Assembly: GCF_001375555.1 (NCBI RefSeq)
Contig: NZ_CTDZ01000009.1
Location: 1,915,758-1,979,757, forward strand
Length of the DNA stretch: 64,000 nt
DNA from: Numidum massiliense
Lineage (GTDB): Bacteria > Bacillota > Bacilli > Thermoactinomycetales > Novibacillaceae
Direction of reading: 5' to 3'
The notes beneath the pieces were generated by a model. That model was not told the DNA's origin. It saw nothing but the letters and a program-made list of their open reading frames with translations, and did not search any database. Below are positions 1 through 64,000 of this stretch, piece after piece; position 1 is the stretch's first letter, and each line of letters starts with the position of its first letter. A program made the position numbers and the translations under genes.

Positions 1-1780
1 TTATGGCAGTCAGCGGGTACAGTTACAGCACATATCGCACGTTTTGTTAGCGGTCGCACAGTTGAGTATCGTTAGCCGCTTGGTGAAGCATCCATTTTAT
101 GACGTGTTAGCGAACTGGGAGGGGTCTTTCGCTACTCCTGATCAATTCGCCCAAACGATTTTTCCGCTGTTCCACCTATTATACATCGCTGTCATGGTTC
201 TCATCGCACGTCATTTGTTCCGTACGAAAAACTTCCATCCGCTCGTGTTCGCGGTTCACCTCTTATTTTTCGATGTTTATGTCGTTTACAACGTGTTTTA
301 TATATTTTACCAATTTTTTGGTGACTCGCTGTTTCTACGTATACTTATGCTTGTCGTACTGTTTACGTTGAGTCGGTTTAGTTTAAAGGTACTTAACCGA
401 ACGAAGTCGACTAAGTCGCAAGGACAGTCGAACAAATGGGTGAACGCGACGTACTATTTTTTCGTCACTGTATTTTCTTTGCTTGGAACGATCGTGGCAC
501 TGCTTATAATAGCTGCATTTATTTTGTTGTTTTTAGGTGCGGACAATTTATCGATGTTTTTCTTGCTGCTCGGGATTGTGTCGATCAGCGGTTCGTTACT
601 TATTACGCACCCGTTGCTGACGGTTGTAAGGGCAACACTCGCCGCAAGCGGCAGTTGCTTATTGTATCTGTACGCACTAGAATTTTCTGTTATCTCCTAT
701 CTCGTAACCGTCGTCATCTTCGCTGCCTTTTCCTTGGCGATACTCAAATACAAATGGGCAGTGATCTTTTACGTTGCCAATCAATGGACACTGATCAAGT
801 TTATTTATTCTCTTTTTATAACAATCAATGTGCCGCTCGTAATCGCCGATCTGTGTGTCATCGCGTTAGTCGCTTGGAACGTATTCATTTGTTACAAATT
901 CCACACGATGAGTTTACGTTTAGTCGCTTACGTCCTCTCAGTTGCCATGTTATTTGATCTCGCATTCTTGTCTTTCCAACCGTCGCTATGGCTCACCGTT
1001 GTTTACCGTTTGCTCGCTGTCGCTTTTTTATTGTGGCAACTGTATAAACCGTTCACCGCGTCACGCATGTTACGTTGGTTTACTTGGGCAGCGCTCGCCA
1101 CGTTTATTATGTGGATGTACTACGAATACTTATGGTCGCTACTGCATAAATCGCTCACTTTACTTTTGCTTAGTGCGATTTGCTTTGCCCTCTTTTTCAT
1201 CTTGAACAAAAAGAAAAATACCGCCGTAACTGTAGCGCGCATCCGTTGGTGGGGAATCGTTGCTGTACTTGTCGCACAACTTGTCTTCGTCGGGGTGACC
1301 GTTTACCAGAAAGAAACTTTACTAAAAGAAGGAACAAGCATCGCATTGAAATTAGCGCCGGTCGATCCCCGTTCCATGTTCCAAGGTGACTATGTCAACT
1401 TAAGCTACGACTTAGGGAGAGCCCTACCCTACTTTAATGAAAATGGCGCCGTTCACGTCATGTTAACAGCGGACGATGCACAATCTGTGCGTTACAACGG
1501 CGAGTATATTCCCCTGTATACAGGATCGGCAATCATTCCGCGTGCGAAGTGGCGCAAAGGTTACAATGTGCGTGCAGAGCGACAGGGCGGCGACGATGAC
1601 GATGCGCCGATTTTCCTACGCGGGGAAATAAAGCACGGACAACTCGTTTTAGGGATCGAGCATTTCTTTGTTCCGGAAGGGACAGGGCGTAAGTGGGAGC
1701 AAATGAACGTCGCGATTGTCAAAGTGGCAAAAAACGGGGATGCACTTTTAGAAACGTTAGTAAGGTATCCGCTGCCGTAG
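1..1780 (+). CDS. GDYXXLXY-domain membrane protein (5' end outside window)
   Basis: The frame is open to the left edge: codons from base 2 onward read without a stop into the TTG at 44, so the true start lies upstream and the gene is partial. About ten to twelve hydrophobic helices fill the first 400 residues, as in DUF2157/DUF4401-type integral membrane proteins. The C-terminal 170 residues are soluble and contain the motif GDYVNLSYDL (DNA around 1385-1415), the hallmark of the GDYXXLXY family (PF14345). That domain is usually fused or adjacent to DUF2157/DUF4401 membrane proteins. The biochemical role of the family is unknown. A strong terminator follows. Membrane location is inferred from hydrophobicity. 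Confidence 0.8.
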   Translation, partial: YGSQRVQLQHISHVLLAVAQLSIVSRLVKHPFYDVLANWEGSFATPDQFAQTIFPLFHLLYIAVMVLIARHLFRTKNFHPLVFAVHLLFFDVYVVYNVFYIFYQFFGDSLFLRILMLVVLFTLSRFSLKVLNRTKSTKSQGQSNKWVNATYYFFVTVFSLLGTIVALLIIAAFILLFLGADNLSMFFLLLGIVSISGSLLITHPLLTVVRATLAASGSCLLYLYALEFSVISYLVTVVIFAAFSLAILKYKWAVIFYVANQWTLIKFIYSLFITINVPLVIADLCVIALVAWNVFICYKFHTMSLRLVAYVLSVAMLFDLAFLSFQPSLWLTVVYRLLAVAFLLWQLYKPFTASRMLRWFTWAALATFIMWMYYEYLWSLLHKSLTLLLLSAICFALFFILNKKKNTAVTVARIRWWGIVAVLVAQLVFVGVTVYQKETLLKEGTSIALKLAPVDPRSMFQGDYVNLSYDLGRALPYFNENGAVHVMLTADDAQSVRYNGEYIPLYTGSAIIPRAKWRKGYNVRAERQGGDDDDAPIFLRGEIKHGQLVLGIEHFFVPEGTGRKWEQMNVAIVKVAKNGDALLETLVRYPLP

Positions 1781-1805
1781 CGGAAAAGGAAAAAATGATC
1801 GACAA

Positions 1806-1853
1806 AAGCGCTCGCTCTCCGAATTCAAGGGGGGGCGGGCGCTTCTTTCTTTC
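1806..1853 (+). terminator. Rho-independent terminator after the GDYXXLXY gene
   Basis: A 15-bp stem (1806-1820 with 1830-1844), continuous when G-U pairs are allowed, is followed by the T-rich run CTTTCTTTC. It lies 26 bases past the stop codon at 1780. Confidence 0.8.
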
Positions 1854-1873
1854 GGTACAATGTTGTTTTTTCG

Positions 1874-1898
1874 TAAAAATCACGCGTATGACGCGTGT
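1874..1898 (-). terminator. Terminator of the GGDEF-glycosyltransferase-kinase operon
   Basis: On the minus strand CACGCG-TCATA-CGCGTG is followed by ATTTTTAC. It is downstream of the histidine kinase stop at 1966. A second short hairpin (1919-1932, CGCGAT/ATCGCG) lies between them. Confidence 0.6.
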
Positions 1899-1965
1899 AT
1901 CACAGTGATGAACTTTTCCGCGATTTATCGCGATAAGTTTTTGACAGGCGTTTTTTTAAGTCGGT

Positions 1966-2715
1966 TTAAATTGGTAGTTTCACCGTGAACGTACTTCCCT
2001 TGCCCCATTCAGACTTAACGTCGATTCTACCACCGTGGGCGGCGACAATTTCACGCGCAATAGCCAAACCGAGGCCGGTGCCAGCAATCCCTTTATGTGC
2101 GGCATCGGCGACGCGATAATATTTGCGGAATAGGAGTGGGAATACGTGCGGTGGAATCCCGATTCCTTCATCGGCTACGTCGACGCACATATGACGATCG
2201 TCCTTGTACAGTCGCACCAAAACGCGCCCGCCGTCGGGAGAGTACTTGATCGCGTTACTGAGTAAATTGTATAACACTTGCTTGATCTTAGAGGGATCGG
2301 CTGTTACGTTCGCATCTTCCGTTCTTCGCTCGAGCAGTAGCGTATGCCGATTCGTGTACAAATTTAACGGTGTCATGGCCTCTGTGACAATATCCGCCAT
2401 GTCGATGCGCTGCTTTTGTACTATCGGTTTTGCTGCCTCTATCTGCTCGACGTCGAGTTGTTCGACGTCGAGCAAATCGTTCACGAGTTGGACGAGACGG
2501 TGTACCTCTTTATAAATCGCTGCGAGGTACTTCTGCTGCCTTTGCGCAGGTAGCGATTGATGCAACATTAACTCGGTCAACCCTAACACACCCGTGAGCG
2601 GCGTCTTTAATTCGTGGCCGAGCGTATGCATTAGGTCGAGCTTTACACGGTACAGTTCTTCTTTATACGTGGACTGATCAGTGTAACGTGCCATTTTTAC
2701 GCATATTCCTTTCAT
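1966..2715 (-). CDS. Soluble sensor histidine kinase (HisKA-HATPase)
   Basis: A 249-residue kinase without membrane helices or an obvious sensory domain. The H-box HELKTP places the phospho-acceptor at His34. The N-box is NLLSNAIKYS, the G1 box DEGIGIP and the G2 box GTGLGLA, so both dimerisation/phosphotransfer and ATP-binding domains look intact. Its ATG overlaps the stop of the upstream receiver gene as ATGA, which indicates translational coupling. An in-frame ATG seven codons later is an alternative start. With no sensor of its own, it probably receives its signal through protein contacts, for example with the coupled receiver protein. It is the last gene of the six-gene operon that starts at 10594. 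Confidence 0.85.
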   Translation of the reverse strand: MKGICVKMARYTDQSTYKEELYRVKLDLMHTLGHELKTPLTGVLGLTELMLHQSLPAQRQQKYLAAIYKEVHRLVQLVNDLLDVEQLDVEQIEAAKPIVQKQRIDMADIVTEAMTPLNLYTNRHTLLLERRTEDANVTADPSKIKQVLYNLLSNAIKYSPDGGRVLVRLYKDDRHMCVDVADEGIGIPPHVFPLLFRKYYRVADAAHKGIAGTGLGLAIAREIVAAHGGRIDVKSEWGKGSTFTVKLPI

Positions 2716-3089
2716 TCACCTGATGATAACATTCTCCCGATTTGCTGCAGTAGTTTTAGCGGACTAAACGGTTTAGGCAGAAAAAAATCGACGCCGTACG
2801 CAAGAGCCCGCTGTCGGTGTTGCGGCGTGTGCTCGGCGCTAATCATAATGACTTGCGGTGTATTGCGGCTGGACTGCGCTTTAATTTTCGCGAGTGCGTC
2901 GAAACCGTTCATGTCTGGCAACACGTAATCGAGTAGCACGAGGTCGTACGCCTCTCGTTCAATTGCCGCTAAAAAAGCCTCCTTGCCACTGGCGACGTCG
3001 ATCGCGTAACCGGCGTCTGTAAGCATGTCGCGCATCAGCATTTGTAAAACCTCTTCGTCTTCTACTACTAAAATTTTTGCCAAAGGCAC
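2712..3089 (-). CDS. Single-domain response regulator (receiver only)
   Basis: A 125-residue CheY-like protein: acidic pair near residues 10-12, phospho-acceptor Asp54 in LLDYVLPDMNG, and Lys in the LPKPF motif near residue 104. There is no output domain, so it acts by protein-protein contact or as a phosphorelay intermediate. The start is GTG, preceded by AAAGGGGG. The upstream gene ends 23 bases before it, and it overlaps the downstream kinase by 4 bases. The operon's first gene carries an Hpt domain, so an Hpt-REC-kinase phosphorelay is plausible (inference). Confidence 0.87.
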   Translation of the reverse strand: MPLAKILVVEDEEVLQMLMRDMLTDAGYAIDVASGKEAFLAAIEREAYDLVLLDYVLPDMNGFDALAKIKAQSSRNTPQVIMISAEHTPQHRQRALAYGVDFFLPKPFSPLKLLQQIGRMLSSGE

Positions 3090-3112
3090 GATTACCCCCT
3101 TTATATCAGTTG

Positions 3113-6100
3113 TTAATGCTTGGCGAATTCCCGCTGCACGATCGCGTATGATTGCTTCAACCGCTCATGGGACGACGGTGCTTCCCACGCCGGCCATTTG
3201 TACGGCTTCGCGGTACGGAGCGGCAACGTATCGCCGTCGATTGCCGGCAAGCTATCGGTGACGTTAACGATGCGCTCGAGGTCTTTAGCCTTGCCGTCTT
3301 TCGTCGGCTTGTACGTCACCGCCGCGATTTTGAAACCACCCGTTTTTTGTGACGCGCCAATGCCTTTTTGCCAGAAATCGCCCATAATTTCGCCGCGGCT
3401 CGGGTCTTTCACGTTAAGTAGTGCCCACGGCAGGCGAATTTCGACGATGTCGTTCTTCTCGCTGATGATAAAGTCACTGAGGGAATGGAACGATGCCGCT
3501 TGCGGATCGCCGTTACCGTGCTGCAATTTCCCCGTCTCTACCGCTTGAAACGGAATAAAGCGGTTTTCCGGTGCAATGTACAATTTACGGCTAATTGCGA
3601 GCCGAATCGGGTTGAACGCGTCACTATGTTTGTCGGTGGCTGCGCGCTGCCGGGGAATCATTTTTAACTCCTCGCCGTAATGGTAATAAAACGAATCGTA
3701 ATGGCTGTGTACGAGGAGGCGACTTTCTTTCGTCCCGTTTAAGTGAAGTATGAAGTCGACTCCGCTATCGGTCTTTAGGTTCGTCTGAAACGGCAACTCG
3801 TTACTCCCTTGCCCGGGAATCGTATCGAACAAGCGGAGCGTGTGGCTCTTTTTCGGATCGTATCCTTTTAGCGAACGATAGTCGAGGCGCAAGTACAAGT
3901 AAGCCTCGTCACTCGTCGCATACAAGCGCTCAAGCGTGCGCATGTCGTCGGCGCCGTCGCCTAAAGCAGCGAGGGGACGACTCTTTTTCTCGTGCAACGG
4001 TTCAAGCGATTGCTCCTCCCAATCGTCTGCCTTTCCGTCTAGTCGGATCTTAAGTTTGTCCGTCCCCGGGTCAAAACTGAGCAGTCCGTAATGCTGTTCA
4101 CTCGTTTGCTTGTTAGACCAAAGTGGGCGCCGGTCGGCGTTGTCGTAATCCATCGTGTTCCACGTGCGTTTAAACCACTCGTCTTGCCACGAAAAAATCA
4201 GTCCACCGGCTAGCCCTTCTTGAACGATCGTGCGAAACTGCTTGGCCACCATTTCCCCTTGTTCTTTTTCCGTGAGCCCACCTTGATCCATCCCGTGTAC
4301 GCTTTTGTGCGTGATACCGCGCGACGACGGGACACCAAATTCGGCGACGAGGATCGGCATGCGGTGCGCGCGGTGTAAGTCGCGCAAGTAGCCGGCGTAA
4401 TTGTTCTTCTCGCCTTCTTTGTCTACGAAATTTGTGTAAGCCGGGTCGACATTTAAATTGTCTGGATAGTACGGATACACGTGGTACGACGCAAATTGAC
4501 CGGCTAAGTGACGCTTCGTCGGCGCGATCACATGCGGATCGACACTCACTAAGTCTTCCTTGTCGTGCGGTTCATACGGGTGCTCCAGTAAATCTGTCGT
4601 CACCCAGTTCGTAAAACTGATGGGCCGTTGCCAGCGATACCTCTCGGTCTCGTAAGCTGCGGCCGCCTCCATGCGCGCTGCCACCCAGCTTTCAAACGGA
4701 TGCGCGCCGTGCGCCCTAAAATACTTACCTTGAAAGTCAGCCATCCCGCGATGTTTTTTGATCGTTGCCTGGACGACGTCTGGATCCCACTCAATCCCTA
4801 AAATCCAGCCGAGGACGTACGGCGATACGTCCGCCGTATACTTGCCGCTCGCGTACCCTTTGCGCACGGGTAAATCTGCCTTGCCGTGTACGACGTCGAT
4901 CGTCTCTTGGATCGCTTGGTCTACCTGCTTCACGACATTGTCGGCATAGGCGTCTTTGGCGGCGAGCAGCGGCTCTTCATCGACCCACACGCCGTGGAAC
5001 AAGTAGAGCGGTGCTGCAGCCTGTTCATTGTACGCCTTAAGTGCCTCGTAAAATTCAGGGGGGTGGAGCGTATACACTCGCACCGCGTTGGCGTTCATCG
5101 CGCCAATTTGCTTAAACCAGCGTAAGTACTCTTCTTTCGTAATCGCCATTTCGCCGGGAAAGTGACCAGGCTTGGCAATCCCCATGTTGACCCCTTTAAT
5201 TAACAGCTCCTCCCACTTACCATTTTTGTAAACTTGCAGCTTTTCCTTGCCAACGGTGCCCGCAAGGGAGAGACCATCTACTTTTTTGATCTGAAAGGTC
5301 TTAGTCGTTTCCTTCGCTGTAGCCCCGGCGTGATCGTGCGCCGCAACGGTCCGCGCCTCGTGCGTTTCGGCCAAAATCGCCTGCATCATCGGTACGTACA
5401 CTTTCCAATAAAACGCCTCTTGCCCGACTTCGTCACTCGCGGCAAGCCATTTTTTTACGGTAGTGATCCCGGTGTACGCGTGCACCTCGGGAACGTTCTC
5501 CCCACCCGCAAAATCTCCAGCAAAATAATATGTATGTGTGCCGCGGACAACCGCTGGCGCGGTCGTTGGAAGGCCGTGCTGACGCAATTTTTGTTTGCCG
5601 CTTTCCTTTGTGTCGATGACATACTCGGCGAGCACTTCTTTCTCTTTCTCTTTCTCTTCCTCTTTCTCTGCACCTGTGCCATCTGTGTCATCTGTGTCGA
5701 GCGGCTCGACCACGTCAAACCACCCGTGGTAGCGTACCTCTTCGTCTAAGCCAAACGCGTCTCGCCCTTTTTCTGTAAAACGAAGTTTTATGTCACCTTC
5801 GGCTAAGTCGCGTGCGGTGAGGACGACGATGTCATCCCGTTCGCTGACAAACAGCGCGCCTTTCCCTTGGTACGCCCACTTCTCGCCCGTCTGTGCTTCG
5901 TATTTGTCGACGACCCATGCGGGAACTTTTCCGCCACGGGCGAGTTCATCGTAATAACGGCCGATCCACCCGCTCCACTTCACGCCGAGCAAGTTATACA
6001 TCGTCTCTTTAGCCGTTTGTTCGGTCGGGTTGCCAAACGAATTAAATTCGGCGACGACCGTCGTCCCATTTGCTGCCGCTTCGGCAATCGCCGCCGCTTC

Positions 6101-6526
6101 GCGCCGCTCCAGTCCGCCGTAAATGAGCGCGGAACGCTTTCCGCTTTTCGTTCCATCGCGCTGCTCGTCCGCATAGACGCCGTAAGCGTCGGCTAAGTAA
6201 ATCAAATCTTGTTCGTCAAACACTTGAGGTAGCTCTTTAATTTTGTAATCGCCGTTGCTTTTAGGGTGGTAGCCGTAATAGTCACTTTCTCCGTCATACG
6301 GTTTCCCCGTCTCGCGCTGCACGAACTTTTCGTTATTCAACACCCACGCAAACCCTTTATGTCGCTCTTGCCCGCGTTCTGGCACGGTTTTGTCTACAAT
6401 CGCCACATTTAGGCCACGTTCTGGAGATAATAACCAAACAATTTTCGGGAGGAAAAATAACGCCGCGACAATCGCGGCGACTCCCACAAACCAGATCAGC
6501 CCGCGGTAATTGCTCCATCTTCCCAT
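3113..6526 (-). CDS. Membrane-anchored glycoside-hydrolase-like protein, 1137 aa
   Basis: The start is the ATG at 6526, which overlaps the glycosyltransferase stop as TAATG and has AAAGGAG at good spacing. The open frame runs 35 codons further up inside the previous gene. One N-terminal transmembrane segment (about residues 8-30) anchors a large extracellular part. The middle region looks like a TIM-barrel glycosidase: WFKQIGAMNANAVRVYTLHP, then LGWILGIEWD, LVAEFGVPSSRG and GLIFSWQDEWFKRTW, which resemble barrel strands with candidate catalytic acids. The C-terminal part is beta-rich and may bind carbohydrate. A lysine/glutamate microsatellite (DNA 5635-5690) encodes an E/K run. The family was not recognised. 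Position directly after a GT2 synthase suggests polysaccharide processing or export (inference). Confidence 0.75.
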   Translation of the reverse strand: MGRWSNYRGLIWFVGVAAIVAALFFLPKIVWLLSPERGLNVAIVDKTVPERGQERHKGFAWVLNNEKFVQRETGKPYDGESDYYGYHPKSNGDYKIKELPQVFDEQDLIYLADAYGVYADEQRDGTKSGKRSALIYGGLERREAAAIAEAAANGTTVVAEFNSFGNPTEQTAKETMYNLLGVKWSGWIGRYYDELARGGKVPAWVVDKYEAQTGEKWAYQGKGALFVSERDDIVVLTARDLAEGDIKLRFTEKGRDAFGLDEEVRYHGWFDVVEPLDTDDTDGTGAEKEEEKEKEKEVLAEYVIDTKESGKQKLRQHGLPTTAPAVVRGTHTYYFAGDFAGGENVPEVHAYTGITTVKKWLAASDEVGQEAFYWKVYVPMMQAILAETHEARTVAAHDHAGATAKETTKTFQIKKVDGLSLAGTVGKEKLQVYKNGKWEELLIKGVNMGIAKPGHFPGEMAITKEEYLRWFKQIGAMNANAVRVYTLHPPEFYEALKAYNEQAAAPLYLFHGVWVDEEPLLAAKDAYADNVVKQVDQAIQETIDVVHGKADLPVRKGYASGKYTADVSPYVLGWILGIEWDPDVVQATIKKHRGMADFQGKYFRAHGAHPFESWVAARMEAAAAYETERYRWQRPISFTNWVTTDLLEHPYEPHDKEDLVSVDPHVIAPTKRHLAGQFASYHVYPYYPDNLNVDPAYTNFVDKEGEKNNYAGYLRDLHRAHRMPILVAEFGVPSSRGITHKSVHGMDQGGLTEKEQGEMVAKQFRTIVQEGLAGGLIFSWQDEWFKRTWNTMDYDNADRRPLWSNKQTSEQHYGLLSFDPGTDKLKIRLDGKADDWEEQSLEPLHEKKSRPLAALGDGADDMRTLERLYATSDEAYLYLRLDYRSLKGYDPKKSHTLRLFDTIPGQGSNELPFQTNLKTDSGVDFILHLNGTKESRLLVHSHYDSFYYHYGEELKMIPRQRAATDKHSDAFNPIRLAISRKLYIAPENRFIPFQAVETGKLQHGNGDPQAASFHSLSDFIISEKNDIVEIRLPWALLNVKDPSRGEIMGDFWQKGIGASQKTGGFKIAAVTYKPTKDGKAKDLERIVNVTDSLPAIDGDTLPLRTAKPYKWPAWEAPSSHERLKQSYAIVQREFAKH
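5633..5692. repeat. CTCTTT microsatellite inside the GH-like gene
   Basis: Repeated TCTTTCTCTTTC on the plus strand gives an in-frame run of Glu and Lys between two domains of the membrane-anchored protein. A change in copy number by six would keep the frame. Confidence 0.75.
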
Positions 6527-7944
6527 TACTGTGATACTCCTTTTCGCGTCATTTTTCCCCACGACCGCTTGCGGCTCAGCAACTGTCCGAACGCTTCCAC
6601 GCGCCAAAAGACGGTGAACAGACGGTACCAAAACGGTTCAGACAACGAATACACCGTAAGAGACGCCATATCTCTAATGCGTGGGTATTTGCGCAGGCTC
6701 CACTCTTCTAGCAATACGGCACCGACTGACAACAGCGCCCCGTACAAAAACGTCAACAAAAATAGTAAGAGTGAAAAAGTCATGTACACGCCACCGAGAA
6801 ACGGTCCGATGAGCATGATCAAGTAGCCAGCTAACTCGACGAGCGGTCCGAGCAATTCGAGAAAGACGTAGTACGGCAGTGAAAGCATGCCGACGGCGCC
6901 GTATGTCGGATTGAAAATCATCCGCTTGTGACACCACAAACTTTCAAACAGACCGCGATGCCAGCGGTTGCGCTGTTTGCGCAACACGGCGAGCGATTCC
7001 GGCGCCTCTGTCCAACAGACGGGGTCGGGGACGAAAACGATGCGCTTCTTTAACTTATTTTTGCGAATGTGGCGATGTAAACGCACGATCAGTTCCATAT
7101 CTTCCCCGACTGTATCGGTACGGTACCCGCCGACGTCTTTCACCGTCTGCTTGTGGAACACGCCGAACGCACCGGAGACGATCATCAAAATGTTAAAGCG
7201 ACTGAGGCCTACTCTTCCGACGAGAAACGCGCGTAAGTATTCGATCACTTGCATGACGACGAGCGGCCGTTTACTTAAAGCAACTTTCACAATTTCCCCG
7301 CGTTCGATGTGACAGCCGTTCGCGATGCGCACGCTGCCACCGCTAACGACTACTTCGTCCTCTGCGTCGATAAACGGCTTCATCACTTTTAAAAAGGCGT
7401 CGCGCTCGATGATCGAGTCCCCGTCGAGCGAACAAAAATATGGGTAGTGGGAAAAGTTGATCCCCGCGTTTAACGCATCTGCCTTGCCGCCGTTCTCTTT
7501 GTCGAGCACGTATAAATGGTCGAGTAACTTTGAGCGGTACACTTTCTGCACTAGTTTCGTTTCCAGATGTCGTTCATAAGGAATTGTCGTTTCTACGAGA
7601 TGAAACGCATCGATCAGTTTTTGCAGTGTACCGTCGTCGGAACCGTCGTTAATGACGATCACTTCGTACGTCGGATACGATGTGCTCAGTAAAGAACGGA
7701 CGCTCGCAACAATCCCTTTTTCTTCATTATACGCTGGAACGAGAATCGATACGGGTTTCGTCTCCGTCGCTGTCGACATCTCCCGGTAGACGGATGGCTT
7801 GTGTACGCGCGACTCGCGCTTCAGCTGTACCGCGGCGACGACGAACATGACGAGGTAAAATAAAATATTAAACGCTGTCAAAACTAAAGCGACATAACCA
7901 AGTATTTTAATGCCGTAGACGAACGCGCTAACGAACGCTTCCAC
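6526..7944 (-). CDS. Processive GT2 glycosyltransferase (PgaC/BcsA-like)
   Basis: 472 residues, with an N-terminal membrane helix pair and three to four helices at the C terminus around a cytoplasmic GT-A domain. The family-2 signature is complete: DGSDDG near residue 101, DGDS near 176, GEDME near 280 and QRNRW (the Q/RxxRW motif) near 325. This set is typical of processive synthases of beta-linked polysaccharides such as cellulose, poly-GlcNAc or hyaluronan. The polymer cannot be read from sequence. The start is GTG with GGGAGAGG upstream. The gene follows the HEAT-repeat gene by 41 bases and overlaps the next gene. Co-transcription with a GGDEF protein suggests control by c-di-GMP. Confidence 0.88.
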   Translation of the reverse strand: MEAFVSAFVYGIKILGYVALVLTAFNILFYLVMFVVAAVQLKRESRVHKPSVYREMSTATETKPVSILVPAYNEEKGIVASVRSLLSTSYPTYEVIVINDGSDDGTLQKLIDAFHLVETTIPYERHLETKLVQKVYRSKLLDHLYVLDKENGGKADALNAGINFSHYPYFCSLDGDSIIERDAFLKVMKPFIDAEDEVVVSGGSVRIANGCHIERGEIVKVALSKRPLVVMQVIEYLRAFLVGRVGLSRFNILMIVSGAFGVFHKQTVKDVGGYRTDTVGEDMELIVRLHRHIRKNKLKKRIVFVPDPVCWTEAPESLAVLRKQRNRWHRGLFESLWCHKRMIFNPTYGAVGMLSLPYYVFLELLGPLVELAGYLIMLIGPFLGGVYMTFSLLLFLLTFLYGALLSVGAVLLEEWSLRKYPRIRDMASLTVYSLSEPFWYRLFTVFWRVEAFGQLLSRKRSWGKMTRKGVSQ

Positions 7945-7985
7945 TTCTGTCCTCTCCCATCTTTTCTTCCAGTTAAATGATACGG

Positions 7986-8981
7986 TTAAACCGTTAAACG
8001 CTGCCGCGCTTCGCGAGATTCTTCAGCTTGACGCTGATTGGTGCGCGCTCGCGCATCCAACACGTCTGTCGCCACTTGCCGTACGTGCCAACACGCGTCA
8101 TTCGCAAGGCGATTGAGTAACAACTGGCTTTCTTTATCGTTCACGGTCGCTAATAATTTAGCCGCAAACAGACGCTCTTCCCACACTTCCGAACGGACCG
8201 CGCGGGTCACGATGCGCACATCCGGTAAGTACTCTAACTTACTTAGCGCCTTTAACGCTCGAATTCGCGTTTCGGCGTCCTCTGCTTGCGCAAAAGCGAT
8301 TAACCGCTCCGCGTGCGTCAGCCGCTTTTGTGCACCGATGACATCGATGAGGGCATAGCGTACGCGCGACGTATAGTGGGCACTATCTTCTAACAGGCGG
8401 GTGAATAGCGGTTCCTGTAACCGATTAAAGATCGTCTGATAATAAAACGACGGCAATTCGTGCGGTAACGTTTGCAAATACGTCAACAACTTTTCTTGCT
8501 GTGCATCTGCCGCGATTTTTAACAGTTGAATCGCTTCCGCTTCGGTTTGTTTGCGCCGCTCCCAAAGTGTCGCCAGTTCTTCGCTTAGAGTCGACATACG
8601 AAGCTGTTCGATTCCGTACAGCGCATTCATGCGGGTCCCCCAATTGGAACTGCGCAAACATTTACGGTAGTAGTCCGTTAAATGACCTTCGGCAAAACGG
8701 GTTACCCGCTCGAAATCGTCGCCTTTGAGTACAGCGCTATAGCTGATCAAAATTTCCGCGAGTCCGTCGTAAGTGTCTGCCGACTGCAACACTTTTTCAT
8801 TCAGCGGTTCGCCAGTCGTTATGTGCGTAAAAACGCGGCCTCGATGTGCTGCTTTAAACTGCTCTTTTTGTGCCGTGCGACGATTATTGTGCCATTTTTT
8901 AACGATAAGGCCGACGAATAATAGGACGAGGGCACCCGACAGCACAAAAATGATGTTTACGAGCAATAACACGGTATCCAT
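7986..8981 (-). CDS. Membrane-anchored HEAT-repeat protein
   Basis: The start is the ATG at 8981, which overlaps the GGDEF gene stop as TGATG and follows GGGAGGAG. The longer open frame lies inside the previous gene. The 331-residue product has one N-terminal transmembrane segment (about residues 3-25, VLLLVNIIFVLSGALVLLFV) followed by a cytoplasmic alpha-solenoid. HEAT-type helix pairs recur (for example TRIRALKALSKLEYLPDVRI and RLFAAKLLATVNDKESQLLL). HEAT solenoids are scaffolds. Between a c-di-GMP gene and a polysaccharide synthase it could dock the two at the membrane (inference). No catalytic motif was seen. Confidence 0.8.
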   Translation of the reverse strand: MDTVLLLVNIIFVLSGALVLLFVGLIVKKWHNNRRTAQKEQFKAAHRGRVFTHITTGEPLNEKVLQSADTYDGLAEILISYSAVLKGDDFERVTRFAEGHLTDYYRKCLRSSNWGTRMNALYGIEQLRMSTLSEELATLWERRKQTEAEAIQLLKIAADAQQEKLLTYLQTLPHELPSFYYQTIFNRLQEPLFTRLLEDSAHYTSRVRYALIDVIGAQKRLTHAERLIAFAQAEDAETRIRALKALSKLEYLPDVRIVTRAVRSEVWEERLFAAKLLATVNDKESQLLLNRLANDACWHVRQVATDVLDARARTNQRQAEESREARQRLTV

Positions 8982-10594
8982 CACTTTTCTCCTCCCGCTG
9001 CTTGTTTTAGCCATTGCCCACTACGGGCGATTAACCGTTCAATGCGCGCCTCCAATTCAACTAAATGAAACGGTTTGACCATGTAATCGTCGGCGCCGAG
9101 TTTTAGGGCGCGAGCGATGTCCCTTTCACTCTGTCGCTTGGAGAGCATCGTCACGATATATTTTTGTGAGGCATACTGCTGCCGTAGCCGGTGAAGCACT
9201 TCTAATCCGTCCATGCGCGGCATGATCCCGTCTAAAACGACGAGGAACAAACCAGGTTCTTTGTGCCACGGGTCGTTGAAAAACTGCTCACCGTCGCGAA
9301 ACGCACGCATGTCCACTTCGAACGGCGGGCACTCCCAACGAGCGAAATGTTCGCTAAGAATCGCACGTACGATGTCGTCATCGTCGACGAATGCGAGGTG
9401 TAACCGCTGTTTCGCTTGCTTGAGTGGCTGTTCCCAATTGAGAACAAATTGGCAGCCCTTTCCGTTTTCTTTAGCACAGTATAGGGCGTAATCGACAAGG
9501 TTCAACCACTCTTCTTTGTCCCGCACCTCACCTTCTGCTTCCACGATCCCTGCAGAAAATGTCACCGGGAACGGTTCGCTCGGCGCGGCCTCGACTTCGG
9601 TCGCGAATGCCGCAACCATTTGCTCCACGAGTGCACTCGCTCGTTCGGACGGTGTGTCCGGGAGCAAAAGGACGAATTCGTCGCCGCCGTAACGGTACGT
9701 ATGCTCGGGAAACGGATGGTGCGTACGAATCACGTGAGTGAGTCTTTTTAACACTGTATCGTCGATCGCGTGCCCGTAATCGTCGTTTATTCGCTTGAAG
9801 CGATCAATGTCGAGCATGACGAGCGAAAAGCTGTTTTGGCTATTTACGAAGTGTTCCAGCTCCTGTAGTAAATATTTGCGGTTGTGAACGCCGGTCAACT
9901 CGTCGTGCCACGCGTGCGTCGCAAAGGTGCGCTTTTTCGCCAGCTGCTTTTCCAGTCGCACAATCAATTCACTATCGTCCACCGGTAGGCGAATGAGTTC
10001 GTCGGCTCCCGCCTCGTAGCAAGCGATGCGAAAAGGGCTATCCGTCCGTTCACTGACGACGACCACCGGTGTTAAGTAGTTTTTCGCTTGTTCGGCAAGC
10101 GTGCGAATGCGCTTTAATTCATCGTCTGCACTAACTCCTGCGGTGACGATCACTAAGTCCGGTTTTATCGTATAGAAAAGTTCTTGCGCCTCCGCCTCAC
10201 ACACCGCCGAGGCGACGATCCATCCTTGTTCCGACAACAGTTGCTGTAAGGTCGCCTCTTCCCCGACTGCCAGCAGTGTCGGTTTTAAATCGAGACAGGA
10301 CGGTTCACCAGTCGCAAGTACCTCTTCATCGAACTGGGCGACGTAAGCGGTTACATCTTTTAACAGGACGTTAATTTGTGTATTCGTAAATTCTCTGTGA
10401 CCGTTTTCATCGAGCTGCGCAAGCAACGGGGATAAATACGTCGACAGTGTGCCTAGCCCGATAGATCCGGCCGTCCCGTGAATAGAGTGTAAAAAGCGAT
10501 ACACTTCTCGTTCATCGATTACTGTCGGGCGGTTCATCCACTTACACACTTGCTCCTTAATCCGTCTTATGAACATATTTTGGTACTTATTCAT
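8981..10594 (-). CDS. Hpt-REC-GGDEF-REC diguanylate cyclase
   Basis: 537 residues. Domains in order: Hpt with SIHGTAGS (His near residue 38); a degenerate receiver in which the phospho-acceptor position reads VIVTAG, so no Asp; a GGDEF domain with intact RYGGDEF near residue 303; and a C-terminal receiver with intact VLDGIMPRMDG (Asp near 453) and MVKPF. No RxxD inhibitory site is visible five residues before GGDEF. It should synthesise c-di-GMP under phosphorelay control. It is the first gene of the six-gene operon, with AAAGGGG before its ATG. The intact C-terminal receiver and the Hpt domain suggest that the cognate kinase at the operon end feeds into it (inference). Confidence 0.88.
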   Translation of the reverse strand: MNKYQNMFIRRIKEQVCKWMNRPTVIDEREVYRFLHSIHGTAGSIGLGTLSTYLSPLLAQLDENGHREFTNTQINVLLKDVTAYVAQFDEEVLATGEPSCLDLKPTLLAVGEEATLQQLLSEQGWIVASAVCEAEAQELFYTIKPDLVIVTAGVSADDELKRIRTLAEQAKNYLTPVVVVSERTDSPFRIACYEAGADELIRLPVDDSELIVRLEKQLAKKRTFATHAWHDELTGVHNRKYLLQELEHFVNSQNSFSLVMLDIDRFKRINDDYGHAIDDTVLKRLTHVIRTHHPFPEHTYRYGGDEFVLLLPDTPSERASALVEQMVAAFATEVEAAPSEPFPVTFSAGIVEAEGEVRDKEEWLNLVDYALYCAKENGKGCQFVLNWEQPLKQAKQRLHLAFVDDDDIVRAILSEHFARWECPPFEVDMRAFRDGEQFFNDPWHKEPGLFLVVLDGIMPRMDGLEVLHRLRQQYASQKYIVTMLSKRQSERDIARALKLGADDYMVKPFHLVELEARIERLIARSGQWLKQAAGGEK

Positions 10595-10744
10595 AATTAT
10601 GACATCCCCTTTGTAAAAAAGTGACGGTACCTTTCGCGGAACGATTTGCTACCGATAAGTGTTTTTCCCTCGGTAATACGTAGAAAAAGTACCCTCGCTA
10701 TTTTTTACATTAAATATGCTTATATAATGATTTGCTTGTCTTAT

Positions 10745-10774
10745 ATTTTACCGGACGGTGATCGTCCCGCTCAA
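10745..10774 (-). promoter_or_regulatory. Candidate sigma-A promoter of the GGDEF operon
   Basis: On the minus strand a TTGAGC-like -35 (10774-10769) and TAAAAT -10 (10750-10745) are 18 bases apart. The spacer holds the inverted repeat GGACG-ATCAC-CGTCC, which could be an operator. The remaining gap between 10595 and 10917 is AT-rich; no c-di-GMP riboswitch consensus was recognised. Confidence 0.4.
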
Positions 10775-10857
10775 GAGATAAATATTAATAAACTGTGTCT
10801 AACATATTGCAAATTGGTAGCGGATACATAACTAATAGTGATTATCACTCAAAACAG

Positions 10858-10884
10858 TGAAAAAAGGCAGGAAAATCTCCCGCC
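10858..10884 (-). terminator. Terminator after the GGDEF/wHTH regulator
   Basis: On the minus strand GGCGGGA-GATTT-TCCTGCC (one G-U pair) is followed by a T run. It lies about 35 bases past the stop codon at 10918. Confidence 0.75.
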
Positions 10885-10917
10885 ATTCTTCCGTCTTCGT
10901 TACAGCTATTTTTTTGC

Positions 10918-12270
10918 CTACCGCTCTTCATCAAACATGACGAAGCGGTAAACTTGTCGCGGACGGCCTTTTGCCGCTAACTTCTCCTCCCCGACGATTT
11001 CGACGAGCCCAGCGTCGAGCCACTGTAGTAAAATGCGGTGTGTACTGCGAATTGTCACCCCTAGCACGGGCGCCAACTCGTGTGCCGTATATTCGACCGT
11101 GCCAAAACGCGTCGCTTGCGCCAACAGCTTGCGCATATACGTCGCGCTCATCCCTGCTTGCTCCGCTTTTTCCAACAATTTTTCATCGGTTACGGACAAC
11201 TCGTACACGACTTGCGGCCCCATTTCGACGGGGCCGATGACGCACTTGTCTTCGCGCACGATGAAGCAGACGTCGCCACCCGCTTCTTTCGCCTGCCGCA
11301 ACGCGATGCGCGCATGTGTCCCCGCTTCGTTCGCCGACTTGCCAAAGCCGATGCCGACGCTGAGGGTGTGACCGAACGACTTTTTACTTTCCTGTAGCAG
11401 TGGAATAAACTTATACCCACGCGTCTCGCGTTCAAAAATGCCGCGCGTCGTGAAAAATAAGTACTCGTCCCCGCCGAGGCTCGTCAAATGCCCTTCTAAC
11501 GACTTCACGTAATCGAGGAACATACCGTGCAAGTCGAGCTTTAGCTTCTGCACGTCGTGTTCAGACGCGCTGTTGGCGACTAAGCGGCTAAATTGATCGA
11601 CATTAATGAGCCCGACGACGATTTGTGCTTCTTTACTGCGCCGCGTCTCTGTCGACAACAGTGCCCGCTCCAGGGCGCCAATGATATCTTGATGAGTCGG
11701 CGTGACGTACTCGTTCGGAATGTTTTGGGCGGTGAGCGCTTCCGCCACAGCCTCATCGCCTGTCAACACGGCGACACCGTTTGCATCCTTTACCGCCTGT
11801 GCCTGTTGCCCGTGAAAGTGCACGAGCTCCTCCGGAGAAGCGAGTAGTGACCCGGGAAAGAACACTGTCTCCACAGCTGCCTCTCCCAACTCGAGGAGCG
11901 CCCGCTCAACTTCTCGCTCGGTGAGGCAGTCGATCGACAGCTTTTGTAGTCCACTCCGCTTTTGCAGACGGTAAAGCGCACTGTACAATCCCGCCCCCGA
12001 TAGCGGCACATAGTGAACGGGAACGCTAACATCCAGCCGCGCCGTCGCTTGCCGAAAGGCGCGATAGGCGGCAAACATCATCACTTCCACTTGCGGCGCG
12101 AGCTCTGCGACGATGACCGGTATTTCCTCTTCACAAGTGTACGTGCAGACGATCGGCCGAAAGTTGGGAAAGGACTTTAAGGCGGCCAAAATCTTCTCGG
12201 CGATTACCGTAGTGCCGATAACTCCGATCGCGATTCCTTTCTCTTGCACGGTCCGATTTTGTTCCGCCAT
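10918..12270 (-). CDS. Regulator with GGDEF-like nucleotidyl-cyclase fold and winged helix
   Basis: 450 residues. The N-terminal third (GVIGTTVIAEKIL onward) looks like a Rossmann-type sensory domain. The middle (about residues 215-340) resembles the GGDEF/GTP-cyclohydrolase-III fold: VGLINVDQFSRL, then LGGDEYLFF, then SVGIGFGKSANEAG and ARIALRQAKEAG. The C-terminal 80 residues form a winged helix-turn-helix (TAHELAPVLGVTIRSTHRILLQWLDAGLV). It is therefore a transcription factor with a nucleotide-binding fold, not a typical diguanylate cyclase. The gene lies 121 bases after the DHDPS-family gene on the same strand and probably regulates that cluster (inference). I do not recognise a characterised orthologue. 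Confidence 0.7.
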   Translation of the reverse strand: MAEQNRTVQEKGIAIGVIGTTVIAEKILAALKSFPNFRPIVCTYTCEEEIPVIVAELAPQVEVMMFAAYRAFRQATARLDVSVPVHYVPLSGAGLYSALYRLQKRSGLQKLSIDCLTEREVERALLELGEAAVETVFFPGSLLASPEELVHFHGQQAQAVKDANGVAVLTGDEAVAEALTAQNIPNEYVTPTHQDIIGALERALLSTETRRSKEAQIVVGLINVDQFSRLVANSASEHDVQKLKLDLHGMFLDYVKSLEGHLTSLGGDEYLFFTTRGIFERETRGYKFIPLLQESKKSFGHTLSVGIGFGKSANEAGTHARIALRQAKEAGGDVCFIVREDKCVIGPVEMGPQVVYELSVTDEKLLEKAEQAGMSATYMRKLLAQATRFGTVEYTAHELAPVLGVTIRSTHRILLQWLDAGLVEIVGEEKLAAKGRPRQVYRFVMFDEER

Positions 12271-12391
12271 AACATCTCCCCCAATCGATCGCTCAAAACA
12301 ACATTAAACATACTGTCGTATCTAGCATGCGGCATTCAGTAAACCCATGCAGGACATCCATGCAGTACAACGCCGTTAACCCGCTTCGCCG

Positions 12392-13543
12392 TTAAGCAAG
12401 CCACTCTGACAAATGCTTCGCCACGAACGCATCGTCGTTTAAATGCGGGTACGCCCGGTAGACTCGGTCAATTTCTTCCAATTGCCCTTCGGACAACTGT
12501 TCGTCGCGATTTAAACACCACAATCCTTCCAGTAGCCCTTGCCGCCTTAGCACTTCGTGAATGCCGGGAATACAGCCGGCGAAATCGTGTGCCGGGTCGA
12601 AAAAGGCGGCATTCGCATCCGTCACTTCGATACCGCGCAGGAGTAGTTCACGTACATCTACATCGCGTGAGTCCGCAGTACGCGTGTCCGCCGCGCATCT
12701 ATGCGCCGTACGTGCATCCGCCACGTGCACGTCCGCCGTCCGCCCATCGGTCGTCTGATCGTCTCGCACGCGCTTAATCTCCTCTAACAACTGCACCGCT
12801 TTTTCCGTCCAGACGGCCCAATGGCCGAGTAACCCGCCGACGATCCGCTTCTCGACCGTCTCTCCGCCGACGTCGAAGCGATACGTCGTGAGTAGATCGG
12901 CGACGATGTTGTCATCGTTTCCAGTGTACAAAGCAATTTCATCGCGGCGCGACGATTCACAGACGGCGCGCACGACGTCGAGCGTCTGGTAGCGGTTGAA
13001 CGGCGCCATTTTAATCGCCATGACGTTCGGAATGTCGGCAAAAGCTTTCCAAAACTCGTAACTGAGCCGTCGCCCGCCGACCGACGGTTGCAAGTAAAAA
13101 CCGAATATGGGAATGACGTCCGCAATTTTTTCTAGCCGTTCCAGCAGTGCTGCTTCGGTCCAGTCGGCGAGACCACCCATGCTCACTAACCCGAGGTGGT
13201 AGCCTAAATCAGCGGCAATTTTCGCTTCCGCCAACGCTTGCTCCGTCGGACCACAAATACCGGCGACGCGAATAAACGGGCGCTCTAGCTGTGCGTCGTC
13301 GATCGTCTCCGCCGCAAGGCGCAATACCGGTTCAAACAAACCGATGCCGGGATCGCGGATTTCGAACTGCGTCGTATGCACGCCGACAGCCACCCCGCCA
13401 GCACCGCTCGCCATGTAATAGCGGGTTAAGGCGCGTTGCCGCCGTTCGTCGAGGGTACGGTCTTCGTGCAGTGCGAGGGGGTGAGCCGGAATGACGACAC
13501 CTTCGTGTAACGCTTGTAGCAAATCTGAACGTAAACCTTTCAT
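12392..13543 (-). CDS. Dihydrodipicolinate synthase-family aldolase/lyase
   Basis: 383 residues, a DHDPS/N-acetylneuraminate-lyase superfamily (beta/alpha)8 barrel. GAGGVAVGVHTTQ is near the N terminus, IFGFYLQP supplies the conserved Tyr, and NVMAIKMAPF the Schiff-base Lys. It is longer than the usual 290-310 residues, partly because of a low-complexity insert of about 40 residues rich in A, D, T and R (DNA 12640-12770) between the barrel and the C-terminal helices. The substrate is unknown. Lysine biosynthesis is unlikely because the neighbours are an NAD-dependent epimerase (3 bases upstream) and a dedicated regulator. Degradation of a sugar acid or other keto acid is more likely (inference). 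Confidence 0.8.
   Translation of the reverse strand: MKGLRSDLLQALHEGVVIPAHPLALHEDRTLDERRQRALTRYYMASGAGGVAVGVHTTQFEIRDPGIGLFEPVLRLAAETIDDAQLERPFIRVAGICGPTEQALAEAKIAADLGYHLGLVSMGGLADWTEAALLERLEKIADVIPIFGFYLQPSVGGRRLSYEFWKAFADIPNVMAIKMAPFNRYQTLDVVRAVCESSRRDEIALYTGNDDNIVADLLTTYRFDVGGETVEKRIVGGLLGHWAVWTEKAVQLLEEIKRVRDDQTTDGRTADVHVADARTAHRCAADTRTADSRDVDVRELLLRGIEVTDANAAFFDPAHDFAGCIPGIHEVLRRQGLLEGLWCLNRDEQLSEGQLEEIDRVYRAYPHLNDDAFVAKHLSEWLA
12640..12770. repeat. Imperfect in-frame minisatellite in the DHDPS-family gene
   Basis: Degenerate copies of a unit resembling CGTGCATCCGCC, about 12-15 bases, encode alternating Ala-Asp-Thr-Arg motifs (TADVHVADARTAH and similar). No equivalent segment is expected in the enzyme family. 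Confidence 0.6.
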
Positions 13544-13546
13544 CGT

Positions 13547-14563
13547 TTAAAACGCTCCTTGTCTTTCTTGGAAATGGGTCGGTTTATCGTGTGTCGGGCC
13601 GTCAGCTTGCACCCATGCGGCGACCCAGTCGATCATCTGGCGGAGCGTAACCCGCGGATAACCGAACAGCTGGTGTGCCTTAGACGCGTTGTTTAAGAGG
13701 GCTGTCTCCTGCTCTTCATTGACGAAGTGAGGTTTCGTTCCGAAGTGGTTGCCGAATTGTTCCGCCAACCAGCGAACAGAAATCGTTTCCGGTCCAGCGA
13801 TGTTTAACACACACGGCGGCGTGTCGGCTACGGTTAACGCCCGCAGCGCCATTTCGTTCGCATCTCCTTGCCAAATGACATTGACGTGTCCCATACTGAG
13901 GTCGATCGGTTGCCCGGATTTGACGGCTTTAGCCACTTCTAATAAGACGCCGTAACGCAAGTCGATGGCGTAGTTGAGGCGGAATATCGTCAGTGGCGTG
14001 CCGTATTTACGTGAAAAGTGTTCAAAGATACGCTCCCGCCCTAAGCAAGACTGTGCGTATTCGCCGATCGGCCCCGTCGGGTCGTCTTCCGTCGCACCGC
14101 CTTGTTTCACCGGTGTGAGCGGATAAACGTTTCCGGTAGAAAAGGCGACGATGCGGGAGTTCTTGTACTTTTCCGCGATTTTTCCCGGTAAGTACGTGTT
14201 CATCGCCCAGCTAAAATGTTCGTTGCCAGTCGTGCCAAATTTGTTGCCAGCCATATAAATCACATTTTTTACGTCGGGTAGAGCGGCAAGTTGTTCGTCG
14301 TCGAGTAAATCTCCCATAATCGCTTCAATGCCGCGCGCTTCCAACTTTTTCATTTCACTGTCATCCGAAAAACGGGACATCCCGATGACGCGCTTGGCGA
14401 CTCCTGCCTCCTGAAACGCTTTCTTCGCTAACACCGCAAGACTCGGGCCCATTTTTCCACCGGCACCTAAAATGAGAAGATCACCGTCTAATGTCGCGAG
14501 ATCGGCGACGAGTGCCGCAGACGGTTCCGTTAAGACTTCTTCTAATTGTTGTAAAGATTTCAT
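13547..14563 (-). CDS. NAD-dependent epimerase/dehydratase family protein
   Basis: A short-chain extended dehydrogenase of 338 residues. The Gly-rich NAD-binding motif is LILGAGGKMGPS, followed by a conserved SDR region IVAFSTGNVYP. The start chosen is the ATG at 14563, preceded by GAGAGGGG at proper spacing; the frame opens six codons earlier at an ATG inside that purine stretch. Its stop is 3 bases from the start of the DHDPS-family gene, so the two are co-transcribed. The substrate is unknown; nucleotide-sugar or sugar-acid oxidation are both possible. A large inverted repeat lies about 170 bases upstream (14733-14788). Confidence 0.8.
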   Translation of the reverse strand: MKSLQQLEEVLTEPSAALVADLATLDGDLLILGAGGKMGPSLAVLAKKAFQEAGVAKRVIGMSRFSDDSEMKKLEARGIEAIMGDLLDDEQLAALPDVKNVIYMAGNKFGTTGNEHFSWAMNTYLPGKIAEKYKNSRIVAFSTGNVYPLTPVKQGGATEDDPTGPIGEYAQSCLGRERIFEHFSRKYGTPLTIFRLNYAIDLRYGVLLEVAKAVKSGQPIDLSMGHVNVIWQGDANEMALRALTVADTPPCVLNIAGPETISVRWLAEQFGNHFGTKPHFVNEEQETALLNNASKAHQLFGYPRVTLRQMIDWVAAWVQADGPTHDKPTHFQERQGAF

Positions 14564-14732
14564 GCGATAACCCCTCTCCATCGACCGCCATTTTTAAAAA
14601 GTGGTCCCCACTTTCACGCGGTCACCCCCATTGTAAGCAGCCAGCCATTAAGAGACAAGTCCATTAACTGTCTTTAAATCGATTCAAACTGAAAGCTGTT
14701 CGTTTATCCACAGCAACTGTCATTCTTCTTGC

Positions 14733-14788
14733 TGATCAATTGGTTCGTGACCGTTAAAAGGGCAGTTGTCACAAGGAACAATTGATCA
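14733..14788. promoter_or_regulatory. Long inverted repeat upstream of the epimerase operon
   Basis: TGATCAATTG at 14733 pairs with CAATTGATCA ending at 14788. The pairing continues imperfectly through GTTC/GAAC to GTGAC/GTCAC around a loop of about 16 bases. It sits in the gap between the dcd gene and the epimerase gene. It could be an operator for the GGDEF/wHTH regulator or an RNA hairpin; no T run follows it on either strand in the right place. Confidence 0.5.
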
Positions 14789-14850
14789 CAAAAAAACCGC
14801 CTTTCGGCACGACATGCAAACTGTGCAAACCGTGCAAAGCGGTGCTAATG
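14787..14850 (-). terminator. Candidate terminator of dcd
   Basis: On the minus strand ACCGC and further partial pairing, then CCGAAAGGCGGT and a run of seven T. The loop region contains three tandem copies of a TGCAAACYG-like unit (plus strand 14813-14840). Confidence 0.5.
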
Positions 14851-14858
14851 AACATAAC

Positions 14859-15416
14859 CTAAACGCGCGGCAACGTAATACCTTGCTGGTTTTGATATTT
14901 TCCCTGCTTTTGTTTATAAGAAATTTCGCAATGTTCGTCGCCCTCTAAAAATAACACTTGACATAATCCTTCGTTAGCATAAATTTTAGCCGGTAACGGG
15001 GTCGTGTTGGAAATTTCTAACGTCACATGGCCTTCCCAGCCAGGTTCGAACGGGGTGACGTTCGTGATGATCCCGCAGCGCGCATACGTCGATTTCCCGA
15101 CGCAGATCGCCAGCACGTTTGTCGGAATGCGAAAGTACTCCACTGAACGCGCTAAGGCAAACGAATTCGGTGGGATAATCGCTACGTCGCCTTTAAAATC
15201 GATAAACGAATCAGAACTAATTTCTTTCGGATCGATCACTGAACATAACGCGTTATGAAAAATTTTAAATTCATCAGCAACGCGCAAGTCATACCCGTAA
15301 CTGCTTAGACCGAAACTGATCGCTTCCCCTTTACCGACGTTGCGGTCGATAAACGGATCGATCATTTTATAGTCGCGCGCCATCGTACGAATCCATTTGT
15401 CCGATTTAATGCTCAC
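14859..15416 (-). CDS. dcd: dCTP deaminase
   Basis: Converts dCTP to dUTP (or dUMP in bifunctional forms) in pyrimidine deoxynucleotide supply. The 185-residue sequence has the family signature [20 protein letters not shown] with the catalytic Glu in VTLEISN and the trimer-type fold. The start is the GTG at 15416, with GGGGGAAG eight bases upstream, giving VSIKSDKWI as expected for the family. The frame also opens at a TTG five codons earlier, but that TTG overlaps the ribosome-binding site itself. It is a stand-alone gene; the DUF3139 gene upstream ends 27 bases away on the same strand. Confidence 0.92.
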
Positions 15417-15443
15417 AGTGTCTTCCCCCAAATGATTAAACTT

Positions 15444-15791
15444 TTACTCTTTATGCTTAAAGCTCGCTCGTTTGTTCACTGACGTATCTTCAATCCCTTT
15501 TTGCGAGATTTTGTCGTCTTTGCGCCAGTATAAGTAGTGTACGTCCGGTTCATCGCGAAAAACGACTTCGACGTGGTAACCTTTCGCTATTTTATCGTTG
15601 TAACCAGCTTCTACTTTGAGGAGCTCATCTTTTTTATACGATTTTTCCTTCGTTAAATATGTGGTAACTTCCTTCTCTAACGCACTTAATTCTGTCGGGT
15701 CGCCATTCAACATAAAATAAAAGCCGTACCCAAACACCGCAACTACCGTAATCCCTACTAGGACGACGGAGATAACGACACTTTTTTTCAA
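15444..15791 (-). CDS. DUF3139 family protein
   Basis: 115 residues with an N-terminal membrane or signal segment (residues 4-28), then a small domain with LEKEVTTYLTKEKSYKKDELLKV-type spacing and HVEVVFRDEPDVHYLYW, which match the DUF3139 family of small Bacillales membrane proteins. Its function is unknown. The start is TTG, with AAAGGG ten bases upstream. It may be co-transcribed with dcd, whose start is 27 bases downstream, though no functional link is evident. Confidence 0.75.
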   Translation of the reverse strand: MKKSVVISVVLVGITVVAVFGYGFYFMLNGDPTELSALEKEVTTYLTKEKSYKKDELLKVEAGYNDKIAKGYHVEVVFRDEPDVHYLYWRKDDKISQKGIEDTSVNKRASFKHKE

Positions 15792-15992
15792 GCTATTTCA
15801 ACCCTTTCCGCACGCGTACTAAAGGCGGGCGAGAAACAAGTTACTCACCCAAGCCTCTGTTACTTGCCGCTCAGCACCCTCTGACATTATTATACCGATT
15901 TTTTATCAATTTGCACACGCAATCTAGAAACTTTAGCGCCAACGGATCCCATCCGTTAGCCCCTAATAGTAAAAACCACCACTAATTGTTAT

Positions 15993-16022
15993 TATAATAA
16001 GTACCATCTTACACTTAGGAGG
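15993..16022 (+). promoter_or_regulatory. -10 box and ribosome-binding site of the GerMN gene
   Basis: A perfect TATAAT at 15993-15998 is followed by AGGAGG at 16017-16022, nine bases before a TTG start. No good -35 is seen at the expected distance. Confidence 0.5.
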
Positions 16023-16031
16023 CGCTCGTTC

Positions 16032-16733
16032 TTGAAAAAAATTGTCAAATTCGTGTTCGCGTTATCGCTCGTCGCACTCGTCTTAGCTGCATGTAGCGCA
16101 CCGACGGGAACTGATCCTGGGAACAGCGTGAACGAAGACGAAGCAAACCGTCAGGAAGAAACGACGGGGGATCGTACGGGAAAAACAGAAACTAATCGTA
16201 CAGAGAAAAATGAAAGTAATCGTGTGAAGGAAAACGAAAGTAACCGTACGGAAAAGGACAAAAGTAACGGAGAATCGACTAGTTTAGAAAAAAATGCGAC
16301 TAAAGCAGCCGTCAAACGCGGGGTCACTTTGTACTTTTCGGACGATCAGTTGATGGAAATGTACGGAGAAAAGCGGCAAATCGAAGCAAAGACAGAGGAT
16401 GACCTGCCGAAAGCGGCTCTTACAGCGTGGCTTCGAGGTCCCGAGCACGAGCAGTTAACGAGTATTCTGCCGTCAGATGTCACCGTGCTAGACGTTGCCA
16501 TTGAAGGTGAAACGGCGACAGTCAATTTGTCTAAAGCGATCCAAAACGCGAACCTCGGCTCGGGTGGCGAGCAGTTCGTGTTGGACCAAGTCGCATTAAT
16601 TATGCTGCAGTTTGGCGCATCGCACACGCAACTTCTCATTGATGGACAAATCGAACAAACGTTAGCGGGTCATATGACAATCTCCGAGCCATACAAGGCA
16701 CCAGATCCGGCTCAATTTAAAATCGTCGAATAG
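16032..16733 (+). CDS. GerMN-domain lipoprotein
   Basis: 233 residues. The signal peptide ends in the lipobox LAAC, so a diacylglyceryl-Cys anchor in the outer leaflet of the membrane is expected. A hydrophilic linker of about 75 residues contains four copies of an ES/TNRxEKN-like unit. A C-terminal GerMN (sporulation and spore germination) domain follows: VTLYFSDDQLMEMY, then LPKAALTAWLRGPEHEQ, TVNLSK and LDQVALIMLQFGASHTQLLIDG. GerMN domains occur in GerM, in LpqB-like and in other envelope proteins. The start is TTG at 16032 with AGGAGG nine bases upstream. The repeat-rich linker may span the cell wall (inference). Confidence 0.85.
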   Translation: MKKIVKFVFALSLVALVLAACSAPTGTDPGNSVNEDEANRQEETTGDRTGKTETNRTEKNESNRVKENESNRTEKDKSNGESTSLEKNATKAAVKRGVTLYFSDDQLMEMYGEKRQIEAKTEDDLPKAALTAWLRGPEHEQLTSILPSDVTVLDVAIEGETATVNLSKAIQNANLGSGGEQFVLDQVALIMLQFGASHTQLLIDGQIEQTLAGHMTISEPYKAPDPAQFKIVE

Positions 16734-16742
16734 AGGATGTTT

Positions 16743-16786
16743 AAGAAACCCCGCTCCACGTGACATGGTGAAGCGGGGTTTCTTTT
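16743..16786. terminator. Bidirectional terminator between GerMN gene and metY
   Basis: AAGAAACCCCGCT pairs perfectly with AGCGGGGTTTCTT and is followed by T residues. It lies between convergent genes and should work on both strands. Confidence 0.85.
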
Positions 16787-16822
16787 ACCTAAATGCCGAC
16801 TGCTTTCGCTAATGCTGACTGC

Positions 16823-18130
<1,308 letters not shown>

Positions 18131-18149
18131 TTATAGAAAACATGTTAGA

Positions 18150-18234
18150 AAAATAAAAAACTCCTCCGTATTAACTGTTCGCTCAAAAAGGGACAGCGTA
18201 TCCCAGGTTTTTGAACGACATTTAAGGAAGAGTT
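18150..18234 (-). terminator. Regulated terminator of the metY leader
   Basis: On the minus strand AACTCTTCC pairs with GGAGGAGTT (one G-U), followed by TTTTATTTTT, about 40 bases before the metY start. This is the expression platform of the S-box. Confidence 0.75.
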
Positions 18235-18249
18235 ACGAAACGTACATTT

Positions 18250-18366
18250 AACCTTCCCCATCTCCCAGGATCACTTCCTGCAGGAATTGGCACCTCACTG
18301 CAAAAATCGCAGCAGGTTGCCGGGTTTCATAGGGCCAGTCCCTCCACCACTCTCGATAAGGATTGC
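18250..18366 (-). ncRNA. SAM-I riboswitch (S-box) of metY
   Basis: The minus strand carries the S-box core in order: CTTATCGAGAGTGGTGGAGG, GACTGGCCC, ATGAAACCCGGCAACC, AGGTGCCAATTCC, and the P1 closing strand GGGAGATGGGG. Known S-boxes sense S-adenosylmethionine and cause termination, which fits the downstream metY. Confidence 0.95.
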
Positions 18367-18404
18367 GTACAATATGTTATTCTCGCGTTTCATCGATTGT
18401 TAAC

Positions 18405-18433
18405 ATTATAAGGATACCTTTCCGATTCGTCAA
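18405..18433 (-). promoter_or_regulatory. Sigma-A promoter of metY
   Basis: TTGACG (18433-18428) and a perfect TATAAT (18410-18405) with a 17-base spacer, about 40 bases before the S-box aptamer. Confidence 0.85.
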
Positions 18434-18490
18434 CTGTATTTTGTTTTTTGATTAGTACCCACTACCAGCGGTCGTAGCCGTTGAATCTCA

Positions 18491-19228
18491 CTAATTGACT
18501 GTCAGTTGATCACGGATATTTTCTAACGTTTTTGCCCCGATTCCGCTCACGCGCGTCAAGTCGTCCACCGATTTGAACGGCCCGTTCGTCTCTCGGTCTT
18601 TCACGATGGCTGCAGCCTTCGCGGGGCCGATGCCGGTAATCGTCTGTAGCTCTGCTTCGGTCGCGCGATTAATGTTCACTTTACTTGTTGCCGTCGCACC
18701 TTGTCCCGGTGCTTTGCCCTTGCCATCGTTCCCGCCTTGCCCTACCGCCCCGTCTAAGTAACCACCCGCCGGCGTCGATTCTTCCTCCCCTTTCCTCGGG
18801 ACGTAGACAGCCATCCCGTCTACCAAAAAATCAGCTAAATTGAGTCGTTCCATGTCGGCTTCCTCCGTCGCCCCGCCCGCCGCCTTTAGCGCATCGTGAA
18901 TGCGCTGTTCCGACGACAACCGATAGATGCCCGGTTTTTTTACCGCACCTTTCACGTCGATGACGACCTCCGACTGCCCCGACTCGGCTTCGCCTTTTGC
19001 CTCCCCCACCGCTCCATGCGCCGCCTCGCGACCGTTACTGTCGGGTCCTGTAACTAACCCTTGCTGTTGCAGTTGCTCTGCAGTAGCCGACAGTGGAGAT
19101 CCTTTATCTTCTCCTGTCCCTGCGCCTGCAAATAAGGTGTAGTAACCGACGGTACTAACGAGTAGTCCGGCACTCACCGCCAGTGCGATCAGCAGCTTTT
19201 TCTCACGACTTGTCCACATGTCGAACAT
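18491..19228 (-). CDS. comEA: Competence DNA-binding protein ComEA
   Basis: Membrane-anchored receptor for double-stranded DNA in natural transformation. The ATG at 19228 follows GAGAGGG with good spacing; the open frame extends 25 codons further without a better signal. The 245-residue product has an N-terminal transmembrane segment, an SLBB domain (VIDVKGAVKKPGIYRL near residue 88 to VYVPRKG), a Gly-rich linker, and a C-terminal pair of helix-hairpin-helix motifs (VNINRATEAELQTITGIGPA and VDDLTRVSGIGAKTLENI) that bind DNA. comER is divergent, as in Bacillus. comEB and comEC are not beside it here. Confidence 0.92.
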   Translation of the reverse strand: MFDMWTSREKKLLIALAVSAGLLVSTVGYYTLFAGAGTGEDKGSPLSATAEQLQQQGLVTGPDSNGREAAHGAVGEAKGEAESGQSEVVIDVKGAVKKPGIYRLSSEQRIHDALKAAGGATEEADMERLNLADFLVDGMAVYVPRKGEEESTPAGGYLDGAVGQGGNDGKGKAPGQGATATSKVNINRATEAELQTITGIGPAKAAAIVKDRETNGPFKSVDDLTRVSGIGAKTLENIRDQLTVN

Positions 19229-19432
19229 CGCCAACCCTCTCCCCTCTGTCCCTCCCCTTTCTCCTACCTTCTTCTCTCTTTCGCACGCTTGAATGTCGTA
19301 CAATTGTCGCTACCTCTATTGTGTCAGAAAAGAGCGACGACAGCAAGCGCGTTTCTATACTGTGGTGGGTGGTAGGAAGTATAGACGCGTCATAAGCTAA
19401 CACTAGCAACTCATTCACTTGGGGGGATTCGT

Positions 19433-20260
19433 TTGACAACGGTAGGATTTATCGGGGTTGGCAGCATGGGGAAACTGTTAGTAGAAGCGTTACTTAAAGC
19501 GGGTGCGTTAGAGCCATCTGACGTCGTTGTCAGCAACCGTACCGTGCGCAAAGCGGAACGGTTTGCCGAACATTATCCCGGCATGCGCGTCGCGCCAAAC
19601 AACGTCGACCTCGCCAAAGAATGCGATGTGATCGTACTTTGTGTGAAACCGCTCGAATACGGTTCTGTGCTTGCAGAACTTAAGCCGTACGTAGCGGATA
19701 ACCAACTCGTCATTTCGATTACGAGCCCAGTACTATTAAGCGACATCGAGCAAAAAATAAGCGCAAAAGTCGTAAAAGTGATCCCGAGTGTGACGAATTT
19801 TGCCCTTACTGGCACATCGCTCGTCATGTACGGCAGTCGCCTCGAACCACGGGAACGCCAAAACGTATCGCGCCTATTCGGTTACATTAGCCGTCCGGTC
19901 GAAATCGACGAACGCGATGTGCGCGTTGCCTCCGACTTAGCCAGCTGTGCCCCGGCGTTTCTCAGTTTTCTCATGCAGCGACTCGTCGAAGAGGCGACTG
20001 CAGTAGCCGGCATATCTACGGAAACGGCAGCGCTAATTGTCGGTGAGATGATTCGCGGCGTCGGTCAACTCGTGACAGATGGTGGTTTCACCCTCACGTC
20101 TCTCCAAGAGCGGGTCGCTGTCCCCGGTGGGGTGACGCGCGAAGGGATTGACTTACTCGAACGGGAGGTTGGAACTGTTTTTGCCCAGCTGTTACAACTG
20201 ACACAGCAAAAACACGCACATGACATTAGCGCCGTGAAACAGGTGCTAGCTGACGTATGA
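19433..20260 (+). CDS. comER: ComER, pyrroline-5-carboxylate reductase-like protein
   Basis: 275 residues of the P5C reductase fold: GFIGVGSMGKLLVEALLKAG at the N terminus is the NADP-binding motif, followed by DVIVLCVKPLEY and the C-terminal dimer domain with TLTSLQERVAVPGGVTREGI. In Bacillus the gene divergent from comEA encodes this paralogue, called ComER, which is linked to sporulation and biofilm control and is not the main proline biosynthetic enzyme. Genuine ProC activity cannot be excluded. The start is TTG at 19433, with a GGGGGG ribosome-binding site eight bases upstream. Confidence 0.85.
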   Translation: MTTVGFIGVGSMGKLLVEALLKAGALEPSDVVVSNRTVRKAERFAEHYPGMRVAPNNVDLAKECDVIVLCVKPLEYGSVLAELKPYVADNQLVISITSPVLLSDIEQKISAKVVKVIPSVTNFALTGTSLVMYGSRLEPRERQNVSRLFGYISRPVEIDERDVRVASDLASCAPAFLSFLMQRLVEEATAVAGISTETAALIVGEMIRGVGQLVTDGGFTLTSLQERVAVPGGVTREGIDLLEREVGTVFAQLLQLTQQKHAHDISAVKQVLADV

Positions 20261-20286
20261 ATAGCTGATCGTATGGATAACGACGT

Positions 20287-20330
20287 AAAAAACCTTACCA
20301 CAGCCGATGAACGGTGCGGTAAGGTTTTCC
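20287..20330. terminator. Bidirectional terminator between comER and leuS
   Basis: AAAACCTTACC pairs with GGTAAGGTTTT between convergent genes. A/T runs flank both sides. Confidence 0.85.
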
Positions 20331-20360
20331 ATTACACATTAAGTAAGCGGGGATCGGCCT

Positions 20361-22940
20361 CTACTTGGCGACGATGTTCACCAGTTTTTTCGGCACGACG
20401 ATCACTTTGCGCACCGTTTTACCTGCGAGCTGTTCCTTTATTTTTGCTTCGGCCAGCGCCATCTCTTCCACTTCTTGGCGCTCGGCCGCCGCAGGTATGA
20501 CGAGTTTGCCGCGTACTTTTCCGTTAATTTGTACCGCGATCTCCACCTCGTCTACCGCGAGCGCCGCTTCGTCGTACGCGGGCCAATTTTGCTCGTGTAC
20601 GCTGTCTGTATGACCGATCACTTGCCACAGCTCCTCGGCGATGTGGGGCGTAAACGGCGCTAACAACATGACGACGTGTTTGACTGCTTCGCGCAGTGTG
20701 CCCCGGTCTGCCGTTTCCGGATAGCTGTTGATCGCGTTGACGAGCTCCATGACGGCACTAATCGCCGTATTGAAATGGTACCGTTCGCCGACGTCTTCCG
20801 TCACTTTTTTAACCGTGTAGTGCATCGTCCGGTGCAGCGCCTTGCTGTCCGGGCACGCATTCGCACGCACTGCTGCCTGCTCCGTACCGAACAAATCGCG
20901 GTTGCGGTACACCATGCGCCAGACGCGATTTAAGAAGCGGTATGCCCCTTCGACACCCGCGTCGTTCCACTCTAAGTCGCGCTCCGGCGGCGCAGCGAAC
21001 AAAATAAACAACCGCCCCGTGTCTGCCCCGTATTTTTCCACGATTTCGTTCGGACTGACGACGTTCCCTTTCGACTTGGACATTTTTGCGCCGTCTTTGA
21101 GCACCATGCCTTGTGTCAACAAGCTTTGGAACGGCTCTTCTACCGACACCATTCCGGCATCGTACAGCACTTTTGTAAAAAAGCGCGAGTACAACATGTG
21201 CAAAATGGCGTGTTCCACCCCGCCGATGTACTCGTCGACCGCCATCCATTGGTCCGCCTTCTCTTTGGCAAAAGGCAGCTCCGTGTTATGTGGGTCAGCG
21301 AAGCGCAAAAAGTACCACGACGAGTCGATAAACGTATCCATCGTATCGGTCTCGCGCCGCGCCTTACCGCCACACTGTGGACACGTCGTCTGTGCATAGG
21401 TCGGGGACGTCGTCAGCGGGTTGCTATGGCCGTCGAACTGCACGTCTTCTGGCAACAGTACCGGCAATTGTTCTTTCGGCACGGGTACGACGCCACACGA
21501 GTCACAGTAAACGATCGGAATCGGTGCGCCCCAGTAGCGCTGCCGCGACACGAGCCAGTCGCGCAAGCGGTAACTGATCGTCTGTTTCCCTTTTCCTTCC
21601 GCTACTAATGTAGCACTAATTTTTTCCATCGCGTCACGGTTTGGCAACCCGTTGAAATCGCCCGAGTTGACGAGTACGCCGTCTTCAACGAACGCCTCAG
21701 TGAGCGGTTCAGGAAGCGGCTCAATCGTACGCTCGATCACCTTTTTCACCGGCAGTCCGTACGTTGTCGCAAAGGCAAAGTCCCGTTCGTCGTGTGCAGG
21801 AACGCCCATCACTGCACCAGTCCCGTAATCCATTAGTACGTAGTTGGCCACCCATACCGGAATGCGTTCACCAGTTAGCGGGTGGACGGCGTATGAGCCA
21901 GTGAAGTAGCCAATTTTTTCTGCCTCGGCAGACGTGCGGTCAATTTCCGACTTCGTGCGCAACTCGGCGATGAAGTCGCGAATTTTTTGTTCGTTCTGTT
22001 TACCGCGGATGAGCCGCTCGACGAGCGGGTGTTCCGGGGCAACGACCATGTAAGTGACGCCGAACAGTGTGTCGGGACGGGTCGTAAACACCGACACCGT
22101 CGGCACGTCGCCCGCATCGCTTGTGGAGGCAGACGCATCAACGGCGTCTACTACGTTTGCTCCTTCGCCAACGTCTGCCCCTGCTACCTTAGCCACTTCC
22201 GCATCTGATCCTTTCGTCCCCGCCAAATCGGGCAACGTAAACGTCACTTCGGTTCCGTAGCTGCGGCCGATCCAGTTGCGCTGCATCAGCTTCACTTTTT
22301 CTGGCCAGCCGTCGAGCCGGTCGAGGTCGTCGAGCAAGCGGTCGGCGTATTCTGTAATGCGGAAAAACCACTGCTCCAACTCTTTTTTCTCCACGACCGA
22401 TTCACAGCGCCAGCAGAGTCCGTCTTCGACTTGCTCGTTCGCCAGCACCGTATGACAGCTAGGGCACCAGTTGACCGCCGCTTTTTTGCGATACGCCAAG
22501 CCGCGCTCGTAAAAGAGCAAAAACAGCCATTGCGTAAATTTATAGTAGTCTGGCTCACACGTCGTTATTTCGCGGGCCCAATCGTAGCTGACTCCCAATT
22601 GCTTTTGCTGCGCACGCATTTGCGCAATATTGTCCAACGTCCACTTCGCCGGTTGCGCCTTATTTTGAATGGCCGCGTTCTCCGCTGGCATTCCGAAAGC
22701 GTCCCACCCCATCGGATGTAGTACTCGGTAGCCGTTCATCCGCTTGAAGCGGGCGACGACATCGCCGATCGAATAGACGCGCATGTGTCCCATGTGCAGT
22801 TTTCCCGACGGATACGGGAACTGCTCCAACGCGTAAAATTTCGGACGGTCACTCGCCTCGCGCGTCCGATCGACCCCTTTTTCTTCCCAAAACGCCTGCC
22901 ATTTGTGTTCAATTGCTTTCGGGTTGTATTGTTCGTTCAT
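20361..22940 (-). CDS. leuS: Leucyl-tRNA synthetase
   Basis: Charges tRNA-Leu. Class I signatures are present: the HIGH-type motif HMGH in [13 protein letters not shown] and KMSKS in [15 protein letters not shown] zinc-finger-like pair is seen in WCPSCHTV and CWRCES. The editing domain starts at [14 protein letters not shown]. At 859 residues it is about 50 longer than Bacillus LeuRS; the excess lies mainly in a low-complexity insert (Ala, Asp, Val, Ser; DNA 22095-22235) just before the editing domain. The start ATG follows AGGAGGAAG. A T-box leader and strong promoter lie upstream. Confidence 0.97.
22095..22235. repeat. Low-complexity insert at the LeuRS editing-domain boundary
   Basis: Encodes about 40-45 residues of the type [15 protein letters not shown] between FTLPDLAG and VFTTRPDT. 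In other bacterial LeuRS these are separated by only a few residues. The DNA is made of degenerate short repeats. Confidence 0.7.
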
Positions 22941-22997
22941 TCCATCTTCCTCCTTAAACGACGCTTGGCACCAAACGCCACTACACCACCTGTAAAT

Positions 22998-23048
22998 ATA
23001 AAAAAACCCCCCGTCCCATAGTGAACCACACTAGGGACGGGAGGTTCC
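22998..23048 (-). terminator. T-box-controlled terminator of leuS
   Basis: On the minus strand CCTCCCGTCCCTAGTG pairs with CACTATGGGACGGGGGG, followed by seven T. It begins just after the T-box sequence, as expected for the terminator/antiterminator switch. Confidence 0.9.
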
Positions 23049-23270
23049 TAACGTCTCCCGCGGTACCACCCTACTTAGTACCTGTAAACGACAAATACTC
23101 ACTTCCGATCCGTTAACGAGGATTACTCGGCAGAAAGGTGCCATCCCTTTCCGCAACTTTCAAGGCGAGTTCGACTGCTCGTTCCATCGGCTCGCAGCAT
23201 CCGCCGACTTTCTGCAGGAACGTGTACACTCTACTACTCCTCGACTGCGCTATTACGGCTATCCGATTAT
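22998..23270 (-). ncRNA. T-box leader (leucine) of leuS
   Basis: The T-box sequence GGGTGGTACCGCGG is present on the minus strand around 23057-23072, followed by the terminator. Upstream is a Stem I-like region with GTTCC/GGAAC pairing. On its 3' side the sequence CGAACTCGCC offers CTC (plus-strand 23167-23169) as the Leu specifier codon. Uncharged tRNA-Leu should promote read-through. The specifier assignment is by position and not by a computed fold. Confidence 0.93.
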
Positions 23271-23278
23271 TACTACCG

Positions 23279-23308
23279 ATTATATGCAATGTCGCCAAGC
23301 AATGTCAA
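23279..23308 (-). promoter_or_regulatory. Sigma-A promoter of leuS
   Basis: TTGACA (23308-23303) and TATAAT (23284-23279) match both consensus boxes with an 18-base spacer. Confidence 0.88.
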
Positions 23309-23439
23309 CTACATCTGTAGTATTTCCAACGGATGTAAACGCAATACCACCGTTTTTTTTCACAGTTGCGGCGAGAGAAGTGTGGTATGTTTAAAGAAGT
23401 GTCAGCCGTATCGTTGAGTTGAAAGGAGGAGCAGTCACT

Positions 23440-24486
23440 ATGGCCAAAGTAAAAAGTAAAAAAGAAGAGAAGAAAATCGTCACGTTGATTCGCATGATCA
23501 ACTTAATCCAACAATCCCCCGGCATTCGTCCAAAAGAGCTCGCCGAACGGCTCGACATTAACGAACGCCAAGTGTACCGTTACAAAAGCGACTTAGAAGC
23601 AGCCAACATACCGATCAAAAGTGACGGCTACGGCAAAGGCTATACATATACGAGCAACTTCGCCATGTTTCCGCTCGATCTCACCGAAAAAGAACTCGTC
23701 GCTTTTACCGTCTTTCCAATGGCGATCCAACAGTTAGGAGACCAAGTGCCAAAAGATTGGTTGCTCGCCTATGAAAAAATCGCCGCGGCGATTACGAAGG
23801 GGAAAGAGACGACAAGGGAAGCGTGGCACAAACTGAGTGAGCACATTTTGCTCGGGACGACGGTGCAACCGCCGACGGAAGAAGACACTTCAGAGGAAAT
23901 TCACGACGAGTCGGGTACATACGGCATTTCCGAAAAAACGTCTAACAATTTAGCTGACCTATTAATCGCCATCGGCGAGCAGCGCACGATTGAAATCGTC
24001 TACCATACGTACAGCCGCAACACGATCAACCGGCGGAAAGTCGACCCGTACTTCATCATTCCACGCAACAACCGCCTGTACGTCATCGGGTACTGTCACT
24101 TAAAGGACGCCGTGCGCACGTTTCGATTCAACCGCTTCCGCGAAATGAAGTTGACGGAGGAAACGTTCGATCGCGGAAATTTTGACTTGCACAAGTACTT
24201 GGCAAACGTGTGGGTGATTGACAAACAAGACGACAACGTCCGCTTCGTCGTCTGGTTCAGTCCAAAAATCGCCCGTTACGTGCTCGAGGCAGAAGTATCG
24301 GTGAAGCCGAAAATTACGATTGACGAAGATGACGATAGCGTGCTGATGGAAGTGACCGTCTCGAGCGGCGATGAATTTTTGCGTTGGTTGTTACAATTCG
24401 GCCCCGAAGCAGAAATTATCGAACCTCCGTCCTACCGCGAAAAAATGCGCCACTACGCGCAAAAGTGGCAACAAATGTACAGCTGA
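23440..24486 (+). CDS. WYL-domain transcriptional regulator
   Basis: 348 residues. An N-terminal winged helix-turn-helix of the HTH_11 type (RMINLIQQSPGIRPKELAER then INERQVYRYKSDLEAANI) is followed by a WYL-family sensory domain (IEIVYHTYSRNTINRRKVDPY, then PRNNRLYVIGYCHLKDAVR, with RFNRFREMKL) and a C-terminal WCX-like extension. Such proteins often sense nucleotides or DNA-damage-related ligands, but the target here is unknown. The start chosen is the ATG at 23440, with AAAGGAGG ten bases upstream; the open frame begins at a TTG inside the ribosome-binding site. It is divergent from leuS. Confidence 0.87.
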   Translation: MAKVKSKKEEKKIVTLIRMINLIQQSPGIRPKELAERLDINERQVYRYKSDLEAANIPIKSDGYGKGYTYTSNFAMFPLDLTEKELVAFTVFPMAIQQLGDQVPKDWLLAYEKIAAAITKGKETTREAWHKLSEHILLGTTVQPPTEEDTSEEIHDESGTYGISEKTSNNLADLLIAIGEQRTIEIVYHTYSRNTINRRKVDPYFIIPRNNRLYVIGYCHLKDAVRTFRFNRFREMKLTEETFDRGNFDLHKYLANVWVIDKQDDNVRFVVWFSPKIARYVLEAEVSVKPKITIDEDDDSVLMEVTVSSGDEFLRWLLQFGPEAEIIEPPSYREKMRHYAQKWQQMYS

Positions 24487-24532
24487 TACTGGGCCCTTAA
24501 TACGCAGACCGTGAATGATGGCGGTCATACAT

Positions 24533-24563
24533 GCGGCACACCCTTCAGCGCAAGGTGTGCCGC
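24533..24563. terminator. Strong hairpin between convergent genes
   Basis: GCGGCACACC pairs perfectly with GGTGTGCCGC around an 11-base loop between the WYL regulator and the S9 peptidase gene. No T run follows on either strand, so termination is uncertain. Confidence 0.45.
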
Positions 24564-24606
24564 TTACGTTGAAAGCCTAGCAGTTAGATCGGTGCAAGCC
24601 TAGTTT

Positions 24607-26799
24607 TTATTGTATGTCTGATCCACGACCGACACCTTGGGCTTGTACGACAGCATCCTTTTCTTTACCAGAAGCATTTTCACTCAAATATTGAGTAAAC
24701 CAGTCGGCAATGTAGTTCAAGCGGGCGACGCGCAAGGACGGCTCGCCGCTGCGCGACAGTTCGTGATTCGCCTCCGGAAAGCGAACGAACTTCACTGGTT
24801 TACGCTGCAGCTTCAAGGCGACGAACAGCTGCTCTGCCTGTTCAATCGGACAGCGGTAATCTTTTTCCCCGTGTAAAATGAGGAGCGGTGTCTGTACGTT
24901 TTTCGCCAACCGCAGCGGGGAATGGTGCCACATTTTTTCCGGATCAGCAAAAAAGTCGGCTTTCAACTCCCACTCGGAAAAGTAGTAGCCGATATCGCTC
25001 GTTCCGAAAAAGCTGAGCCAATTGCTTATGCTGCGCTGCGTCACTGCCGCTTTAAAGCGATCGGTGTGCCCGACGATCCAGTTCGTCATAAATCCGCCGT
25101 AACTGCCACCCGTTACGCCCAACCGATCCGCATCGATAAAATCGTATGTCGCGAGGGCGAAATCGACGGCCGCCATTAAGTCCGTGTAATCGCCACCGCC
25201 GTAATCGCCACGGCAGGCGTCGACAAACGCTTGCCCGTACCCTTCACTGCCGCGCGGGTTTACGTAAAGAACAGCAAATCCTTTCGCCGCCAGCAGCTGA
25301 AATTCGTGGAAAAACGAATGGGCATACATCGCGTGCGGTCCACCGTGAATTTCAAGAATGAGCGGATATTTTTTTCCTTGTTCAAAGCCGACTGGCTTTA
25401 TGAGCCAACCGTGAATCTGCTTCCCGTCTTCCGCTTTATACGAAAGTGGCTCCGGCTGTGAAAGAGTAATATTTTCCAGTAAGGGCGCATTTGCTGCCGT
25501 TAAACGGCGCACTCTCGGCAGCGGGCGATTGAACGCGTCACTCGCAACCTCTTGGCGATTGTGGTCGTCACTCTCTTGATGGCCGTGCCCGTCGCTAGAC
25601 ACGCAAGAAGAAATGTCCAAATAATACAGATCTCCCGGCGTCTGCCAGTCGCTCACCGCGACGACCGCAGCGGTACGCGTATTGTCCATCGCCAAACCGT
25701 ACACGTGGCGCTCCCCGCCGTAAACGAGGCGAACGTCCCCATCCACATGGACGAAGTATACGCCGGTGTTCCCGCAATCACTCGCCAAAATGTAAACGCC
25801 GTCCCCAGTAGGTGACCATAAAGCGCCTGCAAATGGGTGCCCGGAACGTAGATCGCTAATTGCCACGTCTGCCGTTACGACATCCCAATCCATCGTCAGG
25901 CACGTCTTTTCCTTAGTCGCCAGATCGAGCAGCCACACCCTCTGTAAGGTCGCGCTTCTGTATTCGAGTTGGTGGCCAAAACAAGCGAGGCGCTTACCGT
26001 CCGGCGCCCACGACGGGCTGTGGAACACGCCACTGCCGTCCGTAAGTTGCGTCAGCTTGTCGTCGGCTAACGAGTAAATAAACACGTCGGAAACGAACGT
26101 CTGATCCGGATCGTCACTGCAGTTGGCACAACAGGCGATCGCCTTTCCATCCGGTGACCAACTTCCCCCACTGTAGTGAAAGGCGCCTTCCGTCAGCTGT
26201 CGCAAACCCTTTCCGTCAACGTTAATGACGGCTAACTGCTCGTATTTTTCATCAAGAAAACCTTTTCCGTCCGCTTTGTATCTCAACCGTTCAATGACGA
26301 GAGGTTGCAATTTTTTCTTGCTGTCCACCTGATTATTTGTCGCATCGTCTGTCGTAGTTCCTACCGCCGCCTCCTCTACTTCACAGTCGGTCACTCGCTC
26401 TTCTGGACCGAGCGAGGTTGTAAATAAGAGCGATTGCCCATCCGGCGACCAGACAGGATTGCCTACCCCATTTTTACAAAACGTCAACTGGCGCGCCTCT
26501 CCGCCGTTCGCCGCCAGCAACCAAATTTGCTGTTGCCCCGAACGGTCTGATAGAAAGGCGAGCGTTTCGCCATCGGGTGACCATTTCGGCGACGTATCGT
26601 GCCCTTTGCCAAACGTCCACTGCACCGGCTCGCCGTCTGGCACTTGTTGGACAAAAAGGTGCGAGCGATAACGCCGTTCGTTGTCGATCATTTTTTGCAC
26701 ATAGGCAACTTTTGTACCGTCGGACGAAAGATCCGATTCGCCGACGAACGACAATTCGTACAAGTCTTCCGCGGTCATACCGCGCTTACTATAAGACAA
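24607..26799 (-). CDS. S9 family peptidase (acylaminoacyl/prolyl oligopeptidase type)
   Basis: 730 residues. An N-terminal TolB-like beta-propeller (repeats of SPDGxxxxF such as WSPDGETLAFLSDRSG) caps a C-terminal alpha/beta-hydrolase. The catalytic triad is Ser in GGSYGGF (near residue 568), Asp in HGEKDYRCP (near 646) and His in EANHELSR (near 676). No signal peptide is seen, so a cytoplasmic oligopeptidase is expected. The start chosen is TTG at 26799, eight bases after AAGGAG; the frame begins at a GTG overlapping that site. Two low-complexity inserts (DNA 26305-26385 and 25515-25610) lie in propeller loops. Confidence 0.9.
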   Translation of the reverse strand: MSYSKRGMTAEDLYELSFVGESDLSSDGTKVAYVQKMIDNERRYRSHLFVQQVPDGEPVQWTFGKGHDTSPKWSPDGETLAFLSDRSGQQQIWLLAANGGEARQLTFCKNGVGNPVWSPDGQSLLFTTSLGPEERVTDCEVEEAAVGTTTDDATNNQVDSKKKLQPLVIERLRYKADGKGFLDEKYEQLAVINVDGKGLRQLTEGAFHYSGGSWSPDGKAIACCANCSDDPDQTFVSDVFIYSLADDKLTQLTDGSGVFHSPSWAPDGKRLACFGHQLEYRSATLQRVWLLDLATKEKTCLTMDWDVVTADVAISDLRSGHPFAGALWSPTGDGVYILASDCGNTGVYFVHVDGDVRLVYGGERHVYGLAMDNTRTAAVVAVSDWQTPGDLYYLDISSCVSSDGHGHQESDDHNRQEVASDAFNRPLPRVRRLTAANAPLLENITLSQPEPLSYKAEDGKQIHGWLIKPVGFEQGKKYPLILEIHGGPHAMYAHSFFHEFQLLAAKGFAVLYVNPRGSEGYGQAFVDACRGDYGGGDYTDLMAAVDFALATYDFIDADRLGVTGGSYGGFMTNWIVGHTDRFKAAVTQRSISNWLSFFGTSDIGYYFSEWELKADFFADPEKMWHHSPLRLAKNVQTPLLILHGEKDYRCPIEQAEQLFVALKLQRKPVKFVRFPEANHELSRSGEPSLRVARLNYIADWFTQYLSENASGKEKDAVVQAQGVGRGSDIQ

Positions 26800-27006
26800 A
26801 ACAAGCACTCCTTTTTTAATAGATTACACACATTTACTCTTAGTAACGTTAATCCGTAGCTGTTCTCCTTCAAAATTTGCGTCAAATTTAAAGTCGGGTC
26901 GCATGAGAATGACTAGGCTCTATTTTATATTTTATCAATGCGAACGGTCGTTGTCTCGAGAGACACAATAAACGGCGCCATCAGCAGGTGGTGGGCGAAT
27001 TATTTT

Positions 27007-27058
27007 TCTCGCTGATATAAAAAAACGAGGCAAACAGCGTATTTTCCCGCTACACCGT
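27007..27058 (-). terminator. Possible terminator of the CoA-metabolism operon
   Basis: On the minus strand GTAGCG and CGCTGT can pair around an 8-base loop, with further partial pairing GG/CC, then CTCGTTTTTTTAT. The stem is short. The rest of 26800-27072 is AT-rich with no recognisable feature. Confidence 0.35.
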
Positions 27059-27072
27059 TTACCCCTTAAAAA

Positions 27073-27117
27073 CTACTTTCCTTTAAACTACTTCCCTTTA
27101 AACTACTTCCCTTTAAA
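27073..27117. repeat. Triple 15-bp tandem repeat spanning a stop codon
   Basis: Three tandem copies of CTACTTCCCTTTAAA (27073-27087 with one mismatch, 27088-27102, 27103-27117). On the minus strand each unit reads Phe-Lys-Gly-Lys-stop; the first read copy is the natural end of the crotonase gene. Confidence 0.95.
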
Positions 27118-27879
27118 CTGCGGTTGGCGTTTTTCAAGAAACGCCAGTGTGCCCTCCTGTTTATCTTCCGATCCCATTAAAATCGTTTGCGACAGTTTTT
27201 CTAAGTAGAGTGCTGTTTCCATGTCAAGATCTGTACCGCGGTTGACGGCTGTCTTGGCCAAACGTACGGCAAGCGGTGCCTTCGCGCTAATCTTACGCGC
27301 AAATTCAGCAGCGACCTCGCGTAGTTGCTCTAGCGGTACGGCGCGGCTGACGAGGCCGACCGCCACCGCTTCTTCCGCAGTGACGATCGCCCCGGTCAGT
27401 ATCATCTCCATCGCGCGTCCTTTGCCGACGATGCGCGCTAGCCGCTGTGTCCCACCTGCTCCTGGCATGATCCCTAAGTTTAATTCCGGCAAACCTAGTT
27501 TTGCGTGCGATGCAGCGACGCGGATGTCGCAAGCGAGAGCCAACTCCAAGCCGCCACCGAACGCATAGCCGTTAATAGCTGCAATTGTCGCTTTGTCGTA
27601 CGCTTCAATGTAGCGGTACGTCGCGGTCATGTTCGGCGCGAGCGCTTCAAGCATCGTCCGTTCGTTAAGCTGGGCGATGTCGGCACCGGCAGCGAATGAC
27701 TTCTCACCCGCGCCAGTAAATATGACCACCCGCACCTGATCGTCCGTGCGCCACACGTCGAGCGCCTGTTCAATTTCCTGCAACGTCTGTAAATCGAGTG
27801 CGTTGCGTACGTCGGGTCGGTTAATCGTAATCGTGCCAACACCGTCCGCTACTTCCGTCACAATGTGTGAAAAATCCAT
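27103..27879 (-). CDS. Enoyl-CoA hydratase (crotonase family)
   Basis: 258 residues, the standard length for short-chain enoyl-CoA hydratase, which hydrates crotonyl-CoA-type substrates to 3-hydroxyacyl-CoA. FAAGADIAQL forms part of the CoA oxyanion hole, GGGLELALACD carries the first catalytic Glu, and LPELNLGIMPGAGGTQRL the second. Both Glu are present, so hydratase activity is likely. It is the last gene of the scoA operon. Its GGGAGG site lies in a 23-bp duplication shared with the upstream gene's stop. Hydratase, hbd, acyl-CoA dehydrogenase and thiolase together make a complete beta-oxidation set for C4-type acids. Confidence 0.9.
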   Translation of the reverse strand: MDFSHIVTEVADGVGTITINRPDVRNALDLQTLQEIEQALDVWRTDDQVRVVIFTGAGEKSFAAGADIAQLNERTMLEALAPNMTATYRYIEAYDKATIAAINGYAFGGGLELALACDIRVAASHAKLGLPELNLGIMPGAGGTQRLARIVGKGRAMEMILTGAIVTAEEAVAVGLVSRAVPLEQLREVAAEFARKISAKAPLAVRLAKTAVNRGTDLDMETALYLEKLSQTILMGSEDKQEGTLAFLEKRQPQFKGK

Positions 27880-27885
27880 CGTTAC

Positions 27886-27931
27886 CTCCCACTATTAATT
27901 AGGTTTATCTCCCACTATTAATTAGGTTTTT
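27886..27931. repeat. 23-bp direct duplication at a gene junction
   Basis: CTCCCACTATTAATTAGGTT plus three bases occurs at 27886-27908 and again at 27909-27931. One copy holds the crotonase ribosome-binding site, the other the stop of the hydroxyacid dehydrogenase. Confidence 0.93.
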
Positions 27932-28913
27932 TTTGATCCGATAAAACGTGCGGATTGGCGATGTACTCCGGCTTCTCACCGCGCAAGGTGCGAAGCACGT
28001 TCCGCGCCACCGTCGTCGCGGTAATGTAATTCGCTTCTTCCGTTATTCCGCCGATGTGCGGCGTGACGACGACGTTAGGCATGGTTAACAGTGGCAAGTC
28101 GGGGGGCGGCGGCTCCGGATCAAACACGTCCAGCCCCGCTCCGGCAATCGTCCCGTTATTAAGCGCTTCAATTAAATCGTCTGTATGTAGGACTGCGCCG
28201 CGAGCCGTATTGATCAAATAAGCCGTCGTCTTCATCAACGAAAAATGTTCGCGGCCAAAAAAGTGTCGCGTCTCGTCCGTTAACGGAATGTGCAGCGACA
28301 CGACGTCAGCTTCTTGCAACAGCACGGTCAAGTCTGTCGTTAACCGTACGTCAAACGCAGCGGCAGCCCGTTCTTTATCCTGATCTATACGCCTTACGTA
28401 AGCAACGACCTCCATGTCTAAGCCGCGGCGACACCGTTTCGCCAATTCGCGCGCGATTTGTCCAAACCCTACCAATCCGATTGTTTTCCCGCGCAGTTCG
28501 TGTGTCAAAATGACGTTGCGCGCTGCGAAATCGCCGAGCGCCATTTTTGCTTGAAACGGTTTAATTTGCCGCGCGAGCGCCAGCATTAAAGCAAGCGCCT
28601 GTTCGGCAGTCGAAACGGCATTCACACTCGGGGCGTGTAGCACCGGAATGCGGTACGCACTCGCAGTGGCGACATCGATATTGTCCAACCCGACACCAGC
28701 GCCGGAAATGACTTTCAATCGTGGGTTGGCGGCAATAATTTCTCGCGTCAAACGGGCCGGCGCACGTAAGACAACCCCATCCACTTGGCGCACCATCTGT
28801 TGCAAATGTTCCGCCTCTAAGTTGTCCGTGCGCACGACATCCGCTCCTGCCTGTAAAATCGCTTCCCCTGCCTGGTGGTACATCGGCAATATTTGCAGAA
28901 TTTTTGCTCGCAT
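27918..28913 (-). CDS. D-isomer-specific 2-hydroxyacid dehydrogenase
   Basis: 331 residues of the phosphoglycerate dehydrogenase/formate dehydrogenase-like family, without the C-terminal ACT domain of long SerA forms. The NAD-binding motif is LVGFGQIARELAKR. Catalytic residues appear in NTARGAVL (Arg), the following Asp/Glu helix (DPEPPPPD) and PHIGGITEEA (His). It reduces a 2-keto acid or oxidises a D-2-hydroxy acid; the substrate is unknown. Placement between thiolase and crotonase genes suggests a part in catabolism of a specific acid and not serine synthesis (inference). The ATG follows GAGGAG. Confidence 0.87.
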   Translation of the reverse strand: MRAKILQILPMYHQAGEAILQAGADVVRTDNLEAEHLQQMVRQVDGVVLRAPARLTREIIAANPRLKVISGAGVGLDNIDVATASAYRIPVLHAPSVNAVSTAEQALALMLALARQIKPFQAKMALGDFAARNVILTHELRGKTIGLVGFGQIARELAKRCRRGLDMEVVAYVRRIDQDKERAAAAFDVRLTTDLTVLLQEADVVSLHIPLTDETRHFFGREHFSLMKTTAYLINTARGAVLHTDDLIEALNNGTIAGAGLDVFDPEPPPPDLPLLTMPNVVVTPHIGGITEEANYITATTVARNVLRTLRGEKPEYIANPHVLSDQKKPN

Positions 28914-28969
28914 ACGCGTTTCTCCTCATACCTTAGATCCAAACGGCACAACCCATAACGCCAAATACT

Positions 28970-29128
28970 ACGTACATGCGTGAAAGGAACCGTATGTGCT
29001 GTGCTACGTGATCGGAATCGTATGTGCTCCGTGATAGGGATCGTATGTGTTCTGTGATAGGGATCGTATGTGTTCTGTGAAAGGAACCGTATGTGTTCCA
29101 TGATAGAAATTGTATGTGCTGCATCAAT
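28970..29128. repeat. Tandem array of 23-bp repeats
   Basis: CGTATGTG begins copies at 28991, 29019, 29042, 29065, 29088 and (as TGTATGTG) 29111; after the first 28-bp unit the spacing is exactly 23. The consensus resembles CGTATGTGTTCTGTGATAGG. The array fills the gap between the thiolase and hydroxyacid dehydrogenase genes. The period is not a multiple of three, so it is not coding. Confidence 0.95.
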
Positions 29129-29145
29129 TTCAACGTTTTCTACTA

Positions 29146-30339
29146 CTACGACTCTAATCGCTCGACAATGCACGAGATACCTTGCCCCCCGCCGATACAA
29201 AGCGTCACTAAACCGTAACGCACCTCGCGCCGCGCCATTTCATAAACGAGCTTCGTTAGCAAAATTGCGCCCGTCGCACCGATCGGGTGACCTAAAGCGA
29301 TCGCCCCGCCGTTCACATTCAGTTTGCGGCGGTCGATACCGAGTTCGCGCACGACAGCGAGCGCTTGTGCCGCAAACGCTTCGTTCAATTCAATTAAGTC
29401 GATGTCGTCTATCGTAAGCCCAGCCATTTTTAACGCTTTTTCCGTCGCGGGCACCGGTCCGATGCCCATAATGTCAGGGCGTACGCCGGCTGCTGCCTGA
29501 GCGACGATGCGCGCTTTCGGCTGAAGCCCGCACTTGTCAGCCGCATCGCGCGACATGAGGACGAGGGCACTAGCGCCGTCGTTGCGGCCACTGGCGTTGC
29601 CAGCTGTCACCGTTCCCCCTTGTTTGAAAACGGCGGGCAGCTGTGCCAACTTTTCCAGCGACGTGCGGCGCGGGTGCTCGTCCGTGTCGAATGAGACCGT
29701 TTCTTTTCGCCGCCGGACCTCGTAAGAAACGATCTCCGGCGCAAACCTTCCCTCCCGGATAGCGGCAGCTGCCTTTTCTTGGCTTTCTAAGGCGAATTCA
29801 TCTTGCTCACTGCGGCTAATGCCGTATTGCTCCGCCAAGTTTTCCGCCGTCAGCCCCATTGTCAAGTTGCCGTACTGTTCCATCGGCTGAGCGCGCGGTT
29901 GACTCTCCGTATTCGGATCGACGATATCTCCGTTACCGGCGACTAACCCGTAGCGAGCGCCGCGAATGTAGTACGGCGCCGTACTCATACTTTCCGCCCC
30001 ACCGGCAATGACCGTGTCGGCTAACCCGCACTGAATTTGCTGCACCGCGTTGTGTACGGCTTGTAGCCCTGAACCGCATTGACGGTGTACGGTGTAACCG
30101 GGGATTTCTACCGGTAGCCCCGCGCGTAACGCTGCGAGCCGCGCCAAATTAGGCGAGTCGGAACTTTGTTTCGCATGGCCAAATACGACTTCGTCGACTG
30201 CCGTCGCCTCCACGCCCGTGCGCGCCAAAATTTCGCCGATAACGTGTGCCGCTAAATGATCGACTTCCACGTCGCGTAACGTGCCGCCCATGCGTCCTAT
30301 TGCCGTGCGCACCCCGTCAACGACAACTACTTCTTTCAT
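29146..30339 (-). CDS. Acetyl-CoA C-acetyltransferase (thiolase)
   Basis: 397 residues. The nucleophilic Cys is in RQCGSGLQ (near residue 87), the His in GGAIALGHPIGATGA (near 351) and the second Cys in LCIGGGQG (near 383). It cleaves acetoacetyl-CoA or 3-ketoacyl-CoA with CoA, or runs the reverse condensation. With scoAB upstream, acetoacetate activated to acetoacetyl-CoA would be split to two acetyl-CoA. The ATG follows GAAGGAAG. The downstream gap carries the 23-bp repeat array. Confidence 0.93.
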   Translation of the reverse strand: MKEVVVVDGVRTAIGRMGGTLRDVEVDHLAAHVIGEILARTGVEATAVDEVVFGHAKQSSDSPNLARLAALRAGLPVEIPGYTVHRQCGSGLQAVHNAVQQIQCGLADTVIAGGAESMSTAPYYIRGARYGLVAGNGDIVDPNTESQPRAQPMEQYGNLTMGLTAENLAEQYGISRSEQDEFALESQEKAAAAIREGRFAPEIVSYEVRRRKETVSFDTDEHPRRTSLEKLAQLPAVFKQGGTVTAGNASGRNDGASALVLMSRDAADKCGLQPKARIVAQAAAGVRPDIMGIGPVPATEKALKMAGLTIDDIDLIELNEAFAAQALAVVRELGIDRRKLNVNGGAIALGHPIGATGAILLTKLVYEMARREVRYGLVTLCIGGGQGISCIVERLES

Positions 30340-30462
30340 TCACTGTCACTTCCTTCTCATGCGCTCATGCGTGATCGTCTACGAATGCTACACTTCTTTC
30401 GTCCCTTTCGTCTGACGAGGACACCCATAAATGTTCATGTCCTGCCCACGCCACCTACGCTT

Positions 30463-31614
30463 CTACTTGCCGTACAACTTGCGCAGCTGATTTGCGATAA
30501 TATTTTTCTGAATTTGGTTCGTTCCCTCGTAAATTTTCGTAATACGCGCATCGCGGTAGTACCGTTCGATCGGGTAGTCGCGCATGTAGCCGATGCCGCC
30601 GTGCACTTGTACCGCCAAGTCGGCGACGCGGTTGTACACTTCTGAGCCATACAGTTTTGCCATCGCCGCCTCTTTAATGACGTTCTCCTTTTGGTCGACC
30701 AACCACGCGACGCGATACGTCAAGGCGCGCAACGTTTCGATGTCGAGCGCCATGTCCGCTAACATGTGCTGCACCGCTTGATGTTCAAAAATCGGCTTGC
30801 CAAACTGCACCCGTTCGAGCGCATACGCCATGCTCATGTCGAGCAACTTTTGTGCCGAACCGAGGTTGCGCGCCGCGAGACCTGCTCGCCCGTTCGATAA
30901 AATTTTCAACGCGTTGATATAACCTTCCCCTTCTTTACCGAGTACGTTTTCCGCGGGCACCTCCAAGTCTTCAAAAAACAACTCCGCGGAATGCGAACCG
31001 CGCAGCCCCATTTTTCGTTCAACCGCACCGAGTTTGAAGCCGGGGAAGTCTTTTTCCACGATAAACGACGTAATACCCTTCGGCCCTTTACTCGCATCGG
31101 TCACCGCCATGACGGTAAAAATATAGCCGTCGACTGCGTTCGTAATGTAATGTTTTGAGCCGTTAATCACGTATTTGTCGCCTTTTTTCACCGCGTTCGT
31201 CTTTAAATTGTACGCTTGTGAGCCGGCGCTCGGTTCGGTGAGGGCAAAACCGCCGATCCACTCCCCAGACGCCATGCGCGGCAAATAACGGCGCTTCTGT
31301 TCCTCAGTACCCATTTCGACGATGCCGACCGAACCGATGCCAGTGTGTGCGCCGACGAGGGTCGTGTACCCGTTGTGCGTTTTGCCGAGCTCTTCGTAAA
31401 TCGCACACTTACTCACCATGTCTAACCCGAGCCCGCCGTACGCTTCCGGAATCCCTAATCCGAACAGCCCGAGCTCTTTCGTCATCGCGACGATCGGTTC
31501 GGGGATGCGGTCTGTCTCCTCGATTTCCATGGCGACCTCTTCCACTTCGTTTTGCACGAAGTCGCGCACCATCCGCTTCATCTCTTCTAACTCGCTACTT
31601 AAGCGAAAATCCAT
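30463..31614 (-). CDS. Acyl-CoA dehydrogenase (short-chain/butyryl type)
   Basis: 383 residues, the usual length for FAD acyl-CoA dehydrogenases. FALTEPSAGSQA and YITNAVDG form the FAD and substrate site. The catalytic Glu is in IYEGTNQIQ near residue 365, the position found in short-chain (butyryl/acyl-CoA, MmgC-like) enzymes. It oxidises acyl-CoA to 2-enoyl-CoA and passes electrons to ETF; no etf genes are in the window. The ATG follows AAAGGAG. The 120-base gap to the thiolase gene holds nothing recognisable. Confidence 0.92.
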   Translation of the reverse strand: MDFRLSSELEEMKRMVRDFVQNEVEEVAMEIEETDRIPEPIVAMTKELGLFGLGIPEAYGGLGLDMVSKCAIYEELGKTHNGYTTLVGAHTGIGSVGIVEMGTEEQKRRYLPRMASGEWIGGFALTEPSAGSQAYNLKTNAVKKGDKYVINGSKHYITNAVDGYIFTVMAVTDASKGPKGITSFIVEKDFPGFKLGAVERKMGLRGSHSAELFFEDLEVPAENVLGKEGEGYINALKILSNGRAGLAARNLGSAQKLLDMSMAYALERVQFGKPIFEHQAVQHMLADMALDIETLRALTYRVAWLVDQKENVIKEAAMAKLYGSEVYNRVADLAVQVHGGIGYMRDYPIERYYRDARITKIYEGTNQIQKNIIANQLRKLYGK

Positions 31615-31632
31615 CCGTCGACTCTCCTTTAG

Positions 31633-32487
31633 TCAATTTCCTTTATAATCGTAAAAACCTTTGCCGCTCTTCCGTCCGAGGCGCCCCGCCTTTACATATT
31701 TCACTAACAGCGGCGCCGGGCGGTACTTTTCCCCTAACGTTTGGTGCAAGTACGCCATGTTGCGCAGGCGCGCATCCAGTCCGACCAAATCTGCCAGTTC
31801 GAGCGGGCCCATCGGGTGTTTTAGGCCAAGCTTCAACGCTTTGTCGATGTCGGCCGCTGAGGCGATCCCTTCTTGCAACATGAGCATCGCTTCATTGCCG
31901 ATGAGACAGTTAATGCGACTCGTCACGAACCCGGGAAACTCGTTTACCTCGACCGTCTCTTTGCCCATCTTCGCCCCGACCGCCTGAGCCACTGCGACCG
32001 CCTCGTCCGTCGTGTCGAGACCGCGGACGATTTCGATCAACTTCATTTTGTGTACCGGGTTAAAAAAGTGCATCGCCAACACTTTCCCAGGTCGTTTCGT
32101 CGCCGCCCCAATTTCCGTCGGACTCATCGTCGACGTGTTCGTCGCCAACACGGCGTGCGGCGGACACCGTTCGTCTAATTGCTGAAACACCTTCACTTTT
32201 AGCGCCATCTGTTCGAGCACTGCTTCGACCGCCAAGTCGGCATCCGTTGCCGCTGCTGTGAGCGACGGCGTGTAACTGAGCGACGCCTGCGCCAGCTCCA
32301 CTTGTCCGTCCGTTAAAAAACCACGCGCCGCACTGCGCTGCATTTCTCTCTCAATGTACGTGCGCGACGCCGCTAAAGCTGCCTCGCTCACATCGGTGAG
32401 GGCGACGCGATACCCACTGATCGCAGCTGCATAAGCGATGCCGCGCCCCATCGTTCCCGCTCCGACAACCGCAATTTTTTCTACCAC
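31633..32487 (-). CDS. 3-hydroxybutyryl-CoA dehydrogenase
   Basis: Interconverts 3-hydroxybutyryl-CoA and acetoacetyl-CoA with NAD(P). [18 protein letters not shown] is the dinucleotide motif, followed by [28 protein letters not shown] (catalytic His) and the C-terminal domain with [15 protein letters not shown]. The start chosen is GTG at 32487 with GGAGG six bases upstream, giving 284 residues, the normal length (MmgB-type about 285). The frame stays open to 32787 and would add 100 residues of charged low complexity. That could be a real extension but has no good ribosome-binding site. The neighbours are scoB upstream and acyl-CoA dehydrogenase 18 bases downstream. Confidence 0.88.
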
Positions 32488-32787
32488 TTTTTCCTCCGCC
32501 TCCTCTTCCACATTTTTTCCTGCCCTTTCCTCTTCCTCTGCTTCCATCTTTTCCTCTTCCTTTGCTTCCATCTTTTCCTCTTCCTTTGCTTCCACTTCTT
32601 CTTCCGCTCCTCCACCACCAGAAGCTGCATCCTTACCCTGTTCCTGTTTTGGTTCCACCTTTGCTCCCGACGTTCCCGAGACTTCGCTTTTACCCTCTAC
32701 TCGTTCCACGCTTTGTTCTTCACCCCGCTCTTGACGCGTGCCATGCTTGATGCGCGGCCTGCTTGACGCGTGCCATGAACGGTCCAC
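32488..32787 (-). repeat. Purine-rich repeat tract in the hbd 5' region
   Basis: At least three copies of a 24-bp unit like GAAGCAAAGGAAGAGGAAAA (minus strand) occupy about 32520-32600, preceded by further biased sequence and two copies of CATGGCACGCGTCAAG. The tract is open in the hbd frame and encodes Glu/Lys-rich sequence if translated. It also contains many SD-like GGAGG/GGAAGAGG motifs. Confidence 0.7.
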
Positions 32788-32817
32788 CTATCCACACCAC
32801 TGCCTCTCTTCCTGGAT

Positions 32818-33492
32818 CTATTCCTCAACCGTTAGCGGCTGCAACCGCTCAGACACGATAAACGACGCCTCCGTCATCGTGCGTAGTTCCTCCACTGTGA
32901 CCTCAGGCGCGAGCTCCGTCAGCACCATTTGCCCAACGGAAAAAGTGAAGACCGCATACTCGGTAATGACCATTTCCGCCGCGCGCACGCCGCTTGTCGG
33001 GTAGGTCAGCTGTTTCACTAATTTAGCGGCCCCCGTCTTCGTACAGTGCGTCATCGTCACAATTAGTTTTTTCGCCCCTGCGACTAAGTCCATCGCCCCG
33101 CCGACGCCGAGAATGTTTTCACCGGGGACTGCCCAATTCGCTAGTTTCCCAGCCTCACTGACTTGTAGCGCCCCCATTACTGCGACGTCGATGTGCCCGC
33201 CGCGAATCATCCCGAAGGAAAAAGCGCTATCAAAAAGCGACGCGCCGACCGCTTTCGTGATCGGTTGTTTACTGGCGCTAATCAAGTCCATGTCCACCGC
33301 GTCTTCCACCGGCGTCGGCCCGATGCCGAGTAAGCCGTTTTCCGATTGCAAGTACACGTTTTGCTCTTGTTTTAAGTAATCGGGGATCATCGTCGGAATA
33401 CCGACGCCGAGATTGACGACTTGCTGTGCGCGAAGTTCCCGCGCCGCCCGCTTGGCGATCCGTATCCGCATCGGATTAGTTGTCTTTGGCAA
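32818..33492 (-). CDS. scoB: 3-oxoacid CoA-transferase subunit B
   Basis: Beta subunit of succinyl-CoA (or acetyl-CoA):3-ketoacid CoA-transferase. NLGVGIPTMIP and the catalytic Glu motif SENGLLGIGP are typical, followed by GGHIDVAVMGALQV and ENILGVGGAMDLV. The start chosen is TTG at 33492, eight bases after AAAGGGGG, giving 224 residues. An ATG at 33516 and another at 33471 are alternatives. The start overlaps the end of scoA by about 17 bases, so the subunits are translationally coupled. Confidence 0.92.
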   Translation of the reverse strand: MPKTTNPMRIRIAKRAARELRAQQVVNLGVGIPTMIPDYLKQEQNVYLQSENGLLGIGPTPVEDAVDMDLISASKQPITKAVGASLFDSAFSFGMIRGGHIDVAVMGALQVSEAGKLANWAVPGENILGVGGAMDLVAGAKKLIVTMTHCTKTGAAKLVKQLTYPTSGVRAAEMVITEYAVFTFSVGQMVLTELAPEVTVEELRTMTEASFIVSERLQPLTVEE

Positions 33493-34183
33493 CGTAATGT
33501 CCCCCTTTTTTCTCATACCGTTCGTTCAACACGACGACGTCGACGTACATGTGCGGCGTAACGACGCGGTCGGGCGGAATGGAGCCAGCAGGGACGATCT
33601 CTTCTACTTCGGCGATGACGATCTCCGCCGCCGTCGCCATGAGCGGATTGAAATTGCGCGCCGTTTCGCTGTACGTTAAATTGCCCATCGTATCTGCTTG
33701 GTGCGCTTTTATGAGCGCGATGCGCGTCTTAATCCCTTTCACAAACATATACGCCTTTCCGTCGATGTCGCGGATCTCTTTCCCTTGCGCGAGCCTCGTC
33801 CCGACAGCTGTCGGCGTATAAAAACCGCCGATGCCCGCCCCTCCGGCGCGAATAGCTTCCGCCAATGTCCCTTGCGGCATCAATTCGATCGCTAATTCTC
33901 CCTTACTCCACGCTTCGACGGCATGGTAATTCGTCGTAAAGTAAGAGCCAACTGCTTTCTTCAAGTGACCGGACAACAACAGCTTGCCTAAACCTTTACC
34001 CGGTTCTCCTAAATTGTTACTGATGACAGTTAAATTTCTTGCCTGCTGTTGTTCACAGAGCGCGTCGATGAGGCTGAATGGCGTCCCGCACAAGCCGAAA
34101 CCGCCGACGAGTAACGCGTCGCCGTCTTTAACTAGTGCCACCGCCTCCGCCAATGAGCGTAACTTTTCCATCGCTACTGTCAA
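33476..34183 (-). CDS. scoA: 3-oxoacid CoA-transferase subunit A
   Basis: Alpha subunit partner of scoB. VGGFGLCGTPFSLIDAL is the CoA-transferase glycine-rich motif, then LTVISNNLGEPGKGLGKLL and the GGAGIGGFYTPTAVGT segment. The start chosen is TTG at 34183, eight bases after GGGGGAG, giving 235 residues; an ATG follows four codons later. The frame is open for a further 45 codons, but these run through the sigma-54 promoter. It is the first gene of an operon scoA-scoB-hbd-acd-thl-dehydrogenase-crotonase. Confidence 0.92.
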   Translation of the reverse strand: MTVAMEKLRSLAEAVALVKDGDALLVGGFGLCGTPFSLIDALCEQQQARNLTVISNNLGEPGKGLGKLLLSGHLKKAVGSYFTTNYHAVEAWSKGELAIELMPQGTLAEAIRAGGAGIGGFYTPTAVGTRLAQGKEIRDIDGKAYMFVKGIKTRIALIKAHQADTMGNLTYSETARNFNPLMATAAEIVIAEVEEIVPAGSIPPDRVVTPHMYVDVVVLNERYEKKGGHYVAKDN

Positions 34184-34212
34184 AGCTGTAACTCCCCCTT
34201 CACAAGAATAGT

Positions 34213-34230
34213 ATGCAAGGAACGTGCCAA
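34213..34230 (-). promoter_or_regulatory. Sigma-54 (-24/-12) promoter of the scoA operon
   Basis: The minus strand reads TTGGCACGTTCCTTGCAT. The invariant GG and GC are separated by exactly 10 bases and the whole matches the RpoN consensus TGGCAC-N5-TTGC. It ends about 30 bases before the scoA start, and a sigma-54 activator gene lies immediately upstream. Confidence 0.93.
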
Positions 34231-34357
34231 GGATTAGGTAAGTAACACAGGACGGCTGACTAGCAGGCAGACATGATGGAAAACGGTTACATTTCTGGTC
34301 AATCGGAAGAACAGACAATGTAAAAATGCATTATTTGCCCCGTTTACTTGCAAAAAA

Positions 34358-34417
34358 TCATTAAGCTGGATATAAAGTCATTAAGTCGGACGTAAAGTCA
34401 TTAAGTCCCTAAGTCCT
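34358..34417. promoter_or_regulatory. Three 20-bp direct repeats, candidate activator site
   Basis: TCATTAAG recurs at 34358, 34378 and 34398, exactly 20 bp apart, in units like TCATTAAGTCGGACGTAAAG. They lie about 130-190 bp upstream of the -24 element, the usual place for enhancer-binding sites. They might alternatively be another of the tandem duplications common in this window. Confidence 0.6.
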
Positions 34418-34467
34418 TCCTACATCATAAGATAAGGCGCCAATGGGTATTGCGTCCAACCCATTAA

Positions 34468-36603
34468 CTAATGCAACGGGCGATTGTTGGCGACACCTTG
34501 CACGCTACGATGCTCTTGTGCAAATTTCTGATGCTGCTTCAATTTGCGCACGATCGTCGACTGATCGACTTCCAGCACTTCCGCCGCCTTATACGTCGTC
34601 CCGTACAAACGCAACGCTTCGTTAATGAGTTGAATTTCCACCAAGTAACGCGCTTGCTTCAGCGGGAGTAACCCTTTGACCCTAATCTGTTCATCCACCC
34701 GCGGCTTCGTAAACAACACGTCCGGCAAATCGTCAACCTCAATCGTCTCACCTTTCGTCGTCACGACACACCGTTCGACGACGTTCATCATTTCCCGCAC
34801 ATTACCCGGCCAGTGGTAGGCGAGTAGCTGTTTCAACGCCTCGGGAGAAAACGTTTTTTGCAGCGCATATTTTTCACAAAACTGCTGGCGAAACTTATGA
34901 ATGAGCGGCAAAAGATCGGCGCGCCGTTCGCGCAACGGCGGGATGACGACCGGTACAACGTTGAGGCGGAAAAATAAGTCTTCGCGAAACGCGCCTTTGT
35001 CCACTTTCCGTAACAGATCTTTGTTCGTTGCCGCCACGATGCGCACATCGACTTTTTTTCCTTGCACGCTACCGACGCGGGTGACGATACTATCTTGTAA
35101 AAAACGCAACAGTTTTACTTGTAAGTGAAAGGGCAAGTCGGCAATTTCGTCCAACAACACCGTTCCCTTGTGCGCAATTTCGAGCAACCCCGCTTTGCCG
35201 TTGCGCCGCGCCCCGGTAAAAGCGCCTGCTGCGTACCCGAACAGTTCTGATTCGATCAACTGCTCGGGGATCGCCCCGCAGTTAATTTTTACAAACGGGC
35301 CGTCGCTCCGCCAACTGTTTTCGTGAATATAAGTGGCCACCTCTTCTTTTCCTACGCCCGATTCGCCTAAAATAAGCACAGTCGAATCGACGTTCGCGAC
35401 GCGCGACGCTAACTCGAGCACGCGCTGCATTTCTTGCGACTCAGCGACGAGACCAAGTTGCCGATCCAACTGAGTGCGTAGCTGTTCTTTGTACTGCTCG
35501 GTTAACGTCTTCGTTTTTTGCAGTTCTTCACGCAAGGCATTTAATTCACCCATATCGCGAATGTTGACGACGAAACGAGCCTGCTCCCTGCCAGCGTCCG
35601 ATTCGATCGGTGTGAGCGTAATACCGAGCACTTGCCCTGTGTCGTTATTTTTTTCAACTGTCGTAACGGTGGCTTCCAAGGCGACTAAATCGGTGAAAGA
35701 CACTGTAAATCCTTGGTCTAGAAGCAATTCCGACAGCACAGTCCCTTGTAGTTCTGCACCGTACCGTCCCATCATTTTGGCAAAGGCGCGGTTCGTGCGC
35801 TCGATAACACCGTTGCTGTTTACGACGAGCATCCCATCGTGAGACGCTTGTAAAATCGTTTCTAACTCGTCTTTCATCGCCTTCACGTGGTGTAGCTCAT
35901 TCGTCACTTCCTCGATCTCGGAAATATCTTGAAAAACAGCAACTGCACCCTTGATCGCCCCGTCCTGTACAATCGGGGTACGGTTCGTAAAATACGAGCG
36001 CTTCCCTACTCTATACTTCTCGCCAAGGCGCGGTTTTCCACTGCGAAGGACGTCCATTAATCCCGTTGGCACTAACACGTCGTTTAAATAGTTGCCGAGC
36101 GCTTCGCCGCGCGGTACTTTACTAATTTTTTCTGCTGCTGGATTGAAGGACGTAATCGTGCCGTATTCGTCGATCGCAACAATCCCGTTGTGGGCAAATT
36201 CGAACACGGCATCGAGCTCTTTCAGCCGATACTCCGCTTCCGTCGCATAGGCGCGCAAAATAGCGGTCTGCTCGACAATACCGATCACTTGACGCTCCGC
36301 AGTGACAACTAAGTTAAGCGCATACACTTGATCCCATATTTGCCTCACTTCGGCGTCGGGTTCGAGATAGCGACAACGCCGCTCGACGCAATGGTGCACA
36401 GACACCGTCTGATCCCCAGACCTTGCCAGCTCTTGCAAAATGTAGTCCAGTGTGACGACCCCTTCGACGTGCCCTTGCCGCGATACGTAAGGTACGCCGG
36501 GCAACCGCTCATCGCGCATAATCGCCAACGCCTCACCGACTGAGATGTGCGCCGTAAACGTTAGGGACGTCCTTCGCATAATATCGCGCACGCGATGCTT
36601 CAT
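34468..36603 (-). CDS. Sigma-54-dependent activator (CBS-PAS-AAA-HTH)
   Basis: 711 residues from the ATG at 36603, which follows GGGAGGAG; the frame opens 33 codons earlier without a signal. Domains: two CBS motifs (about 1-115), a PAS domain (FEFAHNGIVAIDEYG...), a second PAS (ILQASHDGMLVVNSNG...), then an AAA+ domain with Walker A GESGVGKE near 412, GAFTGA near 462 and arginine-finger region, and a C-terminal TyrR/Fis-like helix-turn-helix (TTYKAAEVLEVDQSTIVRKL). GAFTGA is the sigma-54 contact loop. CBS domains suggest adenine-nucleotide sensing and PAS a small ligand. It probably activates scoA and the aldehyde dehydrogenase promoter. It resembles BkdR/RocR-class regulators but is not an obvious orthologue. 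Confidence 0.92.
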   Translation of the reverse strand: MKHRVRDIMRRTSLTFTAHISVGEALAIMRDERLPGVPYVSRQGHVEGVVTLDYILQELARSGDQTVSVHHCVERRCRYLEPDAEVRQIWDQVYALNLVVTAERQVIGIVEQTAILRAYATEAEYRLKELDAVFEFAHNGIVAIDEYGTITSFNPAAEKISKVPRGEALGNYLNDVLVPTGLMDVLRSGKPRLGEKYRVGKRSYFTNRTPIVQDGAIKGAVAVFQDISEIEEVTNELHHVKAMKDELETILQASHDGMLVVNSNGVIERTNRAFAKMMGRYGAELQGTVLSELLLDQGFTVSFTDLVALEATVTTVEKNNDTGQVLGITLTPIESDAGREQARFVVNIRDMGELNALREELQKTKTLTEQYKEQLRTQLDRQLGLVAESQEMQRVLELASRVANVDSTVLILGESGVGKEEVATYIHENSWRSDGPFVKINCGAIPEQLIESELFGYAAGAFTGARRNGKAGLLEIAHKGTVLLDEIADLPFHLQVKLLRFLQDSIVTRVGSVQGKKVDVRIVAATNKDLLRKVDKGAFREDLFFRLNVVPVVIPPLRERRADLLPLIHKFRQQFCEKYALQKTFSPEALKQLLAYHWPGNVREMMNVVERCVVTTKGETIEVDDLPDVLFTKPRVDEQIRVKGLLPLKQARYLVEIQLINEALRLYGTTYKAAEVLEVDQSTIVRKLKQHQKFAQEHRSVQGVANNRPLH

Positions 36604-36821
36604 CGTATCTCCTCCCGACCGAAAGTATGTATACTGTTTATTGACCGGTTCCTTCACCAATTGAACGCAACGTACTTCTAATCGATGGATCATATGAACC
36701 ACAGTGACTTCTCATCGACAGACCGCAACAATTTCACACATAAAAAAAACTGCTGAAAATGTAGCATTTCGATTATATCATGAATGCGCTTACTACGTCA
36801 GAAATGGTTATTATCGCCTTG

Positions 36822-37358
36822 TTAAACCGTGACATTCCCCCCAACCGTTCCCCCTCCCCCTTCATCCAACGTCCGCTTTTCCGGAAAGGCCAAACTAAAC
36901 ACAATCCCCGCCAAAATCGCAATAAAAAAAGTGGCTGCCCGCGACGTAAACAAGTCCTCCAACGGCGAACTGATCCAGACGACCGTCGTCACGAATCCGG
37001 TAATAATCGTGGCGACGATGCCAGCGCCGGAACACTTTTTCCAGAAGAAGGTCAAAACGATCGCTGCCGAAAACGTACACCCGACGCCGGCCCAGGCCCA
37101 GCTGACGACCGTGTACACCAATTTTTCCGACGTTAAGGCGATGAGCAAACCGAGTAGACCAGCACCGATGACCGTCAGACGGGAGGCGCGTACGAGCTGC
37201 TTCTCTGTGAGACGCCAACCAAACGACTTGTGCAAAATGTCTTCACTAACCGAACCGGTGAGCACGAGCAGTTGCGAATCGACGGTAGACATTATTGCGG
37301 CTAAAATGCCGGCGAGCAACAGGCCGGCAAGCCATTCCGGCATTAAATCGGCAAGCAC
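36822..37358 (-). pseudogene. Truncated sodium:solute symporter (PutP-like C-terminal part)
   Basis: 178 residues that match only the C-terminal third of SSF-family proline/pantothenate-type symporters (normally about 490): the motif LAAIMSTVDSQLLVLTGSVSEDI, followed by about four helices. The open frame starts at a GTG directly after an in-frame TAA, and the preceding 270 bases show no further symporter sequence, so the N-terminal eight or so helices are missing. It cannot be a functional carrier as it stands. It lies between rocD and the sigma-54 activator, so a proline or amino-acid carrier may once have belonged to the island. Confidence 0.85.
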
Positions 37359-37632
37359 TTAGAAGTGCACCTCATCCCTCTCAACTATTTCCCATCGATA
37401 ATGCACTCGCGCCACAGGCATCAATAGATCCGTAAGATCACTCTCTGTGCCCGTGACGCGACTGCAAAATTGGTATAAATTACTTTTTTTATTTAGTATA
37501 AACTGCCTTTCCCGTACCCTCCTGTTACTCAAAACTTACACGGCTAGCGTGAAGAACCGCATCGGGACCACATGGTACGCGGCGGTCTAATTTTCCTGCC
37601 CTATTAATAGGCAACAGTCATTTCTACTTCGT

Positions 37633-38835
37633 TTACAACACTTGGCGCACGCGTTCCAACGCCCAATCGATGTCCTCTTTCGTAATCGTCAGCGGCGGCG
37701 CAAAACGAATAATCGTGTCGTGCGTCTCTTTACACAACAGGCCGACTTCTTTCAACTTCTCACAGTACGGACGCGCATCTTCGTCGAGCTCGACCCCGAC
37801 CAACAAGCCACGGCCACGTACGTCGCGAATGTGCGGGTTATCGATCTTTTTCAGCTCGTTCAGCAAATACTCGCCCATTTTTGCCGCATTTTCAATTAAG
37901 TTTTCCTCTTCAAGTACGGCGAGCGCTTCTAAAGCGATGGCACAGCCGAGTGGGTTGCCGCCGAACGTCGAGCCGTGGGATCCGACATTCCACACCTTAA
38001 AAATATGTTCGTTCGCCGCGACTGCCGACACTGGAAAGACGCCGCCACCGAGCGCTTTCCCCATAATGTACAAGTCAGGTTCGACCCCTTCCCAGTCACA
38101 CGCGAACTTGCGCCCCGTCCGGCCGAGTCCGGTCTGAATCTCGTCGGCGGCAAATAAGACATTATTCTCGCGGCAAACATCGTACGCCTCGCGCAAATAC
38201 CCTTCCCGCGGAATGATGATACCGCCTTCGCCTTGAATCGGCTCGAGTAAAAACCCAGCAGTATGCGGCGTAATCGCCTGTTTTAGCGCTTCCAAATCGC
38301 CGTAAGGAATAATTTTAAAGCCCGGTGTCAGTGGGCCGAAGCCGCGCTTGTACTCCGCCTCCGCCGAAAAGGAAATAACCGTCGTCGTCCGCCCGTGGAA
38401 GTTACCGGCACAGACGATAATCTCCGCTTGGTTTTCTGGTACGCCTTTCTCAAAATAAGCCCAGCGACGCATCGCCTTTACCGCCGTCTCTACCGCTTCG
38501 GCGCCAGCGTTCATCGGCAGGATCATATCTTTGTTTGTGAACGCTGTCAATTTGCGAAAGAACTTCCCTAAATTCTCATTGTAAAAAGCGCGGGACGTCA
38601 GCGTAATTTTGTCCGCTTGCGCTTTCAGCGCACCGATGATGCGCGGGTGGCGGTGCCCCATGCTTAACGCCGAATAGGCACTAAGCATATCCATATAGCG
38701 CTTCCCTTCTACGTCCTCCACCCAGACGCCTTCCCCTTTCGCCAAGACGACGGGCAATGGACAATCGATACGCGCCCCTAACTTTTCGTTGTCACGAATA
38801 ATACTTTGCGTCATCGTCGTGTTCGCTTGCGTCAT
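37633..38835 (-). CDS. rocD: Ornithine aminotransferase
   Basis: Transfers the delta-amino group of ornithine to 2-oxoglutarate to give glutamate semialdehyde. 400 residues of class III PLP aminotransferase, with [37 protein letters not shown] and the PLP Lys in [15 protein letters not shown] near residue 258. The overall sequence is of the RocD type and not of the GABA-transaminase type. The ATG follows GAGGGGGAG. It lies 138 bases downstream of the aldehyde dehydrogenase, which could oxidise its product or a related semialdehyde. The 37359-37632 gap downstream holds only a weak palindrome (37598-37614) and nothing else recognised. Confidence 0.92.
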
Positions 38836-38973
38836 TTATACTCCCCCTCATTTCGTTAATGGCCATCATGTCACATGCTGGCACCTTCAATTAAAACTGT
38901 TTCCTTGAAAACGACACGTTTATTCGCCCATGTCAGCCATTATTCTCCCGTATCCGCCTCTGTCCATATAGCG

Positions 38974-40452
38974 CTAATTGTTGTCGATTTGTGCCCGCTG
39001 TAACGTGCCACTGTAATCGACGTAAATGCTCTTCCATTCCGTAAATACATCTAAGGCGGCCACACCGGAATCGCGGTGTCCGTTTCCGGTCCCTTTCGTC
39101 CCGCCGAAGGGCAAGTGAATTTCGGCCCCCGTCGTACCGGCGTTAATATACACAATCCCTGTGTCGAGATCGCGCATCGCCGCAAACACTTGATTCACAT
39201 CGCGCGTAAAGATCGCACTGGACAAGCCGTAAATGACCCCGTTGTTTACTTCGATCGCTTCTTCGAGACTACCGACCGGGATGATTGAGATAACCGGTCC
39301 GAAAATTTCCTCCTGCGCAATGCGCATCGTCGGTGCGACGTCCGTAAACAGTGTGGGCTGATAAAAATTCCCCTGTGCCAACTTACCGTCGGCCGCGATT
39401 TCACCGCCGCATAACAGACGCGCCCCTTCTTCCTTACCAATCTTGACGTAGCCGTGGATTTTGTTTAACGCCGAGCGGTTAATGACCGGTCCGACATCGA
39501 CCGTTTCGTCGAGTCCGTCCCCGAGAGTCAACGTTTTAATCCGTTCCAGCAACAGCGACTCTAACTTCTCTTGCACCGCCCGGTGGACGATGACGCGGCT
39601 CGTCGCGGTACACCGTTGTCCGCTCGTACCGTAACCGCCCCAGACGATGCCGTCTACGGCTAACTCCAAGTCGGCGTCGTCCATGACGATAATCGCGTTT
39701 TTGCCGCCCATCTCCAACGAGACGCGCTTCAGCTGCTGGCCGCCTTTCGCTGCCACGTTGCGCCCGACTTCCGTCGAACCGGTGAACGAAATGACGTCGA
39801 TGTCCGGATGGGCGAGCATCGCTTCCCCGACAACTTCCCCTGATCCACAGACGAGGTTAACCACTCCCGCCGGCAATCCAGCTTCGCTCAATATTTCGAC
39901 TAGTTTTTGCGCCATAAACGGCGTTTCCGTCGCCGGTTTCCACACGACCGCATTGCCCGCGACGATCGCTGGGAAGATTTTCCACGTCGCAATCGCAATC
40001 GGGAAGTTCCACGGCGTAATTAAGCCGGCCACACCGAGTGGCGCACGCACGCTCATCGCAAATTTGTTCGGCAGTTCGGCGGGAGTCGTTTCCCCGAACA
40101 AGCGCCGCCCTTCTCCGGCCATGTAAAAGGCCATATCGATACCTTCCTGCACCTCACCGCGCGCTTCCGAAATCACTTTGCCCATTTCCTTCGTTAACGT
40201 TTGTGCGAGCTCTTCCTTTTTCTCCCGCAACAACGCTCCGATTGCAAACAGCGTCTCTGCCCGCTTCGGTGCTGGCACGAGGCACCACTCTTTTTGTGCT
40301 TTCACCGCTGCGGCCACGGCTCGGTTTACATCTTCCTCACTCGACTGGGCGACTTGTCCAAGCACTTCGCCTGTCGCCGGATTAATGACGTCGCGGAAGC
40401 GTTCTGTTTCTGACGGCAGCCACACACCGTCGATATAGTTGACACATTTCAT
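38974..40452 (-). CDS. NAD(P)-dependent aldehyde dehydrogenase
   Basis: 492 residues of the ALDH superfamily. Catalytic Cys is in GQRCTATSR (near residue 280), the general base Glu in SLEMGGKN (near 247), and the NAD site in FTGSTEVG. The C terminus VFTEWKSIYVDYSG places it with semialdehyde and 2,5-dioxovalerate/aminoadipate-semialdehyde-type enzymes. It probably oxidises a semialdehyde formed in amino-acid or sugar-acid breakdown; glutamate semialdehyde from rocD is one option. The ATG follows AGAGGGGG. A sigma-54 promoter lies about 90 bases upstream. Confidence 0.9.
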   Translation of the reverse strand: MKCVNYIDGVWLPSETERFRDVINPATGEVLGQVAQSSEEDVNRAVAAAVKAQKEWCLVPAPKRAETLFAIGALLREKKEELAQTLTKEMGKVISEARGEVQEGIDMAFYMAGEGRRLFGETTPAELPNKFAMSVRAPLGVAGLITPWNFPIAIATWKIFPAIVAGNAVVWKPATETPFMAQKLVEILSEAGLPAGVVNLVCGSGEVVGEAMLAHPDIDVISFTGSTEVGRNVAAKGGQQLKRVSLEMGGKNAIIVMDDADLELAVDGIVWGGYGTSGQRCTATSRVIVHRAVQEKLESLLLERIKTLTLGDGLDETVDVGPVINRSALNKIHGYVKIGKEEGARLLCGGEIAADGKLAQGNFYQPTLFTDVAPTMRIAQEEIFGPVISIIPVGSLEEAIEVNNGVIYGLSSAIFTRDVNQVFAAMRDLDTGIVYINAGTTGAEIHLPFGGTKGTGNGHRDSGVAALDVFTEWKSIYVDYSGTLQRAQIDNN

Positions 40453-40537
40453 ATCCTATGGTCCCCCTCTATGGTATAAATCGCTAATACAAAACGGCAA
40501 GAAGTCAAGAAGCGCCGAGCGCTACCACATAATGCGT

Positions 40538-40555
40538 ATGCAAAAGCCGTGCCAG
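40538..40555 (-). promoter_or_regulatory. Sigma-54 (-24/-12) promoter of the aldehyde dehydrogenase
   Basis: The minus strand reads CTGGCACGGCTTTTGCAT; GG and GC are 10 bases apart. It is 86 bases before the ATG at 40452. This is the second RpoN-type site near the sigma-54 activator gene. Confidence 0.88.
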
Positions 40556-40703
40556 TGATGCCATACCGTGCGGTGACTAAAGCGATCGCGACTCACAACT
40601 TGACGCTAAGTTGAAGTAAAGGCAGTTTAGCAAGCGTTTAGATAGCGCTCTCAATTTGTGGCCCTTTTTGGTGTTGTACGGTTTTATCAAAGTGCAGTGC
40701 ATC

Positions 40704-40730
40704 TTTGCATTGTTTGATGCAATTTTGCAT
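40704..40730. promoter_or_regulatory. TTGCAT/ATGCAA palindromes, candidate activator site
   Basis: ATGCAA-TT-TTGCAT at 40717-40730, with another TTTGCATTG at 40704-40712, lies about 150-190 bp upstream of the -24 box. This is a plausible enhancer for the sigma-54 activator. The rest of the 321-base gap shows nothing else. Confidence 0.45.
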
Positions 40731-40773
40731 TGCGGACAGACGTTCCTAATTTGTACATCATATAATTTTTACA

Positions 40774-42777
40774 TCACATTGACACTTGCTGCTGTGCGGC
40801 TACCGTCGGCACATCCGGCTTCCGGCGTTTTTGTATAAACCATATGACGGCGACTAGCAACAGCGCAATCAGATCGGTATACAAGTCTTTGGCGATAAAC
40901 ATTAAACCGGCGCCGAACATGACGATTCGTTCCCACCCGTGCGATATGCGGATGAAGTATCCGATCACCGAGCTACTAATTGCCGTCATCCCGACCGCAG
41001 TCGTGAGCAACGACCAGACGATCCACCCGTCGACGTCGACGAGGACGATCATCGGATTGTACACGAAGGCGAACGGCACAATAAACGCGGCAATCGCTAG
41101 CTTAACCGCCATCACGCCCGATTGAAACGGATTCGCACGCGCGATGCCTGCCCCCGCATATGCGGCCAAACAGACGGGGGGCGTAATGTCGGCGATAATG
41201 CCGAAATAAAACACGAACAAGTGCACCGCCATCGGTGCCACTCCGAATTCGTTAATGAGCGCCGGCGCCGCAACAGTGGCCGTCACGACGTAATTCGCTG
41301 TCGTCGGCAAGCCCATCCCGAGGACGAGACAAGCGATTGCCGTAAAGACGAGCGCCAAAATTAACTGTCCGTTCGCCAGGGCGATAATACCTGAAGCAAA
41401 TTTGTTGCCGAGCCCGGTAATGCCGACGACGCCGGCAATAATTCCGGCACAGCCGACGGCCGCGATGACAGGTAAGGCGATGCGCGCTCCCTCCTCAAAC
41501 ATCGCGATCGTGGCACGCAAAGACATGCGGGTCTCTTTTTTCAGTAAACTGACTGCAAATGCCGTGACAATCCCCATCAACGCCGCTTTCTGCGCGGTGA
41601 AACCGGACAATAACGTCAAAATAATAATGATTAGCGGTAGGATTAAGTAGCCTTTTTTTAGTGCTAATTCTTTCAAACTCGGCAGCATATGTTTCGGAAG
41701 CCCGATCACACCTTGCTTTTTCGCTTCGAGGTGCGTACCGATAAAGATGCCAGAAAAATATAGCACTGCTGGAATGGCCGCCGCCAACATAATCGCGGAA
41801 TACGTCACATTCAAGTACTCAACCATGATGAACGCCGCGGCACCCATAATCGGCGGCATGAGCTGGCCACCAGTAGACGCCGACGCCTCAGTCGCCGCCG
41901 CGAACTCCGGTTTAAACCCCGCTTTTTTCATCATCGGGATCGTAAACGAACCCGAGGCGACCGTGTTCCCGACTGAACTCCCTGAAATCATCCCCTGGAA
42001 GGCGCTTGCGATGACAGCCGCTTTGGCTGTTCCTCCCGTAAAACGGCCTGTCGCGGCAAAGGCAATGTCGTTAAAAAACTGGCCGATTCCGGAGCGAACG
42101 AGCACCGTGCCAAAAAACAAAAAAAGGAAGATAAACTTGGCCGATATTTGTACCGGTGTCCCAAATACCCCGTTTTCGCGAAACCACAAATCGGTCATAA
42201 TCTTATCAAACGTAAAGCCTTGGTGCGATAAAATTTCCGTCGGTATGTAATTGCCGAGTAACGTGTACAAAATGGCGATCGAAGCGACAACGACGATCGG
42301 AATACCGACTGTCCGACGTGTCGCCTCCAGTAAAAGTAACACCCCGACAATAGCTACTATAATCGCTTGGAGCGGGTAATCTTGAGTGCGCGCAGCTAAT
42401 ATTTCGTCAAAGTATAAGATCTTGTAGTACCCGACGAATATTGCCGAAAACGCTAACAACACATCATACCAAGGAACACCTTTTTGCTTCTGTTGCCACC
42501 CTTTTTTTGCCGGATATAGTAAAAAGATAAGACCTAGTGCGGTCCCGACGTGGATCGCCCCTTGTATTTGCGTCTGAAATACACCGCGGTATCCAGTATA
42601 GAGATGGAATAACGTGAGGTATACGGCGAGGAACATGACAACCCACGACCACTTGCCGATCTGCTTGCGATAGCCGCTCTCCCGGTCGTACTTTTCCAAT
42701 AAAGCTTGGGGGTTCACATTCCCTTCGGTGTCCTTATTAGCGTCGGGTACGACATGTTCTTGTTTGTTTTCTGCCAT
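40774..42777 (-). CDS. TRAP transporter fused permease (TAXI type)
   Basis: 667 residues with about 16-18 hydrophobic segments, a fusion of the small (4TM) and large (12TM) TRAP permease subunits as found with TAXI binding proteins. Characteristic loops include GMISGSSVGNTVASGSFTIP and MKKAGFKPEFAAATEASAST, then GMGLPTTANYVVTA in the second half. It imports a carboxylate or amino acid with a sodium or proton gradient. The ATG follows AAGGCGG. It is 91 bases downstream of its binding protein. The substrate may be glutamate or another organic acid, judging by the catabolic neighbours (inference). Confidence 0.93.
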   Translation of the reverse strand: MAENKQEHVVPDANKDTEGNVNPQALLEKYDRESGYRKQIGKWSWVVMFLAVYLTLFHLYTGYRGVFQTQIQGAIHVGTALGLIFLLYPAKKGWQQKQKGVPWYDVLLAFSAIFVGYYKILYFDEILAARTQDYPLQAIIVAIVGVLLLLEATRRTVGIPIVVVASIAILYTLLGNYIPTEILSHQGFTFDKIMTDLWFRENGVFGTPVQISAKFIFLFLFFGTVLVRSGIGQFFNDIAFAATGRFTGGTAKAAVIASAFQGMISGSSVGNTVASGSFTIPMMKKAGFKPEFAAATEASASTGGQLMPPIMGAAAFIMVEYLNVTYSAIMLAAAIPAVLYFSGIFIGTHLEAKKQGVIGLPKHMLPSLKELALKKGYLILPLIIIILTLLSGFTAQKAALMGIVTAFAVSLLKKETRMSLRATIAMFEEGARIALPVIAAVGCAGIIAGVVGITGLGNKFASGIIALANGQLILALVFTAIACLVLGMGLPTTANYVVTATVAAPALINEFGVAPMAVHLFVFYFGIIADITPPVCLAAYAGAGIARANPFQSGVMAVKLAIAAFIVPFAFVYNPMIVLVDVDGWIVWSLLTTAVGMTAISSSVIGYFIRISHGWERIVMFGAGLMFIAKDLYTDLIALLLVAVIWFIQKRRKPDVPTVAAQQQVSM

Positions 42778-42868
42778 CCTGTCACCGCCTTGGAATAATT
42801 TGAATAGGGGCGGACCGTCACACCGCCCCCTTCCGTCACATCTTTTAACGTATGGATAAGGCTAACCT

Positions 42869-43876
42869 TTACTTCGTTACATCGTCCAGACTGTTAATCC
42901 CCGTCGCTTCCCGCGTGACGATTTGGATGACCTCAGGGTAAACGTGCCCGATGAACGCAAAGTTTTTCACGGGTTTTTTGAATTCCGCCTTCCCGTTTAA
43001 GGCGTTGTGAGCCGGAACGTGCACCGTCATGCCGATATCTTGCGCCCCGTCGCCAATGCTCTTTAAGTTTTCAAGGGAGGCCCCCGTTTCCGTGTTCGTC
43101 ACGTTTACACCGTCAATGTGCTTGTTCCACAACCCGGCAATTTCCCCACCGAGGGGGTAATACGTCCCGCCTTGACTACCGGTGCCAAGGGTGAACTCCT
43201 TTTTCCGCTCTTTCGCATCAGCCTTTACTTCCGCTACCTCTGCATCGACTTTAAGCCCTTGCTCTTCAAAGTAACGCTTCGAACCCGGGTGAATCGGAAG
43301 CCCTTCTAACCCGTTGAGCGCGTTTTCCAGCGTCATTTCTTTCGCTTGTGCGTGTGTGTTTTCACCCGCTTTTTCATACATCGTCTTCGTCAGTTCATAA
43401 GCGAGTTCTTCGTCAATCGTATCGGTGTTCACGACCATGATCGCGTAGGCGGTCACCGTTTGCACGTCTTCTTTTAAAAAGTCATAGCTGTCTTTCGGGA
43501 TGATATACTTCCTGTAGGCACTTTTTTCCTCAATTTTTTTGATCGCTTCATCGGATAACCCTAACAACTTCACGTCTTTCGCCGACGCTTGCAAATCAGT
43601 GATCGAACCTGCTGGCAACCCTAAGACACCGACTGAAATATCGATATTGCCGTCTTTCAACCCGTCCATCGCGTCGCCAAACGCTTCCTGAAACTTCTCG
43701 TAATCGCCCTCTTTCAAACCGTAAGCTTCGAAGATGAGTTTTGACACGGACTGCGTTTCACTCGCCGGCGGTCCGACGGCAATCTTCTTTCCGCCACCCC
43801 CAAAAATGTTACACGCGGATAGTACCATCACTAATGCAACACAAAGTGCGATTACTGATACAATTTTTCGCTTCAT
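42869..43876 (-). CDS. TAXI-family solute-binding lipoprotein, circularly permuted order
   Basis: 335 residues with a signal peptide and lipobox LSAC. After a short Gly linker the mature protein starts with IAVGPPASETQSV, which is normally the middle of a TAXI protein. It runs to the usual C terminus (PIHPGSKRYFEEQG), then a charged linker DAEVAEVKADAKERKKE, and only then the usual N-terminal motif FTLGTGSQGGTYYPLGG. The stop follows GINSLDDVTK, where a normal protein continues with GKK-IAVG. All parts of the fold appear to be present once, so the gene reads as a circular permutation. The ATG follows GAGGAGG. It feeds the TRAP permease downstream. Confidence 0.87.
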   Translation of the reverse strand: MKRKIVSVIALCVALVMVLSACNIFGGGGKKIAVGPPASETQSVSKLIFEAYGLKEGDYEKFQEAFGDAMDGLKDGNIDISVGVLGLPAGSITDLQASAKDVKLLGLSDEAIKKIEEKSAYRKYIIPKDSYDFLKEDVQTVTAYAIMVVNTDTIDEELAYELTKTMYEKAGENTHAQAKEMTLENALNGLEGLPIHPGSKRYFEEQGLKVDAEVAEVKADAKERKKEFTLGTGSQGGTYYPLGGEIAGLWNKHIDGVNVTNTETGASLENLKSIGDGAQDIGMTVHVPAHNALNGKAEFKKPVKNFAFIGHVYPEVIQIVTREATGINSLDDVTK

Positions 43877-43964
43877 CTCGTTTCCTCCTCTTAACGTGTC
43901 TCTTGCACTTTTGATTACGAACCACGCGCTTTTCCCGTTTCGTTACGAAAGCGACTGTCACAAC

Positions 43965-43989
43965 GCGCGGGCAGCAGAAGTGCCCGCGC
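43965..43989 (-). other. GC-rich intercistronic hairpin
   Basis: GCGCGGGCA pairs perfectly with TGCCCGCGC around a 7-base loop, between the aminotransferase stop and the TAXI gene. No T run follows on the minus strand, so it may be a processing or stability element instead of a terminator. Confidence 0.5.
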
Positions 43990-44062
43990 CATGTCGACTA
44001 GTACCGTGGCAAAAGATTCCCGGCCAGCTGTTTAGGACACCGTTGTGACGCCTCGTCTCCGT

Positions 44063-45487
44063 TCACTTGCTACTTCGCCCTCGCAACAGCACCCTGTCGA
44101 TCGCCCGCTCGTGGGCGTCGACCGTGTATTGAATGTCCGCGCTGCTGTGTGCGAGCGAAAGCGAATAGCGGTTGAGCGGCTTGCAGTAAACGCCTACGTT
44201 CAGTAGCTCCTCATCGATTGCCCGGCGCAGCGCGGTGTCGGCGTGCCACATGTCACGGCAGTTGGCGACTGGTCGCTCCGTCAACACGATGTTAAAAATG
44301 CTCCCCATCCCGCACGTTTGCATCGGGATATCGCGCCTCGCGTAAACGTCTTCCAACCCTTTGCGCAACTGATTTGTATGAGCGAATAACTGCTCTAACT
44401 GCCCGGGCTGTTCTAACAAGTCAATCGTCGCTAGTCCCGCTGCTAGTATGAGTGGGTGACCGTTGTACGTGCCGCTGTGGAATAAGACGTCACTAGCACT
44501 ACCGTCTCGTACACCGAGCTGTACGCCGTCCTCCCTTCCCGCTGTCAAAATGTCTTGCCCCTCGCGCGGGTCACATTGCGCCATCAGCTCGCGCTTACCT
44601 CCGACGGCTCCGATCGGAAAACCGCCGCCGAGCACCTTTCCTAACGCGGTAAGGTCGGGAGTGACTCCGTACACTTGCTGCGCCCCGCCGAGGGCGACGC
44701 GAAACCCTGTCTTCACCTCGTCGAAAATGAGCACAATCCCCAATTGCTCCGTAACGGTGCGTAAACCGCGCAAAAATGCTGGCTCCGCGGGAATAAACCC
44801 ACCCTCGACAGGTTCCAAAATAACTGCAGCGACATCATTGGCGTTTTCTTGCAAAAGGCGTGCCGTCGCCTCTAGGTCGTTAAACGGTAACGCGAGCGTC
44901 TCTCTTTGCACATAGTCGGGAATCCCTTTCGATGCCGCCACTGCGTGTGGTCGCCGCCGCTCTCCCCCTCGCTCGCGCTCCGGATGGACACTGAATAGCA
45001 CTTGATCGTATCCCCCATGATAATGGCCCTCGAACTTTGCGAGCTTCCGTCTGCCTGTATGCGCCATCGCCAAGCGAATCGCGAACTGCGTCGCCTCCAT
45101 CCCGGAATTCGTAAAGCGCACGCGCTCGATCCCGGCATAGTGGGCGATTAACTTCTCTGCCATCGCCGTCTCCAACTCACACGGGGCACCAAATACGAAT
45201 GTCCCGGCAGCCGCTATGTGTTGTTCGACCGCCGCAAGCACTCGCGGGTGACCGTGCCCCAACATGAGCGCGCCATAACAAAGTGCGTAATCGATGTATG
45301 CGTTACCATCGACATCGAACAGCCTGCTACCACTCCCCCGCTTCATGACGATTGGATGCGGTGGAAAATACTTAATGTTCGCCGTCACACCCCCTGGAAT
45401 GACCTTACACGCCTTTTGAAAAAGCTGAGCAGAACGTTCGCGCATCCGCGAAACAGCTAGTGACGAATGACCGTCAGCGCCCAACAT
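44063..45487 (-). CDS. HemL-like class III aminotransferase
   Basis: 474 residues from the ATG at 45487, seven bases after GGGGG; the frame opens 37 codons earlier. It resembles glutamate-1-semialdehyde 2,1-aminomutase: IPGGVTANIKYFPPHPI, FTNSGMEATQFAIRLA, LIFDEVKTGFRVA, and the PLP Lys in ALGKVLGGGFPIGA near residue 283. No other haem genes are nearby. The setting (TRAP transporter, RpiR regulator, aldehyde dehydrogenase) suggests a catabolic aminotransferase or aminomutase of the same subfamily. A short insert REDGVQLGVRDGSASD (DNA 44495-44545) interrupts the conserved LFHSGTYNGHP region. A haem role cannot be excluded. Confidence 0.8.
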   Translation of the reverse strand: MLGADGHSSLAVSRMRERSAQLFQKACKVIPGGVTANIKYFPPHPIVMKRGSGSRLFDVDGNAYIDYALCYGALMLGHGHPRVLAAVEQHIAAAGTFVFGAPCELETAMAEKLIAHYAGIERVRFTNSGMEATQFAIRLAMAHTGRRKLAKFEGHYHGGYDQVLFSVHPERERGGERRRPHAVAASKGIPDYVQRETLALPFNDLEATARLLQENANDVAAVILEPVEGGFIPAEPAFLRGLRTVTEQLGIVLIFDEVKTGFRVALGGAQQVYGVTPDLTALGKVLGGGFPIGAVGGKRELMAQCDPREGQDILTAGREDGVQLGVRDGSASDVLFHSGTYNGHPLILAAGLATIDLLEQPGQLEQLFAHTNQLRKGLEDVYARRDIPMQTCGMGSIFNIVLTERPVANCRDMWHADTALRRAIDEELLNVGVYCKPLNRYSLSLAHSSADIQYTVDAHERAIDRVLLRGRSSK

Positions 45488-45644
45488 GACCAGACCCCCA
45501 CATGAATGTAATGTAGTCACCACTTTTTGAAAGCGGTTACCTAAAGTATATTCTGGTAACATCAATTTTGCAATGATTATTTCAAAAAGAGGCGTCATAT
45601 AAAATTTTTATTTCAGTTTGTAGGGGAATATCCTTGTAGGCGAC

Positions 45645-46505
45645 TCAATTTTTTTTGTAAAAGACGTGGAAGTGATCCCAAATATCTTCCAGTTCACGAA
45701 GTCGTCCGTGAAAATCGTCGATTTTTTGCTTGCCGACGTACGCGATTAACGCATTAATTAAACTGAGTGGCGCGGCAAACGAATCGATAAACGTCGGCAT
45801 GCTGCTCTGCGCATAAAAGGCAACGTCAGCGTAAGGAACGAGCGGAGACAGCACGTGATCCGTAATGACGAGGACTGTCGCGCCCTTTCCTTTCGCGTAA
45901 GAGACGATGTCGACAGTACTTTGCACATAGCGGGAAAAACTAATGCCAACAACGACATCCGTCTCGTCTAACGCATATAACTGCTCGTAAGTCGAATGAA
46001 CGGACTGGACATGCTTCGTGTTCCCTAAGATGATGTCCAAGTAATATTGCAGAAAAACTGCTAAGGACACGGCGCTGCGACTCGCGACGATGTACACCTT
46101 TTTCGCGTTTAAAAGCGCTTCCGCGGCACGCCGAAACGACTGTACATCTAGTTGTTCCATCGTCGTACGCAGGTTGGCGAGGTCGTCTTGCAACACTTCG
46201 TAGATGACTTTTTCTTCCTCGCTATACACATCGACAGACATCTCCAGTCGTTCAACCGTCGTCAGTTGCCTTTCGAGCGATTCGACGAGCTGTTGCTGTA
46301 ATTCCGGATAGCCGGAAAAGCCGAGGAAGGTCGCAAAGCGAACGACCGTCGCTTCACTCACTCCCGCCTTGTGCGCTAATTTACCGACCGTAAAAAAAGG
46401 CACGCTGTACGGGTTTTGCAAAATATACTGCGCAATTTTTACGTGTGATTTACTCATTTGCGGCATTTTCTCGGCAATCTGTTGATCAATGTGAGACTTG
46501 GTCAC
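45645..46505 (-). CDS. MurR/RpiR-family transcriptional regulator
   Basis: 286 residues. An N-terminal HTH_6 domain (FFTVGKLAHKAGVSEATVVRFATFLGF) is followed by a SIS sugar-phosphate-binding domain (VYIVASRSAVSLAVFLQYYL, then DVVVGISFSRYVQSTVDIVSYA). RpiR regulators sense phosphosugars or related metabolites. The start at GTG 46505 has no clear ribosome-binding site; in-frame ATGs at codons 14 and 17 are less likely because HTH helices begin there. It lies just upstream of the aminotransferase and TRAP genes on the same strand and probably controls them. Confidence 0.88.
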   Translation of the reverse strand: MTKSHIDQQIAEKMPQMSKSHVKIAQYILQNPYSVPFFTVGKLAHKAGVSEATVVRFATFLGFSGYPELQQQLVESLERQLTTVERLEMSVDVYSEEEKVIYEVLQDDLANLRTTMEQLDVQSFRRAAEALLNAKKVYIVASRSAVSLAVFLQYYLDIILGNTKHVQSVHSTYEQLYALDETDVVVGISFSRYVQSTVDIVSYAKGKGATVLVITDHVLSPLVPYADVAFYAQSSMPTFIDSFAAPLSLINALIAYVGKQKIDDFHGRLRELEDIWDHFHVFYKKN

Positions 46506-46674
46506 TTTTTAAGCGAACGGGTTAACCGCTAACAATTGACATCGATTGAACACGTACGCCGCCCCTCCTTTCCTGGGATTATATGTTATCGTAGAACTCC
46601 CTTGTCATTAAAGGTACATATTATTGTACAATTAGATAACTCGAATCACAACCTTTTTTCACAAAATGCTTACA

Positions 46675-46737
46675 CAAAAAAAGCACCGCACAACTGCGAC
46701 GGCCCGATCGGGATCGATCGTCACAGCTGTGCGGTGC
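46675..46737 (-). terminator. Terminator of the aldolase gene
   Basis: On the minus strand GCACCGCACA and further bases pair with TGTGCGGTGC across an 18-bp imperfect stem, followed by TTTTTTTGTGT. It lies about 140 bases past the aldolase stop; the rest of 46506-46876 shows no gene. Confidence 0.85.
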
Positions 46738-46876
46738 GACAGGGTGGGCTTCGACAACGCCTAGTGGTGACGGGAGAAACTAGGCGAGACTAACGATGTT
46801 TGTACGGTACTGTCCGCGAGGGCGAAACAGTTGATAGGTCGCGAACACGTTGAGTGGGCTCCGTTTCAAAGCCCTT

Positions 46877-47944
46877 CTAACTAACGGTGACGTCGTCGCA
46901 CAAATAGACGTCTTGAATCGCGTGCAATAGCTTGACCCCTTCTTCCAGCGGCCGTTGAAACGCCTTCCGCCCCGAGATGAGCCCCATCCCGCCGGCGCGC
47001 TTATTTATGACTGCTGTGCGCACTGCGTCGGCAAAATCGTTTTTACCGGAGGCGCCGCCGGAATTGATTAAGCCGATCCGCCCCATGTAGCTGTTCGCCA
47101 CTTGGTAGCGGGTCAAGTCGATCGGGTGGTCAGTCGCAAGCTCCGTGTAAATGCGTTCGTCGCGTTTCCCGTAACTACTGTCACCCGCGTTAAGCGCCTT
47201 ATAACCCCCGTTCACTGTCGGCAGCTTTTGTTTTACGATGTCGGCTTCGATCGTCACCCCGAGGTGGTTCGCTTGCCCCGTAAGGTCGGCGGCCGTATGG
47301 TAGTCGGTCCCGTCAACTTTAAACGCGTCGTTACGCAAATAGCACCACAAAATCGTAAACATCCCGAGCTCGTGCGCGTACTGAAACGCCTCACTCACTT
47401 CTTGCAACTGCCGATCCGACTGCTCTGAGCCGAAATAAATCGTCGCCCCAATCCCAGCCGCCCCCATCTCGAAGCACTGCTTCACGTCGGCAAACATAAT
47501 TTGGTCATAGCTGTTCGGGTACGTCAACAATTCGTTGTGGTTTATTTTCACGACGAACGGTATTTTGTGCGCATATTTGCGGGCGACGCTTCCTAACACG
47601 CCGTATGTAGAAGCGACCGCATTACACCCACCTTCGAGCGCAAGTTTGACGATGTTCTCCGGGTCGAAGTACGCCGGGTTAGCGGCAAAAGAAGCACCGG
47701 CCGCATGTTCAATCCCTTGGTCGACGGGCAAAATCGACACATAGCCACTTCCGCCGAGCCGCCCGTTGTTGAACAGCCACTGTAAATTGCCTAACACGCG
47801 GTTGTTGCGGTCTGAGACGGCAAACACGTCATCGACAACATTCGGCGACGGCAACGTGAGCATCTGCTTCGAAATCGTCGTACATTTGTGCCCCAGTAAG
47901 TCGTCTGCTTCTGTCCCTAAATACTCGCGAATCGATTCAATCAT
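46877..47944 (-). CDS. Class I fructose-bisphosphate aldolase (DhnA/FbaB type)
   Basis: 355 residues, a Schiff-base aldolase of the archaeal/DhnA type. [12 protein letters not shown] and [11 protein letters not shown] match this family, with the lysine candidate in that strand and [12 protein letters not shown] and [14 protein letters not shown] forming the phosphate-binding site. It cleaves fructose 1,6-bisphosphate, though some relatives act on other sugar phosphates. The start chosen is ATG 47944, eight bases after GGAGG; a GTG three codons earlier overlaps that site. It appears to be monocistronic. Confidence 0.9.
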
Positions 47945-48051
47945 TCGTAACACCTCCGATTTTTGTTAAGCGTGTTGCTGGAGTAAAATCGCTTTGCAGC
48001 AGCTTACGCAATGTCGAGCCCCTACTCTCACGCGACAATGGCTTCTCACTG

Positions 48052-48585
48052 CTAATCTAAAATGCTTTCTTCGCGAATGCTTTCTTCGCGGTAGTGCTTT
48101 CCTTTTTGCACGTAATGATCAGTCGTTAACCGTAACATTTCCAAATCTTTCTCCGTCAATTCCCGTACGACCCGTCCCGGACGCCCCATGACGAGAGTAC
48201 GCGGCGGGATCACCTTTCCTTCCGTAATTAACGTCCCGGCACCGATGAGCGCCTGTTCCCCGATCACTGCGCCATTCAAGACGATTGATCCCATCCCGAC
48301 GAGCGCCCCGTCATGCACCGTACAGCCGTGGACGATGACGTTATGCCCGATCGATACGTCCCTGCCGAGCGCAACAGGGTAATCGGCATCGACGTGCACC
48401 GTGCACCCGTCCTGCACGTTCACCCGCTCGCCGATGACGATCGGCGCGTTATCCCCGCGGACGACGGTGTTGAACCAAATAGTTGCCTCGGCCGCCACAG
48501 AGACGTTGCCGATTAGCTGTACGCCGGGTGCGACATACGCGGTCGGATCGACGGTTGGCGTGTATCCGCCAAATGTATGGATCAA
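48052..48585 (-). CDS. Gamma-carbonic anhydrase-like left-handed beta-helix protein
   Basis: 177 residues of hexapeptide repeats (IxxNVSV, PIVIGERVNVQDGCTVHVD, GRDVSIGHNVIVHGCTVHD, GAVIGEQALIGAGTLI) ending in the typical VVRELTEKDLEML. The two histidine positions in SIGHNVIVHGC fit the metal site of gamma-class carbonic anhydrases and YrdA-like proteins. The start chosen is TTG 48585, seven bases after GGAAGGAG; an upstream ATG at 48621 lacks such a signal. The last codons contain a perfect 15-bp duplication encoding REESI twice. Confidence 0.85.
   Translation of the reverse strand: MIHTFGGYTPTVDPTAYVAPGVQLIGNVSVAAEATIWFNTVVRGDNAPIVIGERVNVQDGCTVHVDADYPVALGRDVSIGHNVIVHGCTVHDGALVGMGSIVLNGAVIGEQALIGAGTLITEGKVIPPRTLVMGRPGRVVRELTEKDLEMLRLTTDHYVQKGKHYREESIREESILD
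48061..48090. repeat. Perfect 15-bp tandem duplication at a gene 3' end
   Basis: AATGCTTTCTTCGCG occurs at 48061-48075 and 48076-48090, just inside the end of the gamma-carbonic anhydrase-like gene; the protein gains one extra copy of five residues. Confidence 0.95.
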
Positions 48586-48640
48586 GCGATCACTCCTTCC
48601 GTATTTTAATTTACAATACATTCATCCTTAATTCAATTTA

Positions 48641-49330
48641 CTATAGATCCAACAGATCATGATTCCACTCGATTTGATACACCGCTGATTCGGGGTAATG
48701 AAAGAGCGCTTCGATATACCTCATTTTTTCATCAGCGAGTGCCAGCTGTTCCTCCGACCGGGAGGAAAAATAGAAACAACCTAAAAAATAGGCATGAAAA
48801 TACTCGTGCCAATTATGATACGATTGCTGAATGAACGTAGCCGTTTCCAACATTAAACCCCGCGCTTCTTTTTTAGATAAATAGCCAAGCGCGCGCCCGA
48901 TCCGGCACAAATAAATGCTACGTGCCCAATCGTAGGCGTCGAGTCCCGCATACGAGGTCGCATGCACACTACTGTTAGCTATAAGTGGTATTCGGTCCTC
49001 AGGATTGGTTAACGACAACGACTGCATCGTTCGCCTTCTTGCCGCGTCGGAGAATACAGCATGTTCATTACAGATTCGATTGCACTCTTCCCGATCCCCC
49101 TGTTCGATCAACCAACGAACTTTCGTATGTATTTGCCACGGCTCTTTAATGCCCCATTTGCCAAGCTCCTTCCCAAAAAACCTTCTACCGAGAATACCGT
49201 CTCTAATGAAAGTAAACTCGTGATCAGTAAAATAGTATCTATACGACTCGTGATCGATACAGATCGACGATAGACACCGAAAGTAACGTTCGAGTTGCCT
49301 CTCTTTTTTCCACTGGAACAGACGCACCAT
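48641..49330 (-). CDS. DUF1266 family protein
   Basis: 229 residues. The C-terminal half matches the DUF1266 pattern: AYDWARSIYLCRIGRALGYL, then SKKEARGLMLETA and SYHNWHEYFHAYFLGC. The N-terminal part has no recognised domain. Function unknown. It starts with ATG after GAGGAGG, 12 bases beyond the J-protein stop, so it is part of the same operon. DUF1266 genes also sit beside hscC and J-protein genes in Escherichia coli (ybe cluster), which supports a functional link with this Hsp70 system. Confidence 0.8.
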   Translation of the reverse strand: MVRLFQWKKERQLERYFRCLSSICIDHESYRYYFTDHEFTFIRDGILGRRFFGKELGKWGIKEPWQIHTKVRWLIEQGDREECNRICNEHAVFSDAARRRTMQSLSLTNPEDRIPLIANSSVHATSYAGLDAYDWARSIYLCRIGRALGYLSKKEARGLMLETATFIQQSYHNWHEYFHAYFLGCFYFSSRSEEQLALADEKMRYIEALFHYPESAVYQIEWNHDLLDL

Positions 49331-49342
49331 ACAAGCACCTCC

Positions 49343-50761
49343 TCACGAAAAGATCCGTTTAAAAATTGAGGTTCGCCTATGGATAAACACACGATATACT
49401 CTCCACAATTCCCACGCGATCGGTAAACATATCATCACCCAGTATTTGAATGTCATCGAGTGATACGAAGTCAACAAAATATAAATTGCAAATAGGATGT
49501 AAATCCACGCACGCCGCATAAATATCATCGTATACCAAATGGATTTTCTCAGTATCATCTTTCGTTTTTTCGAGCGATCGAGCGTCGCAAGCCATCTACA
49601 ATCCCGATTATAAATACGGGCGCTATAGGAGTTGTATTCTAGTCGTCCTATTCCCAACTCTTCCGCCCTGTCAATCCAACCGCGTGCCATTTTCATATCG
49701 TTCACCGTTACCGCACACTTCAAGAGTAAGTGAATCGCATCTGCATGTTCTGGTTCCGTTTCTAGCAACCGTTCACCGTCCGCCATCGCTTTCGCGTAAT
49801 CCCCGCGACGGTAATAAAGGTGTCCGCGGTACAGTAAACCGTCCGCATCGTCCGGATTAACAGCGAGCAAGTCGTTAAATGACTGCCAAGCGCGTTCATC
49901 GTCACCCGTCCGCAAGTAATACACCCCTTGCAAGTGCAACAAGTCCGGGTCGCGCGCATACACACGCGAAGCGTTTTCTAGCGCATCTTTCGCAGCCGCA
50001 AAATCGCTCGTCGACAATGCCTGTCGCGCTTCTTCCCGCAAGTGCAAAAACGCTTCGAAATCAACGCCTTCGGTCGGTTGGAAATGATTGTACCGCATCG
50101 CCCAATTACCATTTATCCCCTCAAGTAAAAACCGAATCGTCTCCTCATCGTACAGAAGGTCTAGTTGGGAATCACTCCAACGGAACGTCCGATCGAGCAA
50201 TTTCCAAACGTCCCATGGCAAAAAGCGGTGCACTTGCAAAAAGTCGACCAGACGATCTTGCAACACCTCGCTGTAGTTCAAGTCCCAGACGACCGAAGCG
50301 TTCAACAGTTCTTCCCAGTTTTTAGGGTCAATACGTGCAAAAAAATCGTCATACAGCACCGCCACTTTCTGCATGAACCCTTCAATCGGGTGTTCGGTCG
50401 GATGCTCGGTCGGGTGCTCGGTCGCCTCTGTAGCCCCGCTTTGTTCCCAGCTACTTGGCAACGTCCCGCTCGCTTCCTGATCGCTAGCGCTGTGCAGCGT
50501 CGTAGCATCTTCTTCCTCACCACGACGCAACCCTTCAGCCGCATCCTGCTCGTCCTCGACCGATGACGTTTCGGTTTCCCAAGAGTCTACGACATTGTAC
50601 CCTCTTTTCGCCCCTTCGATCGCCTCGTCATACGCTTCCCGCAAGCGCTGGTAGCCTTTAGGGTCATCTTCGGGACGATACAACTTTAATTTCTTCGCAT
50701 AAGCTTTTTTAATCGCCTTGACATCGTTTGTCGGCGCAGTCTCCAATATGTCCCAAATCAT
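49343..50761 (-). CDS. J-domain protein with TPR repeats and membrane anchor
   Basis: 472 residues from the ATG at 50761, which overlaps the Hsp70 stop as ATGA. The J-domain occupies the first 50 residues (MIWDILETAPTNDVKAIKKA, then LREAYDEAIE), with the usual HPD replaced by RPED in KLYRPEDDP, so stimulation of an Hsp70 may be altered. A low-complexity spacer with TEHP repeats follows, then TPR-like helices (DLLHLQGVYYLRTGDDERAW and similar), and one or two hydrophobic segments near the C terminus. It resembles the DjlB/DjlC class that pairs with HscC. Confidence 0.82.
   Translation of the reverse strand: MIWDILETAPTNDVKAIKKAYAKKLKLYRPEDDPKGYQRLREAYDEAIEGAKRGYNVVDSWETETSSVEDEQDAAEGLRRGEEEDATTLHSASDQEASGTLPSSWEQSGATEATEHPTEHPTEHPIEGFMQKVAVLYDDFFARIDPKNWEELLNASVVWDLNYSEVLQDRLVDFLQVHRFLPWDVWKLLDRTFRWSDSQLDLLYDEETIRFLLEGINGNWAMRYNHFQPTEGVDFEAFLHLREEARQALSTSDFAAAKDALENASRVYARDPDLLHLQGVYYLRTGDDERAWQSFNDLLAVNPDDADGLLYRGHLYYRRGDYAKAMADGERLLETEPEHADAIHLLLKCAVTVNDMKMARGWIDRAEELGIGRLEYNSYSARIYNRDCRWLATLDRSKKRKMILRKSIWYTMIFMRRAWIYILFAIYILLTSYHSMTFKYWVMICLPIAWELWRVYRVFIHRRTSIFKRIFS
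50385..50427. repeat. 12-bp tandem repeat encoding TEHP
   Basis: Three to four copies of a unit like TCGGTCGGGTGC in the J-protein gene give TEHPTEHPTEHP in the linker after the J-domain. Confidence 0.85.
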
Positions 50762-52464
50762 TGCAGAAAACCGTTCCATTCTTCCATGCTCGCCAACTGT
50801 TCTTTCAACGCAGTTGCCGCTTTTTTAATATCTTTATCGTTTTGCGTGCTGAGCACACTTTCGAACTGCTGTAAGAGAAAGCCGATGTATTCACGCTTCT
50901 CCCCGATCAGCTCCTCGTAGAGGCGTTCACCTTTAGCTAACAGTAATCTATTTTCGGTGCGATCGCGCGGGTGGATCTTAATGTCCTTCAGTTCTAGCAA
51001 CCTCGCTTCAATCTCCTCTTTCGTTAGATTTCCGGGATTTTTTTCAATGACGATTCTTTCTTTCTCTCCTGTCGAGAGAATAATCACTTCCACTTCGAGA
51101 ATACCGTTAATGTCGTACGTATAGCGGATGTCGACTTCTTGCTCCCCGGCAGGTGCAGGGGGTACTTTCACTTCAAGTTCTCCCAGTTTGACGTTGTTGA
51201 CTACGCGGCGACTTTCCCCTTGATACACCTCTATGAGAATCCTTTTTTGATTGTTGTGCAGCGTATGAAATCGTTCCACGCGACTCACTGGAATCGGCGT
51301 GTTCCGTTCAATGATCGGTTCGAAGTACCCCGACTCAAACTTGCCGTTCCCCAGTTTTTTCGTCGTATCCGTCCCTAACGTATACGGACACACGTCGGTC
51401 AATATAACTTCATCCAACGCCTCATTTCGCTCTTTCAATGCCACTTGAATCGCTGCACCTAGAGCGACGGTTTCATCGGGGTTAATGTTGGCGTACGGCA
51501 TTTGCCCAAACATTTTTGCGATAACAGCTCGAATGAGCGGCATGCGTGTCGCTCCACCGATTAAAATGACAGCATCCAAGTCGCGCGGCGACAACTCCGC
51601 ATCGCGCAGTGCCCGTTCAATCGGATAGCGCAAACGCAACAAGAGCGAGCTCGCTAACTTCTCGAACTCCTTGCGCGAAAGGCGTGTCTCATACATGTCG
51701 CCGTCGACTGTCGCTCGCATCACCGCGGAAGGTTCTGCACCGAGAACGAGTTTACAGTGTTCCGCTTGCTTGAAAATAGCCGCACGCGTCTTGGAGTCTA
51801 GTGTGTCACCGTCGATCTTATGTGACGAGATAAAATGAGACACGAGCAGCTCCGTAAAATCTTCTCCTCCGAGGTAGTTATCTCCGGCGATCGACTGGAC
51901 GTCCATCACCCCTTCGAACAACTCCAGCACCGACACGTCGAACGTGCCGCCACCTAAGTCAAAGACGAGAAACTGCGTCTCTTCTTCCGCTTGGTACAGC
52001 CCGTACGCCATCGCCGCTGCTGTCGGTTCACTAATGAGCCGTTCAACCTTAAGACCAGCAATTTCCGCTGCTCGTTTCGTCGCCTTACGCTGTGTGTCGT
52101 TGAAATAAGCGGGCACGCTAATGACCGCTTCTGTCACTGTTTCACCCAAATGCGCTTCCGCATCCATTTTTAATGCCTTAATGACGAATGAAGACAGCTC
52201 CTCCGGAGTAAACGTGTATTTCCCCAACTGATACGTCTTTTCCGTACCCATAAACCGTTTGAACGTTGCGGCGGTAACGAGCGGATGGGTTAAGAGTCGC
52301 TCTCTTGCCACTTGTCCGACCAAAATCTCTCCGTTGTCGTCGACGCTGACGACCGAAGGCGTCAAGTGTTCGCCGAGTACGTTAGGGATAATCACTGCGC
52401 GGTCTTCTGCCCAATAGGCAACCAAACTGTTCGTCGTTCCTAAGTCAATGCCGATCGTTGCCAT
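50758..52464 (-). CDS. HscC-like Hsp70 chaperone
   Basis: 568 residues, shorter than DnaK (about 610). GIDLGTTNSLVAYW, FDLGGGTFDVSVLE and ILIGGATRMPLIR form the nucleotide-binding site; the substrate domain starts near VCPYTLGTDT, and the C-terminal lid is short. This length and sequence type fit HscC, a specialised Hsp70. No grpE, dnaJ or hrcA is adjacent; the partner is the overlapping J-protein. No CIRCE operator was seen upstream. The 330-base gap 52465-52794 holds the promoter region and a 16-bp direct repeat (AGCTTGAGTTG twice near 52711-52742), but no gene. Confidence 0.88.
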   Translation of the reverse strand: MATIGIDLGTTNSLVAYWAEDRAVIIPNVLGEHLTPSVVSVDDNGEILVGQVARERLLTHPLVTAATFKRFMGTEKTYQLGKYTFTPEELSSFVIKALKMDAEAHLGETVTEAVISVPAYFNDTQRKATKRAAEIAGLKVERLISEPTAAAMAYGLYQAEEETQFLVFDLGGGTFDVSVLELFEGVMDVQSIAGDNYLGGEDFTELLVSHFISSHKIDGDTLDSKTRAAIFKQAEHCKLVLGAEPSAVMRATVDGDMYETRLSRKEFEKLASSLLLRLRYPIERALRDAELSPRDLDAVILIGGATRMPLIRAVIAKMFGQMPYANINPDETVALGAAIQVALKERNEALDEVILTDVCPYTLGTDTTKKLGNGKFESGYFEPIIERNTPIPVSRVERFHTLHNNQKRILIEVYQGESRRVVNNVKLGELEVKVPPAPAGEQEVDIRYTYDINGILEVEVIILSTGEKERIVIEKNPGNLTKEEIEARLLELKDIKIHPRDRTENRLLLAKGERLYEELIGEKREYIGFLLQQFESVLSTQNDKDIKKAATALKEQLASMEEWNGFLQ

Positions 52465-52794
52465 TCATTGACTCCTCTCTCTAAAAATGTAGCTTTTCGT
52501 CTGCTACTCTCGCTCCTACTGCTACTAAATAATCCTACTATAAAAAGTGATTTCGAAAAAGATCGCGACATTTTTCGCAGAATCGCTGAATCGTCACACT
52601 CGCCGCGAAGTCGCCGCAGCCAACTTAAACGATACTTACATCTCTCTGTTCAAAACGCGCGAAATAAAGTTGCTTCCTACCCAAGTGGTCTGCTGCCCGA
52701 GACGCCTGCAGCTTGAGTTGACCTAAGCTTGAGTTGCCGGGCACCCTTGAGCAACTAAACAGCAATCCGCATAAGGAAATCTCCATGATACGAG

Positions 52795-53331
52795 CTATGC
52801 TTGCCACTCTTCGCGCAAGACCCCCATGCGAATCGAATCGTAGTAAACACCGTTGTAATACCGCACTTTACGCATGCGGCCTTCTAACTGCATCCCTATT
52901 TTCTCGGCCGCCCTCACCATGCGCGCGTTTCCCGACCACGTGGTTAACCCGACGCGGGCAATGTCGGGGAACCTGTTAAACATTTCCTCGATCCAAAGCG
53001 TCAACGCTTCGCTGCCGTAACCGTGGCTCCAATAGTGAGGATTGTAAATGACGATCCCGACTTCAAGCCATTTCGTTTCTTTGCATTCCCAATAGTAGCT
53101 GACGCTACCGATCGGTTTTCCGTCCGCCTCGATGACGAGTCGCGCTGCATCGTCCGCCATATGTCGCTGCCAGCCTTCCCGAAACGAGTTGTCGTCCATC
53201 GGCTCGTGCGGGAAATACGGTGCGTCCCACTTCTTCCATTCCGGGTCTTTCTCTCCGTATATGTACTCCCAAAGAGTTGGTAAATCTTCTTCCCTCACTT
53301 GGCGCAAGGTGACCTTTTCCCCCGTTAACAA
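52795..53331 (-). CDS. GNAT-family acetyltransferase (RimJ/RimL type)
   Basis: 178 residues. VTLRQVREEDLPTLWEYI at the start, KPIGSVSYY, then EVGIVIYNPHYWSHGYGSEAL, the acetyl-CoA binding loop, and ARVGLTTWSGNARMVRAAEKIGM are typical of GNAT enzymes that acetylate N-terminal or small-molecule amines. The substrate is unknown. TTG at 53331 is the only in-frame start because a stop lies just upstream; a GAGGGAG site is about 13 bases away, which is a little long. Confidence 0.85.
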   Translation of the reverse strand: MLTGEKVTLRQVREEDLPTLWEYIYGEKDPEWKKWDAPYFPHEPMDDNSFREGWQRHMADDAARLVIEADGKPIGSVSYYWECKETKWLEVGIVIYNPHYWSHGYGSEALTLWIEEMFNRFPDIARVGLTTWSGNARMVRAAEKIGMQLEGRMRKVRYYNGVYYDSIRMGVLREEWQA

Positions 53332-53386
53332 ATCGCATCACACACTCCCTCATATTGAAACTTGTATGATCTCACTGATGTCACTT

Positions 53387-53600
53387 TCATACGCCACCTC
53401 CCGCCGATTCCTTCATCTCTATATCGTTCATGTCGTCTTCGAAAGCCTCTCTATTCCCGTCCGCATCGTTCCCACCGATATAGTTTGTATGCCCGAGGTC
53501 GAGCAAATACGTGAGTAACGTGTGAATCGCCTGCTCCAAATCGACGGTGACGACATCGAAGCGACAATCCAACGGTTCGACATTTGGCGTAGCAATGTCA
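53387..53600 (-). pseudogene. Remnant of a LacI-family repressor
   Basis: About 60-65 residues in one frame (VVTVDLEQAIHTLLTYLLDLG and HTNYIGGNDADGNREAF) resemble the region of LacI/GalR repressors between the core linker and the YIGG strand. No helix-turn-helix domain precedes it and nothing recognisable follows before a stop. It sits 20 or so bases downstream of lacZ, where a lactose or galactan repressor is commonly located. It is best explained as a decayed regulator. Confidence 0.65.
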
Positions 53601-53619
53601 TGAATGTGTCATTTAGCGT

Positions 53620-56940
<3,321 letters not shown>

Positions 56941-57005
56941 TCAATTCTAGTATAGCGATTCCTTCACCGATTAAAAGCTGATCCACTCCACAAATTAACA
57001 ACAAC

Positions 57006-57899
57006 TCATTTTCCACCCACATATTCTCGTGGCGTCATACCAGTATGCTTTTTAAAAAATCGATAGAAATAATTCTCGGAAACAAATCCGATCGCCTGCG
57101 ACACGTCGTAAATCGTTAAATCGCCTTCGCAGAGTAATTGTTTGGCCTTTTCCAGTCGCGCTTCTTGCACATACTCCGCTAACCCCTGGCCCGTCAACTG
57201 TTTGTACAGGCGGGATAAATAATACGGATTGTAGTTTAACGCCTCGCCGATCGCTGTTAGCGACAAATCGTCCCCTAAATGGTTACCGATATACTCATGG
57301 ATGCGCTGGACAATGTCTCGCGCGTGAGAAACCTCAAGGACTTGCCTCTCCGGAGACTCGATCGGATCTGAACACTCATCCGGAATGTCTGGAAGGTGTA
57401 ATGGACGATGCCGTGTCGCGCAGTTGCCGCGAAGCACGGGGCGCATACACTTCTCCTGTAACAGCGGCCACGACGTTCGCCACTGCTTCTTGGCTACAGA
57501 GAGGAAACGGGCAATTCGGTTCATGTCGGCGACTTCAGTAAGCGCGGTGGAGACAGCTTCGGCAATCGCTTCATACCCTTCTGTCTTTAAAATATAATTG
57601 CTCGCGCCTCCCCGTAACGCCTGCTGCGCATAAGAAAAATCGTCGTACGCCGAAAGAAAAACGAATCGGCAGTGCGGCCACCGCGACGTCACTTCTCGCT
57701 GTAATTGCAAACCGCTCATACGCGGCATGCGGATATCGGAAAGTACAACGTCACAAGCGACTTCCTCCAACACATTTAACGCTTCGCTACCCGAATAAGC
57801 GCCGTACACTTCGACATTTAGCGTTTTTAGTTCTTTAAAATAGGCAACCAGTCCGTCCACGATCACCTTTTCGTTATCGACAATTAATAACTTATACAT
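57006..57899 (-). CDS. YesN-like response regulator (REC-AraC)
   Basis: 297 residues from the ATG at 57899, which overlaps the sensor kinase's last codons (8 bases) and follows AGGGGG. N-terminal receiver with LLIVDNEKVIVDGL, phospho-Asp in VVLSDIRMPRMSG and Lys in ILKTEG; C-terminal AraC domain with two helix-turn-helices (SLTAIGEALNYNPYYLSRLY and TIYDVSQAIGFVSENYFYRFFKK). The middle is short compared with the usual YesN proteins. It should activate the ABC transporter/lacZ locus in response to an external sugar. Confidence 0.9.
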   Translation of the reverse strand: MYKLLIVDNEKVIVDGLVAYFKELKTLNVEVYGAYSGSEALNVLEEVACDVVLSDIRMPRMSGLQLQREVTSRWPHCRFVFLSAYDDFSYAQQALRGGASNYILKTEGYEAIAEAVSTALTEVADMNRIARFLSVAKKQWRTSWPLLQEKCMRPVLRGNCATRHRPLHLPDIPDECSDPIESPERQVLEVSHARDIVQRIHEYIGNHLGDDLSLTAIGEALNYNPYYLSRLYKQLTGQGLAEYVQEARLEKAKQLLCEGDLTIYDVSQAIGFVSENYFYRFFKKHTGMTPREYVGGK

Positions 57900-59712
57900 G
57901 ATTGTCCCCCTGACAAAGCGGGAACCGCATAAGTACTTCCAGTCCCCCGAGCTCCCCGCGCGACAACTGAATACCGTACGCATTCCCGTATTTCAACTGT
58001 AAGCGCCGATGCACATTGAGTAGCCCCGTCGTTTCCGCTACATCCGTGGAGGCGCGCGACGTTGACTGATCCGCGCGCGCCACCAACGCCTCCTTCAACC
58101 GCTGCAATGTCGCTTCGTCTAACTGGTCGCCGTTATCCGCCACGCACACCGTGACGCAACCGTCCGCTGCCCACACGTCAATAAGTAGCATGCCGTCACC
58201 GTCTTTCCCTTCCAAACCGTGCACATACGCATTTTCGATAATCGGTTGTACGATCAATCTAGGAACTTTAAACTTTAATAGTGATACCGGAAGTTCACTG
58301 CATCTGACGTCAATATGCGGAAAGCGGATGGATTGAATACCGATGTACGCGTTTGCAAACAAAAACTCCTTTTCCAACGCGACCTCATCTTCGCCGTTCC
58401 GCGTTATCAATCGAAAAAACGTCCCCATGTGCAGCACTAACTGTTCGGCGCTTTTCATCTCTCCTTGCCTAATTAACGTAAGTAAAATAAACAAACTGTT
58501 GTATAAAAAATGGGGATTGATTTGCGACTGGAGCTGCTTTAATTCCGACCGTTGGGAACGCGTCTTCTGTTCCGACACTTCGTCGATCAACGTTTGAATT
58601 TGACTGGCCATCGTATTAAATTGCTTAAACACATCGTAAAATTCATCTCGGTATTTTTGCTGGAGGCGGAACGCCAAATTGCCTTTCCCTACTTGACGCA
58701 ACGCGCGCACCAACCGTTTCAGCGGGCGATCGACGAGTAGAAAAATGCCGTATGAAAAAAGGACAACGACGATGAAAGAGACGCCGATGAGCATCCAATG
58801 CGACGTACGATACTGATTGAGGATCGCGAGCGCCTCTTTTTCTGCGACATAGTGGATGAGTGTCACCCCGAGAGAAGGGGATCGTTCAAAATAAAGGAGG
58901 TATGCGTGTTTATTGATGACAAGCCGCTCCTGCCCAGACAAAACGTCGGCATTAGAGGGGTGCGCCAGAAATTGGCGAATGTGGGCGAGTGTGTCGTCTT
59001 CTGGCTTCGCACGAATGGCCCACCCTTCCTGCTCGTGCAATAAAATGGACTGGGAAGTGGCAAAGTTCGACAGTTGGGCGAGCGCCTTTTCTAGTAGGGG
59101 TAGCGAAAGCTCGACCTTCAGTGCAAAAGACATGCCCACACCGGATGTCGGGTAAGCAATACTTAAAGACAGCTCGTTATTCCGATGGTTCAGTGGAGAG
59201 CCGGATGACCTTGCACTGCGGGTGACCTCCCCTGACTCGCCATGCGGAGTCTCTTCCCCGAGGCGATTCGCCCAGATCGTCCGCCCGATCTTCGGAAAAT
59301 AAATGCTAATCTCCTTCACATACGGACTCGAACTTTTCAAAATCGATAACTTGCTCATAATGCGGCGAATCACTTGGGATCGCTCGTAGTCACTCATTGT
59401 CTCAGGCATCGTACCCGCTTTCCGAAAATCGTCGTCTTTCACGAGATACTCTTGTTCTACGCGCATAATACGCGCGATTTCTGTTTCTAGCGACTGCAAA
59501 TAAAAATGCACGTTGGTCGCGTGCGACTGCAACAACTCGTCGCGCACGATTTTTTCTCCCGACAGATTCACCAACAGACCGATGGCACTAATCGGGATGA
59601 CGACTAACAAGAAGGCAACGACAATTTTGGAAAATAGGGTAAAATTACGCTCACAAACCCGCTCACAAACCCGCTCGCCAACCTGCCGTAAAGGCGTGCG
59701 CATCTCCTCCAT
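57892..59712 (-). CDS. YesM-like sensor histidine kinase
   Basis: 606 residues. Two membrane helices (about residues 26-48 and 300-325) flank an extracellular sensor domain, followed by HAMP, the His_kinase motif INPHFLYNSL and an ATPase domain with VADNGDQLD. This is the class that pairs with YesN-like regulators and senses carbohydrates. The extreme N terminus carries a short repeat (VCERVCER; DNA 59645-59680). The ATG at 59712 is used; a second ATG three codons on lies too close to GGAGG. The gene follows the beta-helix gene by 8 bases. Confidence 0.88.
   Translation of the reverse strand: MEEMRTPLRQVGERVCERVCERNFTLFSKIVVAFLLVVIPISAIGLLVNLSGEKIVRDELLQSHATNVHFYLQSLETEIARIMRVEQEYLVKDDDFRKAGTMPETMSDYERSQVIRRIMSKLSILKSSSPYVKEISIYFPKIGRTIWANRLGEETPHGESGEVTRSARSSGSPLNHRNNELSLSIAYPTSGVGMSFALKVELSLPLLEKALAQLSNFATSQSILLHEQEGWAIRAKPEDDTLAHIRQFLAHPSNADVLSGQERLVINKHAYLLYFERSPSLGVTLIHYVAEKEALAILNQYRTSHWMLIGVSFIVVVLFSYGIFLLVDRPLKRLVRALRQVGKGNLAFRLQQKYRDEFYDVFKQFNTMASQIQTLIDEVSEQKTRSQRSELKQLQSQINPHFLYNSLFILLTLIRQGEMKSAEQLVLHMGTFFRLITRNGEDEVALEKEFLFANAYIGIQSIRFPHIDVRCSELPVSLLKFKVPRLIVQPIIENAYVHGLEGKDGDGMLLIDVWAADGCVTVCVADNGDQLDEATLQRLKEALVARADQSTSRASTDVAETTGLLNVHRRLQLKYGNAYGIQLSRGELGGLEVLMRFPLCQGDNHV
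59645..59682. repeat. 12-bp repeat in the YesM-like gene
   Basis: CGCTCACAAACC occurs in two to three near-identical copies, encoding RVCERVCER at the cytoplasmic N terminus. Confidence 0.8.
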
Positions 59713-59720
59713 CCCTTTTT

Positions 59721-61049
59721 TTATGACACTTCAGACGGATCAGTCGCTGTCACATTGTCGCGTACACAGACGCGCGACGGGTCACCCTCGATGACAATCG
59801 GTATCCCTCCGCTGTCTAAGATCGTATTATCGATGACTGTGTTGCCGCTCGAAGGGTAGTCGTCAAAATGGACTCCAGAACATTCACTGCTTCGAATCGT
59901 GTTATTATCGATGTGAATGTTCAAATATTTTCTACGCCCATCCGGGTAGTCTGGGGTACTGCCCTCAAAATAAGAAGCTAGTACGTAAATGGCGTCATTC
60001 CAACTATCTTCAATCGTATTGCCCTCAATCGTCATCCCGTCCATACCAGTAATATACATCGCCTGTTGATACGGGTCATCTGTACCGGCTTTCGGATACG
60101 CCTCTCGATCTTGAAGCACCTTATTGTTGCGAACGGCGACATCGTGATGGAGGCTAGCTCGACCTTCGACAAATATCCCATTACAGCCATATAAATCATT
60201 TTTGGCGTAACCTCGGATCGTATTGTTTTCGATAACCCCGTCGGATACACTGCGAAAACCGATGCCGGTACAATACGAATGTTCAACCACGTTATTGCGC
60301 GCGAAAATATGTCGGTGAGGCGGACTGGTCGGCGTTTGAATCGTATGGCCGACTTCGATCCCGTAATCGGCGGCTTCCCGCACCGTATTGCCGTCAATCG
60401 TAATGTTAGTCGACTGTTTTTCATCTTGAAACATGAAGTAGATGCCGTTCTGGTTGAGCGTTTTCTGGACGGTATTGCGCACCACTTGCACATTGTCGTT
60501 ACGCTGTAACCCTAAGATCGCATTGGAACCGCTGTTCGTAATGAAGGTGTCGTGAACGCTGCCGTCGTTCACATTGTAGAGGACAATCGACCCGCCGGCT
60601 GAATTGATCGCTTCAATATCGAAAATTTCAAACCCTGTCACCCATGCCAAACTGAGTGTATGGGCGAACGGATCGTTAATTTTATCTGGGCGCTGAGAGT
60701 TTTGCCCATCGAGGGTCATCCGAGATACTTTCACGTTTTGCGCGCGCTCAGCTGTCAACATATGAAAGCCGGCACTCGATCCGTCTGGCAATTTTGCTTT
60801 TATGCGAAAAACGGTTTCCCCTATCCCCTCCCCTTTCAAGTGGACATTCGACTGTAACACGAGTGGTTGTTCGAGAATATACTCACCCGCCGGAACGAAA
60901 ACCGTACCGCCTCCCGCCGCACTCACCTTATCGATCTCCTGCTGAATCGAAGCGGGTGTCAGCGCAACTTTTCGCCTTTTCATTATGAGGAAAAAAACGA
61001 GCACCAACAATAGCACGATAAGCGCTACCAACGCGATGATCCACGCCAT
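59721..61049 (-). CDS. Membrane-anchored right-handed beta-helix protein
   Basis: 442 residues. One N-terminal transmembrane segment (residues 2-24) is followed by a pectate-lyase-like parallel beta-helix: GGTVFVPAGEYILEQPL at the start, then many coils of the form xxxIxxNTIxxS (NITIDGNTVREA, GVIENNTIRGYA, MTIEGNTIEDS, IHIDNNTIRSSE). The segment GGGTVFVPAGEY is typical of pectate-lyase/rhamnogalacturonase-type and PbH1 proteins. Surface processing or binding of a plant or microbial polysaccharide is likely. It is between the ABC permease and the kinase genes. No catalytic residues could be assigned. Confidence 0.85.
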   Translation of the reverse strand: MAWIIALVALIVLLLVLVFFLIMKRRKVALTPASIQQEIDKVSAAGGGTVFVPAGEYILEQPLVLQSNVHLKGEGIGETVFRIKAKLPDGSSAGFHMLTAERAQNVKVSRMTLDGQNSQRPDKINDPFAHTLSLAWVTGFEIFDIEAINSAGGSIVLYNVNDGSVHDTFITNSGSNAILGLQRNDNVQVVRNTVQKTLNQNGIYFMFQDEKQSTNITIDGNTVREAADYGIEVGHTIQTPTSPPHRHIFARNNVVEHSYCTGIGFRSVSDGVIENNTIRGYAKNDLYGCNGIFVEGRASLHHDVAVRNNKVLQDREAYPKAGTDDPYQQAMYITGMDGMTIEGNTIEDSWNDAIYVLASYFEGSTPDYPDGRRKYLNIHIDNNTIRSSECSGVHFDDYPSSGNTVIDNTILDSGGIPIVIEGDPSRVCVRDNVTATDPSEVS

Positions 61050-61207
61050 CGATCACACGCCTCCTCTTAACCTTATGATTTGTCCCTATGACTTGACCCT
61101 GTGAATTGTTCTCTAGTACACGGTATACCGACACAGTTTTCATTATGCCTATGTCATTACATGATTCCTTTTTGCACGTTGCCTTGATCACGCCCACATA
61201 CTTTACC

Positions 61208-62092
61208 TTATTCTTTTACGCTTCCTAACACTAACCCTTTAACGAAATACTTTTGTAAGAACGGGTAGACGAGTAAAATCGGTAAAGCGGTCATAAATAT
61301 TTGCGCAGCCCGTCCCGTCTGGTCCGACACGACGTTTGCCGTCGCTTGACTTTCGAGCTGCATATTGCGCAAATCGTCGACCGTTACCGTAATCGACTGC
61401 AAATACGTGGCCAACGGGTAGTCCGCCGGATTTTTCATATAGAGCAAACCGTCAAACCACGAGTTCCAATGTCCGACCATCGTAAACAACGTGATCGTCG
61501 CTAACGCAGGTAGTGATAGTGGTAAGTAAATACGCCACAGCACCGTCCATTGATTCGCCCCGTCGACGCGTGCCGACTCCTCTAGTTCCTTCGGTAAGCC
61601 GCGAAAAAAGTTTAACAAAAGCACGATGTTGAACACGTTGACTGCACCCGGAACGACTAACGCCCAGATCGTATCTAACAAACCGGTCTGTTTCACGACC
61701 AAATAACTCGGGATGAGTCCCCCGTTAAACAAAATCGTAAAGACGAAAAACCACACGTAAACGGTACGCCCGGGGAAACGGTGTTTTTCCTTGGAAAGCG
61801 GGTAAGCGGTAAGGATACATAACAAGATGCTAAGTGACGTCCCTAAGACTAATCGTTCGACAGAGATAAAAAACGACCGCATAAATTGGCCCTTTTCTAG
61901 TACTACTTTGTAAGACTCTAAATTAAAGTCGACTGGCCACACACTCACGTGGCCAGCAGAGGCCGCACCAGCGGAACTGAGCGAAACGGCGAGCAAATGG
62001 ACAATCGGTAGAACACAAACGAGTCCCAACGCGATCAAAAACATATAGTTAACGATTAAAAAAACTTTGCGCGGCCAAGACAAGCTACGCAT
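61208..62092 (-). CDS. ABC sugar permease (LplC/YtcP type)
   Basis: 294 residues with six membrane helices, the second permease of a CUT1 importer. The EAA loop is EESARVDGANQWTVLWRIYL with the conserved Gly, contacting the ATPase. The ATG at 62092 follows GAGGGG; a preceding ATG two codons up overlaps that site. The paired permease lies 21 bases upstream. No ATPase gene is in the window; CUT1 importers of Firmicutes often share a common MsmX-type ATPase. Confidence 0.92.
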   Translation of the reverse strand: MRSLSWPRKVFLIVNYMFLIALGLVCVLPIVHLLAVSLSSAGAASAGHVSVWPVDFNLESYKVVLEKGQFMRSFFISVERLVLGTSLSILLCILTAYPLSKEKHRFPGRTVYVWFFVFTILFNGGLIPSYLVVKQTGLLDTIWALVVPGAVNVFNIVLLLNFFRGLPKELEESARVDGANQWTVLWRIYLPLSLPALATITLFTMVGHWNSWFDGLLYMKNPADYPLATYLQSITVTVDDLRNMQLESQATANVVSDQTGRAAQIFMTALPILLVYPFLQKYFVKGLVLGSVKE

Positions 62093-62113
62093 CGTCATCT
62101 CCCCTCAATCGTA

Positions 62114-63016
62114 TTAAAAGATGCGATAATTGGCAAAACGGTGTGCGAACCAGTAAGATGTAGAGATAAGCACTAACGAAATAGCCGATTTGAAGAGACC
62201 GATTGCCGTTGAAATGCTGTACTGCGCATTGACGATGCCGACGCGGTACACGAGCGTATCGATAATATCGCCTGTTTCATATGTGACGGGGCTGTACAAG
62301 TTAAAAATTTGGTCAAAACCTGCGTTCAACACGTTACCTAAACTGAGCGTCGCCAACAGCATAATGATCGGAAACATGCCGGGCAACGTAATGTGTACCG
62401 TTTGCTTCCAACGGGAGGCACCGTCGACGACCGCCGCTTCGTACAACGACGGATTGATCGACGTAATGGCCGCGAGGTAAATAATCGTATTAAAGCCGAA
62501 TTCCTTCCATATGTCACTAACGATTATCGTGAACGGAAACCACTGGTTATCCCCCAAAAAGAAAATCGGTTCCACCCCGAACAGGCCGAGTAGCTGGTTG
62601 ACTATCCCGTTGGAAGGGGAGAGGATCCCTTTGAGAATGCCAGCTAAAATGACCCAAGATAAAAAATGGGGTAAATAAATGAGTGTCTGTACACCTCGTT
62701 TGAGGAAAGAAATCCTCACTTCGTTCAATAGTAAAGCAATGACGATCGGCACGGCTAAGTTGCCGACGATTTTAAGCGTGGCAATGACGAGTGTATTTCG
62801 TAGTACGAGCGGAAACTCCGGCATCATAAACACGTATTTAAAATTGTCCAGCCCCACCCACGGCGAACCGAAAAACCCTTGAAAGCCGGAGAACTTCTTG
62901 AAGGCGATCATAATGCCGAACATCGGGTAGTAGCTGTAAATGAGCACGAGAACGACTGCAGGAAGAAGCATTAAATGGAACATATAGTACCGCTTGAAAT
63001 GGTTCATAAGTCGCAC
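62114..63016 (-). CDS. ABC sugar permease (LplB type)
   Basis: 300 residues with six membrane helices, the first permease of the same importer. The EAA loop is EAAVVDGASRWKQTVHITLP. The start chosen is GTG 63016, nine bases after GGAGG; an ATG three codons on is an alternative. It follows the binding-protein gene by 103 bases. Confidence 0.92.
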   Translation of the reverse strand: MRLMNHFKRYYMFHLMLLPAVVLVLIYSYYPMFGIMIAFKKFSGFQGFFGSPWVGLDNFKYVFMMPEFPLVLRNTLVIATLKIVGNLAVPIVIALLLNEVRISFLKRGVQTLIYLPHFLSWVILAGILKGILSPSNGIVNQLLGLFGVEPIFFLGDNQWFPFTIIVSDIWKEFGFNTIIYLAAITSINPSLYEAAVVDGASRWKQTVHITLPGMFPIIMLLATLSLGNVLNAGFDQIFNLYSPVTYETGDIIDTLVYRVGIVNAQYSISTAIGLFKSAISLVLISTSYWFAHRFANYRIF

Positions 63017-63119
63017 ACCATCTCACCTCCCTTCGTCGCTACCTTTCCGTAAGACGCCGATCTCCCCAGTTCGGGTCGTATAGAGCGGGTGGATCAACAT
63101 AACCGTTCGACGGGCGGGA

Positions 63120-64000
63120 TTATTTCTGTTCCGCTAACCAATCGTTCACTTCTTTCGTCATTTGTTCCCCGCCGAGTTTTTTCCAATCGGCCACGAACGT
63201 GTCGAAGTGGTCGAGCGGCGCTTCGCCCATAATAATTTTCGTGTACACTTCTTCCGACATTTGATCCAACGACGCCTTTTTTTCCACCATCGTCTGCGAG
63301 GGCACCCCGTAAAATTCAGAGACAATCTTGTCGTCCATGTTATCTTTTTTAATGATGTCAAAGGCGTCAAACTGGCGCGCTGTCCCCCACCCTTTCACTA
63401 AATCGCCGTCGTTGTACGCCTTAATGTTGTCGTAACCAGCTTTTTGTTCACTGTTCAACTGCGACGTATCGCCGGAAGCGAGGGCTGCGCGCACGGCATC
63501 GAGGTTGTCGGGGATGTCTTTCGTCGTGGGCCAAGATTGCACGAGCGGATATTTGAAATACTCGACTCCGTCTGGGCTCGTTCCGTATTTGCTAGAATCA
63601 GCCGTCTCACCCCACAGCTTTTCCTGAAAGACATTTAACAGTTTCACGACGACCTCTGGGTGTGCGTATCCTTTTTTTACGACGATAAAATTGTCCACAT
63701 CCTGCCGTACCGCCTGTACCGCAGGCTTCTTTCCATCCACCGCCACGGCAGAAAACGGTTTCATATGATCTAACGCCTTATTTTTCGAAACGTCCATCGG
63801 ATAGTAGGACGCCCAGTTAGCACCGTAAAACATCCCCACTTTATCGTTAACGATATCCTCCCCGAGCTTATCCCAGCCCTTCACTGCCCACTCGCGGTCA
63901 ATTAAACCGGCTTGGTACATCTCCCGCAATTTGGCTAGCGCTTCCTTTACTTCCGGCTGAATGCTTCCGTAAACAATTTTCCCCGCAGCGTCTTTCACCC
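63120..64000 (-). CDS. ABC solute-binding protein (LplA-like), 5' end outside window
   Basis: The C-terminal 290 or so residues of an extracellular CUT1 binding protein. The frame is open to the right edge, so the signal peptide and N-terminal domain lie beyond 64000; the GTG at 63998 is not a believable start. Segments such as KLREMYQAGLIDREWA and DNFIVVKKGYAHPEVVVKLL are typical of LplA/YtcQ-type proteins of about 500-550 residues. It should deliver an oligosaccharide to the two permeases downstream. Confidence 0.9.
   Translation of the reverse strand, partial: VKDAAGKIVYGSIQPEVKEALAKLREMYQAGLIDREWAVKGWDKLGEDIVNDKVGMFYGANWASYYPMDVSKNKALDHMKPFSAVAVDGKKPAVQAVRQDVDNFIVVKKGYAHPEVVVKLLNVFQEKLWGETADSSKYGTSPDGVEYFKYPLVQSWPTTKDIPDNLDAVRAALASGDTSQLNSEQKAGYDNIKAYNDGDLVKGWGTARQFDAFDIIKKDNMDDKIVSEFYGVPSQTMVEKKASLDQMSEEVYTKIIMGEAPLDHFDTFVADWKKLGGEQMTKEVNDWLAEQK

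Follow-up and report, generated by a model that had tools for sequence, protein, structure and literature searches.

TAXI solute-binding proteins (SBPs) work with TRAP permeases, and VcGluP was assigned by its authors to Cluster F (PMC11574862). According to the available text of that report, lobe 1 of VcGluP comprises residues 29-115 and 268-328 and lobe 2 residues 132-254, while the hinges correspond to residues 116-131 and 255-267; the claw of the permease VcGluQM is predicted to dock the receptor. Natural circular permutation has been described in another class of binding proteins. TpMglB-2 (Tp0684) is, like the protein reported here, a tethered, two-lobed binding lipoprotein with a naturally permuted chain, in that case specific for glucose. 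It was proposed as Type Ic / Cluster Bc, with relatives in Gram-positive bacteria. It binds glucose and changes shape despite the permutation, which its authors considered a possible adaptation to membrane anchoring (PMC4990184, available text). Similarly, the glycine betaine-binding proteins 2B4L (OpuAC), 1R9L and 1SW1 are two-lobed and permuted relative to one another (PMC2395249). The terms "permut" and "circular" are absent from the main text of the TAXI papers PMC11574862 and PMC12344293, and no permuted TAXI/TRAP binding protein was found in the literature covered, which included few subscription papers and no preprints. Natural permuted binding proteins are already known, and none appears to have been reported for TAXI/TRAP.

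The gene described here belongs to Numidum massiliense and lies in a stretch of 64,000 nucleotides, the whole of which is called the window. Its product is very probably a TAXI-type solute-binding lipoprotein whose chain is naturally circularly permuted and which serves the adjacent fused TRAP permease.

The gene and the order of its two halves

The open reading frame runs on the minus strand from an ATG at 43876 to a stop codon at 42869 (335 codons), which matches exactly the gene located at 42869-43876 by a previous sequence-only reading of this DNA. The following parts were assigned:

42869..43876, minus strand: TAXI solute-binding lipoprotein with a circularly permuted chain of 335 aa, stop codon included in the span
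43880..43889, minus strand: probable ribosome-binding site, AGGAGG-like, coding strand AGGAGGAAAC, read from the sequence
43811..43876, minus strand: signal peptide and lipobox, residues 1-22 (LSAC22)
43253..43792, minus strand: former C-terminal part, residues 29-208 (PF16868 110-289; 8s4j chain 116-298)
43202..43252, minus strand: charged linker, residues 209-225 (17 aa), bridging the former C and N termini
42878..43201, minus strand: former N-terminal part, residues 226-333 (8s4j chain 6-115)

Cys22, which is invariant across an alignment of nine permuted proteins, is presumably the lipidation site. Residues 29-208 correspond to lobe 2, the second hinge strand and the C-terminal helices of lobe 1, and residues 226-333 to the binding strands of lobe 1, the first hinge strand and the terminal helix. 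In pairwise comparisons, either 15 or 17 residues of the linker were aligned.

The protein scored 230.5 bits against the Pfam model PF16868 (cut-off 27) and 241.0 bits against the NCBIfam model TIGR02122 (cut-off 84.35), in both cases as two stretches. The best profile stretch extended from residue 28 or 29 to residue 207 and matched positions 110-289 of the 289 positions of PF16868, i.e. the C-terminal end of the model. Of the TAXI family model, the C-terminal 62% is covered by residues 29-208 and the N-terminal part by residues 226-333. When the genome was searched with the profile, positions 110-289 of PF16868 came first in the reading direction, followed by 1-115. Solved TAXI proteins also align to the permuted protein as two exchanged pieces (three chains with alignments). 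In the alignment with one of them, 8s4j, residues 28-208 correspond to chain residues 116-298 and residues 228-333 to chain residues 6-115.

As a control, the letters of the permuted protein were rearranged into the ordinary order and scored again. The rearranged protein matched PF16868 in a single stretch covering positions 1-289 of 289 with 244.7 bits, and TIGR02122 in a single stretch with 254.3 bits, both above the native scores. A single colinear full-length family match was obtained only after rearranging and not with the native protein, which places the latter in a circularly permuted TAXI subfamily rather than among the ordinary members. At the junction, residue 333 pairs with chain residue 115 of 8s4j and residue 28 with chain residue 116. 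Ordinary relatives, with sequences such as ...DLKGKKVAIG..., have one or two residues between the two parts. Since the pieces of the permuted protein meet within a residue, hardly any sequence was lost at the cut.

These results agree with the sequence-only reading, which had placed the C-terminal part before the N-terminal part with a charged linker between them (PF16868, TIGR02122 and 8s4j all give this swapped order), had described two ends that abut as expected for a permuted gene, and had counted every part once, as is the case. A family alignment with both segments in ordinary order had been named as a possible refutation; in PF16868, TIGR02122 and the solved chains, the segments do not align in that way. 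It should be mentioned that the family models score the permuted protein well. The scores of the swapped stretches are simply added together, so that the rearrangement stays hidden in annotation.

Occurrence and origin of the permuted order

Full-length permuted relatives, colinear with the window protein, were found at seven named loci (62-69% identity in the best segments), which belong to Siminovitchia fordii, S. terrae, S. fortis, Bacillus norwichensis, Bacillus sp. HF117_J1_D, Sporosarcina quadrami and Oceanobacillus jeddahense. In addition to these loci, 35 genomes carried a permuted gene, the window's own included, among them G001 (70% identity) and G052 (67%); genome handles and named loci may overlap, and L012 and L054 are identical tree rows. 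A full-length permuted match was present in 7 of 398 sampled Bacilli genomes (the window's genome counted), in 32 of 250 genomes of the family of G286 (four of them shared with the Bacilli sample) and in 1 of 15 genomes of the order of G052, namely G052 itself. In the phylum sample, only the window's genome among 398 carried the permuted gene (E ≤ 1e-50). A survey of the phylum with PF16868 gave matches in 103 of 249 genomes; the matches listed in that survey, in which split matches rank low, were near full length and in ordinary order. Among 345 plasmid records, identity was below 60% throughout and the 20 listed were two-piece matches. In an alignment of nine permuted proteins, the other eight were 63-71% identical to the window protein, and per-column identity averaged 81%.

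The permuted gene is patchy in the family of G286, where the 32 positive genomes fall into 3 of 19 genera. This suggests losses or transfer among Bacilli.

Selection on the permuted genes was assessed by dN/dS (NG86) over the mature protein in 11 pairs. Nine pairs gave ratios of 0.012-0.048, with low values for each half, while the other two were saturated. One of the latter was the window gene against that of G001, for which the ratio comes from the C part alone (0.068). The linker is under weaker constraint, with dN/dS up to 0.34 in one pair. The relatives of the window gene are under purifying selection.

The oddity of the order could in itself suggest an assembly or sequencing artefact, or a relic of a decayed, broken locus, and the window's genome does contain three other full TAXI genes. 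A second full TAXI gene had in fact been named in the sequence-only reading as a sign of an assembly join, but the three genes are in ordinary order and distant from the permuted one. The same order, which had been suggested as something to look for in related genomes, was found at the seven named loci and in 34 other genomes. It recurs in independent assemblies from several genera, including seven single-contig genomes (G001, G464, G535, G543, G566, G569 and G601), which argues against an assembly join, and decay is at odds with both the low dN/dS of the nine pairs and the intact frame, lipobox and ribosome-binding site. An artefact or a relic is hardly conceivable in view of these data. Judged from the genomes compared, the swapped order is no error; the rearrangement is genuine and of old evolutionary origin.

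In order to place this rearrangement, an unrooted SBP tree of 56 rows (27 permuted and 29 ordinary) was obtained with both parts set in ordinary order. The 27 permuted rows formed one clade (100/100), located inside a 37-row clade (100/100) together with ten ordinary rows. A single order change suffices in this tree, and this holds in 100% of 200 bootstrap trees. As the trees are unrooted and the change counts are blind to gain versus loss, it could be argued that the permuted order came first in this subfamily and later reverted to the ordinary one, or that several permutation events took place. However, the 29 ordinary rows hold every outer row, ordinary order is also that of the listed phylum matches and of the three solved TAXI chains, and one change is enough in all the bootstrap trees; an ancestral or repeated permutation is highly improbable. 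Since all the outer rows have ordinary order, the permuted one is regarded as derived, although the root was not inferred. The permutation most likely arose once, in Bacilli, within an ordinary-order TAXI subfamily. No permuted TAXI protein branching outside this subfamily was found in 398, 250, 15 and 398 genomes (partly overlapping samples, strict E-value limits).

Quick trees built from each part separately recovered the same two clades. SH-aLRT values for the permuted clade were 100 (N part) and 99 (C part), and those for the clade including the ordinary kin were 99 and 100, respectively. The concordance of the half-gene trees, which holds at the subfamily level, indicates that a single gene was permuted rather than two genes joined, and a chimera of unrelated genes is ruled out by these trees. 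A second half taken from a different TAXI gene would be a closer variant of this idea; a chimeric origin was raised by the authors of TpMglB-2, in which the permuted part shares only 13% identity with its counterpart (PMC4990184, available text). In the present case, both halves join the permuted clade to the same ten ordinary kin, to which the halves of the window protein are 44-63% (N) and 51-58% (C) identical, making such an exchange very unlikely.

Regarding the course of the permutation, the sequence-only reading had suggested tandem duplication of the gene followed by loss of the outer parts. This course fits the order found, but neither an intermediate nor a remnant was detected. Among the matches in the genome samples, no genome with both forms or with a tandem double gene was seen, in searches that were not built for double genes, and no genome of the Bacilli and family samples carried a permuted gene together with a close ordinary one (E ≤ 1e-55, best 5-8 candidates per genome). 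Leftover TAXI fragments were searched by tblastn with three TAXI proteins in the masked permuted loci and the window, giving only weak matches (best E 0.33) once the trivial upstream end of the permuted gene's own open frame was excluded. The same reading had described the window as full of tandem duplications, which does not hold in a helpful sense: Tandem Repeats Finder (longest period 500) gave 14 entries, whose periods were 6-46 bp and which all lie outside the gene. The simplest account would be that the order changed inside the original transporter locus.

Two consecutive TAXI-TRAP systems were observed in Siminovitchia fordii and Bacillus norwichensis (L007, positions 1301-8221, and the same part of L008). 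The first consists of an ordinary TAXI gene from a distant branch, followed by a small gene and a permease; the second is the permuted gene with its own permease. The ordinary gene beside the permuted one was considered as its duplicate and ruled out because of its distant branch.

Permease, predicted fold and binding site

The genes surrounding the permuted gene in the window are:

40774..42777, minus strand: fused TRAP permease, 667 aa (TIGR02123, 700.6 bits, cut-off 320.65)
44063..45598, minus strand: class III (HemL-like) aminotransferase (PF00202)
45645..46505, minus strand: RpiR-type regulator, HTH_6 and SIS (PF01418, PF01380)
38974..40452, minus strand: aldehyde dehydrogenase, downstream of the permease (PF00171)
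37633..38835, minus strand: ornithine aminotransferase, RocD-like (TIGR01885, 511.3 bits, cut-off 378.4)

As described in the sequence-only reading, a TRAP permease lies downstream, and this protein, well over the TIGR02123 cut-off, is the presumed partner of the permuted SBP. A fused permease was found downstream, within a few hundred bases, at every permuted locus examined. In the permease tree, the 27 of 55 rows located downstream of permuted genes formed one clade (100/100), which adjoins the permeases of the same ordinary kin and that of L067. The match of the window permease to the claw domain DUF3394 (PF11874) was weak and below the cut-off (14.6 against 28.2 bits), so that this permease is probably without a claw. 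Binding proteins can also stimulate membrane receptors (PMC9602780, available text), and the permuted protein might accordingly act as a sensor or receptor outside transport. The constant presence of the fused permease and the concordant permease tree make this role very improbable, and the permuted protein is most likely a working TRAP receptor.

The aldehyde dehydrogenase and the RocD-like gene are likely to share the operon of the permuted SBP; a gene 82% identical to the dehydrogenase is present elsewhere in the G001 region. The RpiR-type regulator and the HemL-like aminotransferase are directly upstream of the SBP in the window. Homologues of both adjoin the SBP-permease genes in five of seven ordinary regions (G108, G094, G046, G230 and G170), in orientations that differ among regions, and the pair is missing in G301 and G868. 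The identities to the window's proteins were 49-64% for the regulator and 52-64% for the aminotransferase (the five ordinary regions and G001). Of 15 permuted regions, two have the pair close to the permuted gene, namely the window and G001, in the latter a few kilobases upstream; the other 13 regions, some with short flanks, were without it. The window gene has kept the neighbours typical of its ordinary kin.

Two further observations were made on these genes. The frame of the HemL-like aminotransferase (44063-45598) encodes 511 aa, compared with 460-469 in homologues; its true start is probably downstream of the start of the open frame, and the protein seems to have an extra stretch near its middle. 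In L084 (positions 1587-4580, genome G199), an ordinary SBP (352 aa) and a permease (645 aa) share one reading frame of 998 aa with a single stop codon (TAG) between them, so that receptor and permease are nearly fused.

The position of the cut was determined in VcGluP numbering, obtained by adding 28 to the chain number and hand-checked on S40, Y45 and S75. The cut maps to VcGluP 143/144, just inside lobe 2 and past the first hinge, so that both hinge crossings would be retained. Since both old ends are in lobe 1, the 17-residue linker can join them. The lobe split along the chain is lobe 1 in ordinary TAXI proteins and lobe 2 in the permuted one. An AlphaFold2 model of the permuted protein was of moderate quality, with pLDDT 62.4 and pTM 0.64 for the best of five (7 sequences in the alignment) and pLDDT 34-42 for the other four; an ordinary-order control modelled from a single sequence gave pLDDT 43. 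Two long strands of the model fall where the hinges are expected:

43427..43465, minus strand: predicted hinge strand, residues 138-150 (ordinary hinge 2; AlphaFold2, mean pLDDT 62)
42911..42961, minus strand: predicted hinge strand, residues 306-322 (ordinary hinge 1; AlphaFold2)

As the model is moderate, it is chiefly homology that points to a retained fold. The Foldseek ranks of TAXI chains for the permuted model were 32 (4ddd), 42 (9ibp) and 49 (9ibo). In an order-dependent alignment, no TAXI chain was among the 50 rows listed, which is expected for such an aligner and is not evidence in itself. The top four rows were all OpuAC (Z 10.3-10.9, residues 24/30-335), tied within 1 Z with 4h1x and other two-lobed proteins. 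As the lobes are similar in fold, a chain permuted by half a turn may resemble an ordinary binding protein, as far as the weak model can indicate. The OpuAC family (PF04069) did not match the native protein at E ≤ 10. The rearranged letters reached 21.5 bits, just over the cut-off of 21.2, which is read as distant superfamily kinship.

As the sequence shows, the chain begins with the first strand of lobe 2, at what is the ...DLK|GKK... junction of ordinary proteins, continues through lobe 2, the old C-terminal helices of lobe 1 and the 17-aa linker, and then through the old N-terminal part of lobe 1, ending where ordinary proteins enter the first strand of lobe 2. The two lobes would still form a clamshell with both hinge crossings, and a small organic or amino acid would be bound between them and handed to the permease. 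In the ordinary kin, the lipid anchor sits on a long leash before lobe 1; here it would hold lobe 2 by a short one.

The 13 contact residues named for VcGluP (PMC11574862, available text) were mapped by a hand-read alignment. Six are identical in the window protein (the equivalents of S40, Y45, Y46, S75, E125 and G203) and seven differ (V44, Q93, H123, G156, D157, Y200 and M201); those of lobe 2 all differ except G203. The equivalents of Y45, S75 and E125, namely Y239, S267 and E315, are invariant in the 27 permuted rows. Loss of Q93 costs VcGluP 990-fold in affinity (PMC11574862). At this position Val285, followed by His286, is present in 27/27 permuted and 10/10 close ordinary rows, showing that the Q93 difference predates the permutation, and most of the seven differences are common to the close ordinary kin. 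Owing to these differences, the identity of the VcGluP ligand is not transferable to the window protein, which probably binds its ligand in a way unlike that of glutamate in VcGluP.

Ten positions, selected by our own filter, set the permuted rows apart from the close kin. The sharpest of them are Ala38 (27/27 permuted rows, Gly in 9/10 close kin), Glu40 (24/27, Gly in 7/10) and Asn261 (27/27, Ala in 9/10). Residues 38 and 40 belong to the binding loop just past the new N terminus, and their change in the permuted clade suggests that the function may have shifted.

The gene neighbours vary by lineage, with aminotransferases and a dehydrogenase in the window. Several relatives have near the permuted gene what we take to be an M20-type hydrolase and an SDR. 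The gene directly upstream of the permuted one in L012, L075 and L076, presumably an M20-type peptidase or amidohydrolase, is 78-82% identical among the three loci. This upstream gene is a possible ligand clue, pointing to an N-acyl amino acid.

Membrane anchoring and comparison with known permuted binding proteins

The leash, measured from the lipid cysteine to the first strand, has 6-18 residues (median 7) in the 27 permuted rows and 23-37 (median 30) in the ten close ordinary kin, without overlap. In the 19 wider ordinary rows it has 7-47 residues, overlapping the permuted range. Since these rows share ancestry, possibly with a single event behind the change, the small P value of the contrast in length is no test of adaptation. 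The permutation could be a neutral accident, the permuted protein working as well as the ordinary one and the short leash being a by-product; this contests only an adaptive reading and is compatible with the proposed permuted receptor. Natural permutants mostly retain function (PMC2395249, available text) and one event cannot demonstrate adaptation, but the leash is short in all the permuted rows, with no overlap with the close kin, and the two binding-loop positions changed alongside it. On balance, a neutral origin is rather likely. It is possible, though doubtful, that the permutation represents an adaptive swap of the anchor, with lobe 2 pinned near the membrane and fixing the seat of the clamshell on the permease while lobe 1 moves. 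The neutral origin is at least as likely as this one. If anchor-swapping were true, the permuted proteins would constitute a class of their own, a permuted "Cluster F", as the counterpart of Type Ic, and their still-close ordinary-order orthologues would be natural control partners. The anchoring idea put forward for TpMglB-2 can be examined in the TAXI case by comparing close relatives.

Compared with TAXI SBPs such as VcGluP (PMC11574862), both halves of the window protein are homologous over nearly their full length and a fused TRAP permease is likewise adjacent. With respect to the ordinary TAXI kin, the lipobox is the same, while the halves are swapped, a 17-aa linker is present, the new ends are in lobe 2 and the leash is shorter. 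The TAXI-GltS protein BP0403 (PMC12344293) is, as far as its available text goes, likewise an architectural variant of TAXI, with extra N-terminal domains and a GltS partner. TpMglB-2 is an ABC-transporter protein of Cluster B (type I); its fold class and break point are different, its chain crosses the hinge a fourth time and its permuted part is poorly conserved (PMC4990184, available text); the TAXI case belongs to TRAP and both parts are well conserved. Considered as a member of Type Ic, the window protein has the swapped order but not the Cluster B fold, its solved relatives being TAXI chains and its own fold a modelled one.

The betaine-binding proteins are also ABC-transporter proteins and share 13-16% identity with the permuted TAXI protein in the model alignments. 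Their pairs are less than 24% identical (PMC2395249, available text), compared with approximately 50-60% between permuted and close ordinary TAXI proteins. The permutations of TpMglB-2 and of the betaine-binding proteins are thus visible only after sequence drift (13% and <24% identity, respectively). In the TAXI family, the closeness of the two forms and the homology of their permeases allow direct tests with natural orthologues, in which the effect of the permutation on folding, ligand binding, membrane anchoring and docking could be evaluated.
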